Positions 1 to 64,000 of a stretch of 64,000 nt of DNA are shown here, one piece after another. Made by a program: the position numbers and the translations under genes. The notes below the pieces were generated by a model that saw only the letters and a program-made list of their open reading frames with translations, searched no databases and was not told the DNA's origin. This stretch comes from Flavobacterium fluvii (GTDB lineage Bacteria > Bacteroidota > Bacteroidia > Flavobacteriales > Flavobacteriaceae). Each line of letters begins with the position of its first letter. Position 1 is the first letter of the stretch. The stretch spans positions 1,240,001 through 1,304,000 of the forward strand of contig NZ_FQWB01000001.1 in NCBI RefSeq assembly GCF_900129545.1, given 5' to 3'.

Positions 1-1096
1 CTTCTCTCCAAATCAAATCCGATGTCAAGGCACTTCCACCAGGACTATTGATTCGAAGCACGATGGCTTTTACGTCTTTGTCTTTTCGAGCTTCCATCAG
101 CGAGCGACGCATAGAGCCTTCGCCAATGGTGTTCACGTCACCTTCGCCGCTCATAATTTGACCTTGTGCATAGATAATGGCAATTTTGTCTTTGACTTCA
201 AAATTTTCAGAAGTTGTAACTGTTTTTCTGGTATAGTCCAAAAGATCTACTTTGTTGTAATCTTCGTCTTTTTCCACCTTCAAAATTTTTCGAATGGCAT
301 CGTGATAAATATCTTCGTAGGCCACGACATCTACCAATTTTTCAGCTTTTGCCATTTGGGGAGTTCGAGCCAAAAGTCCGTTGGCAATCTCGTTCAATTT
401 TGTCACTGAGATATTTCTGCTTTTGGAAATGTCTCCGATTATGGAACTCCAAACCGAATTCAACAAGGCCAAAGTTTGTTCCCTGTTGGCATCGCTCATT
501 TCATTTTCCAAGAAGGGCTCCACGGCACTTTTATATTTGCCGTGTCGAATGACTTCCATTTTCACACCCGATTTCTCTTGTAAATCTTTGAAAAACATCA
601 ATTCGGCCGATAATCCCTTGAAATCGAAATCGCCAACTGGATTCAGGTAAATTGTATTGGCAACAGAATTCAAATAATATTCTTTTTGTGAATAGGAATT
701 GGCGTAAGCCATAACAAATTTCCCTGATTTTTTGAAATCTTCCAAGGCATCTCGCAAGGCTTTTCTTTGTGCCATTCCCAATTCGGATTCGTTATTTAAA
801 ATTGATATTCCCTTGATGTAGTCATCAGTTTTGGCGCTTTCGATGGCGTTGATAATATCCGAAAGTCCAATTTTTTCCCCATCGGATAAAATGGTCATCC
901 ATGGGTTTTTGTATTTTCCTGCATAATCATCTTTGATGTGTTTCAAGTCCAATTCGATAACTGAATTGCTTTTTACTTCCACAGCTTCTGGTTCACCACC
1001 AAAAATAGCCGCGATGAGAATCAATCCAACAAAGAACAGCATTAAAAAAACGAATAGACCGACTATTGTTGCCAAAACATTTCCTAAAAATTTCAT
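1..1096 (-). CDS. sppA: Signal peptide peptidase SppA, 67K type (3' end cut by window edge)
   Basis: Membrane-bound serine protease that degrades leftover signal peptides. The reading frame is open from the ATG at 1094-1096 to base 1, giving about 365 residues; the C-terminus lies outside the window. An N-terminal membrane segment spans about residues 8-30. The catalytic dyad of the family is visible: a Lys in the motif GKYKSAVEPF (about residue 189) and a Ser in NSPGGSA (about residue 355), only ten codons before the edge. The two-domain layout fits the long (about 590 residue) SppA form. A candidate -7 box (TATATTTG on this strand) lies at 1186-1193. The identification is secure; only the C-terminal part is unseen. 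Confidence 0.95.
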   Translation of the reverse strand, partial: MKFLGNVLATIVGLFVFLMLFFVGLILIAAIFGGEPEAVEVKSNSVIELDLKHIKDDYAGKYKNPWMTILSDGEKIGLSDIINAIESAKTDDYIKGISILNNESELGMAQRKALRDALEDFKKSGKFVMAYANSYSQKEYYLNSVANTIYLNPVGDFDFKGLSAELMFFKDLQEKSGVKMEVIRHGKYKSAVEPFLENEMSDANREQTLALLNSVWSSIIGDISKSRNISVTKLNEIANGLLARTPQMAKAEKLVDVVAYEDIYHDAIRKILKVEKDEDYNKVDLLDYTRKTVTTSENFEVKDKIAIIYAQGQIMSGEGDVNTIGEGSMRRSLMEARKDKDVKAIVLRINSPGGSALTSDLIWRE

Positions 1097-1232
1097 AATT
1101 GTATTTTTTTAATAAGTAGCAAAAGGGGTTGATGTGTTACAAATTCAAGTTTTAAAAACGGAAAATTTAGTTATCAACAGCTTGGCAAATATAGTTCTAT
1201 TCTAAAATTGTTTTAGTTAATTTGTGCTTAAT

Positions 1233-2369
1233 ATGAAATCACAACATCAAGTCGTTTTATCTTTAGGCAGCAATCAGGGCGATCGTCTTCGAAATATTGA
1301 ATTTTGCCTGCAACTGATTCATCAGGAAATTGGAACAATAATCAGGGTTTCAAAGTTGTACGAAACACCGTCTTGGGGTTTTGAAAGCGATGCTTTTTAT
1401 AATTGCGCCTTGGTCATTCATACTTTTGCATCGGCAGAAAAAATATTGGAGCAAGTTTTGAATGTTGAAAGACAATTGGGGCGAGTTCGTGGTGAAACTT
1501 TAAACTATCAATCCCGAATAATCGATATTGATTTGATTACTTTCGATTTTGAAATTATCGATTCTGCAACTCTCCAAATTCCGCATCCGTTGATGCAAAA
1601 CAGGAAGTTTGTGCTGCTGCCAATGCTGGACTTGAATTTAGATTGGAAACATCCTGTTTTGCATAAGAAAATAGCCGAATTGCTGGCAACATCTCCAGAT
1701 GAAAGTGTTTGTACCGTGGTGCAAAATTTGAAAAATCCATTGGATTCGATTCCTTTGGAACAATTCAACTATATTGCTTTTGAAGGGAATATTGGAGCAG
1801 GAAAAACAACCTTGACTGCAAAAATAGCCGAAGATTTTAATGCCAAAACGGTTTTGGAACGTTTTGCCGACAATCCGTTTTTACCCAAATTTTATGAAGA
1901 CCAAAATCGCTACGCTTTCCCGCTCGAAATGTCGTTTCTTGCCGACAGGTATAAACAATTGTCGGATGATTTGGCCCAATTTGATTTGTTCAAGGATTTT
2001 ATCGTGGCCGATTACCATATTTTTAAATCGCTGATTTTTGCCAAAGTAACGCTTCAGGAAGACGAGTTTAGGTTGTATAAAACGCTGTTTGATATTGTTT
2101 ACAAGGAAATGCCAAAACCGGATTTGTATGTTTATTTATATCAAAATACGGAGCGTTTACTGGAGAATATAAAGAAAAGAGGCAGAAGTTACGAGCAAAA
2201 TATTCCGGCGGATTATTTGGATAAAATCAATGGTGGCTACTTGGATTACATCAAATCACAAACGGATTTGAATGTTTTGATTATTGATGTTTCGGATCGG
2301 GATTTCGTAAAAAACCAGGAAGATTATATTTATATCTTGGGTGAGATTCAAAGAAAAATAAGTAAATAA
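1233..2369 (+). CDS. folK: Bifunctional FolK (HPPK) - deoxynucleoside kinase fusion
   Basis: Two enzymes in one chain. Residues about 5-135 are 6-hydroxymethyl-7,8-dihydropterin pyrophosphokinase of folate synthesis: LSLGSNQGDR near the start and the family signature RIIDIDLITF. Residues about 175-375 are a deoxynucleoside kinase of the dCK/dGK type that phosphorylates salvaged deoxynucleosides: P-loop GNIGAGKTT at about 184, the ERF motif, and a C-terminal RGRSYE lid. The frame is open from a GTG at 1224, but ATG at 1233 gives the conventional HPPK start and is preferred. The gene is divergent from sppA. From family knowledge, this fusion recurs in Flavobacteriia, so it is unlikely to be an assembly artefact. 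Confidence 0.93.
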   Translation: MKSQHQVVLSLGSNQGDRLRNIEFCLQLIHQEIGTIIRVSKLYETPSWGFESDAFYNCALVIHTFASAEKILEQVLNVERQLGRVRGETLNYQSRIIDIDLITFDFEIIDSATLQIPHPLMQNRKFVLLPMLDLNLDWKHPVLHKKIAELLATSPDESVCTVVQNLKNPLDSIPLEQFNYIAFEGNIGAGKTTLTAKIAEDFNAKTVLERFADNPFLPKFYEDQNRYAFPLEMSFLADRYKQLSDDLAQFDLFKDFIVADYHIFKSLIFAKVTLQEDEFRLYKTLFDIVYKEMPKPDLYVYLYQNTERLLENIKKRGRSYEQNIPADYLDKINGGYLDYIKSQTDLNVLIIDVSDRDFVKNQEDYIYILGEIQRKISK

Positions 2370-2381
2370 ATACTTTTAAAA

Positions 2382-5300
2382 TTATCTTTTTAAGGAAAAA
2401 TGCCCTTTTATTTCGGGTTTGGAATCTTCCATTTTTAATACATACCAATAGTCATCGGCGGGTAATTCTAAACCATTGAATGTGCCGTTCCATCCTGAAT
2501 TTCTGTAATTAAGTTGTTTTAATAGTTTTCCATATCGGTTAAAAATTTCTACTCTTGAGTTAGGGAAATTCTTCATTTCTTTTATTTCCCAAAGATCGTT
2601 AAATCCGTCATTGTTTGGAGTGAAATATTTTGAAATCGTAAATATTGTAAAATCTTGGTCTAATAAATTACAGCCGTTTTTTTCCCTGACATAAGCGGTA
2701 TGCTGTCCACTTGGGATGTGTGAAAATTGATTGGAATCCGTGAATAATTCTCCGTCAATCGAAAATTCATAATAATTTTCAGGATTATCTAATTGTATTG
2801 TTATGGAATTTTCGTCAACAACAATTTCCTTGATTATTGGTTTTGGATGTTCTATGACTTTGAAGTTTTTTTTTGAATCGCAATTTGCTAAAGGCGAGCT
2901 AATAGTTACATTGTAATCGCCAATGCTTGAAACAACAATGGTTTGTGTGGTTTCGCCGCCTGGAGACCATAAATAATTCATTCCCGGGATTGAAGCGTCC
3001 AATGTTGCTGTTTCAGATTGGCATAACACAACTTCTTCATTGATGGAGGTAACGGGGTATATTGTCGCCACTACGGCTGACCTTGGACTTGTGCATCCAG
3101 ATGTGGTTGCGTCTACATAATAAGTAGTTGTCGATGTTATGGTTGGAGTAGTGAATGTAGTTCCAATTCCCAATGCAGTTCCGCCAGTTGCTGCATCGTA
3201 CCAATTAATTGTCCCGGCCGAAGCAGTTGCGCCAATTGTTACTGTTCCTGTGTCACAACGAGATGCAGGAGAAGTTGAAGTAATTGAAGGAGAAATATTG
3301 ACGGTGGCCGTAATGGCAGTTCTCGTCAGTGCTGTGCATCCAGATGTAGTTGCGTCAACATAATAAGTAGTTGTGGTCGTAAGGATTGGAGTTGTAAATA
3401 AAGTTCCAGTTCCCAATGTTATTCCTCCTGTCGGGACATCATACCAGTTAATTGTTCCATTCGAAGCGGTTGCTCCCAGTGTTACTGTGCCGGTATCACA
3501 ACGAGAAGCCGGTGCTGTAGAAGTAATTGTTGGAGGAATGTTGATGGTGGCTATAATGGCAGTTCTTGTTGGACTTGAACAGCCAGATGTAGTCGCGTCA
3601 ACATAATAGGTGGTCGTTGAAGCAAGGTTTGGAGTCGCAAATGAAGTTCCAGTTCCCAATGAAGTCCCTCCAGTCGGCACGTTATACCAATTGATTGTTC
3701 CGGCCGAGGCTACCGCTCCCAATGTTACCGCTCCTGAATTGCAACGAGATGCGGGCGTGGTCGAAGTAATTGTTGGAGAAGTATTAATCGTGGCGATAAT
3801 TGCAGTTCTAGTTGTTGATGTGCATCCAGATGCAGTGGCATCAACATAATAAGTGGTCGTCGATACTAGGATTGGACTTGTGAATGAGGTTCCTGTTCCC
3901 AATGCGGTTCCTCCTGTCGGGACAGCATACCAGTTAATTGTTCCTCCCGAAGCAGTTGCTCCCAGTGTTACTGTCCCGGTATCGCAACGAGATGTCGGTG
4001 TGGTTGAAGTAATGGTTGGCGTGGTATTTATGGTAGCCGTAATTGCAGTTCTTGGTATGCTTGGACAACTTCCATTCGTTGCATCAACATAATAGTTCGT
4101 CGTGGTTGCAAGGTTTGTAATGGTAAATGAATTTCCTGTTGCTATCGGAATCCCTCCAGTGCTATTTGTGTACCAATTTACAATACCATCACTGGCAGTG
4201 GCTTGAAGCGTAATACTTCCAGAATCGCATCTTGAACTAGGACTCGTGCTGGTGATTTTAGGGATGGTAATCTTGGTACTTGCCGAAATTTGAAGTACAG
4301 GGTCACCAAGCATGCCTCCGTATTCCACGATATATCCTTGGGGGTAGTAATTAGGGTTGGTAATTGGGTCTCCTGTTTCTCTAAGGTCATTCCAAGTTCC
4401 TATTCTATTTAGTGCAGGTGCTGTTATGTGAGCATAATCTTCGTTGTTGTTTGAATCATTAGGTTCATTGCCAGAGGTGTTCCAATTAGCATAATTAAAA
4501 GGAGGAGTTGTTGCTCCATTGCCTTTTCCAATCCAAAAAGTAGTACCCGCTTCGGGTCCAGTTACCCATTTCCAAGTACCTTCTGTTGCTGCGTCACTAC
4601 CACCAATCCATCCAGTTCCTGGTGCTTGAGCTCCTGCTAATTGAGTTTCGTCTGCAGCTGTTAACGTTGCTAAATAGCCTTGTAAGCCATAATAAGTTTT
4701 TGCAGCAGCCTCATCTCTTGCTTTTGTCCAATTAATTCCTAAACTCGGAACATATTCATAAAAATGTCCATTTGATGGCAAATAATTGGCTGTTCCAAAA
4801 CCTAAATTGATAGAAAAATCTCTAGTTCCAGAAGGAGATATTGACGAATTAGTAAATGTTACATCTTTGATTGCAGCTTCAAAATCGGAATAAGTAACCG
4901 GAATTCCTGTTGGACTATATAGTTTTAGTTTTCCTTCTAAAGAACTCCAAGATGTTGTAATTGTGGGATGTAAAAGAGGATTAGCTAGTGCTAATAAATC
5001 TTGACCTGAAACATAGCCTGAAGATATTTGAATATAAATGGCATCAGTACCTGTTTCGGATGGATCGTGAGTTATTGTTACTCCAGTAACTATTTTGATG
5101 CTTGTGCTGGGACAATAAGTTTGATTTCCTGTTGCCGTAATTACAGGAGGGGTTATTATAGGAGCAGTTATTTTATAGCCACAATCTTCAGAATAACTGG
5201 CTGCGGCGTCTTTTCTAGAAGACCAGTTGGCGTTAGAATAAGCTGCATCATCGACTTGTATGCATCCTAGCCTTAGGTTAGATGTTAAACTTAAACTAAT

Positions 5301-6377
5301 GGGGATAATTGTTTTATTATTTCCATTTTTTAAATTTAAATTAGTTAATTGAGTATTATTGCATTTAAAATAAAATAAAAGAGTATTTTTTGAAACATCT
5401 AAATAAGTAAATGGATTATAACTGCATTCAAAATTCCACAAAACAGTATTTTTAGAAACATCTAAACTAGTCAATTGGTTGTTGCTGCAAAAAAAGCGCT
5501 TTAAAGCTACATTTTTAGAAACATCTAAATTGGTTAATTGGTTATTGTTGCAATAAAAAGTTTCTAAAGCTGTATTTTTAGAAACATCTAAATTAATAAA
5601 TGGATTATTGCTGCAATCAAAAGTTTCTAAAGCTGTATTTTTAGAAACATCTAAGTTAGGTAATTGGTTATTGTTGCAACCAAAATTTTCTAAAGCTGTA
5701 TTTTTAGAAACATCTAAACTAGTTAATTGGTTATTGCCGCAAGATAATCCTTTTAAAGCTATGTTTTTAGAAACATCTAAGTTAGGTAATTGGTTATTGT
5801 TGCAAGCAAAACTTTCTAAAGCTGTATTTTTAGAAACATCCAAACTAGTTAATTGGTTATTTCCGCAAAATAATTGTTTTAAAACCATGTTTTTAGAAAC
5901 ATCTAAAGAAGTTAATTGATTAACCGAGCAAGAAATTTTTTCTAAAGCTGTATTTTTGGAAATATCTAAATTAGTTAATTGGTTATAATCGCAAAATAAT
6001 ATAATTAAAGCAGTATTGGCAGAAGTGTCAAGACTTGATAAATTATTCCTTTGACAGTTCAAATCAGTAAGATTTGTGTTTTTGGAAAGATCTAGAGAGC
6101 TAATTTTGTTGAGATTAGTTAAGCCTGCGCTTCCAATATTTAATCTTTCTAATTTTACAAATGCTTGAATTCCTGTTAGATTTGAAATGTTTTTACTTGG
6201 AACTTCCAAGGATTTTAAATTATCTACACTCGCAGTAAGGACTTTGCCATCAATTGATCCGCTGTCAATTCCTAAATCTATCAAGGCCTGCTCAAAATTT
6301 ACATCAGGAATTGCAGTATATTGGGCTTGCCCGAAAAAACTAGACAAAAGAATAAACAGTAAAAAAAGTTTTTTCAT
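2382..6377 (-). CDS. Giant secreted LRR / C-type lectin / Ig-like repeat protein with T9SS type B sorting domain
   Basis: A 1331-residue cell-surface or secreted protein. In order: a signal peptide ending FFGQAQ (1-18); about a dozen leucine-rich repeats of 21 residues with the core LTSLDVSKNTALE (about 90-370); a linker; a C-type lectin-like domain (about 540-690) containing WNTSGNEPNDSNNNEDYAHI; five Ig-like repeats of about 79 residues with SRCDTGTVTLGATAS and TTTYYVDATTSGC (about 710-1125); and a gliding-motility-associated CHU_C domain with FTPNNDGFNDLW (last 90 residues). The last domain is a type B signal for type IX secretion. An adhesion or glycan-binding role is inferred. Neighbouring repeat units are nearly identical, so copy number may vary. 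Antisense open frames here are shadows of the repeats. Confidence 0.9.
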   Translation of the reverse strand: MKKLFLLFILLSSFFGQAQYTAIPDVNFEQALIDLGIDSGSIDGKVLTASVDNLKSLEVPSKNISNLTGIQAFVKLERLNIGSAGLTNLNKISSLDLSKNTNLTDLNCQRNNLSSLDTSANTALIILFCDYNQLTNLDISKNTALEKISCSVNQLTSLDVSKNMVLKQLFCGNNQLTSLDVSKNTALESFACNNNQLPNLDVSKNIALKGLSCGNNQLTSLDVSKNTALENFGCNNNQLPNLDVSKNTALETFDCSNNPFINLDVSKNTALETFYCNNNQLTNLDVSKNVALKRFFCSNNQLTSLDVSKNTVLWNFECSYNPFTYLDVSKNTLLFYFKCNNTQLTNLNLKNGNNKTIIPISLSLTSNLRLGCIQVDDAAYSNANWSSRKDAAASYSEDCGYKITAPIITPPVITATGNQTYCPSTSIKIVTGVTITHDPSETGTDAIYIQISSGYVSGQDLLALANPLLHPTITTSWSSLEGKLKLYSPTGIPVTYSDFEAAIKDVTFTNSSISPSGTRDFSINLGFGTANYLPSNGHFYEYVPSLGINWTKARDEAAAKTYYGLQGYLATLTAADETQLAGAQAPGTGWIGGSDAATEGTWKWVTGPEAGTTFWIGKGNGATTPPFNYANWNTSGNEPNDSNNNEDYAHITAPALNRIGTWNDLRETGDPITNPNYYPQGYIVEYGGMLGDPVLQISASTKITIPKITSTSPSSRCDSGSITLQATASDGIVNWYTNSTGGIPIATGNSFTITNLATTTNYYVDATNGSCPSIPRTAITATINTTPTITSTTPTSRCDTGTVTLGATASGGTINWYAVPTGGTALGTGTSFTSPILVSTTTYYVDATASGCTSTTRTAIIATINTSPTITSTTPASRCNSGAVTLGAVASAGTINWYNVPTGGTSLGTGTSFATPNLASTTTYYVDATTSGCSSPTRTAIIATINIPPTITSTAPASRCDTGTVTLGATASNGTINWYDVPTGGITLGTGTLFTTPILTTTTTYYVDATTSGCTALTRTAITATVNISPSITSTSPASRCDTGTVTIGATASAGTINWYDAATGGTALGIGTTFTTPTITSTTTYYVDATTSGCTSPRSAVVATIYPVTSINEEVVLCQSETATLDASIPGMNYLWSPGGETTQTIVVSSIGDYNVTISSPLANCDSKKNFKVIEHPKPIIKEIVVDENSITIQLDNPENYYEFSIDGELFTDSNQFSHIPSGQHTAYVREKNGCNLLDQDFTIFTISKYFTPNNDGFNDLWEIKEMKNFPNSRVEIFNRYGKLLKQLNYRNSGWNGTFNGLELPADDYWYVLKMEDSKPEIKGHFSLKR

Positions 6378-6468
6378 GCTAAAATTAATTTCTTTAAAAA
6401 AAAGTTCACGGAAGATATAAAATAAACCCTTTAAATTAATTATTTAGCACAAAAAAATCAAAAAATAG

Positions 6469-7005
6469 TTACAAATTCCATTTCATTTTTTTGAACAAAT
6501 CCCAAACCACGATTCCTGTACTTACTGAAATGTTCAAGGAGTGTTTGGTGCCTAATTGTGGAATTTCGATACAGCCATCACACAATGCAACCGCTTCTTG
6601 AGATACACCATATACTTCATTTCCGAAAACCAAGGCGTATTTTTTGTCTTTTTCCACTTTGAAATCTTGAAGAAAAGTAGCGCTTTCAACCTGTTCGATA
6701 GCGAGTACGGTTACACCTTCTGTTTTCAAATTTTTGATGACTTCGAGAACGTCTTTAGCGTGTTCCCAAGCCACGGTTTCGGTTGCGCCGAGAGCCGTTT
6801 TGTGAATTTCCTTGTTGGGAGGAGTGGCCGTGATGCCGCACAAATATATTTTTTCAATCAAAAAAGCGTCGGCGGTCCTGAATACGGAACCAATGTTGTG
6901 TAAACTGCGTATATCATCCATAACAATGATGATGGGTGTTTTCTGGGCTTCTTTAAAATCTTCAATGGATTTTCGATCGAGCTCGCTGTTTTCTAGCTTT
7001 CTCAT
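6469..7005 (-). CDS. SpoU/TrmH-family RNA 2'-O-methyltransferase
   Basis: A 178-residue SPOUT-class methyltransferase that transfers a methyl from S-adenosylmethionine to a ribose 2'-OH in tRNA or rRNA. The three SpoU motifs are present in order: NIGSVFRTADAF (about 37-48, with the catalytic Arg), LVFGNEVYGVSQE (about 127-139) and IPQLGTKHSLNISVSTG (about 149-165). There is no extra N-terminal substrate-binding domain, as in TrmL-like short members, so the RNA target cannot be named. It lies 92 bases beyond the start of the secreted LRR protein gene and is not clearly cotranscribed with it. Confidence 0.88.
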   Translation of the reverse strand: MRKLENSELDRKSIEDFKEAQKTPIIIVMDDIRSLHNIGSVFRTADAFLIEKIYLCGITATPPNKEIHKTALGATETVAWEHAKDVLEVIKNLKTEGVTVLAIEQVESATFLQDFKVEKDKKYALVFGNEVYGVSQEAVALCDGCIEIPQLGTKHSLNISVSTGIVVWDLFKKMKWNL

Positions 7006-7028
7006 ATGTATATGGTTGAGTGTTCAAA

Positions 7029-7062
7029 TAAAAAAAGCTTCCAGAATGAGGAAGCTTTTTTT
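7029..7062 (-). terminator. Intrinsic terminator of the DUF1573 gene
   Basis: Stem GAAGCTT/AAGCTTC-like arms (AAGCTTCC and GGAAGCTT around AGAATGA) with A tracts before and T tracts after, so it can work in both directions. It lies just downstream of the minus-strand gene at 7081. Confidence 0.75.
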
Positions 7063-7080
7063 AGGATATTAATTTTGAAT

Positions 7081-7548
7081 TTAGCTTTTTGGAGCATCAG
7101 CGGCCAATACATTACCTTTTATTGTAAGGGTTTTTGAAGGACTTCCTGCTGCATTCGAGGTTACTGTTACTGTTTTTGTAAATGGTTGTCCAGCTCTTGA
7201 AGTATCATATTTTACGCCAATAACACCTTTTGCACCTGGAGCAATTGGCTCTTTGGAATAAGTTGGAACGGTACAGCCACAAGAACCAGTGGCATTTGTT
7301 ATGATCAACGGTTTGTTGCCGTTGTTGGTGAATACAAATTCACGTTTTCCATCGGAGTTTGCGGCGATGGTGCCGTAATCAATCGTTTCAGACACGAAAA
7401 CCATTCCTGCGCCTTCTACTTTAGGTAATGCGGGTGTAGTTGCTTTTGCAGTGGTTTTTTTTACTGGTTTTGTAGTTTTTGTTGTTTCTTGAGCATTACA
7501 AAAAGTAAATGCCAATAGGGCTATTGAAAGTGTAATTAATTTTTTCAT
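7081..7548 (-). CDS. DUF1573 domain secreted protein
   Basis: A 155-residue exported protein. It has a signal peptide ending in TFCNAQ, a Lys/Thr/Pro-rich linker (about 20-40), and one DUF1573 domain (about 50-150), an immunoglobulin-like fold of the ASPM/SPD-2/Hydin type with the marks VSETIDYGTI, EFVFTNNGNKPLIITNA, SCGCTVPTYSKEPI and G-x-I-G-V-K-Y-D. Function is not known; proteins of this family are abundant in Bacteroidota and presumed periplasmic or surface-associated. It is a single-gene unit with its own -7 box (TAAATTTG on this strand, 7574-7581) and terminator. Confidence 0.88.
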   Translation of the reverse strand: MKKLITLSIALLAFTFCNAQETTKTTKPVKKTTAKATTPALPKVEGAGMVFVSETIDYGTIAANSDGKREFVFTNNGNKPLIITNATGSCGCTVPTYSKEPIAPGAKGVIGVKYDTSRAGQPFTKTVTVTSNAAGSPSKTLTIKGNVLAADAPKS

Positions 7549-7573
7549 CGCAATTGTTTTTTTGATTGAGAGA

Positions 7574-7581
7574 CAAATTTA
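7574..7581 (-). promoter_or_regulatory. -7 promoter box of the DUF1573 gene
   Basis: TAAATTTG on the minus strand matches the Bacteroidota -7 consensus TAnnTTTG. It is 26 bases upstream of the start codon. No clear -33 TTTG was seen. Confidence 0.5.
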
Positions 7582-7701
7582 TGTAAAAAAACGAAATTCC
7601 ATCTTAAATTTTGCTTAAAAATATTTTAAAATTTCAGAGTGCTTATTTATTCGCCATAAAATCTATAAATTCGCTTCCTGTTAAATTAAAATAAATAAAT
7701 T

Positions 7702-10308
7702 TTGTCATCTAAAGAAAAAGTAGCCAAGGAAACGCCTTTAATGAAGCAATACAACGAAATCAAAAGGAAATATCCTGATGCTTGTTTGTTGTTTAGGGTG
7801 GGAGATTTTTATGAAACATTTGGTGAAGATGCCATTCGTGCGTCCAAAATTTTAGGGATAACATTAACCAAACGTGGTGCGGGTTCTGAAACAGAGACGG
7901 CTCTGGCAGGTTTCCCACATCACTCCATTAATACCTATTTGCCAAAATTAGTCAAAGCCGGACTTCGTGTCGCGATTTGCGATCAGCTTGAAGATCCAAA
8001 AATGACCAAAACCATTGTAAAACGTGGTGTTACCGAATTAGTGACTCCCGGAGTTTCCATGAATGACGAGGTTTTGCAATCGAAAACCAATAATTTCCTT
8101 GCGGCTATTTATTTTGCCAATAAATCAATAGGAATTTCATTTTTGGATGTTTCTACAGGCGAATTTCTTACGGCACAGGGAAATGCAGAATATATAGATA
8201 AGTTGTTGCAGAATTTCAATCCAAGCGAAGTTCTGGTTCCTAAAAACAATAAAAATGATTTTCGGCAGACTTTTGGAGAGGATTATCATAGTTTTTACTT
8301 GGAAGACTGGATTTATAAAGAAGATTATGCTTTTGAAACGTTGACCAAGCATTTTCAAACGACTTCTTTGAAAGGTTTTGGTGTCGAAGAATTAAAGGAA
8401 GGAATTATTGCTTCAGGTGCGATTCTATATTATTTATCCGAAACGCAGCATAACAAAGTGCAACATATCACGGCGATTCAGCGTATTGCGGAAGATGCCT
8501 ATGTCTGGATGGACCGATTTACAATTCGAAATCTCGAATTGTATCACAGTTACAATCCCAATGCGGTGACACTTTTGGATGTTATCGATAAAACGCTTTC
8601 GCCAATGGGTGGTCGTTTACTGAAACGCTGGTTGGCATTGCCTTTGAAAGATGCTGCTAAAATTCGAAGTCGTCATCAGGTGGTTTCGTATTTGAAAGAG
8701 AATCAGGAAGTGTTGAAAAACATTCAAAAACAAATCAAACAAATTTCAGATTTGGAACGTTTGATTTCGAAAATTGCAGCTGGAAAAGTGTCGCCACGTG
8801 AAGTGGTTTATTTGAAAGAATCATTGGATGCCATTATTCCAATAAAAACTTTGGCGTTGGAAAGTCCGCAAGAAGCCGTAAAAGTAATTGGAGATAGTTT
8901 ACATAGCTGCGATTTATTGCGAGAAAAAATCAAAACGGTCTTGAATCAAGATGCGCCGGTGGCTGTTGCCAAAGGAAATGCGATTGCTAAAGGAATCAAT
9001 GCCGAGTTAGATGAATTGAGAGCCATTTCCACTTCGGGAAAAGAATTCTTGGAAGGAATTGAAAAAAGAGAATCCGAAAGAACGGGAATCTCATCCTTGA
9101 AAATTTCTTTCAATAATGTGTTTGGGTATTATATTGAAGTTCGAAACACGCATAAAGATAAAGTTCCAACGGAATGGATTCGCAAGCAAACTTTGGTCAA
9201 TGCGGAGCGTTATATTACCGAGGAATTAAAAGAATACGAAACCAAAATTCTAGGTGCCGAAGAAAAAATCCATAAAATAGAAGTAGAATTATTTGAGCAA
9301 TTGGTCAATTGGATTGCGACTTATATCAAACCCGTTCAAATGAATGCCAATTTAGTGGCGCAATTGGATTGTTTGTGTTCTTTTACGCAATTGGCTGTCG
9401 AAAATAAATATGTTTGTCCAGAATTGGACGAAACATTCGAACTGGAAATCAAAAACGGAAGACATCCCGTTATCGAAAAACAATTGCCGGTTGGTGTGCC
9501 TTATATTGCCAATGATGTTTTCCTGGATAGAGAAGTACAGCAGCTAATAATGATTACCGGACCAAATATGTCTGGAAAGTCGGCTATTTTGCGTCAAACG
9601 GCTTTAATTGTGCTCTTGGCTCAAATGGGAAGTTTTGTCCCGGCAGATAGTGTTAGAATGGGAATTATTGATAAAATATTCACCAGAGTAGGAGCTTCTG
9701 ATAATATTTCGATGGGAGAATCTACTTTTATGGTCGAAATGAACGAAACGGCTTCTATCTTGAACAATATCTCCGACAGAAGTTTGGTGTTGTTGGACGA
9801 GATTGGAAGAGGGACTAGTACCTATGATGGAATTTCCATCGCTTGGGCAATTGCTGAGTTTTTACACGAACATCCTTCGCAACCTAAAACGCTTTTTGCA
9901 ACACATTATCACGAATTGAACGAAATGAGTGAATCATTGCCTAGAATCCAGAATTATAATGTTTCGGTAAAAGAATTAAAAGACACCGTGCTTTTTATTC
10001 GAAAACTGGTAAAAGGAGGAAGTGCGCATAGTTTTGGAATTCACGTGGCAAAAATGGCGGGAATGCCGCAAATCGTGATTTTGAAAGCCCAAAAGCTTTT
10101 GAAGAAATTAGAGAAAGATCATTCCAGCGAGGCTTTGAGCGGAATCAAATCAGCCAAGGACGAGATGCAAATGAGTTTCTTTAATCTGGACGATCCTTTG
10201 TTGGAAGAAATCAAAGAAGAGATTTTGAGTCTCGATATCAACACGATTACGCCAATGGAAGCCTTGATGAAACTCAATGAAATTAAAAGAATGCTGATCA
10301 AAAAATAG
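7702..10308 (+). CDS. mutS: DNA mismatch repair ATPase MutS
   Basis: Recognises mispaired or looped DNA and starts mismatch repair with MutL. At 868 residues it has normal full length. The mismatch-binding motif [11 protein letters not shown] lies at about residues 30-41 (FYE wedge). The clamp and lever regions follow, then the ABC ATPase: Walker A GPNMSGKS at about 621, Walker [15 protein letters not shown] at about 697, and the FATHYHEL switch. The chosen start is TTG at 7702, preceded by an A-rich leader; it keeps the conserved stretch [15 protein letters not shown]. The first ATG, at 7741, would remove part of that stretch. There is no neighbour with a related role. Confidence 0.96.
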
Positions 10309-10376
10309 TTTTGTTGAATTTAAAGTTAGGGTTATCAGAAGGTTATATTTTGTTGGTATATTTTTTGCTAAAAAGG

Positions 10377-10407
10377 CTTGTGTAATTGAATTAATGTATT
10401 AAATTTG
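10377..10407 (+). promoter_or_regulatory. Promoter of the tRNA-Gly/tRNA-Leu unit
   Basis: A -33-like TTG at 10378-10380 is followed 19 bases later by the -7 box TAAATTTG at 10400-10407. This is the Bacteroidota sigma-A layout, 45 bases before the tRNA. Confidence 0.65.
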
Positions 10408-10452
10408 CATCCGCAATACAGAACAAGTATTGGTTCTTTTTAGAATGAAAAT

Positions 10453-10525
10453 GCGAAAATAGCTCAGTTGGTAGAGCGCGACCTTGCCAAGGTCGAGGTC
10501 GCGGGTTCGAGCCCCGTTTTTCGCT
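10453..10525 (+). tRNA. tRNA-Gly (GCC)
   Basis: A 73-nt cloverleaf. The acceptor stem GCGAAAA pairs with TTTTCGC; the D-arm is GCTC-AGTTGGTA-GAGC; the anticodon stem CGACC/GGTCG holds loop TTGCCAA with anticodon GCC; the T-arm is GCGGG-TTCGAGC-CCCGT. The discriminator base is T. CCA is not encoded. Confidence 0.97.
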
Positions 10526-10607
10526 CAAAGTCATTGAATACTCGATGGTGGTTGTATTTAATTAATTTTTCCTGAAAATTTTAGATATAACATCCAAAAA
10601 GCAAAAT

Positions 10608-10693
10608 GCTCGGATGGTGAAATTGGTAGACACGCTGGACTTAAAATCCAGTGAACAGCAATGTTCGTGCGGGTTCAAGTCCCGCTCTGAGTA
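10608..10693 (+). tRNA. tRNA-Leu (TAA)
   Basis: An 86-nt class II tRNA with a long variable arm. The acceptor stem GCTCGGA pairs with TCTGAGT (two G-T pairs); the anticodon stem CTGGA/TCCAG holds loop CTTAAAA with anticodon TAA; the T-arm is GCGGG-TTCAAGT-CCCGC. It probably shares a transcript with tRNA-Gly 82 bases upstream. Confidence 0.97.
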
Positions 10694-10701
10694 CTAGAAA
10701 G

Positions 10702-10738
10702 CCGTAAAGAATTAATTTTTAATTCTTTGCGGTTTTTT
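10702..10738 (+). terminator. Terminator of the tRNA-Gly/tRNA-Leu transcript
   Basis: Long stem: CCGTAAAGAATTAA pairs with TAATTCTTTGCGG around a T-rich loop, followed by TTTTTT. It starts nine bases after tRNA-Leu. Confidence 0.85.
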
Positions 10739-10829
10739 ATTTTTAGAAACTTTCGGTTATGATTACTAATGTCGAAGAGTGGATTACTGTATTTTTTTAG
10801 ATATGAATAAAAGTGATTCTGTTTGGTAA

Positions 10830-10868
10830 CAAAAAAGCCATAACACTTTCGGTGTATGGCTTTTTTGT
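10830..10868. terminator. Bidirectional terminator hairpin
   Basis: AAAAAAGCCATA...TATGGCTTTTTT with CACTTTCGGTG at the tip; A tract before and T tract after. No gene lies between this and the tRNA terminator, so it is probably a backup. Confidence 0.7.
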
Positions 10869-10932
10869 TTTTCTTGCAAATGACTAATTGGTCGTCTGAA
10901 GCCTGTGTTTGAAATTTAGTTCAAAACAGGGC

Positions 10933-10968
10933 AAAAAAAAGCCACGCAATGCGTAGCTTATTTTTTTT
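10933..10968 (-). terminator. Terminator of the small lipoprotein gene
   Basis: On the minus strand the stem AGCTACGC/GCGTGGCT around ATT is followed by eight T. It sits 16 bases past the stop codon of the gene at 10984. Confidence 0.8.
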
Positions 10969-10983
10969 CTGCGTAATTTAGAA

Positions 10984-11187
10984 TTACTTAGCAGCTGGAG
11001 CTTCAGCAGCTGGAGCAGCAGCAGTAGTATCAGCAGCAACGGCAGCAGTATCAACAGCAACAGCAGCAGTATCTACAGCAACAGCAGTAGTATCTACAGC
11101 TTCAGCAGCAGGAGCTTCTTCAGCTTTTTTACATGATACAACAGTCAAAACAGCAACAACGGCTAAACTTAAAAGTACTTTTTTCAT
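10984..11187 (-). CDS. Small low-complexity (Ala/Val/Asp/Thr) lipoprotein
   Basis: 67 residues. A lipoprotein signal ends in TVVSC (Cys about residue 19), so the mature part is about 48 residues. That part is almost only A, V, D, T, P and E: KKAEEAPAAEA, then repeats of the type AVDTAAV, then AAAPAAEAPAAK. The matching DNA is a short GCAGTATCTACAGCA-like repeat, so unit number may vary by slippage. It has its own -7 box (TATCTTTG on this strand, 11225-11232) and a strong terminator, so it is an independently expressed unit. No function is known; an abundant, disordered outer-membrane-anchored peptide is an inference. Confidence 0.8.
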   Translation of the reverse strand: MKKVLLSLAVVAVLTVVSCKKAEEAPAAEAVDTTAVAVDTAAVAVDTAAVAADTTAAAPAAEAPAAK

Positions 11188-11224
11188 CTTACTTAATTAT
11201 AAAAGGTTAATTATTAATTCGGGG

Positions 11225-11232
11225 CAAAGATA
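11225..11232 (-). promoter_or_regulatory. -7 promoter box of the small lipoprotein gene
   Basis: TATCTTTG on the minus strand, 38 bases upstream of the start codon; matches TAnnTTTG. Confidence 0.55.
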
Positions 11233-11321
11233 TAAATTTTTTAATAGTTAAAATATTTTTTTATATTTTTTTTGAAAAATAATATTCATTTGTGCTATTC
11301 TCTTTCGTCTGAACTCGTGCA

Positions 11322-11435
11322 TCAATAAAGCAATCTGCTGAAATCTTGTATTGTTTTAAAAAAATCGGCGTCGTGCATGGCTTTTTCGAGGATATGTTTA
11401 TAACTATCTTGTCTAGCTTCATGATAAAGCTGTCA
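11322..11435 (-). pseudogene. Possible remnant of a coding region (36 codons without a start)
   Basis: The 355-base gap between the lipoprotein and waaA holds a minus-strand frame bounded by stops at 433-435 and 322-324 (offset 11,000). It reads LYHEARQDSYKHILEKAMHD followed by ADFFKTIQDFSRLLY. Amino acid use is protein-like, but there is no upstream ATG and the family is unknown to me. It may be the C-terminal remnant of a lost gene, or chance. The rest of the gap shows only the lipoprotein promoter. Confidence 0.25.
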
Positions 11436-11542
11436 GGGTTTATTTGTTATTAAAATTTAGATTTATGTTGTAATCGTTCAGTCGTGACTATTTTTTTAGT
11501 CTTTAAATGAAAATTAGGACTGCGAAATCCAGTTAGTTTATG

Positions 11543-12772
11543 TTAAGAAATGTTGTTCATGATGATGGCTGTTGCTCCTTTGTTCATTTGTACAAAAGTG
11601 CTGCAAATATGTCCTTTTTCGTGACGGATGTCATCATTGTCGATCAAATTGGAAAAAGCGTCAAAAAGCTCTTTTTTATTGGCAATAGAAATGCAGCCTT
11701 CCATGTTTACCAAGGCCGTTGCTTCTGCAAAATGGCTGAAATTAGAGCCAATAATGATTGGAACGCCAAAAGTGGCTGGTTCCAGAATGTTGTGGACTCC
11801 TGGATTTCCAAAACCGCCACCAACATAGGCAATGTCGGCATAACTGTAAATCTTGGTTAGAATCCCGATGGTGTCGATGATGAATACGTCAAAATCAGTT
11901 AGATTTTTAGTTTCTTTCTCCGAGAATAAAACTGTTTTTTTATTGATAGAATTTTTTAATTCCTGAATTTGTTCTTGTTTGATATTGTGCGGAGCAATAA
12001 TAAATTTGACCTTTTCAGAAGTTTGATTAATATAATCAACTAATAAAATTTCGTCTTTTGGCCACGAACTTCCAACAACAATAGTCAAGGTGTCGTTTTT
12101 GAATGTTTCAATAAAATCCAAAGAATTGTCTTTTTCCAAAATTGTGGCCACCCGGTCAAAACGTGTGTCTCCAGAAACGGCAACATTGGTTTTGCCTAAT
12201 TGCAACAACAGTTTTTTGGAGCTTTCATTTTGTACAAAAAAGTAAGTGAATGTTTCAAGAGCTTTTCTGTAAAATCCACCATACCATTTGAAGAACATTT
12301 GATTTTCCCTGAAAATTCCTGAAATCAAATAGGTTGGAGTTCCTAGTTTGCGAAGTTCGTTCAAATAATTGGGCCAATACTCGTATTTGATGAAGAAAAC
12401 CATTTCTGGATGAACCAGTTTCAAGAATTGTTGTGCATTTTTTTGGGTGTCCAACGGTAAATAGACTGTAACGTCGGCAACAAGATTGTTTTTGCGAACT
12501 TCATAACCCGAAGGCGAAAAAAAAGTCACCACGATTTTATGATTAGGGAATTTTTCTTTTATTTTTTCGATGACCGGCAAACCTTGTTCGTATTCGCCAA
12601 GAGAAGCGGCATGAAACCAAATGGTTTTGTCGTTTGTTTTTATTTTTGCGGCCAAAATTTCAAAAACAGGCTTGCGTCCATCTATGAAAAGTTTGATTTT
12701 TGGACTGAATAGCGCCACGATTTTTAATGAAAAATTCGCAATTTGAACAATTATAGTGTAGAGGAAAAGCAT
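11543..12772 (-). CDS. waaA: 3-deoxy-D-manno-octulosonic acid transferase (Kdo transferase)
   Basis: A GT30 glycosyltransferase that adds Kdo from CMP-Kdo to the lipid A precursor at the inner membrane. 409 residues, normal length. It has an N-terminal membrane anchor, then the typical WFHAASLGEYEQGLPVIEKI (about 52-71; Glu is the proposed base), TFFSPSGYEVR, KYEYWPNYLNELR, and the C-terminal donor-binding region IGILTKIYSYADIAYVGGGF and HNILEPATFGVPIIIG. Divergent from the sugar-nucleotide operon at 12906. Confidence 0.95.
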   Translation of the reverse strand: MLFLYTIIVQIANFSLKIVALFSPKIKLFIDGRKPVFEILAAKIKTNDKTIWFHAASLGEYEQGLPVIEKIKEKFPNHKIVVTFFSPSGYEVRKNNLVADVTVYLPLDTQKNAQQFLKLVHPEMVFFIKYEYWPNYLNELRKLGTPTYLISGIFRENQMFFKWYGGFYRKALETFTYFFVQNESSKKLLLQLGKTNVAVSGDTRFDRVATILEKDNSLDFIETFKNDTLTIVVGSSWPKDEILLVDYINQTSEKVKFIIAPHNIKQEQIQELKNSINKKTVLFSEKETKNLTDFDVFIIDTIGILTKIYSYADIAYVGGGFGNPGVHNILEPATFGVPIIIGSNFSHFAEATALVNMEGCISIANKKELFDAFSNLIDNDDIRHEKGHICSTFVQMNKGATAIIMNNIS

Positions 12773-12841
12773 ATCAAAAAATTTCTGCGGCTAAAATACG
12801 TTTTCTTTTAAATATCTATAAAATCATTCTCTTAAAATCCC

Positions 12842-12849
12842 TATTTTTG
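12842..12849 (+). promoter_or_regulatory. -7 promoter box of the DegT-NTF2-galE operon
   Basis: TATTTTTG, matching TAnnTTTG, 56 bases upstream of the first start codon. Confidence 0.45.
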
Positions 12850-12905
12850 TTCCAAATTTAAAACTGGGGAAACTTTGTTTTAAAGAACTTTAAACAAAAG
12901 GTTAA

Positions 12906-14036
12906 ATGAAAAAAATACAAATGGTTGACTTAAAAAGTCAATATGATAAAATAAAAGACGCCGTAAATACTTCAATTCAAGAGGTTCTTGATACCAACAC
13001 TTATATTAACGGACCACAAGTTCACCAATTCCAAAAAAATCTAGAAGAATACCTTGATGTAAAGCACGTGATTCCTTGTGCCAACGGAACCGATGCTTTG
13101 CAAATTACCATGATGGGACTGGGTTTGAAACCGGGCGACGAGGTTATTACCGCCGATTTTACATTTGCTGCGACTGTTGAGGTTATTGCTTTGTTGCAAT
13201 TGACGCCAGTTTTGGTCGATGTGGATTTGGTCAACATGAATATTTCCATCGAAGCCATTAAACGAGCGATTACGCCAAAAACCAAAGCGATTGTGCCAGT
13301 TCATTTGTTTGGTCGTGCCGCCAATATGGATGCGATTATGGCTATTGCCAAAGAAAATAATCTGTATGTAATAGAAGATAATGCACAAGCTATTGGAGCC
13401 AATTATACTTTTGCCGATAGAAGTAAAAAGAAGGTTGGAATAATTGGACATGTGGGGGCAACTTCGTTTTTTCCTTCCAAAAACTTGGGATGTTACGGTG
13501 ATGGTGGAGCAATTTTTACCAATGACGATGCTTTGGCGCATACTATTAGAGGAATTGTAAACCACGGAATGTACGAGCGCTATCACCACGACGTGGTGGG
13601 TGTGAATTCAAGATTGGACAGTATTCAGGCTGGGGTTTTGAATGCCAAATTGCCCAACTTGGACCAATACAATTTGGCTCGTCGTGAAGCGGCATCAAAA
13701 TACAATGCAGCTTTCGAGGGGAACAAAAACATTATTACGCCGGCATTCGATTCAAATGGGGACGATCACGTTTTTCATCAATATGTACTGCGAATTATAG
13801 ATGCCGACAGAGACGCATTGATGCAACATTTGTTGGGTAAAGGAATTCCTTGTGCAATTTATTATCCAATTCCATTGCATTCGCAAAAAGCGTACGTGGA
13901 TGTGCGTTACAAAGAAGAAGATTTTCCAGTGACGAACCGATTGGTGAAAGAAGTAATCGCGTTGCCAATGCACACCGAATTAGACGATGAACAAATCCAA
14001 TTTATTACGGATTCAGTTTTGGAATTTTTAAAATAA
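12906..14036 (+). CDS. DegT/DnrJ/EryC1/StrS-family sugar aminotransferase
   Basis: A 376-residue PLP enzyme (fold type I) that transfers an amino group to a keto sugar nucleotide, used to build polysaccharide or glycan precursors. Seen: NTYINGPQVHQFQKN and the PLP region CANGTDALQITMMGLGL (about 60-76), VIEDNAQAIGA (about 155-165), and the Schiff-base Lys in SFFPSKNLGCYGDGG (about 198). First gene of a tight operon with the next two (5-base and 6-base gaps); sharing with galE supports a sugar-nucleotide role. The exact sugar cannot be read from sequence. Confidence 0.9.
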   Translation: MKKIQMVDLKSQYDKIKDAVNTSIQEVLDTNTYINGPQVHQFQKNLEEYLDVKHVIPCANGTDALQITMMGLGLKPGDEVITADFTFAATVEVIALLQLTPVLVDVDLVNMNISIEAIKRAITPKTKAIVPVHLFGRAANMDAIMAIAKENNLYVIEDNAQAIGANYTFADRSKKKVGIIGHVGATSFFPSKNLGCYGDGGAIFTNDDALAHTIRGIVNHGMYERYHHDVVGVNSRLDSIQAGVLNAKLPNLDQYNLARREAASKYNAAFEGNKNIITPAFDSNGDDHVFHQYVLRIIDADRDALMQHLLGKGIPCAIYYPIPLHSQKAYVDVRYKEEDFPVTNRLVKEVIALPMHTELDDEQIQFITDSVLEFLK

Positions 14037-14041
14037 AAACC

Positions 14042-14488
14042 ATGAAATATTTTTTGACAATTCTTGCGGTAGTTTTATTCCAGTTTTCAGGTTTAGCCCA
14101 GAATAATTCCAAATCTAAAGAAGAAAAAGCTGTTGCGGCTCGTGTCGAAACTTTGCGTCAAGCAATGATTGATGCCAATGGAAATGCATTGAAGGAACTT
14201 ACTTCTGCGGGTTTAAGTTACGGGCATTCTAGTGGAGTTGTTCAAAATCAAGCGGTGTTTATAGAGAAAATCGTGAATGGAGAGTCTGATTTCGTAACGA
14301 TTGATTTTCAGGATCAAACCATTGAAATTGTTGGCGATGCTGCCATCGTTCGTCACAATTTAGTTGCTCATACTAAAGATGGCGGAGTAGATAAAGATAT
14401 AAAAATCGGGATAATACTGGTTTGGCAAAAACAAGCAAACAAATGGTTGCTCATTGCCAGACAAGCTTTTAAATTACCTACAACATAA
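14042..14488 (+). CDS. Exported NTF2-like (DUF4440/SnoaL-type) protein
   Basis: 148 residues: signal peptide (1-19, ending FSGLAQ) followed by one NTF2-like cone fold domain with ETLRQAMIDANGNALKELTS, LSYGHSSG, and the C-terminal VRHNLVAHTKDGG...ILVWQKQANKWLLIARQAFK. This fold serves enzymes and binding proteins, so no function is claimed. Between an aminotransferase and galE with gaps of 5 and 6 bases, it is cotranscribed with them, although a periplasmic protein has no obvious part in their cytosolic reactions. Confidence 0.8.
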   Translation: MKYFLTILAVVLFQFSGLAQNNSKSKEEKAVAARVETLRQAMIDANGNALKELTSAGLSYGHSSGVVQNQAVFIEKIVNGESDFVTIDFQDQTIEIVGDAAIVRHNLVAHTKDGGVDKDIKIGIILVWQKQANKWLLIARQAFKLPTT

Positions 14489-14494
14489 ATAAAG

Positions 14495-15508
14495 ATGAAA
14501 ATACTAGTAACAGGAGGGTTGGGTTTTATCGGTTCGCATACCGTGGTTGAATTGCAAAACAAGGGTTTTGAAGTCGTGATTGTTGATGATCTTTCGAATT
14601 CTTCGGAAGAAGTTTTGAAAGGAATTGTTGCCATCACAAACAAAAAGCCGCAATTTGAAAAGTTGGATTTGCGTGAAAAAGAAAAAGTGCAAGATTTTTT
14701 CAAAAAGCATCAAGATGTTTCGGGAGTAATTCATTTTGCAGCTTCAAAAGCGGTTGGCGAAAGCGTTGAAAATCCATTGTTGTATTATGAAAACAACATC
14801 AACAGCTTGGTTTATTTGCTTCAAGAATTGCAGAAACTACCGGAATCCAACTTCATTTTTAGTTCGTCTTGCACGGTTTACGGTCAAGCAGAAAAAATGC
14901 CCATTACGGAAGATGCTTCTATTCAAACAGCGATGTCGCCTTACGGAAATACCAAGCAAATAGGAGAAGAAATTATAACGGATGCGGCCAAAGTGACCAA
15001 TATCAATGCAATTTTATTGCGTTATTTTAACCCTATTGGAGCACATCCATCGGCTGAAATTGGTGAATTGCCATTGGGAGTTCCCCAAAATTTAGTGCCA
15101 TTTATTACCCAAACGGGATTCGGTTTGCGAAAAGAATTATCGGTTTACGGGGATGATTACCCTACGCCAGACGGAACGGCAGTTCGCGATTATATTCACG
15201 TAGTCGATTTGGCGAAAGCCCACGTTATCGCGATGGAACGCTTGTTGGAAAAAAAGAATTTGGACAAAGTTGAAATCTTTAATCTGGGAACAGGAACAGG
15301 GAGTTCGGTTCTGGAAGTGATTCGCGCTTTCGAAAAAGTAAGCGGTCAAAAATTGCCGTATAAAATTGTAGACAGAAGAGAGGGAGATATTACATCGGCT
15401 TACGCCAATACCGATAAAGCCAACAATGTTCTGGGCTGGAAAGCACAATCGACATTGGAAGAAGCGATGGAAAGTGCCTGGAAATGGGAACAGAAGGTTC
15501 GTTCGTAG
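14495..15508 (+). CDS. galE: UDP-glucose 4-epimerase
   Basis: A short-chain dehydrogenase/reductase that interconverts UDP-glucose and UDP-galactose with bound NAD. 337 residues, the usual length. NAD-binding GGLGFIGSHT starts at about residue 7; DDLSNSS follows; the active-site Ser/Thr is in SSSCTVYG (about 124-131) and the Tyr-Lys pair in YGNTK (about 150-154). The C-terminal region holds YDDYPTPDGTAVRDYIHV-type residues (VYGDDYPTPDGT). Last gene of the operon and followed by a terminator. Confidence 0.95.
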   Translation: MKILVTGGLGFIGSHTVVELQNKGFEVVIVDDLSNSSEEVLKGIVAITNKKPQFEKLDLREKEKVQDFFKKHQDVSGVIHFAASKAVGESVENPLLYYENNINSLVYLLQELQKLPESNFIFSSSCTVYGQAEKMPITEDASIQTAMSPYGNTKQIGEEIITDAAKVTNINAILLRYFNPIGAHPSAEIGELPLGVPQNLVPFITQTGFGLRKELSVYGDDYPTPDGTAVRDYIHVVDLAKAHVIAMERLLEKKNLDKVEIFNLGTGTGSSVLEVIRAFEKVSGQKLPYKIVDRREGDITSAYANTDKANNVLGWKAQSTLEEAMESAWKWEQKVRS

Positions 15509-15530
15509 TTTTTAGTTTCAGTTAACAGGA

Positions 15531-15569
15531 ATCCTAAATTATCGAGATGATGGTTTAGGATTTTTTTTG
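15531..15569 (+). terminator. Terminator after galE
   Basis: ATCCTAAA (15531-15538) pairs with TTTAGGAT (15554-15561), followed by T8. Confidence 0.75.
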
Positions 15570-15603
15570 TTTTAAAGAATTCAGGACAGACATGGTTTAA
15601 AAT

Positions 15604-15634
15604 AAAAAACCCCAAACTTTCGTTTGAGGTTTTT
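15604..15634 (-). terminator. Terminator of tRNA-Gly(TCC)
   Basis: On the minus strand the stem ACCTCAAAC/GTTTGGGGT with a GAAA loop is followed by T6. Confidence 0.8.
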
Positions 15635-15636
15635 AG

Positions 15637-15709
<73 letters not shown>

Positions 15710-15844
15710 ATTACTGTGGTGCAAATATAAGAAAGAATTCAAGTTCTTTGCAAGCTTTTTTTTGATTTTTTTATCCAAAAAGTTTATTTTTTTTATAACC
15801 GATTTAAAACTAAATCGTTAGAAATTCACTATTTTTATATCATT

Positions 15845-16291
15845 ATGGGAATTATAAAAAAAATAGCGGCCGTGGAGACCTATTCGGTGCGGCTTCCCGT
15901 GCTTCGAAAGGGAAAACCAATAGAGAGTTGTCACTTTGAAGGTGACGACTTGGAAACGACCCTGCATTTTGGACTTTATTTGGATCAGGAATTAGTTGGC
16001 ATCATTTCATTGTTCCTTAAAAGTAATCCCAATTTTTCAGAAAAAAATCAGTATCAAATTCGAGGTATGGCAGTTTTGGAAAATCACAGGAAAAAAGATT
16101 TTGGCAAAGTACTCCTCGCTCATTGTGAAAAAGAATGCAAAAGACAAGACGTGGACTTGATTTGGTTTAATGCAAGAACGGAAGCTGTTGGGTTTTATGA
16201 AAAAGGGGGATACCAAAAAACAGGAACTCCTTTTGAAATTCCTGATGTTGGTGAGCACATTGTGATGTTTAAAAAAAGTAAAAATGAATAG
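15845..16291 (+). CDS. GNAT-family N-acetyltransferase
   Basis: 148 residues with the single acetyltransferase fold. Motif A is YQIRGMAVLENHRKKDFGKVLLAHCEKE (about residues 74-101), a variant of the acetyl-CoA loop Q/RxxGxG/A in which the usual second Gly is Asp-Phe-Gly; motif B follows as DLIWFNARTEAVGFYEKGGYQKTGTPFEIP. The substrate is unknown. Its stop overlaps the start of the L,D-transpeptidase gene by 8 bases, so the two are translationally coupled. Confidence 0.85.
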   Translation: MGIIKKIAAVETYSVRLPVLRKGKPIESCHFEGDDLETTLHFGLYLDQELVGIISLFLKSNPNFSEKNQYQIRGMAVLENHRKKDFGKVLLAHCEKECKRQDVDLIWFNARTEAVGFYEKGGYQKTGTPFEIPDVGEHIVMFKKSKNE

Positions 16292-17879
16292 ATTTTTTAT
16301 TTTAGTATTGTTGTTCAGTATTTTCAGTTGTAAAAAAGAAGTGATAAAAAAGGAAGTAACTCCCAAAACTCCCAAAACATCGACTTTTGTTCCAACTATT
16401 CAACCCGAAGGAAAATCATTTCCGGTTGACAGCCTTTTGCTCATTCCCTTCAACAGCAAAGTACTGAAAGAGTTTTACATGTCTACTGGCTACAGGACCA
16501 TTTGGCAATCAAAAGAAAATAGGGGAATCATATTAAAATATCTTATTGCTTCTGAAGAAGAAGGACTGAATCCAGCTGATTACAATATAACTAAATTGCA
16601 AAAATACGAAAGAAAAAGAGCTGTTTTAAGTAGCAATGAAATAGTGAACTATGATGTTTTGCTTACTCGCAGTTTTCAAAAATACATTTCACACCTGACA
16701 ACCGGAAAATTAAATCCCAGAGCATTATATCCCGATTGGGATTTGAAAGAAAATAAAATCGACATCAATCAAACTATTGCAGGGATGCTTAAAAGCGATT
16801 CATTGGATTATAAAATCGAACAACTAAAACCCAATCATATAGTATATAAAAAATTAAAAAAAGCACTTGAGATTATTGACGATTTGCCAAACGATACTTT
16901 TGCAAGGATAGAAACGTCAAATAAAATTGTTGCGAATGACACCAATCCTTCGCTAATTGATATTAAAAAAAGATTGATTTATTGGAAAGATTTACAGTCA
17001 AAAGACAGTTTGTCTAATGTTTACGACAGCAGGACTATCGAAGCCGTAAAAAAATTTCAATTCCGTCACGGATTGTCGGCTGATGGTGTTATTGGCAAAG
17101 GAACAATTGAATCACTCAATTATTCGAAAGAACAACGCAAAGGGCAAATTCTGGCCAATTTGGAACGCTGGAAATGGTTTCCAAGAGATATGGGAAATGA
17201 ATACATCATCATCAATATTCCTGAATATAAATTGAGATTGATCAACGGCGAAGACACCATAAGAATGTATAAAGTCATCGTGGGTAGAGTCGAAAGAAAA
17301 ACCCCGATTCTGTCGTCAAAATTGACTCACGCCATTTTTAATCCTACTTGGACTGTTCCTCCCACAATTTTAAAAGAGGACGTGATTCCTTCCATATCAA
17401 AAGATCTAAACTATTTGGTTCAAACAAACATCAAGATATATGATGGAAACGGAGATACTGTTTTGGCAAAGGACTGGACGTTGTCGAAAGCAAATAGTTA
17501 TCGTTATGTGCAAAGTCCAGGAACATTTAATTCGTTGGGAATGGTCAAACTTACTTTTCCCAATCGTTTTTCAGTTTATTTGCACGACACAAACCATCGA
17601 GATTATTTCACGAAATCAATGCGTTCCTTGAGTTCAGGTTGTGTAAGAGTTGATAAACCATTGGAATTGGCCGAATATTTATTGGATGATCCAGCCTATT
17701 GGAATTTAGAAAAAATTACCGAAACGCTCCAAAGCGAAAAAACAAAACAGATTGCCCTAAAAAAAGAATTGCCTATCCATATTTTATATTGGACAGCTTG
17801 GAGTAAAAATAACAAGTTGATTTTTAGAGAAGACATCTATAAACTTGATGCCGATTTGTACGATAAATTAAGAAAATAA
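16284..17879 (+). CDS. L,D-transpeptidase lipoprotein (YcbB-like, with peptidoglycan-binding domain)
   Basis: 531 residues. A lipoprotein signal ends in FSIFSC (Cys 16), so the enzyme is membrane-anchored and faces the periplasm. An N-terminal scaffold domain is followed by a PG_binding_1 motif (about 240-280: DSRTIEAVKKFQFRHGLSADGVIGKGT) and a YkuD catalytic domain (about 305-475) with IIINIPEYKLRLI, HAIFNPTWTVPPTI and the active site HDT...SSGCVRV (Cys about 452). It would form 3-3 cross-links in peptidoglycan or attach proteins. Its 3' end overlaps the convergent second YkuD-type gene by 12 bases. Confidence 0.92.
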   Translation: MNRFFILVLLFSIFSCKKEVIKKEVTPKTPKTSTFVPTIQPEGKSFPVDSLLLIPFNSKVLKEFYMSTGYRTIWQSKENRGIILKYLIASEEEGLNPADYNITKLQKYERKRAVLSSNEIVNYDVLLTRSFQKYISHLTTGKLNPRALYPDWDLKENKIDINQTIAGMLKSDSLDYKIEQLKPNHIVYKKLKKALEIIDDLPNDTFARIETSNKIVANDTNPSLIDIKKRLIYWKDLQSKDSLSNVYDSRTIEAVKKFQFRHGLSADGVIGKGTIESLNYSKEQRKGQILANLERWKWFPRDMGNEYIIINIPEYKLRLINGEDTIRMYKVIVGRVERKTPILSSKLTHAIFNPTWTVPPTILKEDVIPSISKDLNYLVQTNIKIYDGNGDTVLAKDWTLSKANSYRYVQSPGTFNSLGMVKLTFPNRFSVYLHDTNHRDYFTKSMRSLSSGCVRVDKPLELAEYLLDDPAYWNLEKITETLQSEKTKQIALKKELPIHILYWTAWSKNNKLIFREDIYKLDADLYDKLRK

Positions 17880-18590
17880 ATTGCCAATTTCTTTGAAACT
17901 TCTTGAAGGATGATAAATAAATAAACAAGATTTATTTTTTATCGTGTTGACTATTTTATTTAAAGATTCTTGTGGAATAGCTGGACACCCTTGGCTTCTT
18001 CCCAATCTTTTATTGCATTTTATGAATGAATTTGAAACATAATTTGCCGAATGCATGACCACGCCTCTTTCTCTGGCATTGTCGTTAATTCCTTTTTCCA
18101 GACCGTCCAGTTTCAAGGACATTCCATGTTTGCCGTTGTATGTTTCGCCCGTTACATAAAACCCTAGACTACTTTTGAAAGAGCTATTGGCATTCGAAAA
18201 ACTGTTGGCAAATTCCTCTCCGGTATTTCTTCCATGGGCAACCAAGGAATTGTATAAAATGGTATTGGTGGACAAATCAATTACCCAAAGTCTTTTGACA
18301 TTGGAAGACAAACTAAAATCAACCAAGGTTAAAATGTCTTTTTGTATTACCCCTTTCTCTTTCAATAAATAAAAACCTTTCAAGGCTTCTTTGAAACTTT
18401 CGAGATTTGGTAATTCAAATTGACTAGAATTCAATGAGTTATAAATCGTGTCTACTTTAGAATCAAAAGTAGATTCGGCTGTAACAACAACTTCTTGAAT
18501 TTTGGAAGTTTCTGTATTGTAACAATTTGTTTCGTTTGGAAAAATTGAAAACAACAAAAACAAAATAGAAGGGAATATCTTATAAATCAT
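17868..18590 (-). CDS. Murein L,D-transpeptidase catalytic-domain protein (YkuD_2 family)
   Basis: 240 residues: signal peptide (1-22), a short linker, then a YkuD_2 domain (about 90-235). Seen: VIDLSTNTILYNSLVAHGRNTG (about 98-119), GMSLKLDGLEKGIND, RGVVMHSANYVS with the conserved His, and the nucleophile in LGRSQGCPAIP (Cys about 203). The family is related to L,D-transpeptidases, but activity is less well established. It is encoded tail-to-tail against the other L,D-transpeptidase with a 12-base overlap, so neither transcript has room for its own terminator. A -7 box TACATTTG lies at 18627-18634. Confidence 0.88.
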   Translation of the reverse strand: MIYKIFPSILFLLFSIFPNETNCYNTETSKIQEVVVTAESTFDSKVDTIYNSLNSSQFELPNLESFKEALKGFYLLKEKGVIQKDILTLVDFSLSSNVKRLWVIDLSTNTILYNSLVAHGRNTGEEFANSFSNANSSFKSSLGFYVTGETYNGKHGMSLKLDGLEKGINDNARERGVVMHSANYVSNSFIKCNKRLGRSQGCPAIPQESLNKIVNTIKNKSCLFIYHPSRSFKEIGNLFS

Positions 18591-18626
18591 TGATAATGTA
18601 TAGGTTATGCTTCAGATTAAGGACTG

Positions 18627-18634
18627 CAAATGTA
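18627..18634 (-). promoter_or_regulatory. -7 promoter box of the YkuD_2 gene
   Basis: TACATTTG on the minus strand, 37 bases upstream of the start codon. Confidence 0.5.
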
Positions 18635-18728
18635 CGACATAAATGCTTTTTTATTGAAAAATTAAGAAAAAAATATGATTTAGCCGTTGATTCCGCCCGC
18701 TAACCGCATATTAAAAATCACATAAAAC

Positions 18729-18758
18729 TTTGTTTTTGTGTTAATTTTACTATTTTTG
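18729..18758 (+). promoter_or_regulatory. Promoter of the DUF5916 gene
   Basis: -33 box TTTG (18729-18732), an 18-base spacer, and -7 box TATTTTTG (18751-18758): a full match to the Bacteroidota housekeeping consensus, 20 bases before the ATG. Confidence 0.7.
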
Positions 18759-18778
18759 CTTAACCATAATCATAATAT

Positions 18779-21172
18779 ATGCCGAAGTTTTACTCTTCAA
18801 TTCTACTTATTTTGGTTTTTATCCATTTTAGTTCTTATGGCCAAAAAAAGACACTTCAGGCAAAATCAACTGTAGAAAACATTGTCATTGACGGAAAAAT
18901 CACCGAAGAGGCTTGGAAAACCGCTCCGATTGCTTCCGATTTTGTCATGTTTGAACCGGATAATGGAAAACCTATTAGCGACAGCAAGAAGACGGAAGTG
19001 AAAATTCTTTATGACAATACCGCCATTTATGTTTTGGCAGTATTGCAAGATGACGAGCCCAATAAAATTTCAAAAGAATTAACCAATAGGGATGTTTTCG
19101 GGATTTCCGACCATTTTTCGGTTTCCATAAATGGCTACAATGATGGACAACAAGATTTCAGGTTTTCTGTTAGTGCTGCCGGAGTGCAAATGGATTGTTT
19201 GGCCATAGAAGACAGCGAGGATTACTCTTGGGATGCCATTTGGAACAGCGAAGTGATCCTAACCGATTTTGGATGGGTTGTTGAAATGAAAATTCCTTAT
19301 GCTGCCCTACGATTTTCAAAAGCCGAAAAACAAACTTGGGGCATCAATTTTATGCGTGAAATAAAACGTGATTTCCAAAAATACACTTGGAATCATATTG
19401 ATACTAAAATTGGTTCCATAATTACGCAAGAAGGAATCCTGGAAGGAATTCAAAACATAAAAACGCCAACAAGACTTTTCTTGATTCCATACAGCTCGGC
19501 CTATTATCAACAAAATAATTTTGATTCCGATAAAACCTTCAAAGCGGGAATGGATATCAAATACGGAATAAATGATGCCTTTACGCTTGACGCCATATTA
19601 GTTCCTGATTTTGGACAAACAAAATTTGACAATGCCATTCTAAATCTGGAACCTTTCGAACAGCTTCTTAACGAAAACAGGCCTTTTTTCACTGAAGCAA
19701 CCGACTTGTTTGCAAAAGGCGGGATGTTTTATTCCAGAAGAATTGGCGGCGAACCGATCATTCAGCCAGAAACAAAGATTAACGAGGAAGTCACGGATTA
19801 TCCAAGCACTGTTGATTTAATCAATGCCGTAAAAGTTTCTGGTCGAACGGAAAAAGGTTTGGGAATTGGGGTTTTGAATGCCGTTACCGAAAAAACGTAT
19901 GCAACCATTCGCGACACCATAACAAATGTGTCACGAAAAGAAGTAATATCGCCTTTGACCAATTATAATGTATTGGTTTTAGACCAACGATTCAATCAAA
20001 ATTCATCAGTGTCTTTTGTTAACACGAATACTGTTAGAAATGGAAATTTCAGGGATGCCAATGCTTCGGCTTTACTATTCGATTTGAATACAAAAGACAA
20101 TACCTATAATTTATATGGAGACTTTAAATGTAGTTATGTCAATGACGTGAAAGATTACGATGGTTATAAAACTGCCATTAATTTTGCCAAAACCAGCGGA
20201 AAATTCAGGTATTTGTTTTCGGCTAAATATCTATCCGATAATTATGATATAAATGATTTGGGAATTATTTTTGTTACAAATTATCACGGTGTTTATGCCG
20301 AATCAAGTTATAGAATAGTCAACCCCACAACTGTTTTCAATACTTTTAAGGCATCACAAAACATAAATATTGATCAGCAAAACACGACTGGGAAAATACA
20401 GGATGCTCGATATCAGCTTGTTGTTAAGGCGACAACATTAAAAAACCATTATTTAGAATTTCTTTTTCAAATTAACCCCTTGGATCGATACGATTTTTAC
20501 GAACCGCGTTCTTATGGAAGCTATGTTTACAAACCTAAAAGCATTATAGGATATGGACAGTTTTATTCAGATGAAACCAGGCCTTTTCATTATGAAATTG
20601 AACTTTCGACCGAAAAATTTGATGAAGAAAACAGAAATATTTACAGGGTATTTGGAGGGACAAAATACAGGTTCAACGATAAATTTTCATTGTCTTACAA
20701 CTTCGAATATACCCGTATGACAAACGATAGGGGTTGGGTAGATTTTGACAATGACGATATTATTTTTGCCGAGCGCAATCGAGAAATTCTGCAACATTAT
20801 TTTACCGGTAAATACTCTATCACCAACAAAATGACTTTTAATCTTATAGCAAGATATTACTGGTCCTATTCTGATAATCACGAATTTTTCACGTTGCAAG
20901 ATGACGGCTATTTAATGCCAAACCCAGGTTATTCCGAGAATAAAGACAGAAATTTCAATTCTTGGAATTTAGATTTTTCTTATTCTTGGTGGTTTGCCCC
21001 AGGAAGCGAACTTTCGGTTTTGTATCGAAATTATGCATTGGAAAACACCAATCTTGTCGAGAAGAATGCGCAAGACAATTTCAGTAATCTTTTTGGAGGC
21101 AACATGACCAATATTTTTTCGATTAGTTTGCGTTACTATATTGACTATAATTCCTTGAGAGGCAAGTATTGA
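18779..21172 (+). CDS. DUF5916 outer-membrane protein with CBM9-like N-terminal domain
   Basis: 797 residues. Signal peptide (1-22, ending FSSYGQ). Residues about 30-215 form a CBM9-like beta-sandwich: IDGKITEEAWKTAP, KILYDNTAIYVLAVLQDDEP, DGQQDFRFSVSAAGVQMD, WDAIWNSEV. The remainder is DUF5916, rich in alternating aromatic/polar strands and ending in SISLRYYIDYNSLRGKY-like strand sequence, which suggests an outer-membrane beta-barrel. Also seen: NENRPFFTEATDLFAKGGMFYSRRIGG, the family hallmark. Substrate and function are unknown; sugar binding is only implied by the fold. Expressed alone from its own promoter. Confidence 0.88.
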   Translation: MPKFYSSILLILVFIHFSSYGQKKTLQAKSTVENIVIDGKITEEAWKTAPIASDFVMFEPDNGKPISDSKKTEVKILYDNTAIYVLAVLQDDEPNKISKELTNRDVFGISDHFSVSINGYNDGQQDFRFSVSAAGVQMDCLAIEDSEDYSWDAIWNSEVILTDFGWVVEMKIPYAALRFSKAEKQTWGINFMREIKRDFQKYTWNHIDTKIGSIITQEGILEGIQNIKTPTRLFLIPYSSAYYQQNNFDSDKTFKAGMDIKYGINDAFTLDAILVPDFGQTKFDNAILNLEPFEQLLNENRPFFTEATDLFAKGGMFYSRRIGGEPIIQPETKINEEVTDYPSTVDLINAVKVSGRTEKGLGIGVLNAVTEKTYATIRDTITNVSRKEVISPLTNYNVLVLDQRFNQNSSVSFVNTNTVRNGNFRDANASALLFDLNTKDNTYNLYGDFKCSYVNDVKDYDGYKTAINFAKTSGKFRYLFSAKYLSDNYDINDLGIIFVTNYHGVYAESSYRIVNPTTVFNTFKASQNINIDQQNTTGKIQDARYQLVVKATTLKNHYLEFLFQINPLDRYDFYEPRSYGSYVYKPKSIIGYGQFYSDETRPFHYEIELSTEKFDEENRNIYRVFGGTKYRFNDKFSLSYNFEYTRMTNDRGWVDFDNDDIIFAERNREILQHYFTGKYSITNKMTFNLIARYYWSYSDNHEFFTLQDDGYLMPNPGYSENKDRNFNSWNLDFSYSWWFAPGSELSVLYRNYALENTNLVEKNAQDNFSNLFGGNMTNIFSISLRYYIDYNSLRGKY

Positions 21173-21264
21173 AAATGCATTAATTTTAAGAAAACACTTC
21201 TTGTTTTACACAATAAAATGCATAATAGTGATTTTTATCATCTAAAACATTTTTATAAATGCTT

Positions 21265-21272
21265 TATCTTTG
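21265..21272 (+). promoter_or_regulatory. -7 promoter box of gpmI
   Basis: TATCTTTG, 17 bases before the ATG; no clear -33 box. Confidence 0.5.
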
Positions 21273-21289
21273 CATAAAAATACAACACA

Positions 21290-22807
21290 ATGAACAAAAA
21301 AGTAATCCTCATGATTCTGGACGGTTGGGGAAAATCTCCAGACCCTAAAGTTTCGGCAATTGACAATGCAGACATTCCTTTCATCGATAGTTTATACAAA
21401 AAATATCCAAGCGCACAGCTTAGAACCGACGGATTGAACGTTGGCTTGCCTGAAGGTCAGATGGGAAATTCCGAAGTGGGACACATGAACCTTGGAGCAG
21501 GAAGAATTATTTATCAAGATTTGGCAAAAATAAATCTTGCCGTTGAAAATAAAACATTAAACACTGAACCGGTACTTGTTGACGCCTTCCAATATGCCAA
21601 AGACAAAAACGTGGACGTTCACTTTTTAGGATTGGTTTCTGATGGTGGAGTGCATTCCCATACCTCTCATTTAAGAGGTTTAATCGATGCAACCCAAAAT
21701 TTTGGTTTAGAGAAAGTTTTTGTTCACGCTTTCACTGACGGACGTGATGTTGATCCAAGATCAGGTGCAAAATACATTCAGGATTTAGAAAATTATACGG
21801 CGAAAACTTCTGTGAAGATTGCTTCTGTTGTGGGGCGTTATTATGCAATGGATCGTGACAAACGTTGGGAAAGAGTGAAAGTTGCCTACGATTTATTGGT
21901 AAATGGAGCTGGAACTCATTCGAGAAATATTGTAAAAAACATCGAAGAGAGTTATGCAAAAGATATAACAGACGAATTTATCGACCCTATCATTGCGGTT
22001 GACGAAAACGACAAACCATTGTCTATAATTAAAGAAGATGATGTCGTGATATTTTTCAATTTCAGAACCGACAGGGGGCGTGAATTGACCGAAACTTTGT
22101 CTCAAAAAGATTTCCACGAGCAAAACATGCACAAACTCAATTTGTATTATGTTACGCTTACCAATTATGATGAAACTTACGAGGACGTAAAAGTCGTTTA
22201 CAACAAAGACAACATCACGGAAACCCTTGGTGAAGTCTTGGAAAAAGCGGGCAAAAAACAAATCAGAATCGCCGAAACAGAGAAATATCCACACGTGACC
22301 TTCTTCTTTTCTGGTGGTAGAGAATTGCCGTTTGAGGGCGAAAGCCGCATCTTGAAAAACTCTCCAAAAGTAGCCACATACGATTTGCAACCCGAAATGA
22401 GTGCTTATGAACTAGCCGATGCTTTGGTTCCTGAACTGGAAAAAGGCGATGTTGATTTTGTTTGTCTGAATTTTGCCAATGGAGACATGGTGGGGCATAC
22501 AGGAGTGATGAGTGCAGCAATAAAAGCCTGTGAAGCGGTTGACAAATGTGTCGAAAAAGTAGTTACTGCGGCCTTGGCGAATGGTTACACGACATTGGTA
22601 ATTGCAGACCACGGTAATTGCGAAACGATGATAAATCCTGACGGAAGTCCAAACACGGCGCATACTACAAATCCAGTGCCTATTATTTTGGTTGACAATG
22701 AATTGAAGGCGATTAATGATGGCGTTTTAGGCGATTTAGCTCCGACTGTCTTGGCGTTGATGGGCGTTGAAAAACCTGAAATTATGACCAGACATTCACT
22801 TCTATAA
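21290..22807 (+). CDS. gpmI: 2,3-bisphosphoglycerate-independent phosphoglycerate mutase
   Basis: Glycolytic enzyme interconverting 3- and 2-phosphoglycerate with two Mn ions. 505 residues, the normal length. Seen: LMILDGWG (about 6-13) with a metal-binding Asp; the phosphoserine in GNSEVGHMNLGAGR (about residue 62); VFVHAFTDGRDVDP; FFNFRTDRGRE; EKYPHVTFFFSGG; NFANGDMVGHTG; and VIADHGNCE with the second metal site. Monocistronic, with its own -7 box and terminator. Confidence 0.97.
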   Translation: MNKKVILMILDGWGKSPDPKVSAIDNADIPFIDSLYKKYPSAQLRTDGLNVGLPEGQMGNSEVGHMNLGAGRIIYQDLAKINLAVENKTLNTEPVLVDAFQYAKDKNVDVHFLGLVSDGGVHSHTSHLRGLIDATQNFGLEKVFVHAFTDGRDVDPRSGAKYIQDLENYTAKTSVKIASVVGRYYAMDRDKRWERVKVAYDLLVNGAGTHSRNIVKNIEESYAKDITDEFIDPIIAVDENDKPLSIIKEDDVVIFFNFRTDRGRELTETLSQKDFHEQNMHKLNLYYVTLTNYDETYEDVKVVYNKDNITETLGEVLEKAGKKQIRIAETEKYPHVTFFFSGGRELPFEGESRILKNSPKVATYDLQPEMSAYELADALVPELEKGDVDFVCLNFANGDMVGHTGVMSAAIKACEAVDKCVEKVVTAALANGYTTLVIADHGNCETMINPDGSPNTAHTTNPVPIILVDNELKAINDGVLGDLAPTVLALMGVEKPEIMTRHSLL

Positions 22808-22824
22808 TCATATAGTAATTTTAT

Positions 22825-22858
22825 AAAAAAGCTTCTCCAAAACAGAGAAGCTTTTTTT
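22825..22858 (+). terminator. Terminator after gpmI
   Basis: AAAAAAGCTTCTC pairs with GAGAAGCTTTTTTT around CAAAACA. It ends 14 bases before the map -7 box. Confidence 0.85.
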
Positions 22859-22871
22859 ATAAATAAAATTG

Positions 22872-22879
22872 TATTTTTG
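22872..22879 (+). promoter_or_regulatory. -7 promoter box of map
   Basis: TATTTTTG, 17 bases before the ATG of map. Confidence 0.5.
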
Positions 22880-22896
22880 CCACTTATTTTACAAAA

Positions 22897-23715
22897 ATGA
22901 TTATCCAAAAAACAAGAGAAGAAATAGAATTAATGCGCGAAAGTGCTTTAATCGTATCCAAAACATTAGGAATGATTGCTTCTGAAATCAGACCTGGAGT
23001 TACCACTTTACATCTGGACAAGTTAGCCGAAGAATTCATTCGTGATCATGGTGCAGTACCAAGTTTCCTAGGATTGTATGGTTTTCCAAACTCGCTTTGC
23101 ATGAGTCCAAATGCGCAAGTGGTGCATGGAATTCCGAACAACAAACCGCTAGAGAGTGGTGACGTGATTTCTGTAGATTGTGGCGCTTATAAAAACGGAT
23201 TCCACGGAGACCACGCTTATTCATTCGAGATTGGAGAAGTGGCTCCAGAAACCAAAAAATTATTGCAGGTTACCAAAGAATCTTTGTACGTAGGAATACG
23301 TGAATTAAGAATAGGAAACCGCGTGGAAGACGTGGGTAATGCCATCCAGAAATACACCGAAGCCCACGGATATGGAGTGGTTCGCGAATTGGTAGGACAC
23401 GGTGTTGGTCAAAAGATGCACGAAGACCCTGAAATGCCCAATTATGGTAAAAAAGGTCGCGGAAAACTTTTCGTTGAAGGAATGGTCGTTGCTATTGAGC
23501 CAATGATCAATATGGGAACCAAAAACATAAAACAACTCAAAGACGGTTGGACAATCCTTACTGCCGACGGAAAACCATCTGCCCATTTCGAACATGACGT
23601 TGCAATCATTGACGGAAAACCAGAGATTTTGTCCACTTTCGCCTATATCTATAAAGCTTTGGGAATTGAAAGCAATGAAGAAGACGAGTTTAGAAAAATA
23701 CCATTGGTTTTATAA
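22897..23715 (+). CDS. map: Methionine aminopeptidase, type I
   Basis: Removes the N-terminal Met from nascent proteins. 272 residues, type I core without extension at the N-terminus and with about 20 extra residues at the C-terminus. The metal and substrate ligands are in place: His in VVHGIPNN (about 79), Asp in SVDCG (about 96), Asp in GFHGDHAYSF (about 107), His in GHGVGQKMHEDP (about 170), Glu in VAIEPMIN (about 203) and Glu in SAHFEHDVAI (about 234). The stop overlaps the start of the methyltransferase by one base (TAATG). Confidence 0.96.
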   Translation: MIIQKTREEIELMRESALIVSKTLGMIASEIRPGVTTLHLDKLAEEFIRDHGAVPSFLGLYGFPNSLCMSPNAQVVHGIPNNKPLESGDVISVDCGAYKNGFHGDHAYSFEIGEVAPETKKLLQVTKESLYVGIRELRIGNRVEDVGNAIQKYTEAHGYGVVRELVGHGVGQKMHEDPEMPNYGKKGRGKLFVEGMVVAIEPMINMGTKNIKQLKDGWTILTADGKPSAHFEHDVAIIDGKPEILSTFAYIYKALGIESNEEDEFRKIPLVL

Positions 23716-24479
23716 TGAAAAAACTTTTTAAATTAATCCTCAATACCATTCCGCGTCCAATATTAATTCGTTTGAGTTATGTGGCGCGACCAATTATCGC
23801 ATTTTCGTTAAAAGGAACTAATTTTACCGATCCTATCGACGGGAAAAGTTTCAAGTCAATGTTGCCTTATGGATACGAAAAACAACGCAACAATGTACTT
23901 TCGCCAAGTACTCTTTCGTTGGAAAGACACCGTTTGTTGTGGTTGTATCTAAACGAACAAACCGATTTTTTCACGGCAAAAAAGAAAGTATTGCATTTTG
24001 CACCGGAACAGGCTTTTTATAAATTGTTTCGCAAGCAAAAAAATCTCGATTACACCACAACCGATTTATTTTCGCCATTGGCAGACGTGAAAGCGGATAT
24101 CTGTAATTTGCCTTTCGAAGACAATCAATACGACGTTATTTTGTGCAACCACGTTTTGGAACACATTCCAGACGATACCAAGGCAATGCAGGAATTATTC
24201 CGAGTTTTGAAACCGGGTGGAATGGCGATTCTTCAAATTCCGCAAGACTTAAAAAGAGAAGTGACATTTGCCGACGATTCTATCACTGACCAAAAAGAAC
24301 GCGCCAAAATATTCGGGCAGTACGATCACGTTCGCATTTATGGTCGCGATTATTTTGACAAATTGAGAAGCATTGGTTTTACTGTAATTGAAGAAGATTA
24401 TACCAATAAAATCGCTCTAGAATTGGTAGAGAAATATTGCTTGGCCAAAGGAGAAATTATTCCGGTTTGTTTTAAATAA
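23715..24479 (+). CDS. Class I SAM-dependent methyltransferase (Methyltransf_11 type)
   Basis: 254 residues. A SAM-binding Rossmann core is seen from about residue 90: KVLHFAPEQAFYK replaces the usual glycine-rich motif I, then ADICNLPFEDNQYDVILCNHVLEHIPDD (about 120-150) and RVLKPGGMAILQIP (about 160-175). The form LHFAPE occurs in a subset acting on sugars or lipids in Bacteroidota glycan loci, so the target is uncertain. It overlaps the map stop codon by one base and is cotranscribed with it. Confidence 0.85.
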   Translation: MKKLFKLILNTIPRPILIRLSYVARPIIAFSLKGTNFTDPIDGKSFKSMLPYGYEKQRNNVLSPSTLSLERHRLLWLYLNEQTDFFTAKKKVLHFAPEQAFYKLFRKQKNLDYTTTDLFSPLADVKADICNLPFEDNQYDVILCNHVLEHIPDDTKAMQELFRVLKPGGMAILQIPQDLKREVTFADDSITDQKERAKIFGQYDHVRIYGRDYFDKLRSIGFTVIEEDYTNKIALELVEKYCLAKGEIIPVCFK

Positions 24480-24560
24480 ACCGAAAATCATCCAATTTTA
24501 TTTCAACATAATTTAGCAAAGCATAATTCGTTATATTTACCATTCAACAATTACGAAATT

Positions 24561-25814
24561 ATGCTTGCTCCTTTTTTTCGAAAAATACTATTGCTTTTTA
24601 TCGTCACTTCGGCTGTTGCACAAACAGAAACCGAGGTAGTTCCGCCTTATAACATCAAAACCACGACCTTCATACAAAACAATGAAAATGTAGTTCCCAT
24701 ATTCGAATTGGGTTCGGGTTTCCAATTTCAATTTGATGATTTGTTCGGAAATGAAGCCAATTATTATTACGAAATCGTGCATTGCGACTACAATTGGAAA
24801 CCAACTGACATTCCAAAAACCGAATATTTAAAAGGTTTCGACGGGCAAAGAATTCAAGAATACGAGAATTCCGTTAACACCCTGCAAACCTATTCGCATT
24901 ATAGATTGCCCATTCCAAACCAATTCACGCAATTAAGAATCAGTGGCAATTACATCCTGAAAATCTTGGACGAAAATAAAGATGTGGTGTTCTCCAGGAA
25001 GTTTATCCTTTATGAAGATTTAGTTACTGTTCCCATGCAAATAAGACGTGCCCGAACTGCAAACTATTTAGATTATAAACACAATATCGAGTTTTCGGTT
25101 CGTTCACTCGTGCTCAATTTTCAAAATCCCTTGAAAAACGTAAAAGTGGTCTTGTTTCAAAACGGCCAGTTCAACACCGCCATCAAAAACATAGCGCCAC
25201 AATACACCATTGGCAACGAATTAATTTATAAATACGATACCGAAACCCAATTTTGGGCTGGAAACGAATTTTTGTATTTCGACAATAATGATATTAGAGC
25301 CGCCGCCAATAATGTTTCAAGAGTAAATTCAAGTACTGGGATTTACAGTTCTAATTTATATACCAATAATGCCAGAGGAAATTTTCCATATTCCGTAACT
25401 CCGGATGTCAATGGAAATTTCGTGGTTCGCAACATCAGTTCGGTAAAAAACGATATTGAAGCAGATTATGCCTGGGTTTATTTCAGTCTTTCGGCTCCCG
25501 CATTTATGTCGAAGAAAGGCATTTATGTGACGGGAATGTTCAATAATTACAGTTTGTCGCCCGAGTACAAAATGGATTTCAATGCCGAAAAAAAGATATA
25601 TGAAAAAGCCGTTTTAATAAAACAAGGGTTTGCCAATTATCAATATCAGGTGGCTGACGAAAAAGGGAACGTGGATGCCGAAAAAGCTATAGACGGCAAT
25701 TTTTGGCAAACCGAAAATGATTATTCCATATTGGTTTATTATCGCGAAAACAGCGACCGCTACGATCGAGTTATTGGAAAAGCAACCGCAAATTCGAATG
25801 TAATTACCAACTAA
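24561..25814 (+). CDS. Type IX secretion system plug protein (DUF5103 / T9SS_plug)
   Basis: 417 residues: signal peptide (1-20, ending TSAVAQ), then an N-terminal plug domain of the type first described as DUF5103 (about 30-150: PIFELGSGFQFQFDDL, YYYEIVHCDYNWKPTDI) and a C-terminal part ending in an early-set/CBM48-like beta region (IYVTGMFNNYSLSPEYKM...YQYQVADEKG). From family knowledge, this protein occupies the periplasmic or lateral side of the SprA translocon in Flavobacterium johnsoniae. It fits the type A and type B sorting domains found at 2382 and 32140. Expressed alone. Confidence 0.9.
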   Translation: MLAPFFRKILLLFIVTSAVAQTETEVVPPYNIKTTTFIQNNENVVPIFELGSGFQFQFDDLFGNEANYYYEIVHCDYNWKPTDIPKTEYLKGFDGQRIQEYENSVNTLQTYSHYRLPIPNQFTQLRISGNYILKILDENKDVVFSRKFILYEDLVTVPMQIRRARTANYLDYKHNIEFSVRSLVLNFQNPLKNVKVVLFQNGQFNTAIKNIAPQYTIGNELIYKYDTETQFWAGNEFLYFDNNDIRAAANNVSRVNSSTGIYSSNLYTNNARGNFPYSVTPDVNGNFVVRNISSVKNDIEADYAWVYFSLSAPAFMSKKGIYVTGMFNNYSLSPEYKMDFNAEKKIYEKAVLIKQGFANYQYQVADEKGNVDAEKAIDGNFWQTENDYSILVYYRENSDRYDRVIGKATANSNVITN

Positions 25815-25855
25815 AAAAACATTTTTTAAAACTGCAAAACAAACCCATTTTTTTG

Positions 25856-25863
25856 TAAATTTG
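25856..25863 (+). promoter_or_regulatory. -7 promoter box of apaG
   Basis: TAAATTTG, 32 bases before the ATG of apaG. Confidence 0.5.
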
Positions 25864-25895
25864 CGATATATTAAACTCATTAGTACTCAATTACA

Positions 25896-26282
25896 ATGGT
25901 TTCACAAATAACAAGAGGTATTAAAATTTCCGTTTTGACTAGTTTTGAAGGTACCTACTTCAAGAACTACAAAATTCATTTTGCCTTCAGTTATCAAATC
26001 ACCATCGAAAACCACAGTAAAGATTCCGTACAATTAGTTTCACGTCATTGGGAAATTTTCGATTCCCTCAACAACAGGGAAATTGTGGATGGCGAAGGCG
26101 TAATTGGTAAAAAACCAGTTTTAAGACCAGGCGAATCACATACTTATAATTCCGGCTGTTTGTTGGCCTCACCTTATGGTGCCATGAAAGGATTCTTCAA
26201 TATGGTCAATTTTACCACCACAAAAACTTTCAAAGTAATTGTACCTACATTTCGTTTGTCTGCACCTTTTGCCTTGAATTAA
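25896..26282 (+). CDS. apaG: ApaG domain protein
   Basis: 128 residues, the full length of the family, which has an immunoglobulin/fibronectin-like fold. Seen: ISVLTSFEG, FAFSYQITIENHSKDSVQLVSRHWEI (about 28-53), GVIGKKPVLRPGESHTYNSGCLL (about 70-92) and GAMKGFFNMV. The enterobacterial protein is linked to Co/Mg homeostasis and diadenosine tetraphosphate metabolism through its operon, but this copy stands alone, so a role cannot be transferred with certainty. Confidence 0.93.
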   Translation: MVSQITRGIKISVLTSFEGTYFKNYKIHFAFSYQITIENHSKDSVQLVSRHWEIFDSLNNREIVDGEGVIGKKPVLRPGESHTYNSGCLLASPYGAMKGFFNMVNFTTTKTFKVIVPTFRLSAPFALN

Positions 26283-26419
26283 AAGCTATTGCCAAAACCA
26301 AGCAAAGTGGATTAAATTTACAATCATGACCCGAACAGATTTGCATCATTAATTGCATGTTTTTAAAACAATCCTTTGTACTTTTGTGAAACTTTTATAA
26401 TTCTCAAAATAAAAAAGAT

Positions 26420-28048
26420 ATGCTCAAAGGATTTTTCAATACGCCAAAAGCCGTAAACGAGCCCGTAAAATCGTATGCGCCGAATTCTCCGGAAAAAGCT
26501 GCTGTTCTGGCTGCTTACAAACAAATGTGGAATGAAAAAACAGACGTTCCCCTATACATAGGAAGTGAGGAAATCAGGACCGGGAACACCAGAAATATGA
26601 CTGCGCCACACGACCACAAACACGTTGTAGGAGTCTATCATCTTGCCGAAAAAGTACATATCGAAAAAGCCATTGCCAATGCATTGGATTCCAAAGCAAA
26701 ATGGGCCAATATGGCTTGGGAACAACGAGCCGCGATTTTTCTGAAAGCTGCCGAATTAATTGCAGGACCTTACAGAGCCAAAATAAATGCCGCAACAATG
26801 ATTGCGCAATCCAAAAATATTTACCAGGCCGAAATTGATGCTGCCTGCGAATTCATAGATTTCTTGCGTTACAACGTGGAGTTTATGACGCAAATCTACG
26901 GTGACCAACCCAAATCAACTTCCGATGTTTGGAATAGACTGGAATACCGTCCTCTGGAAGGTTTTGTGTATGCCATTACGCCTTTCAACTTTACGGCCAT
27001 TGCAGGAAATCTTCCGGCTAGTGCTGCCATGATGGGGAATGTCGTGATTTGGAAACCCAGTGACAGCCAAGTTTTTTCTGCCAAAATTATCATCGACATC
27101 TTCAAGGAAGCCGGACTTCCTGACGGTGTAATCAACGTGGTTTTTGGGGATGCCTTAATGATTACCGACACCGTTTTGGCAAGCCGTGATTTCGCCGGAG
27201 TTCATTTTACGGGTTCCACCCATGTATTCAAGGATATTTGGGCAAAAATTGGAACCAACATTCACCACTATAAAACCTATCCAAGAATTGTGGGCGAAAC
27301 GGGTGGAAAAGATTTCGTTTTGGCACATCCAAGTGCCAACGTGAAACAAGTTGCCACCGGAATTGTTCGTGGTGCTTTCGAATTTCAAGGTCAAAAATGT
27401 TCTGCCGCTTCAAGAGCTTATGTCCCTAAAAGTATGTGGACTGAACTCAAAAAACAATTGATTGTTGACGTGAAATCAATGAAAATGGGTTCGCCGGAAG
27501 ATTTTGGTAATTTCATCACCGCCGTGATTCACGAGGGTTCTTTCGATAAATTGGCAAGATTCATAGACCAAGCCAAAAAAGATGTGGATGCCGAAATTAT
27601 CGTTGGTGGAAATTATGACAAATCTGTTGGTTATTTTGTTGAACCAACCATAATCGTGACCACAAATCCACATTATGTTACGATGGAAACCGAATTGTTT
27701 GGACCAATCCTGACGCTTTTCGTTTACGAAGACGATCAATGGAAATCCACTTTAAAGCTGGTTGACAGTACTTCTGAATATGCCCTGACTGGAGCTGTCT
27801 TTAGCCAAGACCGTTATGCCATCGAGGAAGCGACAATTGCTTTGCAAAACGCTGCCGGAAATTTCTACATCAACGACAAGCCTACAGGAGCTGTTGTGGG
27901 AATGCAGCCTTTTGGTGGTGCCAGGGCTTCCGGAACCAACGACAAAGCGGGTTCGGCATTGAACTTGTTGCGTTGGGCTTCGCCAAGAACCATCAAGGAA
28001 ACTTTTGTAACTCCTGAAGATTATAGATATCCATTTTTGGGAGAATAG
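26420..28048 (+). CDS. pruA: L-glutamate gamma-semialdehyde dehydrogenase (1-pyrroline-5-carboxylate dehydrogenase)
   Basis: Oxidises glutamate semialdehyde, formed from proline, to glutamate with NAD. 542 residues, the length of the stand-alone (not PutA-fused) form. Seen: YAITPFNFTAIAGNLPA (about 190-206), VIWKPSDSQ, FTGSTHVFKDIW, the general base in VGETGGKDFV (about 290) and the nucleophile in FQGQKCSAASRAYVP (Cys about 325), then ETELFGPILTLFVY. No proline dehydrogenase is adjacent. A terminator follows. Confidence 0.95.
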   Translation: MLKGFFNTPKAVNEPVKSYAPNSPEKAAVLAAYKQMWNEKTDVPLYIGSEEIRTGNTRNMTAPHDHKHVVGVYHLAEKVHIEKAIANALDSKAKWANMAWEQRAAIFLKAAELIAGPYRAKINAATMIAQSKNIYQAEIDAACEFIDFLRYNVEFMTQIYGDQPKSTSDVWNRLEYRPLEGFVYAITPFNFTAIAGNLPASAAMMGNVVIWKPSDSQVFSAKIIIDIFKEAGLPDGVINVVFGDALMITDTVLASRDFAGVHFTGSTHVFKDIWAKIGTNIHHYKTYPRIVGETGGKDFVLAHPSANVKQVATGIVRGAFEFQGQKCSAASRAYVPKSMWTELKKQLIVDVKSMKMGSPEDFGNFITAVIHEGSFDKLARFIDQAKKDVDAEIIVGGNYDKSVGYFVEPTIIVTTNPHYVTMETELFGPILTLFVYEDDQWKSTLKLVDSTSEYALTGAVFSQDRYAIEEATIALQNAAGNFYINDKPTGAVVGMQPFGGARASGTNDKAGSALNLLRWASPRTIKETFVTPEDYRYPFLGE

Positions 28049-28092
28049 TTTTCAAGGTACGAGGTTAGATATACGAAGTACGATATTTAAAA

Positions 28093-28137
28093 ACCCACAA
28101 GAATCAGGTTATTTGAGTTCTTGTGGGTTTTGTTTTT
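28093..28137 (+). terminator. Terminator after pruA
   Basis: CCCACAAGAA (28094-28103) pairs with TTCTTGTGGG (28118-28127), followed by a T-rich tract. Confidence 0.8.
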
Positions 28138-28153
28138 AATTTTTTATAAGAAA

Positions 28154-28831
28154 CTAAAAAGGCAAACTATTAAAAAACATGATTTGAAATTGGGTTCTGC
28201 TGGAATTTGGGAGAATTTGCGACATTAAACCCGCTTCAACTTTGAAATTCTTATTAAAACAATAGCCAAGACCACCATAAATACGATCTCTATCAAAATA
28301 ACTTGGACCTTCGGTATTGATAAAAATTTCATTGTAAGCGGAAGCATATATGGCATTTTTATCCATTTCTTTTTTGTTGATTGGAACATTCAAAGAGAGA
28401 AAATAACGCGCCCGCATCTTGAAATCATCTTCGATAAATCGTTGTTCAAAGCGATAGCGATGCTGAATGTTTACTCTTCCAAATTGTTGCTTGGTAATAA
28501 ATTGCTGAAAAATCCGGTGTTCGTTCGTATTCGTTTTGTTATCTGTTCCAGCGATATAGGGCTCTGAATAGACATAAGCGTATCCCAATAACAGATTGTT
28601 GTTGTTTTCGGATAAATTGTATCCAATTCCTGTTCTTAACAATAATTGCTCGAGATCTCCGGCGAAATTATAGTTTCGGTACTGCACTTCATTGTGCCAA
28701 TTCCATCTATTGTTGATTTTTTGGTTGCCGAAATAAAGGAACCAATTTCCTGTATCTGTTTTTTGTGCATTTACGCTGGCTGTTAAAAATAATGCCGCCA
28801 AAAAGCAAAACGATTGTACTTTGTTGATCAT
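28154..28831 (-). CDS. DUF2490 outer-membrane beta-barrel protein
   Basis: 225 residues: signal peptide (1-22, ending ASVNAQ) followed by DUF2490. Features seen: NWFLYFGNQKINNRWNWHNEVQYRNYN (about 28-54), EQLLLRTGIGY, LLLGYAYVYSEPY, RYRFEQRF, and FQIMFFNSLPF as last strand with a C-terminal Phe typical of outer-membrane barrels. The substrate is unknown. It lies 50 bases downstream of rsmG on the same strand and may be read through from it. Confidence 0.85.
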   Translation of the reverse strand: MINKVQSFCFLAALFLTASVNAQKTDTGNWFLYFGNQKINNRWNWHNEVQYRNYNFAGDLEQLLLRTGIGYNLSENNNNLLLGYAYVYSEPYIAGTDNKTNTNEHRIFQQFITKQQFGRVNIQHRYRFEQRFIEDDFKMRARYFLSLNVPINKKEMDKNAIYASAYNEIFINTEGPSYFDRDRIYGGLGYCFNKNFKVEAGLMSQILPNSSRTQFQIMFFNSLPF

Positions 28832-28880
28832 TTAATTTTGAATTATTTTGAAGTTAAAAATTCGATATGGTTCACAAATT

Positions 28881-29510
28881 TTATACCACAAATTTCAAAG
28901 GCAAATGAACTACTTTCTTGGTTTCGAAAAATTCATCTTCAAAAAAGTCTGCCAAGTTATACTCTGTAGCTTTCGGGAAATCCTTTAATTCTTCGGTTAA
29001 ATCACCACCTTTTAGATAGAGAATTCCATTTCTGAGTTCGTGCTTGTTTTTCTTCTTGATTTTGTCTTTTATCCAAGACACAAAATCAGGCATATTGGTC
29101 ACGGCACGACTAACGATAAAATCGAAATCGCCTTTCACCAATTCGGCTCTCATCTGTTCCGCTTTCACGTTTTTGAGTTCCAAAGCATCGGCGACAGCCT
29201 GAACCACTTTTATTTTTTTGGCAATGACATCAATCAAGTAAAAACGGGTTTCCGGGAAAAGAATCGCCAAGGGAATTCCGGGAAATCCTCCGCCAGTTCC
29301 AACGTCCAAAACATAAGTTCCAGGTTCGAATTTTATGACTTTGGCAATTCCCAAAGAATGCAAAATGTGTTTGGTGTATAATTCGTCAATATCTTTTCGG
29401 GAAATAACGTTGATTTTGGTATTCCAATCGTGGTATAAAAAATCCAGTTTTTTGAATTGTTCTTTCTGAATATCAGTTAAATAAGGAAAATACTTTTGAA
29501 TCTCGTCCAT
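28881..29510 (-). CDS. rsmG: 16S rRNA (guanine527-N7)-methyltransferase RsmG
   Basis: Methylates G527 of 16S rRNA using SAM. 209 residues, the usual length. The frame opens at 29528, but the ATG at 29508-29510 gives the conserved start MDEIQKYFPYL and is preferred. Seen: NWNTKINVISRKDIDELYTKHILHS (written here as TKINVISRKD), the SAM site VLDVGTGGGFPGIPLAILFP (about 70-89), LIDVIAKKI, and SRAVTNMPDF. Divergent from the desaturase gene; a -7 box TACTTTTG lies at 29526-29533. Confidence 0.95.
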   Translation of the reverse strand: MDEIQKYFPYLTDIQKEQFKKLDFLYHDWNTKINVISRKDIDELYTKHILHSLGIAKVIKFEPGTYVLDVGTGGGFPGIPLAILFPETRFYLIDVIAKKIKVVQAVADALELKNVKAEQMRAELVKGDFDFIVSRAVTNMPDFVSWIKDKIKKKNKHELRNGILYLKGGDLTEELKDFPKATEYNLADFFEDEFFETKKVVHLPLKFVV

Positions 29511-29525
29511 TGTTATAAATTTTAA

Positions 29526-29533
29526 CAAAAGTA
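29526..29533 (-). promoter_or_regulatory. -7 promoter box of rsmG
   Basis: TACTTTTG on the minus strand, 16 bases from the preferred start codon, which supports that start over the one at 29528. Confidence 0.5.
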
Positions 29534-29589
29534 CAATTTTTAGTTTTGAATATTTAACTCAATTTAACAGATTGAAAATTTATAATAAT

Positions 29590-29597
29590 TATATTTG
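29590..29597 (+). promoter_or_regulatory. -7 promoter box of the desaturase gene
   Basis: TATATTTG, 20 bases before the ATG. Confidence 0.5.
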
Positions 29598-29617
29598 CAC
29601 AATATTCAAATTCAACA

Positions 29618-30712
29618 ATGAACAACGTCGCCCCTACATTTGCGAAGCAAGACAATCTAAAGTTTTTTAGAACGCTTAACTCTCGGGTGAACAGCTACTT
29701 CAAAGAAAATAATATCCCAAAAACGGGTAACTGGAAGATTCATTTGAAGACTGTAATTCTTTTTACGGTTTTTTTGGTTCCCTATTTTTTGATACTTACT
29801 TTACCTATGCCTTTTTGGGTACATTTACTATTGACCATTGTCATGGGAATTGGAATGGCCGGAATTGGAATGAACGTGATGCACGACGCCAATCACGGCT
29901 CGTATTCGACTAAAAGTTGGGTGAATAAATTTATGGGTGGAACAATTTATGTTTTGGCTGGAAATGTCCATAACTGGCAAGTGCAACATAATGTTTTACA
30001 TCATACGTACACGAACATCATCGGTCACGACGAAGATTTGGAAGCAGGAAGAATTATGCGTTTCTCCAAGGAAGCAGAATGGCACAAATTCCATAAATTC
30101 CAACAATATTATGCCGTGTTTTTATATGGTTTGTTGACTTTCAATTGGGCCATCACCACTGATTTCAAACAAATGAGCAGTTACATCAAAAGAAAACTCT
30201 CTTATGGCGAACCAAAAAGCCCAAAAATCCTTTGGACCACTTTAATCATCACAAAAGTAATTTATATAGCCATCTGGATTGTTTTGCCAATTGTTATTGG
30301 AATCACTTGGTGGAAGGTTTTGGTTGGATTTTTCATAATGCATTACACTGCCGGATTAATCTTGAGTATCGTGTTTCAATTGGCTCACGTAGTGGATGAA
30401 GCCTCTAATCCAGTTCCAAATCAAGAAGGAGAAATGGAAAATACTTGGGCAATTCACCAATTGTTTACCACCGTTAATTTTGCACCAAAAAACAAAATCG
30501 TGAACTGGTACACGGGAGGTTTAAATCACCAAATTGAGCATCATATTTTTCCACATATCAGTCATGTGCATTATGGAAAAATTGCAAAAATCGTAAAGGA
30601 AACAGCCAAAGAATGTCAGTTGCCTTATTACGAATACAAAACATTCACGGCTGCTGTTTTCGCCCATTTCAAACATTTAAAAGAACTGGGGATGAAACCC
30701 GCCTTACAATAA
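29618..30712 (+). CDS. Membrane fatty acid / acyl-CoA desaturase
   Basis: 364 residues, an integral-membrane di-iron desaturase that puts a double bond into acyl chains of membrane lipids. Two pairs of membrane helices surround the three histidine boxes: HDANHG (about 89), HNVLHH (about 124-129) and QIEHHIFP (about 305-312), the last of the front-end/linoleoyl-CoA desaturase type (Q in place of the first His). No cytochrome b5 domain is fused, so electrons come from a separate donor. Regulation by temperature is plausible but not shown. Confidence 0.92.
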   Translation: MNNVAPTFAKQDNLKFFRTLNSRVNSYFKENNIPKTGNWKIHLKTVILFTVFLVPYFLILTLPMPFWVHLLLTIVMGIGMAGIGMNVMHDANHGSYSTKSWVNKFMGGTIYVLAGNVHNWQVQHNVLHHTYTNIIGHDEDLEAGRIMRFSKEAEWHKFHKFQQYYAVFLYGLLTFNWAITTDFKQMSSYIKRKLSYGEPKSPKILWTTLIITKVIYIAIWIVLPIVIGITWWKVLVGFFIMHYTAGLILSIVFQLAHVVDEASNPVPNQEGEMENTWAIHQLFTTVNFAPKNKIVNWYTGGLNHQIEHHIFPHISHVHYGKIAKIVKETAKECQLPYYEYKTFTAAVFAHFKHLKELGMKPALQ

Positions 30713-30760
30713 AACAAAACCATAATTAAAAACAGATTTATAAATCAAAATTTACATTTA

Positions 30761-31951
30761 ATGAACAATTTGCTTTCAGACAGAATTAATAATTTAGCTA
30801 CGTCACAAACATTGGCAATGGCTGCATTAGCCAGAGAATTAAAAGCTCAAGGAAAAGATATCATCAGTTTAAGTTTGGGTGAACCAGATTTTAACACACC
30901 AGATTTCATTAAAGAAGCTGCCAAAAAAGCCATTGATGAAAACTACAGTACTTATTCTCCAGTTGATGGTTACGGTGACTTGAAAGATGCTATTTGCAGA
31001 AAATTCAAAAGAGACAACGGATTGGATTATAAACCATCTCAAATCGTGGTTTCAACAGGAGCAAAACAATCTTTATACAACATTGCACAAGTAATGTTAA
31101 ACGATGGTGACGAAGTTATTTTACCAGCACCTTACTGGGTTTCTTACTTCGAAATCGTAAAATTGTCAGGTGGAGTTCCTGTAGAAGTTCCAACTTCTGT
31201 AGATACTGATTTCAAAATCACACCAGCACAACTAGAAGCGGCTATCACACCAAAAACAAAAATGATGTGGTTCTCTTCTCCTTGCAATCCTTCAGGTTCT
31301 GTTTACAGCAGAGAAGAATTAACGGCCTTGGCTAAAGTATTGGAAAATCATCCAAACATTATTGTGGTTGCAGACGAAATCTACGAGCACATCAATTTCT
31401 CTGGAACTTTCTGTAGTATCGGATCTATTCCGGGAATGTTGGAAAAAACAGTTACCGTAAACGGAGTTGCCAAAGCTTTCGCTATGACAGGATACAGGAT
31501 TGGTTACATCGGAGCACCGGAATTTATTGCAAAAGCGTGTACGAAAATTCAAGGACAAGTAACTTCAGGAGCAAATTCTGTGGCACAACGCGCTACAATT
31601 ACTGCCGTAGATGCTGACCCAAGCGTATTGAACCATATGGTTCAAGCTTTCCACAGTCGTAGAGATTTAGTGGTTGGATTGTTGAAAGAAATTCCAGGAA
31701 TCAAAATCAACGTTCCAGAAGGTGCTTTCTACGTTTTCCCAGACGTTTCTTCTTTCTTCGGAAAAACATTGAAAGGAACTGAAATTAAAGATGCAAACGA
31801 TTTATCAATGTATCTTTTGGCTGAAGCAAACGTTGCTACTGTAACAGGTGACGCTTTCGGAAATCCAGATTGTATCCGTTTCTCTTACGCAACAAGCGAT
31901 GATATTTTAAAAGAAGCATTAAAAAGAATCAAAGAAGCATTGGCACTATAA
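30761..31951 (+). CDS. Pyridoxal phosphate-dependent aspartate aminotransferase (class I/II)
   Basis: 396 residues, fold type I, subgroup I-gamma as in thermophilic and Bacteroidota AspC-like enzymes. Seen: SLGEPDFNTPDFIKEAA (about 38-54), YSPVDGYGDLKDAI, VSTGAKQSLYNIAQ, SPCNPSGSVYSREEL (about 172-186), VVADEIYEHI, and the Schiff-base Lys in NGVAKAFAMTGYRIGYIG (about 234). The C-terminal Arg in CIRFSYATS binds the substrate carboxylate. It would interconvert aspartate and oxaloacetate; other amino acids or prephenate are possible. Confidence 0.92.
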   Translation: MNNLLSDRINNLATSQTLAMAALARELKAQGKDIISLSLGEPDFNTPDFIKEAAKKAIDENYSTYSPVDGYGDLKDAICRKFKRDNGLDYKPSQIVVSTGAKQSLYNIAQVMLNDGDEVILPAPYWVSYFEIVKLSGGVPVEVPTSVDTDFKITPAQLEAAITPKTKMMWFSSPCNPSGSVYSREELTALAKVLENHPNIIVVADEIYEHINFSGTFCSIGSIPGMLEKTVTVNGVAKAFAMTGYRIGYIGAPEFIAKACTKIQGQVTSGANSVAQRATITAVDADPSVLNHMVQAFHSRRDLVVGLLKEIPGIKINVPEGAFYVFPDVSSFFGKTLKGTEIKDANDLSMYLLAEANVATVTGDAFGNPDCIRFSYATSDDILKEALKRIKEALAL

Positions 31952-31975
31952 GCAGGACTTCTATTTTTAATATCA

Positions 31976-32009
31976 AGAGCCTCAAGATTTTTCTTGGGGC
32001 TCTTTTTTT
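31976..32009 (+). terminator. Terminator after the aspartate aminotransferase (copy 1 of a repeated hairpin)
   Basis: AGAGCCTCAAGA pairs with TCTTGGGGCTCT, followed by T6. The same core recurs at 34331 and 36403. Confidence 0.85.
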
Positions 32010-32139
32010 GATTCCCTCAAAAAAAAGACTTCAAAAACAAACCGTTATTGTTCAGGATACAGAACAGTACAGTACAGGATGGTGTGGCTTGTTTTTATGC
32101 TTATTTTTAGCAAAAACTAACCAACCTTTTCTATTAACT

Positions 32140-34314
32140 ATGAACCAAAAAACTACTATCATTTTTTTTAAAAAAACTGTCCTTTTACTTCTGTTTTTAT
32201 TTGGAATAACCACTCAAATATTCGCTCAGCGAAGTGTTGAAAAGCTCAATCGGGGTTTGGTTGCCATGCGCTTAAACGCCAGTCAAGTCTATGTTGGCTG
32301 GAGAATGCTGGGAACCGATCCTACTGACACAAGTTATAATTTGTATTGTGACGGAGTAAAACTGGCTGGAAGCCCTTTTACGACAAGCACCAATTTTACC
32401 CACGATACCACTACAGACGGGAGCTATACCGTTCGCGCTATTATCAATGGAGTTGAAGAACCTGTTTCTGAAACAGCCACTGTATGGGCCAACCAGTATT
32501 TGGATATTGCAATGCAAATACCCCCTGGAGGAACCAACGTAAGCGGATCTTACACCTATAGCGTAAATGATTGCAGTGTGGGTGATGTAGATGGTGACGG
32601 ACAATATGAAATTTTCGTGAAATGGGATCCCTCCAACTCAAAAGACAATTCTCAGCCTGGTTTTACGGGCAATGTTTATATTGATTGCTACCGGTTGGAC
32701 GGAACACGTCTTTGGAGAATCGACTTGGGAAAAAACATCCGTGCCGGTGCCCATTATACCCAATTTATGGTGTATGACCTGGACTCGGATGGTAAAGCCG
32801 AAATGGCTTGTAGAACAGCCGACGGAACCGTAGACGGAATCGGGATAGTTATTGGTGATAAAGATGTAGATTACAGAAACGCTACCGGTAGTACAACTAC
32901 ATCTGGAAGCCCTTATGGTGCTGTCATATCTGGTCCTGAATTCTTGACGGTTTTTAATGGAGAAACAGGAAAAGCAATGGCTACCACTAATTATTTGCCT
33001 GCGCGTGGAATAGTAAACAATACCACTTGGGGTGATAGTTACGGAGGTCGTTCGGAACGTTTTATTGCCGCCATCGCTTATCTTGACGGTTCAAAACCTA
33101 GCCTAGTAATGGGGCGTGGCTATTACACCAGATTGATACGCGTGGCTTGGGACTGGCGAAACAATACTCTTTCGCAAAGATGGATTTTTGACAGCAATAC
33201 TTCAGGAAATTCAGTTTATGCAGGTATGGGAAATCACCAGATGACTGTAGGTGATGTTGATGGCGATGGTAAAGACGAAATATTTAACGGTTCGAGCGGT
33301 ATTAATGATGACGGAACACAATTATATGCTAACACTTTAGGTCATGGCGATGCTTTGCATATGAGTGATATGGATCCTGACCGCCCGGGACAAGAAATAT
33401 GGCAATGTCTGGAAGAACCTGCTAAATACAAAACGAATGGTCTTGTTTTTTTGGATGCCAAAACAGGAGCAACTCTATGGGGCTTACCCGCAAATACAGA
33501 TGTAGGCCGTTGCAATGCAGCAGATATTGATCCACGCTACAAAGGATATGAATGTTTTGGTAGTGCTGGCGTAAAAGACCCGGTATCAGGTGTTACCACT
33601 ACTACAAACTATTTAATGGATTGCAAAGGAAACCTTATCAGCAATGCAAAACCATCTCAAAATTTCTCTATTTGGTGGGATGCCGATTTGAATCGTGAAC
33701 TATTGGACGACAATCACATCGACAAATGGAATTATCTTGCAGGTAATAGCAGCAGATTACTTACTGCAACCGGATATTCTTCAAACAATACCACCAAAGC
33801 AACTCCTAGTTTGAGTGCCGACCTTTTTGGAGACTGGCGAGAAGAAGTAATTTTCCGTAAAACAGACAATACTGCCATCAGGATTTATACCACCAACATT
33901 CCTACGACCAATAAACTATACACTTTGATGCACGATACGCAATACAGAGTGGCAATTGCTTGGCAAAACTCGGCCTACAATCAGCCACCACATCCTAGTT
34001 ACTATTTGGGAGTAGATATGGCTGCTCAAACACAACCAAATGTAATCGCAACAAGCTTATCAACCAATGAGTTTTCAAATAAGGAACCTTCGGCAAATGC
34101 CATTCTTTATCCAAATCCAACAAGTCAAACTTTCACGATTATGGCAGAAGGAAAATTCACTTATTCAATTCACAACATTCTAGGACAAGAGTTGGGGTCG
34201 GGGAAAGGTGAAAATCAATTAGAAGTAGGACAAATATCAGCTGCTTCAGGTGTTTTCATTATCACCGTGAAATCAGAAAAAGGAACATCATCCATCAAGC
34301 TGATTAAAGAATAA
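32140..34314 (+). CDS. Rhamnogalacturonan lyase, PL11 family, with T9SS type A sorting domain
   Basis: Cleaves the backbone of the pectin rhamnogalacturonan I. 724 residues from the chosen ATG; the frame opens upstream at 32008, but the ATG at 32140 is followed at once by a signal peptide (ending TTQIFAQ). An N-terminal fibronectin-like segment (LNRGLVAMRLNASQVYVGWR) precedes the eight-bladed PL11 propeller with calcium-type DVDGDGQYEI, DLDSDGKAEM and DVDGDGKDEI loops, RAGAHYTQFM, GHGDALHMSDMDPDRPG and LSADLFGDWREEVIFR. The last 75 residues are a Por_Secre_tail (ILYPNPTSQTFTI...), a T9SS type A signal. A close paralogue follows. Confidence 0.93.
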   Translation: MNQKTTIIFFKKTVLLLLFLFGITTQIFAQRSVEKLNRGLVAMRLNASQVYVGWRMLGTDPTDTSYNLYCDGVKLAGSPFTTSTNFTHDTTTDGSYTVRAIINGVEEPVSETATVWANQYLDIAMQIPPGGTNVSGSYTYSVNDCSVGDVDGDGQYEIFVKWDPSNSKDNSQPGFTGNVYIDCYRLDGTRLWRIDLGKNIRAGAHYTQFMVYDLDSDGKAEMACRTADGTVDGIGIVIGDKDVDYRNATGSTTTSGSPYGAVISGPEFLTVFNGETGKAMATTNYLPARGIVNNTTWGDSYGGRSERFIAAIAYLDGSKPSLVMGRGYYTRLIRVAWDWRNNTLSQRWIFDSNTSGNSVYAGMGNHQMTVGDVDGDGKDEIFNGSSGINDDGTQLYANTLGHGDALHMSDMDPDRPGQEIWQCLEEPAKYKTNGLVFLDAKTGATLWGLPANTDVGRCNAADIDPRYKGYECFGSAGVKDPVSGVTTTTNYLMDCKGNLISNAKPSQNFSIWWDADLNRELLDDNHIDKWNYLAGNSSRLLTATGYSSNNTTKATPSLSADLFGDWREEVIFRKTDNTAIRIYTTNIPTTNKLYTLMHDTQYRVAIAWQNSAYNQPPHPSYYLGVDMAAQTQPNVIATSLSTNEFSNKEPSANAILYPNPTSQTFTIMAEGKFTYSIHNILGQELGSGKGENQLEVGQISAASGVFIITVKSEKGTSSIKLIKE

Positions 34315-34330
34315 AGCAAATTTCAACATC

Positions 34331-34365
34331 AAGAGCCTCAAGATTTTTCTTGGGGCTTTTTTTTT
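34331..34365 (+). terminator. Terminator after PL11 copy 1 (copy 2 of the repeated hairpin)
   Basis: AGCCTCAAGA pairs with TCTTGGGGCT, followed by nine T. Confidence 0.85.
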
Positions 34366-34520
34366 GATTATCTCAAAAAAACAAATCTCAAAAACAAATC
34401 TCAAAAACAAATCTCAAAAGCAAAATATCATTGCAAAAAGTCACACCAACACAGTACAGGATAGTGCGCCTTGTTTTTATACTTATTTTTAGCAAATAAT
34501 AACCAATCTTTTCTTTGACT

Positions 34521-36383
34521 ATGGATCAAAAAACTTCTGCCATTTTTTTAAAAAAAACAGTCCTTTTGCTTCTGTTTTTATTTGGAATTGCTACTCAAAC
34601 ATACGCCCAACGTACAGTTGAAAAACTCAATCGTGGTTTGGTTGCCATGCGATTAAACACCAATCAAGTTTATATTGGCTGGAGAATGTTGGGAACCGAG
34701 CCCACTGATGTAAGTTATAATTTGTATTGCAACGGGAAAAAATTGGAAGGAAGTTCTTTTAAAACTTCCACCAACTACACGCATGAAATCACTGCCGACG
34801 GAACCTATTCTGTTCGTGCCATTATTAATGGTATAGAACAACCTTCTTCAGAAACTGCCACAGTATGGGCCAATCAATATTTAGATATTCCCATGCAAAT
34901 TCCTGCAGGTGGAACCACTCCAGATGGGCGCAACTATACCTACAGCGTGGGCGATTCTAGTGTTGGCGATGTAGACGGTGATGGTCAATACGAAATAGTT
35001 GTAAAATGGGATCCATCCAATGCACACGACAACTCCCATACGGGTTATACCGGTAATGTAATTATTGATTGTTATCGTTTGGACGGAACCAAACTTTGGA
35101 GAATTGACTTAGGAAAAAACATCCGTGCCGGAGCCCATTACACCCAATTCATGGTGTATGATTTAGACTCCGATGGGAAAGCCGAAATTGCATGTAAAAC
35201 AGCCGATGGGACCGTAGATGGAGCAGGAGTGGTTATTGGATCGGCTACTGCAGATTATAGAGAGACTGTTGGAAAAACTACCGGATATATTTTGTCTGGC
35301 CCTGAATTTTTAACCGTTTTTAATGGATTAACCGGTAAAGCAATGGCTTCTACAGATTATCTGCCGGCTCGTGGAGATGTAAAAGATTGGGGTGATAATT
35401 ACGGCAACCGGGTGGATCGTTATATTGCAGCAGTCGCTTATCTTGATGGTTCAAAACCAAGTTTGGTAATGGGACGTGGTTATTATACAAGACTGGTACG
35501 CGTGGCTTGGGATTGGCGAAACAACACCCTTTCCAAACGATGGGTTTTTGACAGTAATGATTCTAAAAACAAGGATGCTTTCGGTCAAGGCAATCACCAA
35601 ATGACCGTGGGTGATGTTGATGGTGACGGTAAAGACGAAGTATTTAACGGTACTAGCGCAATTGACGACAATGGAACAAAATTATACGCCAATGGTTTGG
35701 GTCACGGTGATTCTTTGCACATGTCCGATATGGATCCCGATCGTCCTGGGCAGGAAATATGGCAATGCCATGAAGTTCCATCAAGGTATGGAGCTTATGG
35801 TCTTGAATTTAGAGATGCAAAAACTGGAAAACCTTTATGGGGTGTTAGCGGAGAAGGCACAGACGTGGGTCGAGGTATTGCTGCCGATATTGACCCTCGT
35901 TATAAAGGCTATGAATGTTGGGGTGCCAAAGGAAATTTATACGATTGCAAAGGAAATGAAATTGGAACTTCAAAACCTTCCATGAATTTCGCCATTTGGT
36001 GGGATGGCGACTTGAACAGAGAACTATTAAATTCAAATAGAATCGACAAATGGGATTACACCAATGCAAAAACTGTCAATTTGCTCACCGCCACAGATTA
36101 TAAGTCAAACAATGGAACTAAATCGACACCTTGTTTGAGTGCAGACCTTTTTGGAGACTGGCGTGAAGAAGTCATATTCCGCAAATCCGACAATACTTCC
36201 ATTAGAATTTACACAACAAATATCCCGACGACCCATAAACTATATACTTTAATGCACGATACGCAGTATAGAGTTGCAATCGCTTGGCAAAATTCGGCTT
36301 ACAATCAACCCCCACATCCAAGTTTTTATTTGGGAGCAGATATGGCACCACAAACAAAGCCAAATGTGGTAACCGTAAAATAA
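34521..36383 (+). CDS. Rhamnogalacturonan lyase, PL11 family, without T9SS sorting domain
   Basis: 620 residues from the ATG at 34521 (an in-frame TTG two codons upstream is less likely). A signal peptide ends in ATQTYAQ. The catalytic body is closely similar to the preceding protein along its whole length (shared LNRGLVAMRLN, GVDGDG-type loops, RAGAHYTQFMVYDLDSDGKAE, GNHQMTVGDVDGDGKDE, LSADLFGDWREEVIFRKSDN). It ends at the propeller (PNVVTVK), with no Por_Secre_tail, so it should stay periplasmic while its sister is exported to the surface. Leader sequences upstream of both genes are also alike, so the duplication included the promoter. Confidence 0.93.
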   Translation: MDQKTSAIFLKKTVLLLLFLFGIATQTYAQRTVEKLNRGLVAMRLNTNQVYIGWRMLGTEPTDVSYNLYCNGKKLEGSSFKTSTNYTHEITADGTYSVRAIINGIEQPSSETATVWANQYLDIPMQIPAGGTTPDGRNYTYSVGDSSVGDVDGDGQYEIVVKWDPSNAHDNSHTGYTGNVIIDCYRLDGTKLWRIDLGKNIRAGAHYTQFMVYDLDSDGKAEIACKTADGTVDGAGVVIGSATADYRETVGKTTGYILSGPEFLTVFNGLTGKAMASTDYLPARGDVKDWGDNYGNRVDRYIAAVAYLDGSKPSLVMGRGYYTRLVRVAWDWRNNTLSKRWVFDSNDSKNKDAFGQGNHQMTVGDVDGDGKDEVFNGTSAIDDNGTKLYANGLGHGDSLHMSDMDPDRPGQEIWQCHEVPSRYGAYGLEFRDAKTGKPLWGVSGEGTDVGRGIAADIDPRYKGYECWGAKGNLYDCKGNEIGTSKPSMNFAIWWDGDLNRELLNSNRIDKWDYTNAKTVNLLTATDYKSNNGTKSTPCLSADLFGDWREEVIFRKSDNTSIRIYTTNIPTTHKLYTLMHDTQYRVAIAWQNSAYNQPPHPSFYLGADMAPQTKPNVVTVK

Positions 36384-36402
36384 TTTTAAATTTTACATGC
36401 CA

Positions 36403-36434
36403 AAAGCCTCAAGATTTTCTTGGGGCTTTTTTTG
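36403..36434 (+). terminator. Terminator after PL11 copy 2 (copy 3 of the repeated hairpin)
   Basis: AAAGCCTCAAGA pairs with TCTTGGGGCTTTT, followed by T. Confidence 0.85.
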
Positions 36435-36439
36435 TTGGG

Positions 36440-36536
36440 TGTGTCCACGCTTCCACTATCGTTGCAGTGCGGTCGGGCTATCCGCTATATCTTTTGTTTC
36501 GCTAACGCTTCACAAAAGGATGTCGTTTCTATCCCT
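36440..36536 (-). repeat. Flavobacterial intergenic repeat (GATAGAAACGACATCC family)
   Basis: The gap 36384-36682 holds, after the terminator, an element that on the minus strand reads GATAGAAACGACATCCTTTT, a partial stem CTTTTGT/ACAAAAG, then AAGATATAGCGGATAGCCCG. From memory, sequences of this kind recur between genes in Flavobacterium. No open frame in it looks coding. Confidence 0.5.
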
Positions 36537-36682
36537 CACACAAAAACTACAACAAACAACAATTTTCCAAAAAATCCCTTTCCTAATTAGAAATCTTGAA
36601 TAATTTATAAGACCTTTGCAAACTTTAAGACAAAAAGCTAAAACCTTAATAGTCTAGCAATTATAAAATTATCATCCCATAG

Positions 36683-38557
36683 ATGAAAAAGAAAATAGAA
36701 ATACTCGCTCCTGCTAAAGATTTGATTCACGGAATGGCCGCCATCAACAGTGGCGCCGATGCCGTTTATATCGGAGCTCCTTTATACGGCGCGCGTTCCA
36801 ATGCCACAAACTCTATTGAAGATGTGGCGAAACTGGTGGAATATGCCCATTTATTCAACGCTCAGGTTTTTGTGGTTATCAACACCATTTTATACGACAA
36901 CGAACTGGAAACCTGTCGTCAGATGATTTATCAATTGTACGACATCGGTGTCGATGCGCTGATTGTTCAGGATATGGCGATTATGGAAATGGAGTTGCCG
37001 CCTATCGTTTTGCACGCAAGCACGCAGGCCAACAACCGTGATGCCGACAAAATCAAATTCCTGAAAGATGCCGGAATGAAACGTGTGGTTTTGGCTCGTG
37101 AATTGAACCTACACCAAATCAAAGAAATCAGCGAAGCTTCGGATGTGGAACTGGAATTTTTCGTGACGGGAGCGCTCTGCGTTTCTTTCAGCGGGAATTG
37201 CTATATGAGTGTTGCCAATGGCGAACGCTCTGCCAACCGCGGTTCTTGTGCACAAAACTGTCGTTTGCCGTACAACCTCATAGACGGTAACGGCGATACT
37301 TTAATCAAAAACAGCCACTTGCTTTCCATCAAGGATTTTGATGTATCGGATCAAATTCCAAATCTGATTGAAGCGGGTGTAATTTCCTTTAAAATCGAAG
37401 GACGTCTGAAAGATATTGTCTATGTAAAAAACAACGTTTCTTACTTACGTCAAAAACTGGATGCTTTCCTCGAAAACGACAAAAGCGGTAAATACGAAAA
37501 AGCTTCTTCCGGAAAATGCACTTATACGTTCGAATCGGCTTTGAATAAAAGTTTCAACCGTGGTTATACCGATTATTTTGTCAACGAAAGACACCAAGCC
37601 ATTGGTTCCTGGGAAAGTCCAAAATCCAAAGGACAATACATTGGCAAACTGATCAAAACCACCGGAAACGCTTACGAAATCGAAAACGGCGAACTCCTAA
37701 ACAATGGCGATGGACTTTGTTTCATCAACGAAAACAACGAAGCCGACGGAATTTATGTCAACAAAGTCGAAAATGGTCTGGCATATCCAAATGTGCTGAA
37801 AGAAATCAAACCCGGAACATTCATTTACCGCAACAACGACGCTGCTTTCATCAAAATTGTGGAACGCGAAGACAGTGCTGTTCGAAAAATCAGCACGACT
37901 TTATTGTTGACCGAAACCGAAACCGGTTTTGAACTCATCGCCACCGACGAAGACGGAAACGTGAGCACCGTAAGTTTGGTTCATCCAAAAGAAAGAACCA
38001 AAAACAACGAATCTATCGAAGAGAATTTCAAAATCAATTTGGCAAAAACAGGTTTCACGCCTTACACTGCCGATGAAATTACGATTATGTTCTCCGAAAA
38101 CTGGTTCCTTCCTATTTCCAAAATCAACGAAATGCGAAGAACGGTTTTCGAACAATTATCAGCGATTCGTTTGGCTAATTACAAGCGTCACGAACACAAA
38201 TTGGTCAAAACATCACATCCTTATCCAGAAACCAAACTGGATTTCATGTACAATGTTTCCAATAAACTGGCTCGTAAATTCTACGAACGTCACGGCGTAA
38301 CCGAAATTGAAAAAGCATTCGAATTGCAATGGGATCCCGGAAAATCACGTGTGATGACCACCAAATACTGCATCAAATACGAACTGGAAAAATGTCCAAA
38401 GTATCACAAAGACACAATGGAAACCAAACTCAAAGAACCTTTGGTACTGAAACAGGGCGAATTGGAATACAAACTCAAATTCAATTGCAAACCCTGCGAA
38501 ATGGAAATTTGGGAGAAAGATGCCGAATTTGAAATCGAGGAAGACCACTTTCATTAG
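36683..38557 (+). CDS. U32 family peptidase / RNA hydroxylation-type protein
   Basis: 624 residues. An N-terminal TIM-barrel-like domain (about 1-300) carries the U32 signature: ELEFFVTGALCVSFSGNCYM then S (about 157-177), followed by NRGSCAQNCRLPY. Four cysteines across this region and a C-terminal set (CIKYELEKCPKYH, FNCKPCEMEIW) suggest a bound Fe-S cluster or zinc. In other bacteria the long U32 proteins (RlhA/TrhP group) are required for hydroxylation of rRNA or tRNA, and older annotations as collagenase are doubtful. Which RNA is modified here cannot be told. Followed by a terminator. Confidence 0.88.
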   Translation: MKKKIEILAPAKDLIHGMAAINSGADAVYIGAPLYGARSNATNSIEDVAKLVEYAHLFNAQVFVVINTILYDNELETCRQMIYQLYDIGVDALIVQDMAIMEMELPPIVLHASTQANNRDADKIKFLKDAGMKRVVLARELNLHQIKEISEASDVELEFFVTGALCVSFSGNCYMSVANGERSANRGSCAQNCRLPYNLIDGNGDTLIKNSHLLSIKDFDVSDQIPNLIEAGVISFKIEGRLKDIVYVKNNVSYLRQKLDAFLENDKSGKYEKASSGKCTYTFESALNKSFNRGYTDYFVNERHQAIGSWESPKSKGQYIGKLIKTTGNAYEIENGELLNNGDGLCFINENNEADGIYVNKVENGLAYPNVLKEIKPGTFIYRNNDAAFIKIVEREDSAVRKISTTLLLTETETGFELIATDEDGNVSTVSLVHPKERTKNNESIEENFKINLAKTGFTPYTADEITIMFSENWFLPISKINEMRRTVFEQLSAIRLANYKRHEHKLVKTSHPYPETKLDFMYNVSNKLARKFYERHGVTEIEKAFELQWDPGKSRVMTTKYCIKYELEKCPKYHKDTMETKLKEPLVLKQGELEYKLKFNCKPCEMEIWEKDAEFEIEEDHFH

Positions 38558-38590
38558 TAGCGTTTATTTTGAAACAGATACTTTAATAGA

Positions 38591-38627
38591 AACCGATGCT
38601 TTACTTCAAAAAGGCATCGGTTTTTTT
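38591..38627 (+). terminator. Terminator after the U32 gene
   Basis: ACCGATGC (38592-38599) pairs with GCATCGGT (38614-38621), followed by T6. The rest of the gap up to 38817 shows no gene. Confidence 0.8.
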
Positions 38628-38817
38628 ATTAAATTTGCTTCGCCTGTTCGCCTTTGCAGGCTCGGGTGGGCTTGATAGTAATTTCATAATCGTTATAAAG
38701 CGGTTTAGATAACTGCCAAACTTTTGCTTCACTTCTCAAAATTTACTTTTACTCCTCATACAAAAAATGTGGCAAATCGAAAAAACAGCTATCTTAGTAA
38801 AAATTAAACCTTAAAAG

Positions 38818-39138
38818 ATGAAAAAAATAGCTTCACTACTATTTCTGTTTTCTGTAGCATTAGTCAATGCTCAAGACAAAAAAGAGCAACCCAAATCTCA
38901 AATTGTGGAAGCGTCTTGTGGCCAGTGTCAATTTAAGATGAAAGGAAACGGCTGCGATTTAGCCGTTCGTATCGAAGGCAAGTCCTATTTTGTAGACGGT
39001 GCTTCAATCGATTCTTTCGGAGATGCACATGCCAATGATGGTTTTTGTGCATCGGTTAGAAAAGCCGAAGTTGTAGGCAAAATTATAGACAATCGTTTCA
39101 AAGCCACTTCATTTAAATTGTTGCCTGAAAAAAAATAA
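38818..39138 (+). CDS. DUF6370-like small exported protein
   Basis: 106 residues: signal peptide (1-19, ending LVNAQ), then a compact domain with CGQCQFKMKGNGCDLAVRI (about 37-55) and YFVDGASIDSFGDAHANDGFC (about 59-79). Four conserved cysteines in a CxxC...C...C arrangement could bind a metal or heme-like group or form disulfides; the function is not known. It precedes the Crp/Fnr regulator gene by 6 bases and is probably cotranscribed with it, which links it to the redox-stress cluster downstream. Confidence 0.75.
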   Translation: MKKIASLLFLFSVALVNAQDKKEQPKSQIVEASCGQCQFKMKGNGCDLAVRIEGKSYFVDGASIDSFGDAHANDGFCASVRKAEVVGKIIDNRFKATSFKLLPEKK

Positions 39139-39144
39139 AGTTCT

Positions 39145-39717
39145 ATGCTAATACTGGACAATCTCTCCAAACACATCACGCTGACTCCGCAAGAGCAGGA
39201 ACTCTTTTTGTCTAAAACCGAAATTCGTCAATACAAAGCCAAAACCATTTTGCTCAATGCCGGCGAAATTTGTACACATTCTTATTTTGTGAACTCGGGG
39301 GTGTTGCGAAGTTTCAATATTAATGACAATATAGTGGAACACGTTTTGAGTTTTGCTTGCAGCGGCTGGTGGATTAGCGATATGTATAGTCTGCTTTCAC
39401 AAAAACCAGGAAACCTTTTCATTCAGGTGCTGGAAGATGCCGAGATTGTTTTATTATCCAAAAAAAATCAGGAAGTACTGTTTCAGGAAATCCCCAAACT
39501 AGAGCGCTTCTTCAGAATTCTAACCGAGAATTCATTGGTGGCGCATCAGGAAAGGTTGATGGATAATTTGAGTTTAACCGCCGAAGAACGTTTCGAAAAG
39601 TTTTGCAACAAATATCAGGACTTAATTCAAAAAGTTCCCCAAAAACAAATTGCCTCCTATCTGGGCGTGACTCCGGAGTTTTTCAGCAAAATGAAAAGCA
39701 AAATGTTGCGGAAATAA
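39145..39717 (+). CDS. Crp/Fnr-family transcriptional regulator
   Basis: 190 residues. The N-terminal half is a cNMP-binding-type beta-roll (about 20-115: YKAKTILLNAGEICTHSYFVNSGVLR, SGWWISDMYSLLSQKPG), without the RxS ligand signature for cAMP, followed by the dimer helix and a winged helix-turn-helix ending QKQIASYLGVTPEFFSKMKS (about 168-187). Identical palindromes upstream of the next gene and of the YceI gene are its likely operators (see findings). No Cys motif for an Fe-S cluster is seen, so the signal is unknown. Confidence 0.9.
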   Translation: MLILDNLSKHITLTPQEQELFLSKTEIRQYKAKTILLNAGEICTHSYFVNSGVLRSFNINDNIVEHVLSFACSGWWISDMYSLLSQKPGNLFIQVLEDAEIVLLSKKNQEVLFQEIPKLERFFRILTENSLVAHQERLMDNLSLTAEERFEKFCNKYQDLIQKVPQKQIASYLGVTPEFFSKMKSKMLRK

Positions 39718-39720
39718 TTT

Positions 39721-39766
39721 CTTAATCTAGGTTAAGTGTCTTTTGCTTCCTTCGGACGTAAATTTG
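39721..39766 (+). promoter_or_regulatory. Crp/Fnr-type operator and promoter of the pirin gene
   Basis: The palindrome CTTAATCTAGGTTAAG (39721-39736) is centred 30.5 bases upstream of the first base of the -7 box TAAATTTG (39759-39766). That puts it near -41.5, the class II activator position. A partial -33 TTTG is also present (39742-39745). Confidence 0.75.
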
Positions 39767-39795
39767 TATAACAATAATCACAAAAAAAATATATT

Positions 39796-40512
39796 ATGGC
39801 AACTACAGTTTTACACAAAGCAGATACAAGAGGACACGCAGATCACGGATGGCTAAATGCTTATCACAGTTTTAGTTTTGCAAGTTGGTACAACCCGGAT
39901 AGAATTCAATTCGGAACATTGCGCGTTTTAAACGACGATACAGTCGCTGCCGGAATGGGTTTTGGCACACACCCACACGACAATATGGAAATTATTACCA
40001 TTCCGTTGGAAGGAGATTTGGCCCACAAAGACAATATGGGCAATCACGCAACCATCAAAACCGGCGACGTACAGGTGATGAGTGCCGGAACCGGAATTCA
40101 ACACAGTGAATTCAATCCAAATGCGGATCAACGCACCAAACTTTTCCAGATTTGGGTATTCCCAAAAGTGAGAAACGTGGAACCTCGTTACCAACAAATC
40201 ACGTTGGACACTACGGAACAGAAAAATAATTTTGCCCAAATATTGTCTCCAAATCCTGATGATGCCGGAGTTTGGATCCATCAAGATGCCTGGTTTCATT
40301 TAGCCGATTTTAGCGCCGGATTTGCTAAAACATACGAATTGAAAAAAGAAGGTAACGGCCTTTATGTTTTTGTAATTTCAGGAACAATGACAGTTGACGG
40401 TCAAGAATTGGAAACTCGTGATGGGTTGGGTTTAACTGATTTTAAAACATTGGATTTCAAAGCAACAACTGATGCAAAATTTCTATTAATGGAAATTCCA
40501 ATGAAACAATAA
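39796..40512 (+). CDS. Pirin family protein (bicupin, YhhW-type)
   Basis: 238 residues, two cupin domains. The N-terminal metal site is visible: the three His and one Glu in HPHDNMEI (about 56-63) and TGIQHSEFN (about 97-105). The C-terminal cupin (about 150-235) lacks metal ligands, as in the family. YhhW in E. coli has quercetin 2,3-dioxygenase activity in vitro; in bacteria pirins are tied to stress and redox state. First target downstream of the Crp/Fnr gene and led by its putative operator. Confidence 0.92.
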   Translation: MATTVLHKADTRGHADHGWLNAYHSFSFASWYNPDRIQFGTLRVLNDDTVAAGMGFGTHPHDNMEIITIPLEGDLAHKDNMGNHATIKTGDVQVMSAGTGIQHSEFNPNADQRTKLFQIWVFPKVRNVEPRYQQITLDTTEQKNNFAQILSPNPDDAGVWIHQDAWFHLADFSAGFAKTYELKKEGNGLYVFVISGTMTVDGQELETRDGLGLTDFKTLDFKATTDAKFLLMEIPMKQ

Positions 40513-40520
40513 TTTTTTTC

Positions 40521-40632
40521 GCCACGAATTCACGAATGGTTCTCTAATATTATTACACTAATATTGATAAAGTCAATTGAAATTAGTGAAATTTCAGAAC
40601 TATAAAATTCAAATAATTAGTGAATTCGTGGC
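40521..40632. repeat. Long-arm inverted repeat between the pirin and GNAT genes
   Basis: GCCACGAATTCAC (40521-40533) and its exact complement GTGAATTCGTGGC (40620-40632) enclose a second, inner pair CACTAAT/ATTAGTG (40556-40562 and 40582-40588). The pair of nested stems could form in DNA or mRNA. It resembles repeats I recall between Flavobacterium genes. Confidence 0.6.
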
Positions 40633-40665
40633 TAAACAGCAAATTCCATACTTAATAATAAAATT

Positions 40666-40950
40666 ATGAACGAAGAAGTACAATTAGAAGCAAACGACAA
40701 AAACGGTTTTTTTTACATAGAAGTGAATGGTAAAACAGAAGCCAAAATGACTTTTGTGTTTGCGGGTCCAAATAAAATTATCATCGACCATACCGAAGTC
40801 AACCCAGGCAATAACGGCAAAGGTTATGGCAAAAAAATGGTGACTAAAGCCGTGGAATTTGCCAGAGAAAAGAATATTAAAATCATTCTGCTTTGTCCTT
40901 TTGCCAAAAAAGTGTTCGACAAAACTCCGGAATTCAGGGACGTTCTGTAA
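40666..40950 (+). CDS. YjdJ-like short GNAT N-acetyltransferase
   Basis: 94 residues, the minimal acetyl-CoA-binding core of the GNAT fold (yjdJ-type, Gcn5 family without extra domains). Seen: FYIEVNGKTEAKMTFVFAG, DHTEVNPGNNGKGYGKKMV (about 47-65, the acetyl-CoA loop NGKGYGK), AREKNIKIILLCPFAKKVF. In E. coli yjdJ sits beside yjdI, and a yjdI-like gene is present here at 41383, so the pair is conserved. Substrate unknown. Confidence 0.88.
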   Translation: MNEEVQLEANDKNGFFYIEVNGKTEAKMTFVFAGPNKIIIDHTEVNPGNNGKGYGKKMVTKAVEFAREKNIKIILLCPFAKKVFDKTPEFRDVL

Positions 40951-40972
40951 TTATTAGTTTTAAAATTGAAGT

Positions 40973-41380
40973 ATGGAAAATCTTTTGGAAAATGATATTA
41001 CAGGAACAATTGGAACGCAAAAATATTTATGCACCATTTCTTGGCGTAACGGCAAATTACTGATGGATGAACCCGAAAGTGTTGGCGGAAACGATTTGGG
41101 ACCTGATCCTTTTTCTACGCTTTTGGCTTCTTTGGCAGGTTGTACTTTATCTACTTTGCGAATGTATATCGACAGGAAAGGCTGGGATATTCCAGAAATA
41201 AATATTTCCTTAAATTTGACCCAGGAAAACGATTCGGAATTGACAACCACTATTAGTCGAACGATCAGTTTTGCTGGGACTATTGAAGAAGACATCAAAA
41301 ACAGGCTATTAATCATTGCTGATAAATGTCCGATTTCTAAAGTATTAAAGAACAAAGTAGTAATCAATACCACTATTTAA
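40973..41380 (+). CDS. OsmC/Ohr family protein
   Basis: 135 residues; family of thiol peroxidases that reduce organic hydroperoxides. The two redox cysteines are present: in LASLAGCTLSTLRMY (about 60) and in IIADKCPISKVL (about 123). The GPDPFSTLLASLAGC motif is typical of OsmC. Gaps are 22 bases to the GNAT gene and 2 to the next, so it belongs to a shared transcript. Fits oxidative-stress defence within the Crp/Fnr cluster. Confidence 0.9.
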   Translation: MENLLENDITGTIGTQKYLCTISWRNGKLLMDEPESVGGNDLGPDPFSTLLASLAGCTLSTLRMYIDRKGWDIPEINISLNLTQENDSELTTTISRTISFAGTIEEDIKNRLLIIADKCPISKVLKNKVVINTTI

Positions 41381-41382
41381 TT

Positions 41383-41607
41383 ATGGATCCAAAAGATATT
41401 AAAAAAGAATATACCAACGGCGAAGTAACCGTGGTATGGCAATCCGGGAAATGCATTCATTCCGAAAATTGCGTTAGAAACAATCCCGACGTTTTTCATC
41501 CAAAGGAACAACCTTGGATAAAAATCGATGCTTCTTCCACAGACAAGATCATCGAAACCGTGCAAAAATGTCCTTCGGGAGCTTTGACGTTCTACAAAAA
41601 CGAGTAA
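41383..41607 (+). CDS. YjdI-type (4Fe-4S) mono-cluster protein (Fer4_19)
   Basis: 74 residues. Cysteines in GKCIHSENCVRNNP (about 22 and 28) and in VQKCPSGALTFY (about 62) match the Fer4_19/divergent ferredoxin-like domain (DUF1271). It could carry an iron-sulfur cluster for electron transfer. It starts 2 bases after the OsmC stop and ends the short operon of YjdJ-like, OsmC and YjdI-like genes. Confidence 0.88.
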   Translation: MDPKDIKKEYTNGEVTVVWQSGKCIHSENCVRNNPDVFHPKEQPWIKIDASSTDKIIETVQKCPSGALTFYKNE

Positions 41608-41670
41608 AACATAAAATTCATTCATTTAGAAAAACCGGAGAACTAATTTAGTTTTCCGGTTTTTTTCGTT

Positions 41671-41716
41671 CTTAATCTAGGTTAAGTGTTCCATCGGTAG
41701 TGTCGCCGTAAATTTG
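41671..41716 (+). promoter_or_regulatory. Crp/Fnr-type operator and promoter of the YceI gene
   Basis: The palindrome CTTAATCTAGGTTAAG (41671-41686) and -7 box TAAATTTG (41709-41716) repeat the arrangement at 39721 with the same 30.5-base distance. There is no -33 TTTG, which suits a promoter dependent on an activator. Confidence 0.75.
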
Positions 41717-41753
41717 CCTTATCAAAATGATATAACAATTTAAAAATAAAATT

Positions 41754-42281
41754 ATGGCAACTACAAAATGGGCAATTGACCCGACACACTCAGAAATTGG
41801 TTTTAAAGTAAAACACATGATGTTTACCAACGTTTCAGGAAAATTTGGAGCTTACGATGCAACAATCGCAACTGAAGACGACAACTTCGAAAATGCAAGT
41901 TTCGAATTCTCGGCAAACATCGATTCCATCAACACCAACAATACCGACAGAGACAACCACTTGAAAAGCGGCGACTTTTTTGACGCAGAAAACCACCCAA
42001 AACTAACTTTCAAAGCATCCTCTTTTAACAAAGATGGAGATGATTACGAATTGACCGGAGATTTGAGTATTAAAGACGTAACCAAATCAGTAAAATTCCC
42101 TGCTGAATTCAGCGGGTTGATGAAAGATCCTTGGGGAAATACCAAAGCAGGATTGAATATTTCCGGCAAGATAAACCGTAAAGACTGGGGATTAAACTGG
42201 AATTCGGCTTTGGAAACAGGTGGCGTTTTAGTGGGTGAAGAAGTTAAATTGAACATCGAATTGCAATTGATAAAACTATAA
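41754..42281 (+). CDS. YceI family protein
   Basis: 175 residues: a lipocalin-like beta-barrel that binds isoprenoid or other apolar ligands. Seen: WAIDPTHSEIGFKVKHMMF (about 5-23), GKFGAYDATI, DRDNHLKSGDFFDAENHPKLTFKA (about 65-88) and DWGLNWNSALETGGVLVGEEVKL at the end. Unlike E. coli YceI there is no signal peptide, so it is probably cytosolic. It has its own operator-bearing promoter and a bidirectional terminator. Confidence 0.92.
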   Translation: MATTKWAIDPTHSEIGFKVKHMMFTNVSGKFGAYDATIATEDDNFENASFEFSANIDSINTNNTDRDNHLKSGDFFDAENHPKLTFKASSFNKDGDDYELTGDLSIKDVTKSVKFPAEFSGLMKDPWGNTKAGLNISGKINRKDWGLNWNSALETGGVLVGEEVKLNIELQLIKL

Positions 42282-42307
42282 TTACACTTTTTATTCAATT
42301 TTTATAC

Positions 42308-42342
42308 AAACCCTTGCTTTAAAAGCAAGGGTTTCTTTTTTT
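42308..42342. terminator. Bidirectional terminator between yceI-like and GH130 genes
   Basis: AAACCCTTGCTT pairs with AAGCAAGGGTTT, followed by a T-rich tract; it serves the converging genes on both sides. Confidence 0.8.
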
Positions 42343-42358
42343 GTTCTTGATAGTTTTT

Positions 42359-43822
42359 TTATTTACTATCCATTAAAGCTTCCAGTAATTCTGTCAAATC
42401 CACCACGGCATAAGTAGAGGAATAATCGGAAACCGCATAAGGCAATATAAGACTGTTATTGTGGATTATCGAACCGCAGGAATACACCACGTTCGGCACA
42501 TAACCTTCACGCTCTTCCTCTAATGGAGTAAGCAGAGGTTCAGGAAGTCTTCCGATTTCCTTGGATGGATCCTCTAAATCAAACAATGAAGCGCCTATGC
42601 AATAACGTCGCATCGCTCCAACACCGTGTGTGATTACTAACCATCCTTGTTCTGTCCATAAGGGAGAACCGCAATTTCCAACTTGGGTAAATTCCCAAGG
42701 ATATTCGGGCTTCTGGATAAGTTGTGGATTTTTCCATTCGTTTGATTTTAGGGAATACATCAAATAATTATTGACCCCATCCATTCTACCGAGCATGGCG
42801 TATTTGCCATTGATTTTCTTGGGAAACAAAGCCATTCCTTTACCCAATGATCCTTCACCGTATAAAGGCATCACCCGAAACGTGTAAAAATCTTCGGTGG
42901 TAATTAATTTTGGAAGAATGGCATGTCCGTTATAGGCGGTATAAGTTCCCATTATGCTTTCAGAGCCATCGTCATCGACAAAACGAACAAAACGTGCATC
43001 TTCAATTCCTCGGCTCTCCGCATCGGATATTGGAAATATAACACGCTCGGAAATATCCGAATCGTGCTTGAATTGTATGTCATAAAAGGAATTCATCAGC
43101 CAAAGGACTTCATCGTAAGCTTCTTTTTTTTCTTTACTAATATTTGGATTGGCCAATTCTTTCTTCAGCAAATCTTTAAACACTGAATACTCAAATAAAT
43201 CCGGTAAATCAAGCATTATGGAAGAATAAATATCGAGTGTGTGCATTTCTGTCAATTTGGACAGAATTCGCTTTTTGTTATACATCATTTTATGTAAAAC
43301 CTCCGCTTTTTCAATACTGTCGCCAATTCGCATCATCCTCAGATTATTGTCTTTGTCAATAATTCCTCTTCTGAACACAATGGACGAAACGTGTCCTTCT
43401 CCTGTGGCACGGAAGGAAATAACCACCCGTTTTTCTCCTTTTCCCAAACCCGACTGGTCAAAATCTTCCACCATCGATGGGTTGAAAAAAGCAGACGATT
43501 CAATGGAATATTCCATTGTGAGATAGGAGCCAATAAGCATTTTTCTTTCCTCCGACAAATCGGCTTCATTGATTTGCATGTGTTTGATTATATGCTTGGC
43601 TTTGTCGAAATGCTTACAAAATAAAGCCGAAATATTACGGTGACGCCTGGCAAACTCCCTGTTTATTTGTTCTAAAGTATTATGGACCTCGAGATTGCTC
43701 ATCATCAATATGCGTCCAATCAATTCTTTAGTTCGTTCTTCTCCATTCATAAAATACCTGGCAACCACCCTGCTGGAATCAGGTAAAAATTTTACATTTT
43801 TTCGAATAACAGAAACCTTCAT
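42359..43822 (-). CDS. Glycoside hydrolase family 130 protein (mannoside phosphorylase type)
   Basis: 487 residues, a five-bladed beta-propeller of the GH130 family, which includes beta-1,4-mannosyl phosphorylases and related hydrolases. Seen: an N-terminal helical extension (about 1-110), then SSAFFNPSMVED (about 130-141), EDARFVRFVDDDG (about 283-295), GRMDGVNNYLMYS and GAMRRYCIGASLFDLEDPS (about 423-441). Substrate specificity cannot be read safely. No glycan-use partners (SusC/D, other GH) are nearby. A -7 box TATATTTG is at 43902-43909. Confidence 0.88.
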   Translation of the reverse strand: MKVSVIRKNVKFLPDSSRVVARYFMNGEERTKELIGRILMMSNLEVHNTLEQINREFARRHRNISALFCKHFDKAKHIIKHMQINEADLSEERKMLIGSYLTMEYSIESSAFFNPSMVEDFDQSGLGKGEKRVVISFRATGEGHVSSIVFRRGIIDKDNNLRMMRIGDSIEKAEVLHKMMYNKKRILSKLTEMHTLDIYSSIMLDLPDLFEYSVFKDLLKKELANPNISKEKKEAYDEVLWLMNSFYDIQFKHDSDISERVIFPISDAESRGIEDARFVRFVDDDGSESIMGTYTAYNGHAILPKLITTEDFYTFRVMPLYGEGSLGKGMALFPKKINGKYAMLGRMDGVNNYLMYSLKSNEWKNPQLIQKPEYPWEFTQVGNCGSPLWTEQGWLVITHGVGAMRRYCIGASLFDLEDPSKEIGRLPEPLLTPLEEEREGYVPNVVYSCGSIIHNNSLILPYAVSDYSSTYAVVDLTELLEALMDSK

Positions 43823-43901
43823 AAATTTATTTTTTAAATTACAGAATAAGTAAATGTTTTTTGGGTGTGGGAAACGCTCCTTTTTACATAAGAAGCACTC
43901 T

Positions 43902-43909
43902 CAAATATA
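43902..43909 (-). promoter_or_regulatory. -7 promoter box of the GH130 gene
   Basis: TATATTTG on the minus strand, 80 bases upstream of the start codon. Confidence 0.45.
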
Positions 43910-43969
43910 CAAAATAAACCGCTTATAAATTGATTTAAAATAAGTTACAACTCGTTTTTATGATTTAAT

Positions 43970-44027
43970 ATTTTATGAAAACAAAAATATTTTCTTTAGC
44001 CCTGATGGAAGGGAAAATCTCCCGATT
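43970..44027 (+). repeat. 58-bp direct repeat, left copy (island border)
   Basis: Begins ATTTTATGAAAAC and contains CTTTAGCCCTGATGGAAGGG. It matches 48140-48197 in the same orientation with two mismatches. The rest of the gap from 43823 to 44293 holds a GTCC-TTC-GGAC hairpin and a CACCCC-rich intergenic sequence near 44100-44145, and no gene. Confidence 0.85.
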
Positions 44028-44293
44028 TAGAAAAGCCGAATAGGTTTGATGTAATTCGTGATCCGAGAGTTAGCATTGACTTTTTTGTTAAAAACATTAT
44101 ATGAACCACCCCGTCCTTCGGACACCCCTCCAAAGGATGGGAAGTGTAGTCGTTGAAATTGTTATTTTTTGACCAAATCTATTGATTTTCAGAAGTTAAT
44201 GATTTGTTTTTTTTAAACAAAACTGCTGTTTTATTTTTTTATGATGTGAAAAAATGTAATTTTATACTTATTAATATAAACCAAAACAATTTT

Positions 44294-44767
44294 ATGAGTA
44301 CACAAAACCAATTGAGTATCAGTATTCCCGATGAAACTATCGCCGCTGTGCTAACGAATTTGCAGGAATGCAAAAATTTGCTTGAGCCTTACTTACGGGC
44401 CTTAACTCCTGATGAACGTCATTCAATCCTTAAAATGGGTGACAAAAGCGTGGCTACGGTGATAAAAACCAGAGAGTATGTGGTGACTAATCCGCAATTT
44501 GTTCCGAGCTATATGAATGCTGTGGAATTTGTCGCCGATGCTACCGTGGTGAGCCAGCTTACGCCAATTACCAATCTTGCCACACAATTGTCCCGCAATG
44601 TCGAGGATACCATGATGTTGGCAGGAGGTGAGGCTTTTCAGGAAGCATTACTGTATTACGGACAGATAAAAGAAGCCGCTTCTAAAGGGGTTCCTTCGGC
44701 AGGCCCTATTTATGACGACTTGAAACAGCGATTCGCCAAAAAACCAAGACAAGAACCGACAACTTAG
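44294..44767 (+). CDS. Conserved-looking hypothetical cytosolic protein
   Basis: 157 residues from the ATG at 44294. The frame opens 30 codons earlier, but that stretch is Phe/Asn-rich and out of keeping, and an A-rich leader precedes the chosen ATG. The sequence is helical and acidic-neutral (ISIPDETIAAVLTNLQECKN, LRALTPDERHSILKMGDKS, LATQLSRNVEDTMMLAGGEA), with no signal peptide, membrane segment or known catalytic motif. I do not recognise the family. It is placed between the left direct repeat and the tandem repeat, and its G+C and codon use look closer to core genes than the cassette genes do. Confidence 0.8.
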   Translation: MSTQNQLSISIPDETIAAVLTNLQECKNLLEPYLRALTPDERHSILKMGDKSVATVIKTREYVVTNPQFVPSYMNAVEFVADATVVSQLTPITNLATQLSRNVEDTMMLAGGEAFQEALLYYGQIKEAASKGVPSAGPIYDDLKQRFAKKPRQEPTT

Positions 44768-44789
44768 TTAGTTATTTTTTTTTGAATTC

Positions 44790-44814
44790 AAGCCTCCCTA
44801 GGGAGGCTTTTATT
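44790..44814 (+). terminator. Terminator after the gene at 44294
   Basis: A perfect 20-base palindrome (AAGCCTCC, CTAG centre, GGAGGCTT) followed by T-rich sequence. Confidence 0.75.
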
Positions 44815-44857
44815 ATGGAGCTAATCTGTTTGAGTTTACACAAAATAAAGCTAAATC

Positions 44858-45046
44858 TCTCGATATACTCTCGGAGAGTTTCCATATACACTCCAAACAT
44901 CTCGAGATGCTTTCAGAGGGTTTCCATATACACTCTGAGTATCTACATAAACACTCTGAGCATCTCGATATACTTTCAGAGAGTCTCGATATACACTTTG
45001 AGTATCTCGATATACTCTCGGAGAGTCTCCATATACACTCCAAACT
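44858..45046 (+). repeat. Nine exact-length 21-bp tandem repeats
   Basis: Nine consecutive units, each 21 bases, with no gaps; typical unit TCTCGATATACTCTCGGAGA then G, or TCTCCATATACACTCCAAAC. The units differ by substitutions only. A tenth degenerate unit may follow (45047-45067). Since 21 is a multiple of three and the unit lacks stops, several frames stay open: one plus frame gives a heptad-like DILSESL/HIHSEYL pattern from 44802 to 45113, another gives SIYTLSI/SIYSRRV. Neither has a convincing start, so I do not call a gene. Confidence 0.9.
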
Positions 45047-45180
45047 CCTTCATTTGATTTCTGAATCCGAGCGAATAAACCACCGAAATATACACGCGCT
45101 TAAGTACTAAAAGTTTGCAACAACTTAAAAGTTATTTTTATGATTTGTAAGAAAAAATCAATATATTTGAAATTAAATAT

Positions 45181-45243
45181 TGTGTGACGTTTGTCACACA
45201 TATCTACCCGAAATTGGGTGGCTTTGTGTGATTTTGTCACACA
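45181..45243. promoter_or_regulatory. 63-bp nested palindrome upstream of the cassette array
   Basis: TGTGTGACGTTTGTCACACA (45181-45200) is a perfect inverted repeat with a 4-base loop. TGTGTGATTTTGTCACACA (45225-45243) is a near copy. Between them CCCGAAATTGGG is the centre of an overall imperfect palindrome. The first copy contains TGTGA-N6-TCACA, the enterobacterial CRP pattern. It ends 9 bases before the first cassette border, so it may be an integration-site or promoter element. Confidence 0.6.
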
Positions 45244-45303
45244 TATAAACGAGTTACAGGAAAGTTTAAAACGAAAGCATAACAAAAAACATCTTCATTT
45301 AAA

Positions 45304-45756
45304 ATGCCTGAATATTATCCGAAAATATCTGAAAGACGAACTGACGAATTAATTGAAATTGCAAACTCGTCAACTAGAGTTTGGCAACTAGACGCAATTA
45401 ATCAAGCCAAATCTGAATTAAAAAAGAGGAATATTTCAGAAAAACAACAAGATGATTATTTTGAAAAAATATTCGAAGAAATTGATATTGAGAATGAAAA
45501 TATAGAACGCAAAAGAAAGTCAAACGAACTTGAAAAGTATAATGTTTTTGAAATGATTTTTATTGTTGCTGTTTCTCCTTTTATACTCATGCGACAATGG
45601 AGAGTTCTTTACGAATTAAAACTAGAAAATTATACTTTGAAATTTAAACAAAGAATAGTCTTGTTGATAATAGGAATGATTATTTGGTTTGGATATTTTT
45701 ATTATGAATTTGACAAATGGCAAAAGGCTGAATTTAATAAAGAATCAAGGTATTAA
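45304..45756 (+). CDS. Cassette 1: hypothetical small membrane protein
   Basis: 150 residues. A polar N-terminal part (about 1-78: YYPKISERRTDELIEIANSS, KSELKKRNISEKQQDDYFEK; helical, charged) is followed by two hydrophobic segments at about 82-98 (VFEMIFIVAVSPFILM) and 118-136 (RIVLLIIGMIIWFGYFYYEF). Very AT-rich compared with flanking core genes. I recognise no family; a similar charged-plus-two-TM layout occurs in many unrelated orphan proteins. It lies between the core sites at 45253 and 45784, which are complementary to each other, so it forms a complete cassette. Confidence 0.8.
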   Translation: MPEYYPKISERRTDELIEIANSSTRVWQLDAINQAKSELKKRNISEKQQDDYFEKIFEEIDIENENIERKRKSNELEKYNVFEMIFIVAVSPFILMRQWRVLYELKLENYTLKFKQRIVLLIIGMIIWFGYFYYEFDKWQKAEFNKESRY

Positions 45757-45783
45757 TTAATCAAATCTGACAAGAAAACCTTC

Positions 45784-45916
45784 CTGTAACAGCTACTACA
45801 ACGGATTTGGGCAATTGGCTTAATGGAAAAATGGTTTTGTATTTGGGATGATTTGGCAAATCCGAAGAATGGGCTTAATTTAGTCCCAAACCCGCTGTAA
45901 TACCAGAACGTTAGCA
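45784..45916 (+). repeat. attC-like site 1 (133 bp)
   Basis: From CTGTAAC (R'') to GTTAGCA (R'). Inside are GCTACTACAACGGATTTGGG and, near the other end, CCCAAACCCGCTGTAATACC, which pair imperfectly, with a 1-base gap on one side and 5 on the other between core and stem boxes. An inner GATTTGGCAAATC palindrome follows. Confidence 0.8.
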
Positions 45917-45923
45917 ACAATAT

Positions 45924-46721
45924 ATGACAAACGAAGAAAAAACAACTGATAGATATAAATTAAGTCAGTTTTACAAAGGCAAAGATTTTGAAACTAACTA
46001 TGTCAAACTTCAACAATTTGATAATGCAAAAATAAATAGTGAAAATATTCATATTCAAAGTTTATCATTTTTATATAACACATTAAAATCAAAAGATAAA
46101 GTCGAAATTAATTCGAAATGGACAAATCTTTTTCCGAAACTTGACAAAGTTAAAAGATTAAAAATTACGTTTGGTATTAATCAAGATATGTTTAATATCA
46201 TATGTGAAATACCAAATTTGGAAGAATTAATTATAGATACATCGAAAGTAATAGACCTAACCCAACTTGAAAATATAAAGAACTTAAATAGATTAGAAAT
46301 CGATAGTTTCACTAAACTAACCAATATATCTATACTTGAAAAAATCAAATTAAAACAACTTAGAATTGAGAATTGTTTTAAAATTGAAAATTATGAAATA
46401 GTTGAAAAAATAGAAAGTTTAATCGGCCTTTCTTTGAATGGTTACTGTTGGGGGCCAAAAAATCTAAAAATAAAGACAATCGAACAATTTGTTAAACTCA
46501 AAAACCTAAAGCATTTAGATTTAAGTACAACATCATTAGAAGATAAAAACTCAATATTTAAAATTCTTGAAATTGAGAGTTTGGAAAGGTTTGATATTAC
46601 AGGAAGTTTTAAACCTGAAATTGTAGAAGAAATAAAACGAAAACATTCAAATTTAGTAGCTGGATTTTTCACAGACTGGGATTTTAAAAATAAAAAAATG
46701 TTTGACGGAAAATCTTGGTAA
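45924..46721 (+). CDS. Cassette 2: leucine-rich-repeat-like hypothetical protein
   Basis: 265 residues, soluble, without signal peptide. Irregular leucine-rich repeats run from about residue 70 to 240: VKRLKITFGI, IPNLEELIIDTSKVIDLTQL, ENIKNLNRLEIDSFTKLTNI, KLKQLRIENCFKIENYEIVE, LKNLKHLDLSTTSLEDKNSI, IESLERFDITGSF. Such a fold normally binds proteins, so a role as an interaction or immunity partner is possible but not shown. Unrelated in sequence to the large LRR protein at 2382. Strongly Ile/Lys/Asn-rich. Begins 8 bases after the end of the R' core. Confidence 0.8.
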   Translation: MTNEEKTTDRYKLSQFYKGKDFETNYVKLQQFDNAKINSENIHIQSLSFLYNTLKSKDKVEINSKWTNLFPKLDKVKRLKITFGINQDMFNIICEIPNLEELIIDTSKVIDLTQLENIKNLNRLEIDSFTKLTNISILEKIKLKQLRIENCFKIENYEIVEKIESLIGLSLNGYCWGPKNLKIKTIEQFVKLKNLKHLDLSTTSLEDKNSIFKILEIESLERFDITGSFKPEIVEEIKRKHSNLVAGFFTDWDFKNKKMFDGKSW

Positions 46722-46736
46722 ATATATATATACTGT

Positions 46737-46869
46737 TGCTAACAGCCACTACAACGGATTTGGGCATTTGGCTTAATGAAAAAATGGTTTTGTATTTGGA
46801 ATGATTTGGCAAATCCGAAAATAGGGCTTAATTTAGTCCCAAACCCGCTGTAGTGCCAGAACGTTGGCG
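46737..46869 (+). repeat. attC-like site 2 (133 bp)
   Basis: From TGCTAAC (R'') to GTTGGCG (R'). Stem boxes GCCACTACAACGGATTTGGG and CCCAAACCCGCTGTAGTGCC are nearly complementary. Same total length as sites 1 and 3. Confidence 0.8.
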
Positions 46870-46899
46870 GCTATTGGACAACCAAACGAAAATAATTAA

Positions 46900-47448
46900 A
46901 TGAAGAGATTAGTTATTACTATGTCAATTTTTATCTTTTTTTCCTGCAATAAAGAAACTAAAGATTTAACACCAAACTTCAAAGACTTTATTTATGTAAA
47001 CTTGAATTTAAAAGAAACTAATTCTTTAAAATTTAGCGGAAATGATACTTTGTATTTACAAAAAAGATTTTCCAAAAAACCTGATGAATATTATATTGCA
47101 ATTCTAAATAAACAAGTTAAAGATTCTCTAATAAAAAGAATTAATAAACTAAATTTTGAAAAATACAAACCTAATTACATAGCACAAAATATTGATGATG
47201 AAAATTCACAAGTTTTGATAATATGCAGAAATAAAAAACCTGAATTCATTTCTATTAACGAAAAAATTGGACCTTCAGAAATTAGATCATTTCGTAATTG
47301 GTTTGAAAAATTTGAAAACGAATTAAAATTTATCAAAACAAAAGAATATATACACTTTTGGAATAACAAAAATATTGTTCCAGCACCACCACCGCCAAAT
47401 CCAACACCAATATTAAAGAATATTATATATAATAAGAACAGCCACTAA
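46900..47448 (+). CDS. Cassette 3: hypothetical lipoprotein
   Basis: 182 residues. A lipoprotein signal ends in FIFFSC (Cys about 16). The mature part is Lys/Asn-rich with no recognised domain (ISKKPDEYYIAILNKQ-like strand/helix alternation; EKIGPSEIRSFRNWFEKFEN near residue 135). It ends with a Pro-rich tail, APPPPNPTPILKN, then NKNSH. The stop codon TAA is part of the R'' core CACTAAC of the following attC-like site, so the coding region runs into the recombination site. Function unknown. Confidence 0.78.
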   Translation: MKRLVITMSIFIFFSCNKETKDLTPNFKDFIYVNLNLKETNSLKFSGNDTLYLQKRFSKKPDEYYIAILNKQVKDSLIKRINKLNFEKYKPNYIAQNIDDENSQVLIICRNKKPEFISINEKIGPSEIRSFRNWFEKFENELKFIKTKEYIHFWNNKNIVPAPPPPNPTPILKNIIYNKNSH

Positions 47449-47575
47449 CAGCCACTACTACGGATTTGGGCATTTGGCTTAATGGAAAAATAGTTTTGTA
47501 TTTGGAATGATTTGGCAAATCCGAAAATAGGGCTTAATTTAGTTCCAAACCCGCTGTAGTGCCAAGACGTTATGG
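47443..47575 (+). repeat. attC-like site 3 (133 bp)
   Basis: From CACTAAC (R'', containing the cassette 3 stop codon) to GTTATGG (R'). Differs from site 2 at only a handful of positions over the shared inner part (between the core boxes). Confidence 0.8.
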
Positions 47576-47635
47576 GCAAGCTTAGCGACACATCTATGTT
47601 TTAAAATCGACAATATTCTAATTTATCATAACTGA

Positions 47636-48073
47636 ATGCAGACATTTAAAACCCCTCTCTTAATACCGTTGATTGTCAGTGGGACGTTTCTTATCTCTTG
47701 TTTCGTTCCAGTACTGCAAATAATAATATTGACTTTTGACGGAGGACTTTTATCCTATTTTAACAAAATCATCTTTAATGACAATTATTCAAAATTTGGC
47801 ACAACAAACTGGATTGTCAATTTTAGCCTCTCTATTTTATTGTTAGTTTTTTTATTAAGGGCAAAGACCAGATTGACACAAATATTATTTTCAATACTAT
47901 CAATTATCTTTCTATTTAGTCTCATAGCTTTTATTTTTATGGCCGACGACAAAACCGCTGACCCAGTTGACCCAGAACCATACTTTTTATATTTCGTCAT
48001 CGAATCATTAATAAGCGGAATTATACTTTGTGCAATTGTGAAAATTAAAAATAAGCTACAGCGAGTGATATAA
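47636..48073 (+). CDS. Cassette 4: hypothetical four-helix membrane protein
   Basis: 145 residues, four predicted membrane helices at about 6-30 (PLLIPLIVSGTFLISC), 58-76 (WIVNFSLSILLLVFLL), 81-103 (TQILFSILSIIFLFSLIAFI) and 113-138 (FLYFVIESLISGIILCAIV), with a short acidic loop DDKTADPVDPEPY before the last. No family recognised. Lies in the unit that starts GTTATGGGCAAGC and ends GCCTGCCCATAAC. Stop codon is 9 bases before the R'' core. Confidence 0.78.
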   Translation: MQTFKTPLLIPLIVSGTFLISCFVPVLQIIILTFDGGLLSYFNKIIFNDNYSKFGTTNWIVNFSLSILLLVFLLRAKTRLTQILFSILSIIFLFSLIAFIFMADDKTADPVDPEPYFLYFVIESLISGIILCAIVKIKNKLQRVI

Positions 48074-48082
48074 TAAGCCTGC

Positions 48083-48143
48083 CCATAACAGCCACTACAA
48101 CGGATTTGGGCAATTGGCTTAATGGAAAGTTGGTTTTGTATTT
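48083..48143 (+). repeat. attC-like site 4, truncated
   Basis: Starts CCCATAAC, then AGCCACTACAACGGATTTGG as in the other sites, but stops matching after about 60 bases (TTGTATTT) where the 58-bp direct repeat begins. The right half and the R' core are missing. Confidence 0.75.
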
Positions 48144-48197
48144 TATGGAAACCAAAATATTTTCTTTAGCCCTGATGGAAGGGAAAATCTCCCGATT
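48140..48197 (+). repeat. 58-bp direct repeat, right copy (island border)
   Basis: Matches 43970-44027 in the same orientation except two substitutions. Its first bases ATTT overlap the broken end of attC-like site 4. Confidence 0.85.
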
Positions 48198-48239
48198 CGT
48201 AAAAACAAGGCTTTTTGCCGTAGTTTTTCTGAATCGGGA
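48190..48239 (+). other. Long hairpin upstream of fabD
   Basis: CCCGATTC (48191-48198) pairs with GAATCGGG (48231-48238). The stem continues through a GTAAAAAC/GTTTTT region and closes with AAGGC-TTTTT-GCC. There is no T run after it, so it is not a classic terminator. Confidence 0.6.
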
Positions 48240-48302
48240 ATTGGAATGACAGCAGGACGACTGTTCTTGATAGCAAAAAATTGCTGCTCCTAAAAAAAAT
48301 AG

Positions 48303-48310
48303 TATTTTTG
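48303..48310 (+). promoter_or_regulatory. -7 promoter box of fabD
   Basis: TATTTTTG, 46 bases before the ATG of fabD. Confidence 0.5.
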
Positions 48311-48356
48311 CATCCCGATTTAATCTTTAAATCATTCAATCTTTAAATTAAAAAAT

Positions 48357-49229
48357 ATGAAGGCATACGTATTTCCAGGTCAGGGCGCACAATTCACGGG
48401 AATGGGCAAAGACTTATATGAGAATTCAGAATTGGCAAAATCACTTTTCGAAAAAGCGAATGAAATATTGGGTTTCCGCATCACGGATATCATGTTTGAA
48501 GGCACGGCCGAAGAATTGAAAGAAACCAAAGTTACGCAACCAGCTGTTTTCTTGCACTCGGTTATTTTGGCTAAAACCTTGGAAGATTTCAAACCGGAAA
48601 TGGTGGCAGGACACTCTTTGGGTGAATTCTCCGCATTGGTTGCCAATGGTGCTTTGTCATTTGAAGACGGATTGAAATTGGTTTCGCAACGGGCGCTGGC
48701 AATGCAAAAAGCCTGTGAAATTAAACCTTCCACAATGGCGGCAGTTTTGGGATTAGCCGACAATATCGTTGAAGAAGTTTGTGCTTCGATTGACGGAATC
48801 GTGGTTGCAGCTAATTATAACTGTCCTGGTCAATTGGTGATTTCAGGCGAAACTACAGCTGTGGAAAAAGCCTGCGAAGCGATGAAAGCAGCGGGAGCAA
48901 AACGTGCTTTATTGTTGCCTGTTGGAGGAGCATTTCATTCGCCAATGATGGAGCCGGCAAGAGAGGAATTGGCCGCAGCTATTGAAGCGACTACATTTTC
49001 GACGCCTATTTGTCCAGTGTATCAAAACGTGACGGCATCTGCCGTTTCTGATGCTGACGAAATCAAGAAAAACTTGATTATACAATTGACAGCTCCTGTA
49101 AAATGGACGCAATCGGTACAACAAATGATTGCTGATGGAGCCACTTTGTTCACTGAAGTAGGTCCTGGAAAAGTATTGGCAGGATTGATTGGAAAAATTG
49201 ACAAAGAAGCTGCGACGGCGAATGCTTAA
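48357..49229 (+). CDS. fabD: Malonyl-CoA:acyl carrier protein transacylase
   Basis: Moves the malonyl group from CoA to ACP for fatty acid synthesis. 290 residues, the normal length. Seen: AYVFPGQGAQFTGMGKDLYE (about 3-22), the nucleophile in AGHSLGEFSALVANGA (Ser about 89), QRALAMQKACE (substrate Arg), NYNCPGQLVISG and GGAFHSPMM (His about 198). Not next to other fab genes here. First core gene after the cassette island; a terminator follows. Confidence 0.95.
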   Translation: MKAYVFPGQGAQFTGMGKDLYENSELAKSLFEKANEILGFRITDIMFEGTAEELKETKVTQPAVFLHSVILAKTLEDFKPEMVAGHSLGEFSALVANGALSFEDGLKLVSQRALAMQKACEIKPSTMAAVLGLADNIVEEVCASIDGIVVAANYNCPGQLVISGETTAVEKACEAMKAAGAKRALLLPVGGAFHSPMMEPAREELAAAIEATTFSTPICPVYQNVTASAVSDADEIKKNLIIQLTAPVKWTQSVQQMIADGATLFTEVGPGKVLAGLIGKIDKEAATANA

Positions 49230-49280
49230 AATTCAGATTGCAGAATTAAGAATTTAGATTGCAGTTATTGTAATAACAGA

Positions 49281-49316
49281 ATCCTCATAAACTTTATGTT
49301 TGTGGGGATTTTTATT
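49281..49316 (+). terminator. Terminator after fabD
   Basis: ATCCTCATAAAC (49281-49292) pairs with GTTTGTGGGGAT (49298-49309, two G-T pairs), followed by T. It overlaps the end of the converging pepE gene by a few bases. Confidence 0.75.
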
Positions 49317-50022
49317 TTAAATAACTCAAGTCTGTTCCGCTTTCAATTTCCACAGGAGTTTGATTTGGCATAAAAAGGCGAGCCTGCAGTGTGCCTTTCA
49401 AAGTTGTTTGGTCTCCTTTTACCTCCAGCCAACTACCTTCTCTTAATCCTAAAACGGGAACATTGTTGAAAGCGTGAAACTCGGTTATTCTGGCTTCACG
49501 GGTTTCTCCCATATGTGTTGATGTCGTGTCGGGATCAAGATAATGTGGATTCAAATTGAAGGGAACCAATCCCAAGGTAATAAAACTGGGTGGATAAATG
49601 ATGGGCATGTCATTCGTGGTTTGCATCGTCAGTCCACAAATGTTGCTGCCGGCACTTGTTCCCAAATAAGGAGTTCCTCTTTTGACCGTTTCGGCAAGGA
49701 TGGTCATAATCTTGTTTTTGTACAATTGGGATACCAATAAAAAGGTGTTGCCGCCACCGGTAAAAATTCCTTCCGCATTGGAAACGGCTGTCGAGAAATC
49801 TTCGAATTCGTGAATTCCTTTTACTTTTATATTTATTTTGGCGAAAGCCGTTGCGACTTTTGCCGTGTATTCTTCGTGTGAAATTCCGCCAGGTCTGGCA
49901 AAGGGTATAAATAATATCTTTTTGCAATGCTTGAAATGAAGGCGCAATTCGGGCAATAAATATTCTAGATAATCACCTCCGTGAAGCGTGGAAGTGCTGG
50001 CAATAATTATATTTTTATTCAT
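49312..50022 (-). CDS. pepE: Dipeptidase E (peptidase S51, aspartyl dipeptidase)
   Basis: Cytosolic serine peptidase that hydrolyses dipeptides with an N-terminal Asp. 236 residues. Seen: STSTLHGGDYLEYL (1-20 region), LFIPFARPGG, EGIFTGGGNTFLLVSQLY (about 84-101), the nucleophile in LGTSAGSNICG (Ser about 121) and the His-bearing NPHYLDPD and STHMGETREARI regions. No signal peptide. Divergent from the paralogue family at 50182. Confidence 0.92.
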   Translation of the reverse strand: MNKNIIIASTSTLHGGDYLEYLLPELRLHFKHCKKILFIPFARPGGISHEEYTAKVATAFAKINIKVKGIHEFEDFSTAVSNAEGIFTGGGNTFLLVSQLYKNKIMTILAETVKRGTPYLGTSAGSNICGLTMQTTNDMPIIYPPSFITLGLVPFNLNPHYLDPDTTSTHMGETREARITEFHAFNNVPVLGLREGSWLEVKGDQTTLKGTLQARLFMPNQTPVEIESGTDLSYLK

Positions 50023-50181
50023 GGTTTTGCAGAATGATTTTGGGGTTAAAGATATGAAATCGAGCTTTTTATTAGGGCTTTTATGGTTTTTTAATTAACA
50101 AATATTTATCAAGTTCTTAATACTTAATTTGGAAGCACTTGCGATACATTTACACAATAGGAATATTTGCACAGTCTGTTA

Positions 50182-50904
50182 ATGAGAATAAAACTAAGCC
50201 TCTTCTTTATTTTGGTTGCTGCCCAAGCGATTTTGGCCCAAGAAACAGGCAGGAATGTTTTGAAAGGTAAAATTAATGCCAATACGGCTGATCTTGAAGG
50301 AGTTTATGTCATCAACTTGAAAACTGAAAAATCTACCATAACCGAAAAAGACGGTCAATTTTTGATAGCTGCTATTCCTGGAGACACCCTTTTGTTTTCG
50401 GCAATCCAATTCAAAGAAATTCGTGTTGTTGTAAACGAAAAAGATTTTCAGGAAGAATTATTTCTCGTGAAAATGGAGTCGATGATTACCCAGTTAAGAG
50501 AAGTTGTCGTTAAAAGATATGATAATATTAATGCCGTTTCATTAGGAATTTCTCCAAGTGGAATGATACATCGAACTCAGGCCGAAAGAAAATTATACAC
50601 CGCTAAATCGACATCTGGTGATGCTCTTTTGAATTTAATGTCCGGCAGAACCGCAATGCTCAAAAAGGAAATGGTAGTAGAAGGGAAATTGTCTTTCATA
50701 AATCAAATTGAAAATATGTTTGATGAAGATTATTTTGGAAAAGCATTAAAAATCCCGGCAGAATACATCAAAGGTTTCAAATACTACATCGTCGATAACG
50801 AAAGATTTACGACTATTTTAAAATCCAAAAACAAAACCCAAATAGAATTTATGTTGGTTCCTTTGGCGGAAAAATACAATGAAATTATCTCGAATGAAAA
50901 GTAA
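50182..50904 (+). CDS. Carboxypeptidase-regulatory-like exported protein, paralogue 1
   Basis: 240 residues from ATG 50182 (an in-frame TTG at 50167 is also open). Signal peptide ending AILAQ, then a CarboxypepD_reg-like Ig fold (about 25-110): LKGKINANTADLEGVYVINL, STITEKDGQFLIAAIPGDTL. The C-terminal half carries the family's VSLGISPSGMIHRTQAERKL and AEYIKGFKYYIVDNERFTTI. Role unknown; such folds are common in Bacteroidota surface and TonB-linked proteins, but there is no barrel here. It overlaps paralogue 2 by 11 bases. Confidence 0.85.
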   Translation: MRIKLSLFFILVAAQAILAQETGRNVLKGKINANTADLEGVYVINLKTEKSTITEKDGQFLIAAIPGDTLLFSAIQFKEIRVVVNEKDFQEELFLVKMESMITQLREVVVKRYDNINAVSLGISPSGMIHRTQAERKLYTAKSTSGDALLNLMSGRTAMLKKEMVVEGKLSFINQIENMFDEDYFGKALKIPAEYIKGFKYYIVDNERFTTILKSKNKTQIEFMLVPLAEKYNEIISNEK

Positions 50905-51655
50905 AATCATGCTGTTTGTTTTGGGTTTATTTGGTCAAATCACTTTTGGTCAAACAGCTGGCGAGAAATTAATTCACGGAAAAATAATAGTCGAATCCGG
51001 TAATGTAGCTGGGGTTAGCATTGTCAATTTAGTAAACGAAAAGAGTGCTACAAGCGATGGTAATGGTGATTTTTATATTTTGGTGAAAGCCGATGATTTA
51101 TTGGTCTTTTCTTCGGTAAATTTAGAATATTACCGCAGGTCAATCGAGGAAAAAGATTTGAAATCAGAGGTTTTAACTATTAAGCTAACGGCAAAAACCA
51201 CTGAATTGGATGAGGTTATTGTTAATAAACATCCAGAAATTAATGCGGTTGACTTGGGGATTTCTCCTAAAGGCATAAAACATCGAACCCAAATGGAAAG
51301 AAGGTTGTATACAGCAGGTGATTTTAAACCAATACATTTGATTGGTCTTTTGGGTGGCTCTTTGAATGTTGATGCGTTGCTAAATAAGATTAATGGTCGA
51401 ACAGCAATGATGAAAAAAATGATTGAACTTGAAAAGAAAGTAAATCTGTTGGAAAAAACAGAACTTCTTTTTGAAGATGATTATTATATAAACACCCTGA
51501 AAATTCAAGCAGAATACATCAAAGGTTTTAAATATTACGTCGTCGAAAACGAAAAATTCACCACTGTTTTAAAATCCAAAAACAAAACTCAAATAGAATT
51601 GGTGATGGTTGAATTGGCTGTAAAATACAATACAATTATCTCGGATGAAAAGTAA
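50894..51655 (+). CDS. Carboxypeptidase-regulatory-like exported protein, paralogue 2
   Basis: 253 residues. The start at 50894 is preferred over the upstream in-frame ATG (50879), since signal peptide MKSKIMLFVLGLFGQITFGQ begins there. Same architecture as paralogue 1, with an insert GDFKPIHLIGLLGGSLNVDA at about 150-170. The first 85 residues are nearly identical to those of paralogue 3 at DNA level, the C-terminal half is not. Its start overlaps the stop of paralogue 1 by ATGAAAAGTAA, which suggests coupled translation. Confidence 0.85.
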   Translation: MKSKIMLFVLGLFGQITFGQTAGEKLIHGKIIVESGNVAGVSIVNLVNEKSATSDGNGDFYILVKADDLLVFSSVNLEYYRRSIEEKDLKSEVLTIKLTAKTTELDEVIVNKHPEINAVDLGISPKGIKHRTQMERRLYTAGDFKPIHLIGLLGGSLNVDALLNKINGRTAMMKKMIELEKKVNLLEKTELLFEDDYYINTLKIQAEYIKGFKYYVVENEKFTTVLKSKNKTQIELVMVELAVKYNTIISDEK

Positions 51656-52370
51656 AATTATACTGTTTGTTTTAGGTTTGTTTAGTCAAATCAGTTTTGG
51701 TCAAACAGCTGGCGAGAAATTAATTCACGGGAAAATAATAGTCGAATCCGGTAATGCAGCTGGGGTTAGCATTGTCAATTTAGTAAACGAAAAGAGTGCT
51801 ACAAGCGATGGTAATGGTGATTTTTATATTTTGGCGAAAGCCGATGATTTATTGGTCTTCTCTTCGGTAAATTTAGAATATTATCGGAGGTTAATCGAGA
51901 AAGAAGATTTGAAACCAGACGTTTTAATCATTAAAATGATTGCCAAAACAACCGAACTGGACGAGGTTATTGTTAATAAACGTTCTAAAATCAATGCGGT
52001 TGCGTTAGGGATTTCTCCCAAAGGGATTGTGCAAAGGACACGAGCGGAAAAAAGATTGTATGCGGCAAACTCAATGCCGGTGGCAGCGCTGATTAATTTA
52101 ATGTCAGGAAGAACGGAAATGCTTAAAAAAGAAATAGAAGTGGAGAAAAAAGAGCTTTTGTTGGCTAAAATAGGCAATCTTTATAGTGATGAATATTTTG
52201 TAAATACCCTCAAAGTTCCATCAGAATATATTAAAGGATTTCAATATTACATCGTCGAAAGCGAAAGATTCACAACTATTTTTAAGTCGAAGAATAAAAT
52301 CAATATAGAATTGGTGATGGTTGAATTGGCGGTAGAATACAATGCAATTATCGCTGCCGGGAACAAATAA
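51645..52370 (+). CDS. Carboxypeptidase-regulatory-like exported protein, paralogue 3
   Basis: 241 residues, signal peptide 1-19 (ending ISFGQ). CarboxypepD_reg-like fold (about 25-105: LIHGKIIVESGNAAGVSIVN), then VALGISPKGIVQRTRAEKRL and SEYIKGFQYYIVESERFTTI. Starts inside the last codons of paralogue 2 with the same 11-base overlap ATGAAAAGTAA seen at the previous junction, so the tandem copies kept the coupling signal. Function unknown. Confidence 0.85.
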   Translation: MKSKIILFVLGLFSQISFGQTAGEKLIHGKIIVESGNAAGVSIVNLVNEKSATSDGNGDFYILAKADDLLVFSSVNLEYYRRLIEKEDLKPDVLIIKMIAKTTELDEVIVNKRSKINAVALGISPKGIVQRTRAEKRLYAANSMPVAALINLMSGRTEMLKKEIEVEKKELLLAKIGNLYSDEYFVNTLKVPSEYIKGFQYYIVESERFTTIFKSKNKINIELVMVELAVEYNAIIAAGNK

Positions 52371-52559
52371 AACCCAAATATTTTTTGACGAAAGATGTCT
52401 TGTAAAATTCATTGATTACCAGTTGATTGGCTCGAGTAATTTTCGTACTTTCGTATAGGTAAATACTATTTTATGTTTTTCTTTACGTTCTCAAAAAAAC
52501 AAAAAGGCAATCCATATGGATGTTATGTTGACTGACTAATTTAAACAAAACCTTTCAAG

Positions 52560-53306
52560 ATGAAAACTAAAAACATAATTCTTGCTTTGTGTATGTTTTG
52601 TCAATTTTGTTTTGGGCAAACATTGACCAGGAAATCATTGCACGGCATGGTCGTGAATGATTCGGTCAATATACAAAGTGGTTATGTTCTTAACGTGAAT
52701 TCAAATACAAGAGCATTTGTCAAGTCTCAAGGGTATTTCGACATACTTGCAAAAACAAACGACACCTTGCTTTTTTCGAGCACTGGATTAAAGCCAAAAA
52801 AAATTGTGCTGACTGAAAAGGATTTTGCAGTTTCTGTATTGATAATAAAAATGAATGCACTCATAAATCCATTGAAAGAAGTTGTCATCATGAAAACGGA
52901 TTTGAAACTTAATCTAGGCAGTATTCAAGACATTATAGACAAGGAATATTTTGACGACAAGCAGTCTTCGCCAGACAATCCATTGATGCCGACAGACATA
53001 AAATACGGAATGGATATTGATCGAGTAGGTAAAATAATTTGGAAATCGCTCTTCAAAGAAAACTATCAAAAAGAAAAAGATGCCGACTATGGCGATTTTA
53101 CCGAAGTTGTGCCAAAACGAATTAAACAATTTTTCTTCACCAACACATTAAAGTTGAAAGAGGATGAAATTGGACTTTTCCTTATTTTTTGCGAGAACGA
53201 TTCCAGATCCAAAGCACTCCTAAAACCCGAAGCCGAATTTGAATTGATTGAATTTTTAATTAACAAAAACGAGGAATTCAAAAGATTTACTACATTTGAA
53301 AAATGA
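52560..53306 (+). CDS. Carboxypeptidase-regulatory-like exported protein, diverged paralogue 4
   Basis: 248 residues: signal peptide ending QFCFGQ, then a diverged copy of the Ig-like N-terminal domain (KSLHGMVVNDSVNIQSGYVL, RAFVKSQGYFDILAKTNDTL, LFSSTGLKPKKIVL). The C-terminal half differs from the other three: no GISPKG/RTQAE motif; instead LNLGSIQDIIDKEYFDDKQS and MPTDIKYGMDIDRVGKIIWK, then LKPEAEFELIEFLINKNEEF. Separate unit 190 bases after paralogue 3. Function unknown. Confidence 0.82.
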   Translation: MKTKNIILALCMFCQFCFGQTLTRKSLHGMVVNDSVNIQSGYVLNVNSNTRAFVKSQGYFDILAKTNDTLLFSSTGLKPKKIVLTEKDFAVSVLIIKMNALINPLKEVVIMKTDLKLNLGSIQDIIDKEYFDDKQSSPDNPLMPTDIKYGMDIDRVGKIIWKSLFKENYQKEKDADYGDFTEVVPKRIKQFFFTNTLKLKEDEIGLFLIFCENDSRSKALLKPEAEFELIEFLINKNEEFKRFTTFEK

Positions 53307-53397
53307 AAATCAAGAATCGATTTTTCGTTAATTAATTATTAATTAAAAGGTTTTGTAACTGTACATCTTCGTAACTTTGCGACTTAAAGAATAGATT

Positions 53398-53802
53398 ATG
53401 TTTGGAATAGGAGGAGGCGAATTAATTTTCATTTTGTTTGTTATTTTGATGCTTTTTGGCTCGGACAAAGTGCCGGAAATTGCCCGTACTATGGGAAAAG
53501 CGATGGCGCAATTGAAGAATGCCACAAACGACATTAAAAACGAAATTCAAAAAGGAGCTGAAGACAACGGTTTAGACCAAAAAACATTGAATAATTTTAC
53601 GGGTAATATTACTTCAGAAATCAATAGTGCCAAAGCCAATTTGCTTGGAGACACAAATCCATTGAGTGGAATTTCGGATGCCGTTTCAAATGAAATTGAC
53701 AAAACTAAAAGCAGTATATTAGACAACACAATTCCTCAAGTGGATAAAGTTGCAGGAGAAATAGAAGGCATTGTTGAAGGCCCAATAAAACGTAAAATGT
53801 AA
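53398..53802 (+). CDS. tatA: Twin-arginine translocase TatA/TatB-type subunit
   Basis: 134 residues. The N-terminal membrane helix (about 5-22: GGGELIFILFVILMLFGSDK) leads into the FG hinge (FGSDKVPEIARTMGKAMAQLK) and an amphipathic helix, the standard TatA/B fold. A long polar C-terminal tail (about 55-134) makes it longer than most TatA (about 60-90) and closer to TatB. Overlaps the next start by one base (TAATG). No TatC is in the window. Confidence 0.88.
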   Translation: MFGIGGGELIFILFVILMLFGSDKVPEIARTMGKAMAQLKNATNDIKNEIQKGAEDNGLDQKTLNNFTGNITSEINSAKANLLGDTNPLSGISDAVSNEIDKTKSSILDNTIPQVDKVAGEIEGIVEGPIKRKM

Positions 53803-54365
53803 TGTTGGATAAAATAGTGTCACTTGACCAAAAATTATTTGTTTACTTAAATAGTCTAGGTTCCGAAACTTATGATGGACTTTGGTTGATGATTACTAAA
53901 CAATACAATTGGATTCCGCTTTTTTTGTTCTTGTTGTATATTATTTACAAAAAAGTAGGAGGCAAACAAACTTTGTATTTGATTTTATTCGTGGCTATTT
54001 TGCTCGTTCTAACGGATCAAACAGCTAATTTATTCAAAAATGGATTTCAAAGGTTGCGACCTTGCAACAATCCAGAAATAAATTCATTTATAAGAATAGT
54101 ACAATCCAGATCGTCATTTGGGTTTTTCTCGGGTCACGCCTCAAGTTCAATGGGAGTTGCCACATTTTTATACCTTGTTTTCAAAAGAGATTTCAAATAC
54201 TTTTGGCTACTGTTTTTATGGCCATTAATCTTTGCATATAGCCGTATTTATTTGGGCTTGCATTATCCATTGGATATTATTTGTGGGTATTTGTGTGGAG
54301 GAATATTGGGCTTTTTGATGTTCAAATTCTATCAAATGGCCAAAAAGAGAAACTTCCCTATTTAA
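53802..54365 (+). CDS. PAP2 superfamily membrane phosphatase
   Basis: 187 residues with about five membrane helices. All three PAP2 motifs are present: KNGFQRLRPCNN (about 75-86), SGHASSSMG (about 107-115) and SRIYLGLHYPLDI (about 146-158). It would dephosphorylate lipid phosphates such as undecaprenyl or phosphatidic acid derivatives at the outer face of the inner membrane. Coupled to tatA by a TAATG overlap. Confidence 0.9.
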   Translation: MLDKIVSLDQKLFVYLNSLGSETYDGLWLMITKQYNWIPLFLFLLYIIYKKVGGKQTLYLILFVAILLVLTDQTANLFKNGFQRLRPCNNPEINSFIRIVQSRSSFGFFSGHASSSMGVATFLYLVFKRDFKYFWLLFLWPLIFAYSRIYLGLHYPLDIICGYLCGGILGFLMFKFYQMAKKRNFPI

Positions 54366-54397
54366 AACATTGAAAGGAACGGAGCATCTCAAGTAAT

Positions 54398-55039
54398 TTA
54401 CAAAACCCTGCTTACCGTCAATCCATCACGGATAGGCAACAAAACGGTTTCCACTCTCGGATCATTTTTCAATAAAAGATTGTATTCCAATAATATTTTG
54501 GTACTGATGTCTTTTGGATGCAAAGGTTCCAGAACTTTTCCGCTCCACAACACGTTATCCGAAAGAATAATGCCGCCTTTGTTCATTTTTGGAACAATCA
54601 ATTCAAAATAATTGATGTAATTTTCCTTGTCGGCATCGATAAAAACCAAATCAAATTTTAAATCCAATGTTGGAATAATGTCAATGGCTTCGCCGAGATG
54701 TTGTACAATTTGGTTTCCCCAAGGCGATTTGTCAAAATGTTTTCGCTGAAAATCCACCAATTCTTCTTTGATGTCAATGGTGTGAAGTGTTCCGTTTTCT
54801 TGCATTCCTTCACATAAACACAAAGCCGAATAGCCAGTATAGGTGCCAATTTCAAGAATATTCACGGGACGAATCAGTTTGGACAACATACTCAAAACGC
54901 GTCCTTGAAAATGTCCGCTTAACATTCGCGGCAACAAAACTTTCTGATAGGTTTCTTTGTTTAAAGCAGCCAACAATTCCGGCTCTTTTTCAGAATGTTG
55001 CTCGATATAATTTTCTAAATCTTGGGAAATAAAGTGCAT
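54398..55039 (-). CDS. SAM-dependent O-methyltransferase (caffeoyl-CoA OMT type)
   Basis: 213 residues from the ATG at 55037-55039 (the frame opens at 55090, but that stretch, MLVCTFDNLITLTKINK, overlaps the promoter). Seen: NILEIGTYTGYSALCLCEGM (about 60-79), HTIDIKEELVDFQRKHFD, FDLVFIDADKENYINYFELI (about 130-149; metal-binding Asp) and ILSDNVLWSGKVLEP. Members act on catechols and related phenols, or unknown substrates in bacteria. Candidate -7 box TAACTTTG at 55055-55062. Confidence 0.9.
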   Translation of the reverse strand: MHFISQDLENYIEQHSEKEPELLAALNKETYQKVLLPRMLSGHFQGRVLSMLSKLIRPVNILEIGTYTGYSALCLCEGMQENGTLHTIDIKEELVDFQRKHFDKSPWGNQIVQHLGEAIDIIPTLDLKFDLVFIDADKENYINYFELIVPKMNKGGIILSDNVLWSGKVLEPLHPKDISTKILLEYNLLLKNDPRVETVLLPIRDGLTVSRVL

Positions 55040-55054
55040 TTTATTAATTTTTGT

Positions 55055-55062
55055 CAAAGTTA
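55055..55062 (-). promoter_or_regulatory. -7 promoter box of the O-methyltransferase gene
   Basis: TAACTTTG on the minus strand, 16 bases upstream of the preferred start; a second candidate TACATTTG is at 55072-55079. Confidence 0.4.
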
Positions 55063-55127
55063 TCAAATTATCAAATGTACATACGAGCATTTATGCAAAT
55101 TGATGAAATAAATCAACAAATAGTCAT

Positions 55128-55135
55128 TAAATTTG
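55128..55135 (+). promoter_or_regulatory. -7 promoter box of rlmN, 4 bases from the ATG
   Basis: TAAATTTG, ending 5 bases before the A of ATG. Transcription would begin at or very near the start codon, giving a leaderless mRNA. Confidence 0.55.
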
Positions 55136-55139
55136 CACC

Positions 55140-56183
55140 ATGCAAATCGAGAAAAAAGACATACGAGCCTTATCAAAAGAACAATTACGGGATTTTTTTG
55201 TTGCCAATGGCGATAAATCCTTTCGTGGAAACCAAGTTTATGAATGGTTGTGGAGCAAAGGCGCCCACAGTTTTGATGATATGACCAATGTGGCGAAAGC
55301 TACTCGTACTATGCTCGAAAACAATTTTGTCATCAATCACATCAAAGTCGACACGATGCAGCGCAGTGAAGACGGAACGGTAAAAAATGCGGTTCGTTTG
55401 CACGATGGTTTGGTGGTGGAGAGTGTTTTGATTCCAACAAACACTAGAACAACAGCTTGTGTTTCAAGTCAAGTGGGTTGCAGCTTGGATTGTAATTTTT
55501 GTGCCACGGCACGATTGAAAAGGATGCGAAATCTGGAACCTGCCGAAATTTACGATCAGGTGATTGCCATCGATAAAGAGAGTCGTTTGTATTACAATCA
55601 TCCTTTGTCGAATATTGTTTTTATGGGAATGGGTGAGCCATTGATGAATTACAATAATGTGATGAAAGCCATCGAAATGATAACTTCAAACGAAGGTTTG
55701 GGAATGTCTCCAAAACGTATTACGGTTTCAACCTCTGGCGTTCCTAAAATGATTAAAAAATTGGCAGACGATGAGGTGAAATTTAAATTGGCTGTTTCGC
55801 TACATTCAGCAATAGATGAAATTCGATCCAAGATTATGCCTTTTAGTGAAAATTTTCCTTTGGCTGATTTAAGAGAATCATTGGAGTATTGGTACAGAAA
55901 AACAAAAAGCAAAGTTTCTTATGAATATGTGGTATGGAAAGGAATCAACGACAATAAAGCTTCTGTTGATGCTTTGGTTAAATTCTGCAAATATGTTCCT
56001 TGCAAAGTCAATTTAATTGAATACAATCCAATTGATGACGGCGAGTTTCAACAAGCTTCGGAAGAATCCATCAATGCCTACATAAAAGCACTGGAAGCTA
56101 CAGGAATTGTGGTAAAAGTGAGAAGAAGTCGCGGAAAAGATATTGATGCGGCTTGTGGTCAATTGGCTAATAAAGAAGCATAA
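55140..56183 (+). CDS. rlmN: 23S rRNA (adenine2503-C2)-methyltransferase (dual-specificity RlmN)
   Basis: Radical SAM enzyme that methylates A2503 of 23S rRNA and A37 of some tRNAs. 347 residues, normal length. N-terminal helical domain MQIEKKDIRALSKEQLRDFF and RGNQVYEWLWSKG; radical SAM cluster motif CSLDCNFCATARL (about 115-127; CxxxCxxC); GMGEPLMNYNNV; and the C-terminal resolving Cys in DIDAACGQLA (about 340). The ATG is preceded by an unusually close promoter (see findings). Terminator follows. Confidence 0.96.
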   Translation: MQIEKKDIRALSKEQLRDFFVANGDKSFRGNQVYEWLWSKGAHSFDDMTNVAKATRTMLENNFVINHIKVDTMQRSEDGTVKNAVRLHDGLVVESVLIPTNTRTTACVSSQVGCSLDCNFCATARLKRMRNLEPAEIYDQVIAIDKESRLYYNHPLSNIVFMGMGEPLMNYNNVMKAIEMITSNEGLGMSPKRITVSTSGVPKMIKKLADDEVKFKLAVSLHSAIDEIRSKIMPFSENFPLADLRESLEYWYRKTKSKVSYEYVVWKGINDNKASVDALVKFCKYVPCKVNLIEYNPIDDGEFQQASEESINAYIKALEATGIVVKVRRSRGKDIDAACGQLANKEA

Positions 56184-56213
56184 AAAAAGAGTTCAATTTG
56201 AACTCTTTTTTTA
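56182..56213 (+). terminator. Terminator after rlmN
   Basis: AAAGAGTTC and GAACTCTTT around AATTT, followed by T7; begins within the last base of the stop codon and may also serve the converging gene at 56232. Confidence 0.85.
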
Positions 56214-56231
56214 TGCAATAAATAATATAAA

Positions 56232-57122
56232 TTAATCTTTCAAGATAATTTGAAAGGCAATTCCACCGTCTACGGCTAACATTGCCAAGTTGTCGCAGTC
56301 GCCGGTTCCGTAATCAATGGTGACATAATGCGAATTTTTCGAAAGTTTTAGCACTCCTGAAACAGGGAAAGGTCTAGGATTTGCTTGTAAGCCACAGGCT
56401 GTTTTATTTATTAATGGTGTGCTTTCAGCAATTGATGAAGAATAAACATTGCCGATTGAGCTTGTTGTGGTAAAAGTTCCCCAAGTAGAAAACACATCGT
56501 CAGTTGGGCTTGTTCGGGTCGAAAATCCAGCGGTCATTTCTCTAAAACGCTCTCCGTTACGGGTATAAACACCGTCTTTTGTGGTTAGTTTCATGTTGGC
56601 CATGGTAAATGTGGTTTTTGGATGCAGGGTAGTTGAAGCTCCAAGCATTTCTCTTTTCCAAGTAGATGTCCCTTCAAGTTTGTTGTCATTAATATAGAAA
56701 TTATTGTAGGTTACGGTCATGGTTTTAGGGAATGTTGTGCTGATTGTTCGAGTTAGAATAATTTGTCCTCTCAAATTATGTCCTCTAAATAAACATGAAG
56801 TAGTAGCCGTTCCAAAAGTAATAGTGATAACTCTTACGGTTGGAGTAGAACCCAGATCACTAATGGTAGCGCAGTCAGGGGTTAGTCGATAATAGGTTCC
56901 AGATACCCTGCCATTGGTAGAACCTTCAGTCAATTCATATTGGTCATCGGCAATTACCGATACGTCATCAATGGCATTGTCCATTGTTTGTGTTGCGGTA
57001 ACTTCATTTAGAGTAAGGGTATTGTCTGTTGAGGCAGGAGCAGGAGTTGAATCTGAATTACAACTTGTAAAAACAAGAATGCTCAAAAAAAACATGCCAA
57101 TTAGTAAAAATTTAGTTTTCAT
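56232..57122 (-). CDS. Hypothetical lipoprotein
   Basis: 296 residues. A lipoprotein signal ends in VFTSC (Cys about 21), then a short Thr/Ala/Pro-rich linker. The mature region is mostly beta-strand (TVRVITITFG, TCLFRGHNLRGQIILTRT, MTVTYNNFYINDNKLEGTSTW, RPFPVSGVLKLSKNSHYVTI). A CDNLA/GTGDCD segment near the end has a Cys, as does a TPDCAT segment earlier. I recognise no catalytic motif. The 335-base gap after it (57123-57457) shows no gene, only AT-rich promoter-like sequence. Confidence 0.8.
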   Translation of the reverse strand: MKTKFLLIGMFFLSILVFTSCNSDSTPAPASTDNTLTLNEVTATQTMDNAIDDVSVIADDQYELTEGSTNGRVSGTYYRLTPDCATISDLGSTPTVRVITITFGTATTSCLFRGHNLRGQIILTRTISTTFPKTMTVTYNNFYINDNKLEGTSTWKREMLGASTTLHPKTTFTMANMKLTTKDGVYTRNGERFREMTAGFSTRTSPTDDVFSTWGTFTTTSSIGNVYSSSIAESTPLINKTACGLQANPRPFPVSGVLKLSKNSHYVTIDYGTGDCDNLAMLAVDGGIAFQIILKD

Positions 57123-57442
57123 AATAATTGTTTTTTTAGGTTTAATTGTTTGGTATGTAGGTTAATAATAGATTAAAGTGGATGATAAAGTTATTTTAAA
57201 AAAATGAGATAAAGAGAATGCTTTGTTTAAAATCGATGAACGACACTTTTGGGATTCACATAATTTGCATATATGATTTAACCTTTAAATGTTGTTTTTA
57301 GTATAATAATGCCATAATTTTTTTGGAATGTTGTTTAATGGATGATGAATCAGAATAGAAATTTAGGGTAATTTAAAGTTAAATAATGGTAAAAAACACT
57401 TCCACTTCGCAAAATAGTTGCCGTTTTTTTATTCGAAAATAG

Positions 57443-57450
57443 TATATTTG
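57443..57450 (+). promoter_or_regulatory. -7 promoter box of the polyprenyl synthetase gene
   Basis: TATATTTG, 7 bases before the ATG; the leader would be at most a few bases. Confidence 0.45.
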
Positions 57451-57457
57451 GACTCTA

Positions 57458-58435
57458 ATGAATATTACTTCTCAAATAAAGCAGCCTATTTTTAACGAGA
57501 TGGAACTTTTCGAAAAAAAGTTCTATGAATCGATGACTTCAAAAGTGGCTTTGCTGAATAGAATCACTTATTATATAGTCAATCGGAAAGGAAAACAAAT
57601 GCGTCCCATGTTTGTTTTTTTGACTGCCAAAATGGTTTCTGCGGGAATTGTAAACGAAAGAACCTATCGTGGTGCTTGTGTCATAGAACTGATTCATACC
57701 GCCACTTTGGTACATGACGACGTGGTCGATGACAGTAATCGACGAAGAGGTTTTTTCTCCATCAATGCACTTTGGAAAAACAAAATCGCTGTGCTAGTTG
57801 GTGATTATTTGCTGTCCAAAGGATTGTTGCTTTCTATCGACAACGGTGATTTTGATTTGCTGAGAATTATTTCGGTAGCCGTTCGCGAAATGAGTGAAGG
57901 CGAGTTATTGCAAATCGAAAAAGCCAGAAGGCTCGATATTACCGAAGAAGTTTATTATGAAATTATCCGAAAAAAAACCGCCACTTTAATTGCCGCTTGT
58001 TGCGCTTTGGGTGCAAAATCGGTTCTTGAAGATGAAGTCCAGGTGGAGAATATGCGAAAATTTGGCGAACTCATAGGGATGGCTTTTCAAATCAAGGACG
58101 ATTTATTTGATTATACAGAGGATGCCATTGGTAAGCCCACAGGAATCGACATCAAGGAACAAAAAATGACTTTGCCGCTTATCCACGTTTTGAATAATTG
58201 TACTTTCAAAGAAAAATCTTGGCTCATCAATTCCATCAAGAACCATAATAAAGACAAGAAACGAGTAAAAGAAGTGATCAACTTCGTGAAAGATCATAAC
58301 GGCTTGCTGTATGCCGAACAGAAAATGGCAGAATTCCAGCAAGAAGCACTCCTTCTTTTAGATAATTATCCCCAATCAGAGTTTAAAGATGCCTTGATTT
58401 TGATGGTAAATTATGTCATTGAAAGAAAAAAATAA
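57458..58435 (+). CDS. ispB: Polyprenyl (octaprenyl-type) diphosphate synthase
   Basis: Trans-isoprenyl diphosphate synthase that builds the side chain of menaquinone. 325 residues. Seen: RKGKQMRPMFVFLTAKMV (about 46-63), first Asp-rich motif LIHTATLVHDDVVDDSNRRRG (about 75-95) and second QIKDDLFDYTED (about 214-225), with KPTGIDIKEQKMTLPLI after it. Chain length is not certain; no large residue sits just before the first Asp motif to block long products. Monocistronic. Confidence 0.92.
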   Translation: MNITSQIKQPIFNEMELFEKKFYESMTSKVALLNRITYYIVNRKGKQMRPMFVFLTAKMVSAGIVNERTYRGACVIELIHTATLVHDDVVDDSNRRRGFFSINALWKNKIAVLVGDYLLSKGLLLSIDNGDFDLLRIISVAVREMSEGELLQIEKARRLDITEEVYYEIIRKKTATLIAACCALGAKSVLEDEVQVENMRKFGELIGMAFQIKDDLFDYTEDAIGKPTGIDIKEQKMTLPLIHVLNNCTFKEKSWLINSIKNHNKDKKRVKEVINFVKDHNGLLYAEQKMAEFQQEALLLLDNYPQSEFKDALILMVNYVIERKK

Positions 58436-58572
58436 TTTTTTTAAATAAAAAACATCTCCTAAAGCCTTAATTTTATTAAGGTTTTTATTTTTTAGTTTAA
58501 AAATGTAATTACCAATGCAACCTTTTTGCAACTGGATTCGTCTTACTTATAGAAACACTTTATAAAAAGAAT

Positions 58573-59133
58573 TTGAAAGTACTTTACTTAAATCAAGAAG
58601 AAAATGAAATCATCCGTTTGGCTATCGAGAGCAATCGATCGGCCCAACAAGAGATTTACGTCAAATTTTCTTCGAAAATGTTAAGTGTTTGCAGACAATA
58701 CATAAAGGACATTCATCAAGCTGAAGACATCATGATAACGGCTTTTATGAAAGTGTTCACCAATTTGAAAAATTTCGAAAAAAAGGGAAGTTTTGAAGGT
58801 TGGATTAGACGAATAATGATCAATGAATGCATTTCGCATATCAGGGTTCAAAAGAAAGTGAGTTTTATTGAGGACGAAAATTATTCCGAGGATAGTTTCA
58901 ACAATATTGAAAGTCAAATTTCGATAGAAGATATTCAGTCTTTGATTGACGGTTTACCCGATGGATATAAAATTATTTTCAATTTGTATGCGATAGAAGG
59001 ATATAAGCACCAAGAAATTGCGAGTATGTTGGGAATTAACGAAGGAACGTCAAAATCGCAATTGTCTCACGCCAGGAAAACATTGAAAGAGCAAATAATA
59101 AAGCTAAAAAATTACAGTAATGGAACAGCATAA
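58573..59133 (+). CDS. ECF-type RNA polymerase sigma-70 factor
   Basis: 186 residues: sigma region 2 (about 24-90: YVKFSSKMLSVCRQYIKDIH, AEDIMITAFMKVFTNLKNFE) and region 4 (about 120-175: LPDGYKIIFNLYAIEGYKHQ, EIASMLGINEGTSKSQLSHA). The start is TTG at 58573, since the conserved KVLYLNQEE start lies there and the next ATG would cut into region 2. The next two genes form an operon with it, and its stop overlaps the following start by 14 bases. Confidence 0.92.
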   Translation: MKVLYLNQEENEIIRLAIESNRSAQQEIYVKFSSKMLSVCRQYIKDIHQAEDIMITAFMKVFTNLKNFEKKGSFEGWIRRIMINECISHIRVQKKVSFIEDENYSEDSFNNIESQISIEDIQSLIDGLPDGYKIIFNLYAIEGYKHQEIASMLGINEGTSKSQLSHARKTLKEQIIKLKNYSNGTA

Positions 59134-59797
59134 AATAGAAAAACAATTCAGGGAACAATTGAATTCTCGCGAAATCAAGCCTTCAGAAATGGCTTGGGCG
59201 AAGCTGGATGGCATGCTTTCAGAAGCGGAAAAACCAAAAGTTAAATTCCCTTGGTTATACATTGCGGCAAGTTTTGTTGGGTTTGTATTGATTGCGACGT
59301 TTTATTTCGCCCAAAAAGAAGATAGAATCGACAACCAGAAAAATGGAGTGGTAATCCAGAATCCAGTTGCTCCTAAAACGGATGCAATACCTTTGGAGAA
59401 GGTCGATTTTAAAATAGAGGAAAAGGGTTCAGTAGTTGATGTTTCCCAACAATCGGCTGCAAAAAAGGATAAATCTTCCCTGCCAGAAAAACATTCATTA
59501 AGCGGTAAAAACAATTTAAATCAAAGTCAAGTAGCAGAGCTTACAATCTCCGGTCAAAAAAATGACCCGTTTGCTTCTTCGGACATAAATGACAAGTCGA
59601 TTGATGAAATACTTGCCGCAGTCAAGACAACATCAAAACCCACAAGTTCAAAAACGACAGTAAAAGTAAATTCCAATGCATTGCTTTCGCAAGTGGATGG
59701 AGAATTGGAACTTTCATTTCGAGAAAAAGTAATTGATAAAGTAAACGAGAATTACCAAGTAGTCAAGGAGGCTTTGGCTAGCCGCAATCAAGAATAA
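59120..59797 (+). CDS. Anti-sigma-factor-like single-pass membrane protein
   Basis: 225 residues. A short cytosolic part (about 1-35: EQHKIEKQFREQLNSREIKP) is followed by one membrane segment (about 40-58: FPWLYIAASFVGFVLIATFY) and a long periplasmic Ser/Lys-rich region. The place and topology, just after an ECF sigma gene with 14-base overlap, suggest an anti-sigma factor. A clear zinc-binding anti-sigma motif (HxxxCxxC) is absent, so the call rests on context. C-terminal QVDGELELSFREKVIDKVNE is helical. Confidence 0.7.
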   Translation: MEQHKIEKQFREQLNSREIKPSEMAWAKLDGMLSEAEKPKVKFPWLYIAASFVGFVLIATFYFAQKEDRIDNQKNGVVIQNPVAPKTDAIPLEKVDFKIEEKGSVVDVSQQSAAKKDKSSLPEKHSLSGKNNLNQSQVAELTISGQKNDPFASSDINDKSIDEILAAVKTTSKPTSSKTTVKVNSNALLSQVDGELELSFREKVIDKVNENYQVVKEALASRNQE

Positions 59798-59826
59798 ATC
59801 ATTAATCACCATTTAAATAATCTATC

Positions 59827-60891
59827 ATGAGAAATTTTACAATTTACTTAGTGCTATTGCTATGTCTTTTTGCAAGCAAAATGTTGGCGCAAGGCCCGAG
59901 CCAAAAAGGCGAACAGACAGAGCAAAGCTTTGAAAAACAGGCAAAAAACATTGCTTCAAATATTGAAAACATAACAAAAGAAGAGAAGTCAGAATTAAAA
60001 AAAGAAGTGGATGCCGTAAATGATCAATTGGCAAACGGTACAATAACCAAAGAAGAAGCAGAAAGTAAAAAAAACACTTTGGCACAAGCCAGAGCCATCA
60101 ATATTGAGGCAAGAGTTGCCAAAGAGCAAGAAAAACTTGAAGCTTTGGTTCAGAAAAAAGTTGACGGACAAATCACGGTAGTGGATTCAACAGGAAGAAA
60201 GACATTCGTTATACCGGCAATGAAAGTAATAAATAGCAAAAACAAAAAAGAAAAAAGAACTACTTCGCAATTTGTTCTCGCTTTCGGAGCCAATAATTTG
60301 GTAACAGATGGAGCAGTCGCCAATTCCGATTTCTATTATTGGCAATCTCATTTCTTCGAATGGGGATTTACATACAACACGAGAATATTCAAAAATGATA
60401 ATTTATTGCATTTGAAGTATGGATTTTCAGTAATGTACAACAACATTTGTCCAACGGATAACCGATACTTTGTACCTGATGGTAACAACCAAACAAATCT
60501 TGAGGTCTTCCCTTATGAATTAGACGATTCTAGGTTTAAAAATGTTTATTTGGTTGCTCCTGTACATTTAGAGTTTGATTTCTCGGGGAATAAGTCAAAA
60601 AATGGTAAACCCGGTTTTTCAACACACAAAGGAGTTCGTTTCGGAATAGGCGGGTATAGCGGGTTTAGAATAAAATCAAAGCAAAAACTGTATTACAATA
60701 TTGGCGATGATAAAATAAGGATAAAAACTAAAGGGGATTTTAATGCCAATGATTTTATTTATGGCGTGAGTACTTACCTTGGTTATAGAGAAACCAGTTT
60801 GTATTTGAAATACGATTTAAATCCATTATTTGAGAATAATACTGTAGATCAAAACAACATTTCACTTGGAGTACGCTTCGATTTTAATTAA
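59827..60891 (+). CDS. Outer-membrane beta-barrel protein with N-terminal coiled coil
   Basis: 354 residues: signal peptide (1-21, ending SKMLAQ), a charged coiled-coil-type region (about 30-110: EQSFEKQAKNIASNIENITK, RVAKEQEKLEALVQKKVDGQ), then from about 145 a series of alternating strands (FVLAFGANNLVTDGAV, GFSVMYNNICP, YLVAPVHLEFDFSGNK, GVRFGIGGYSGFRI) ending in SLGVRFDFN, consistent with a barrel of 8-10 strands. It is the third gene after the ECF sigma and anti-sigma-like genes, so it may be the target or sensor of that pathway. Confidence 0.8.
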   Translation: MRNFTIYLVLLLCLFASKMLAQGPSQKGEQTEQSFEKQAKNIASNIENITKEEKSELKKEVDAVNDQLANGTITKEEAESKKNTLAQARAINIEARVAKEQEKLEALVQKKVDGQITVVDSTGRKTFVIPAMKVINSKNKKEKRTTSQFVLAFGANNLVTDGAVANSDFYYWQSHFFEWGFTYNTRIFKNDNLLHLKYGFSVMYNNICPTDNRYFVPDGNNQTNLEVFPYELDDSRFKNVYLVAPVHLEFDFSGNKSKNGKPGFSTHKGVRFGIGGYSGFRIKSKQKLYYNIGDDKIRIKTKGDFNANDFIYGVSTYLGYRETSLYLKYDLNPLFENNTVDQNNISLGVRFDFN

Positions 60892-60973
60892 ATATTTTGA
60901 GTTAGTTTTATACGGCAAGAAGTGTTTCAGCAATGAAGCACTTTTTCATTTTAATAATCCAAAATTAACTTTG

Positions 60974-60981
60974 TATCTTTG
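60974..60981 (+). promoter_or_regulatory. -7 promoter box of dnaG
   Basis: TATCTTTG, 28 bases before the chosen TTG start. Confidence 0.5.
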
Positions 60982-61009
60982 AACTTTTCCAACTTCAACC
61001 AAGAACAAA

Positions 61010-62995
61010 TTGATTTCACAAACTACTATTGATACCGTTTTCGAAACTGCTCGTGTAGAGGAGGTTATTGGTGATTTTGTGCAATTAAAGAGGGCTGGAA
61101 GCAACTTCAAGGGATTGAGCCCGTTCTCGGATGAGCGTTCACCATCGTTCATGGTTTCGCCTGCCAAAGGTATTTGGAAAGATTTCAGTTCTGGAAAAGG
61201 TGGAAATGCCGTGGCTTTCTTGATGGAACATTCTCATTTTACCTATCCGGAAGCCATTCGATTTTTGGCCAAGAAATACAATATCGAAATCGAGGAAACC
61301 GAGCAAACCGATGAAGAAAAAGCCAATACCGATGTTCGGGAAAGTATGTATTTGGTTTCGGAATTTGCCAAAGATTATTTCCACAACACGTTGCTGCATT
61401 CTGAAGAAGGCAAAGCCATAGGTCTTTCTTATTTCAAGGAAAGAGGTTTTACTAGCGAAACCATAAAGAAATTTGCTCTAGGATATTCGCCCGAAGCTTG
61501 GGATGCTTTTACCAAGGAAGCTTTGGGGAAAGGGTATAAACTAGAATTTCTGGAAAGTACGGGTTTGACCATTCCAAAAGACGACAGGCCGTTTGACCGG
61601 TTCAAAAGTCGAGTGATGTTTCCCATACAAAGTATGTCGGGAAGGGTTTTGGGTTTTGGCGGAAGAATTTTGACCAACGACAAAAAAGCGGCAAAATACC
61701 TCAATTCACCTGAAAGTGACATTTACCACAAAAGTAAAGTCTTGTACGGAATTTTTCAGGCCAAGCAAGCCATTGCCAAACAAAATAATTGTTTTTTAGT
61801 AGAAGGGTATACCGATGTCATCCAGTTCAATCAAGCTGGAATAGAAAACGTGGTGGCTTCTTCAGGAACGGCTTTGACACCGGACCAAATTCGGTTAATC
61901 AATAGATTGACAAAAAACATAACCGTTCTTTTTGATGGTGATGCTGCAGGATTGCGTGCTTCCATTCGAGGAATCGACTTGATTCTGGAAGAAGGAATGA
62001 ACGTGAAAGTTTGTGCTTTTCCCGACGGAGAAGACCCTGATAGTTTTGCCAAGAAAACGCCTTATGAAGAATTGGTTAAATATTTAGACGAAAATGCCAA
62101 AGATTTTATCCAGTTCAAGGCTTCTATGTTGATGAATGACGCCAAGAATGATCCCATCAAAAAAGCCGATTTGATTCGGGATATGGTGGTGAGTATTTCC
62201 AAAATTCCGGATAGAATCCAAAGGGAAGTTTATATTCAGGAATGTTCCCGAATTATGGATATTTCTGAGCAAGTTTTGGTCAGCACTTTGGCGCAATTGG
62301 TTCAAAAGGATGTTGCCGAGGTAGGAAAAAAATTAAAACAAGAACAAAAAGATAAAGCTTTTGAGGTCGTAAAAAACGACACGCCTGCCCAAGTTCAAAA
62401 AATTGATATTCTCTATGGTTTGGAACGAAAAATCATAGAAATTCTTTTGTTGTACGGCAATAAAACTGAGGAGTTTGAGGATGTGCTTTTAAAAGCAAAT
62501 GAAGAAGGCGAAATCGAGAATGTCATCGAAAAGAAGCAATACAAAGTGTTTCAGCGCATCTACCTGAGTTTACAGGAAGACGAAGTCGAGTTGGCAAATC
62601 CTTTGTTTCGAGATATATTCAAAAGTTTGACAAGTTATTATCTTCAAAACGAGAATTTTAATATTGAGCAATATTTAATGCATTTGCAACCAGAGTTCGC
62701 TCAAGAAGTAACCGATATTTTGATGGAAGACGAGAGGGTGGTCTTGCACAATTGGGAAGGACAGAATATTTTTCCAAAGTCGAAAAATGACACCATCAGC
62801 CAATATGTGTCTGAAACGATCTTGACGATGCGTTGGTATTTGGTTGATAGAATTATCGAAGAAATAAAAAGCTCTATATCTTCTGAGCCTGGGTCAGATA
62901 ATATAGAGCCTTTGTCTATGGCAATGGATTATTCTAAGCTAATCAACTCTTTTTCCAAAAAACTCGGCAGAGTGATGTCGCGTTATAGTAATTAA
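61010..62995 (+). CDS. dnaG: DNA primase DnaG lacking zinc ligands in the N-terminal domain
   Basis: Synthesises RNA primers at the replication fork. 661 residues; TTG start at 61010 gives the conserved ISQTTIDTVFETARVEEVIG. The TOPRIM core (about 260-345) has FLVEGYTDVIQF, SSGTALTPDQIRLI and FDGDAAGLRASIRGID, with the metal-binding acidic residues. The first 100 residues keep the CHC2 fold pattern (GLSPFSDERSPSFMVSPAKG, DFSSGKGGNAVAFLMEH), but the Cys/His ligands of the usual LCPFH...HCFGCG pattern are Ser, Ser, Asp and Ser here. Converges on the response regulator with a 4-base overlap. Confidence 0.95.
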   Translation: MISQTTIDTVFETARVEEVIGDFVQLKRAGSNFKGLSPFSDERSPSFMVSPAKGIWKDFSSGKGGNAVAFLMEHSHFTYPEAIRFLAKKYNIEIEETEQTDEEKANTDVRESMYLVSEFAKDYFHNTLLHSEEGKAIGLSYFKERGFTSETIKKFALGYSPEAWDAFTKEALGKGYKLEFLESTGLTIPKDDRPFDRFKSRVMFPIQSMSGRVLGFGGRILTNDKKAAKYLNSPESDIYHKSKVLYGIFQAKQAIAKQNNCFLVEGYTDVIQFNQAGIENVVASSGTALTPDQIRLINRLTKNITVLFDGDAAGLRASIRGIDLILEEGMNVKVCAFPDGEDPDSFAKKTPYEELVKYLDENAKDFIQFKASMLMNDAKNDPIKKADLIRDMVVSISKIPDRIQREVYIQECSRIMDISEQVLVSTLAQLVQKDVAEVGKKLKQEQKDKAFEVVKNDTPAQVQKIDILYGLERKIIEILLLYGNKTEEFEDVLLKANEEGEIENVIEKKQYKVFQRIYLSLQEDEVELANPLFRDIFKSLTSYYLQNENFNIEQYLMHLQPEFAQEVTDILMEDERVVLHNWEGQNIFPKSKNDTISQYVSETILTMRWYLVDRIIEEIKSSISSEPGSDNIEPLSMAMDYSKLINSFSKKLGRVMSRYSN

Positions 62996-63621
62996 ACTAT
63001 TTCCAATGTTTTTGCCTTGTTTACCAAATCTACTAGATTGGTAACATTCAATTTTTGCAACAGCCTTAATTTGTAAGTACTGATTGTTTTTTCGTTGAGT
63101 CCCAAAATTTTGGAAATCTCGTTGTTTTTCTTGCCGTCACTCAAATAGCGTAAAACTTCCACTTCACGATTGGATAGTTTTCTGTACAAACGCTCGCTTT
63201 TGTTTTGTTTTGCAATTAAAGCAAGGTTTTTCTTGACAGTTTCATTTATGATTATCTTTCCTTGATGTACTTTGATAATGGATTGGCCTAGGGTTTCCAG
63301 TTTTTCTTTTTTGGAAATAAAACCAGCAACACCTGCTTTGATGGCATTAGGCGCATAAATCTGCTCAGAAAGGTCGCTAAAGATGATGATTTTAGTTTTT
63401 GGGAAATTCTTCAGAATATTTTTAACTTCAAAAATACTGGAAAGCCCCTCTAATTCTAAGTCCAAGACTAAGACATCAATCTCCTTGGTAAGCAGGATAT
63501 CTCTTACCATCATAAAATTCCCCACATTGGCAACAATTGAAATGTCGTCATGATCTTTGAAGTAAGATTTTACACCAAAATGTACAACTGGGTGATTGTC
63601 GGCTAAACAAACTTTTATCAT
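62992..63621 (-). CDS. NarL/FixJ-family response regulator
   Basis: 209 residues. Receiver domain (about 3-118): ADNHP acidic pair, phospho-Asp in DVLVLDLELEG (about 52), switch Ser in IIIFSDLSEQ, and Lys in FISKKEKLETL (about 103). LuxR-type helix-turn-helix (about 143-205): LSNREVEVLRYLSDGKKNNE, ISKILGLNEKTISTYKLRLL. The kinase partner is not adjacent. Its 3' end overlaps that of dnaG by four bases. A -7 box TAACTTTG is at 63659-63666. Confidence 0.93.
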   Translation of the reverse strand: MIKVCLADNHPVVHFGVKSYFKDHDDISIVANVGNFMMVRDILLTKEIDVLVLDLELEGLSSIFEVKNILKNFPKTKIIIFSDLSEQIYAPNAIKAGVAGFISKKEKLETLGQSIIKVHQGKIIINETVKKNLALIAKQNKSERLYRKLSNREVEVLRYLSDGKKNNEISKILGLNEKTISTYKLRLLQKLNVTNLVDLVNKAKTLEIV

Positions 63622-63658
63622 AATTTTAAATTTAGAATTGTTTATCTCTTTCGAGAAG

Positions 63659-63666
63659 CAAAGTTA
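63659..63666 (-). promoter_or_regulatory. -7 promoter box of the response regulator gene
   Basis: TAACTTTG on the minus strand, 38 bases from the start codon. Confidence 0.45.
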
Positions 63667-63708
63667 GTAAATAATATCTGTAAAATACAGAAAATCAATA
63701 GAAAAATA

Positions 63709-64000
63709 CTACTTAAATTCTTTGGGGATTGTGCAAACGGGGATTTCATTCATTTTATGTTGATTGACAGTGTTTAATTTTTTGTATATCTTGAACACGG
63801 TACTTTCTCTTTCCGTGAAATCTTCTGCTTTTTTTTCTTTTTCATCCTCCAGCATTGCCCATTCCAACTCGTCATAACTGGCGCCAAGTTGATCTTCGTC
63901 GGTCCTGTCGTCGCCAAACAAACCATCGGTTGGAGAAGCTTTTAGAATAGAAGTTGGAATTTTTAAAAACTCGCCCAAAGCATACACATCCGACTTCATT
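63709..64000 (-). CDS. nadE: NAD(+) synthetase, C-terminal part (5' end outside window)
   Basis: About 97 residues up to the stop at 63709-63711; the reading frame runs on past the window edge, so the Met at 63999 is internal. Seen: MKSDVYALGEFLKIPTSILK followed by SPTDGLFGDDRTDEDQLGAS and YDELEWAMLEDEKEK, the conserved C-terminal region of NadE with substrate-loop residues for deamido-NAD adenylation. NadE catalyses the last step of NAD synthesis using ammonia or glutamine. The N-terminal P-loop is not in view. Confidence 0.9.
   Translation of the reverse strand, partial: MKSDVYALGEFLKIPTSILKASPTDGLFGDDRTDEDQLGASYDELEWAMLEDEKEKKAEDFTERESTVFKIYKKLNTVNQHKMNEIPVCTIPKEFK

What the first reader, a model, noticed from the sequence alone, without database searches (positions are those of the whole stretch)
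45253..48143. Integron-like gene cassette array with 133-bp attC-type sites in a Flavobacterium-like genome
Seen: four unrelated small genes on one strand, separated by three full (and one broken) near-identical 133-bp imperfect palindromes running from an RYYYAAC-like box to a GTTRnnn box. The first bases of each unit are complementary to that same unit's end, not to its neighbour's, and every unit has its own sequence pair. A repeat element that simply inserted four times would not create unit-specific complementary ends, but excised circular cassettes with an attC site would. Known: this is the R'/R'' logic of integron cassettes; arrays without an integrase are called CALIN. Inference: the units move or moved as cassettes, with a recombinase elsewhere in the genome.
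Basis: partly seen in the sequence, partly recalled or inferred. Interest (0 to 1): 0.95.

Follow-up and report, generated by a model that had tools for sequence, protein, structure and literature searches.

The report
Flavobacterial integron with an unusual integrase
This stretch of a likely Flavobacterium genome holds a probable insertion site followed by four small genes with repeats predicted to fold into hairpins, and beside them the last 23 codons of an enzyme gene whose intact relatives stand at the head of the same kind of array and would move such genes, so these common bacteria likely have their own version of the integron, the device bacteria use to collect genes.

Summary
The repeat array is real and looks like an integron-type cassette array. 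Three intact 133-bp sites and one cut site separate four genes; in three of four units the two ends are complementary to each other. The held genome has no intact copy of that recombinase. In other genomes of the genus the intact gene stands before the same kind of attI, 101-104 bp from the crossover in 11 of 16 cases, with arrays of the same sites on its 3' side in 19 of 20 regions. Over 176 distinct unit-end pairs the ends match for 15 bp with position 11 paired once; the hairpin stem covaries and is predicted to fold better on the bottom strand; of 22 near-identical unit pairs, 20 have unrelated next units. The recombinase lacks about 41 residues that IntI has, including the region of the IntI-specific segment. 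So it is integron-like in anatomy and turnover but not a canonical IntI integron. No recombination has been shown, and many genomes have sites without a detected enzyme. I found no report of it in the open papers searched.

The parts
43969..44027 (+). left copy of a ~59-bp direct repeat that bounds the block; single copy in the related genome G426
   Evidence: 62 of 67 identical over a slightly wider stretch
44204..44767 (+). ORF of 187 aa inside the block, upstream of the integrase remnant; no family over its cut-off
44831..45082 (+). degenerate 21-bp tandem repeat where the body of the integrase gene would be expected; a similar stretch precedes attI at C22:390.8-391.1k of the same genome
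45079..45150 (+). remnant of the integrase gene: its last 23 codons and stop
   Evidence: tblastn to residues 325-347 of intact relatives, 78% identity, E 8e-7 in a search of the 1.5 kb upstream of attI; stop lies 102 bp before the crossover GTT
45162..45169 (+). TATATTTG, candidate -7 element (TAnnTTTG, consensus recalled) of a cassette promoter; similar in most rows of the attI alignment
   Evidence: function inferred
45181..45252 (+). attI-like site: inverted arms around ACCC..GGGT, ending at the GTT crossover
   Evidence: R2 match 45153-45256; the window row is in the model
45253..45909 (+). cassette 1, with ORF 45304-45756 (150 aa) and its attC
45784..45916 (+). attC-like site 1
   Evidence: in the model
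45910..46862 (+). cassette 2, with ORF 45924-46721 (265 aa, leucine-rich-repeat-like); relative in the array of another genus, 50% identical
46737..46869 (+). attC-like site 2
   Evidence: in the model
46863..47568 (+). cassette 3, with ORF 46900-47448 (182 aa, weak DUF6438 match below cut-off)
47443..47575 (+). attC-like site 3
   Evidence: in the model
47569..48143 (+). cassette 4, with ORF 47636-48073 (145 aa) and an attC-like site cut off at 48143
48139..48197 (+). right copy of the ~59-bp direct repeat; the fourth attC is cut where it begins

Best explanation
The window holds an integron-like platform, with an attI-like site, four gene cassettes and three intact attC-like sites in the sequence, whose cassettes were likely inserted one by one at attI by a Xer/IntI-type tyrosine recombinase of which only the last 23 codons remain beside attI. 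Shown by sequence: the order recombinase gene, attI, cassettes on one strand in relatives; unit-specific 15-bp complementary ends; covarying stems; near-identical units beside unrelated neighbours. Inferred: an excised cassette is a circle in which its two ends rejoin into one long hairpin; the bottom strand of that hairpin would be the substrate; recombination with attI at the GTT would insert the cassette directly downstream of a promoter. Also inferred: in this genome the platform has lost its integrase and its cassettes are now fixed or moved only in trans.
For: Adjacency: 20 recombinase regions were taken from one- or two-contig genomes of the genus (18 genomes; chosen from the listing without looking at sites, some further listed ones such as G566, G608, G634, G664 and G671 left out); 19 of 20 have at least one attC-model match on the 3' side and the right strand. 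In 20 regions of other genera (one of them, L091, with only a weak ORF match), all 22 attC-model matches, in 13 regions, lie on the 3' side and the right strand. attI: first-cassette start found by end-matching (7-11 of 11 scored positions) 92-153 bp after the recombinase stop in 16 of 20, 101-104 bp in 11 of those; 7 of 9 predicted attI pairs have both-side changes; attI model matches right behind the recombinase on two Chryseobacterium plasmids outside the model. Stem: 96.7% of cells paired against 69.6% shuffled, covariation score 0.645 against 0.167 +/- 0.008, slid at most 0.114. Unit ends: 176 distinct pairs, 9.42 of 12 against 4.62 +/- 0.11; position 11 is A in 176 of 176 and pairs in 1. 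Strand: bottom strand predicted more stable in 174 of 189 re-formed sites, -28.5 against -24.7 kcal/mol. Turnover: of 22 unit pairs at 90% identity or more, 20 have an unrelated next unit. Remnant.
Against: No recombination was observed. 73 of 119 genus genomes without a family member at E <= 1e-60 still have attC-model matches, and 19 of 132 with a strong member have none, so the association is real (Fisher p 1.3e-5) but loose. Region L173 has its two weak sites on the other side and strand, L162 has three extra ones upstream, L156 and L172 have one distant site each. Unit 3 of the window has poorly matching ends. Sites were found with a model built from this genome, and the alignment is fitted to that model's structure. 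Four of 13 own-genome stretches held for their attC matches have no attI match (L032, L035, L036, L041), and three own attI matches have no attC match in the stretch held (L272, L274, L275). The host's XerD also passes the NF040815 cut-off. The 22 unit pairs are not independent.
Confidence: 0.85

Rival explanations
1. A canonical IntI integron: the array was built by a true IntI now lost from this genome, and the recombinase seen in relatives is a bystander.
For: R'/R'' logic, bottom-strand bias and attI position are as in integrons. True IntI genes over the curated cut-off exist in 86 of 316 Bacteroidota genomes.
Against: 0 of 397 genomes of the family have IntI over the cut-off, while the other recombinase heads the arrays and its own remnant lies at this attI.
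Confidence: 0.06
2. Cassettes are moved by the host XerC/XerD, as in Xer-exploiting elements; the linked recombinase is not needed.
For: 73 of 119 genomes without the family, this one included, have sites; XerC and XerD are present here.
Against: Arrays start next to the dedicated recombinase at near-fixed spacing, and remnants of that gene precede attI in 4 of 7 own copies. No dif-like site was sought.
Confidence: 0.06
3. A dispersed palindromic repeat (MITE or REP type) that inserted several times between genes; no cassettes.
For: Near-identical repeats, isolated and truncated copies elsewhere in the genome.
Against: Unit-specific complementary ends with a fixed non-pairing position, attI at the head, the longest ORF on the cassette strand in 158 of 169 ORF-bearing units, near-identical units beside unrelated neighbours.
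Confidence: 0.02
4. A fossil: once an integron-like system in the genus, now inactive everywhere, the exchanges being old.
For: This platform has lost its integrase; several stray sites are truncated.
Against: Intact recombinase genes 77-96% alike among the 120 listed public proteins; 100% identical 891-bp and 701-bp units at two places of one array each.
Confidence: 0.08

Closest known systems
Integrons with IntI (sedentary chromosomal integrons, e.g. Vibrio cholerae)
   Same: attI, cassettes with attC hairpins, R'/R'' ends complementary within a cassette, bottom-strand fold bias, mostly unknown cargo on one strand
   Different: integrase lacks ~41 residues present in IntI (K..R motif to HxLRH 58-59 against 100); arms 15 bp with a fixed non-pairing position, where 9-11 consecutive nt are reported for most gene cassettes (PMC2727003, passage read); integrase gene points toward attI
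CALIN (clusters of attC sites lacking integron-integrases)
   Same: this window: several attC-like sites, no intact integrase
   Different: an attI-like site and an integrase remnant are present; whether the published attC model finds these sites was not testable here
[quoted passage not shown]
   Same: integrase transcribed toward attI (PMC3607928, passages read)
   Different: there the integrase is annotated as IntI
Xer / archaeal XerA recombinases (NF040815, named 'site-specific tyrosine recombinase/integron integrase')
   Same: best family match of four recombinases scanned (214-231 bits, cut-off 220, 3 of 4 over it; the host XerD also passes); no IntI insert
   Different: sits at the head of cassette arrays; 12 of 13 members of alignment A3 have an N-terminal extension
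Riemerella anatipestifer homology-independent gene uptake (PMC13148043)
   Same: a gene with 27 bp before and 140 bp after it entered the chromosome without homology, and the 140 bp are said to fold like attC (section read); bacterium of the same order (recalled)
   Different: no recombinase named; I did not test whether the site or an enzyme there is of this family

Membership tests
Integron (canonical, IntI-based) | integrase of the IntI family with its additional segment | tested here: not met
   0 of 397 family genomes over the TIGR02249 cut-off; against IntI4 16 residues stand for 59; motif spacing 58-59 in all 31 recombinases that could be measured of 41, against 100 in 6 of 6 IntI; the 13 aligned show no insert there
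Integron (canonical, IntI-based) | attI next to the integrase gene, cassettes inserted there | tested here: met
   (by position and sequence); here with the remnant
Integron (canonical, IntI-based) | attC: imperfect palindrome with R''..AAC and GTT..R' ends complementary within a cassette | tested here: met
Integron (canonical, IntI-based) | bottom-strand preference | tested here: met
   predicted energies only: 174 of 189 re-formed, 141 of 195 in array; control segments 68 of 200
Integron (canonical, IntI-based) | cassettes exchanged as units | tested here: met
   one shared platform (own C10, G432) with different cassettes
Integron (canonical, IntI-based) | promoter Pc driving cassettes | tested here: inconclusive
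   TAnnTTTG-like element before attI in most rows; consensus recalled
Integron (canonical, IntI-based) | integrase recombines attI with folded attC | not testable with these tools
   needs an experiment
CALIN | two or more attC sites within 4 kb, no integrase nearby | tested here: met
   three intact sites in 1.8 kb; no intact family member in the held genome. attC identity rests on my model R1, not on the published one
MITE/REP repeat | copies insert independently of neighbouring unit sequence | tested here: not met
   unit-specific ends
Xer-exploiting (dif) module | dif-like sites at element ends | not tested
   no dif search was made

The most novel reading that the evidence does not exclude
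Flavobacteria carry a second class of integron, overlooked because its integrase lacks the IntI-specific insert: cassette capture through folded single-stranded attC sites is run by a Xer/XerA-like recombinase reading a 15-bp arm with a fixed unpaired position. It may show the state before IntI gained its insert, or a way to do without it, and a genome can hold a dozen attI platforms served by one enzyme in trans.
Probability: 0.5. Interest if true: 0.95.

Novelty: new variant of a known kind. Interest (0 to 1): 0.88.

Why it matters
The additional segment of IntI is described as required for integron integrase activity, and its gain as what may have permitted folded single-stranded sites to be used (PMC2727003 and PMC4792948, passages read). 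A cassette system with attI, strand-biased hairpins and unit turnover under a recombinase without that segment makes that idea directly testable. Surveys keyed to IntI would miss gene capture in a large, common group: attC-model matches in 222 of 299 and attI-model matches in 192 of 299 genomes of the genus. It offers a candidate mechanism, untested, for the homology-free gene uptake reported in Riemerella (PMC13148043).

Tried and rejected
Canonical IntI in this genome or family: none over the cut-off. Rfam on 44000-49500: only Flavo-1 RNA reaches its gathering score. Repeat (own type) in the plasmid and phage collections by DNA at E <= 1e-3: no match. Conserved partner gene after the recombinase: the two 201-aa ORFs that follow it in L077 and L078 are unrelated. 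Structure model of the recombinase: mean pLDDT 71.7, pTM 0.42, too weak for more than its class; Foldseek ranks XerA first, IntI4 sixth. Tree: recombinases plus IntI lie apart from the host's XerC/XerD (98/97), but whether the recombinases form one clade beside IntI or IntI lies among them is unresolved (one clade in 32% of 200 bootstrap trees); two outgroup rows only, no archaeal XerA. Same-locus comparison at fabD: 17 of 17 relatives show no attC-model match at E <= 0.01 and no attI by BLAST in the 3-10 kb held (two stretches under 5 kb), but only G426 keeps GH130 next to fabD; that one looks like an empty site, which suggests insertion here without excluding loss there.
Full report
What is in the window. 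Three full 133-bp repeats and one cut copy separate four genes on the + strand. The four proteins (150, 265, 182 and 145 aa) have no Pfam family over its cut-off; the second is leucine-rich-repeat-like, the third has a weak DUF6438 match. BLAST finds 37 matches to the repeat at E <= 1e-3 in the same genome, mostly clustered on contigs C16, C10, C17, C19, C22, C11 and here on C13. In three of the four units the first 15 bases from GTT are the reverse complement of the last 15 bases to AAC of the same unit, except the 11th base (by eye; unit 2).

The 72 bases before the first unit (45181-45252) form an attI-like site. The 72 bases 45079-45150 encode TTEIYTRLSTKSLQQLKSYFYDL and a stop, matching residues 325-347 of a tyrosine recombinase at 78% identity, E 8e-7. 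No further part of that gene was recognised upstream; a 21-bp tandem repeat lies in its place. The stop is 102 bp before the crossover GTT. The held genome has no intact member: profile A3 finds XerD (162 bits), XerC (142 bits) and two distant integrases (44 and 40 bits). BLAST finds seven attI copies at E <= 1e-13, four of them with a recognisable recombinase tail; the attI model finds 12 in the genome. Of 13 own-genome stretches that I held for their attC matches, window included, 9 have an attI match upstream on the same strand and 4 do not. Of four more attI matches, one (C8) has an attC match downstream and three have none in the stretch held.

The recombinase. Searching 397 genomes of the family with the IntI profile gave no match over its cut-off, but 166 genomes with a weaker one at E <= 1e-30, many listed ones a few hundred bases from a contig end. 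Twenty of the listed matches in one-contig genomes were fetched. Direct repeats of 40-400 bp lie on the 3' side of the gene in many of them. The 13 proteins aligned are 305-394 aa. Four were scanned: best family is NF040815, 214-231 bits, then TIGR02249 at 206-219 bits, below its cut-off of 265. Against IntI4 the profile has 16 residues where IntI4 has 59. The distance from the K..R motif to HxLRH is 58-59 in all 31 of 41 recombinases in which the motif could be measured, 100 in 6 of 6 IntI, 64 and 66 in XerC and XerD (a looser motif gave one stray value of 227). IntI itself is not rare in the phylum: over the cut-off in 86 of 316 Bacteroidota genomes.

Same sites, same enzyme. An attC model (R1) built from 14 sites of this genome matches in 222 of 299 genomes of the genus at E <= 1e-3 (at most 11 matches per genome are reported). 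The recombinase profile at E <= 1e-100 is met by 132 of 299; 113 of these have R1 matches. Of 119 without a member at 1e-60, 73 have R1 matches; of the 48 between, 36 (handles typed). So many genomes, like this one, have sites without a detected enzyme. I fetched 20 recombinase regions from 18 genus genomes of one or two contigs, chosen from the listing; some further listed ones were left out. In 19 of 20 there is at least one R1 match on the 3' side and right strand; L173 has two weak matches on the other side, L162 three more upstream. In the 20 regions of other genera, 22 matches in 13 regions all lie on the 3' side and right strand. In G562 the two stretches of the array that I fetched hold more than 30 R1 matches.

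attI. Matching the left arm of the first site to a GTT downstream of the recombinase stop places the first cassette 92-153 bp after the stop in 16 of 20 regions (7-11 of 11 positions), 101-104 bp in 11 of the 16; in L156, L171 and L172 the best match lay far away, and L173 had no site to use. The stretch before that GTT is alike across genomes and in the window: inverted arms around ACCC..GGGT, with both-side changes in 7 of 9 predicted pairs. A model of it (R2, 18 rows) matches in 192 of 299 genus genomes. Outside its training rows it matches behind the recombinase in L171 and L172 and on plasmids of Chryseobacterium sp. SNU WT5 (NZ_CP041688.1, E 6e-6) and C. oryzae (NZ_CP094530.1, E 3e-5), bacteria of another family. 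Three R1 matches follow on the first plasmid; the second has only one chance-level match on the other strand, E 0.96.

Stem and arms. On 105 genus sites aligned to R1 (104 distinct), 96.7% of cells pair against 69.6% in shuffles; 19 of 22 pairs have both-side changes; the covariation score is 0.645 against 0.167 +/- 0.008, and at most 0.114 when slid (the alignment leans toward the model's structure). The unit ends need no alignment: 204 units from 277 sites give 176 distinct end pairs; matches are 9.42 of 12 against 4.62 +/- 0.11 (2000 shuffles, maximum 5.01); pairing is 0.72-0.95 at positions 4-10, 0.01 at 11, 0.74-0.89 at 12-15 and 0.20 at 16; the unit-start base at 11 is A in 176 of 176, its partner C in 142. 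On the bottom strand that A.C becomes a T.G wobble. The search had 329 matches, of which 150 could be aligned, so sites from three alignments and my first list were pooled.

Strand. Predicted DNA folding favours the bottom strand in 141 of 195 sites as they lie in arrays and in 174 of 189 when the two ends of one unit are rejoined as in a circle (-28.5 against -24.7 kcal/mol); in arrays the same length gives -21.3. Random segments: 68 of 200. In the model alignment G.T pairs outnumber A.C 276 to 28 (all).

Movement. 79 pairs of units are at least 70% identical over at least 85% of the longer one. In 22 pairs at 90% or more, the first 60 bases agree at 0.97, while the first 60 bases of the next unit agree at 0.37, the background being 0.36; the next unit is unrelated in 20 of 22, the same in 2; 4 of 22 are between species. 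Pairs are not independent. Of 13 own attI places compared with 13 in four relatives, one (C10a here, G432c) has a matching upstream gene ending within 400 bp of attI in both; its cassettes differ. That test is small. Of 169 units with an ORF of 60 aa or more, the longest lies on the cassette strand in 158; these fall into 149 groups at E 1e-8. Of 100 of these proteins and the window's scanned, 76 Pfam families match at E <= 1e-4; of the 25 shown, four match two or three members, the rest one.

The block in this genome. It lies between a GH130 gene and fabD. Seventeen relatives have no site or attI beside fabD in the stretches held. G426 keeps GH130 next to fabD with one copy of a ~59-bp stretch that flanks the block on both sides here. 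How the block arrived is not known.

Novelty. Searches of open papers for integrons or attC with Flavobacterium, Flavobacteriaceae, Chryseobacterium, Bacteroidetes and Bacteroidota listed none whose title or abstract start describes this system; these were listings, not readings, and subscription papers and preprints are not held. IntegronFinder 2.0 reports a complete integron in Salinibacter and earlier only In0 in Bacteroidetes (PMC9024848, passages). NCBI already names the protein 'site-specific tyrosine recombinase/integron integrase', a family name and not a test.

Verdict. It works like an integron in anatomy, site logic and turnover; it is not an IntI integron because the defining integrase feature was tested and not met; in this window it is a platform without its enzyme.

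Noticed in passing
window 48164-48263: Flavo-1 RNA (RF01705), 45.1 bits against gathering 42, overlaps the right copy of the ~59-bp direct repeat; a 35-bp part is repeated at 44000-44034.
   Followed up: partly
window 44831-45082 and own genome C22:390793-391095: Degenerate 21-bp tandem repeat just before the integrase remnant at two platforms.
   Followed up: no
own genome, 12 places: A dozen attI-like sites in one genome, several with integrase tails: platforms seem to have multiplied without the enzyme.
   Followed up: partly
L231 (NZ_CP041688.1) 10149-17869: A ~176-bp stretch starting at GTT directly after attI recurs four times (99-100% identical): perhaps an ORF-less cassette. An IS110 transposase and a group II intron reverse transcriptase lie on the other strand among the array genes, recalling known attC parasites (recalled).
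   Followed up: no
L032:3609-3780, L033:12943-13102, L034:6603-6762: Some attC-like sites carry a small inserted element (CTTCGCC...CGGGTGG type) in their central part.
   Followed up: no
L032:5678-5810, L032:6474-6606, L033:13581-13711: Seemingly chimeric sites: left stem half of one sequence family, right half of another, so the stem should pair poorly (by eye). Unexplained.
   Followed up: no
L270 (G432) and L042: ORFs that look by eye like IS200/REP-type transposases at cassette positions.
   Followed up: no
L173 (G418): A recombinase of a divergent clade whose two weak site matches lie on its 5' side in the opposite direction, like the canonical integron layout.
   Followed up: no
cassette proteins of alignment A9: Cargo includes trypsin-like peptidases, beta-lactamase-fold proteins, a UvrD/GajB-like helicase, Fic and PD-(D/E)XK proteins.
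   Followed up: partly
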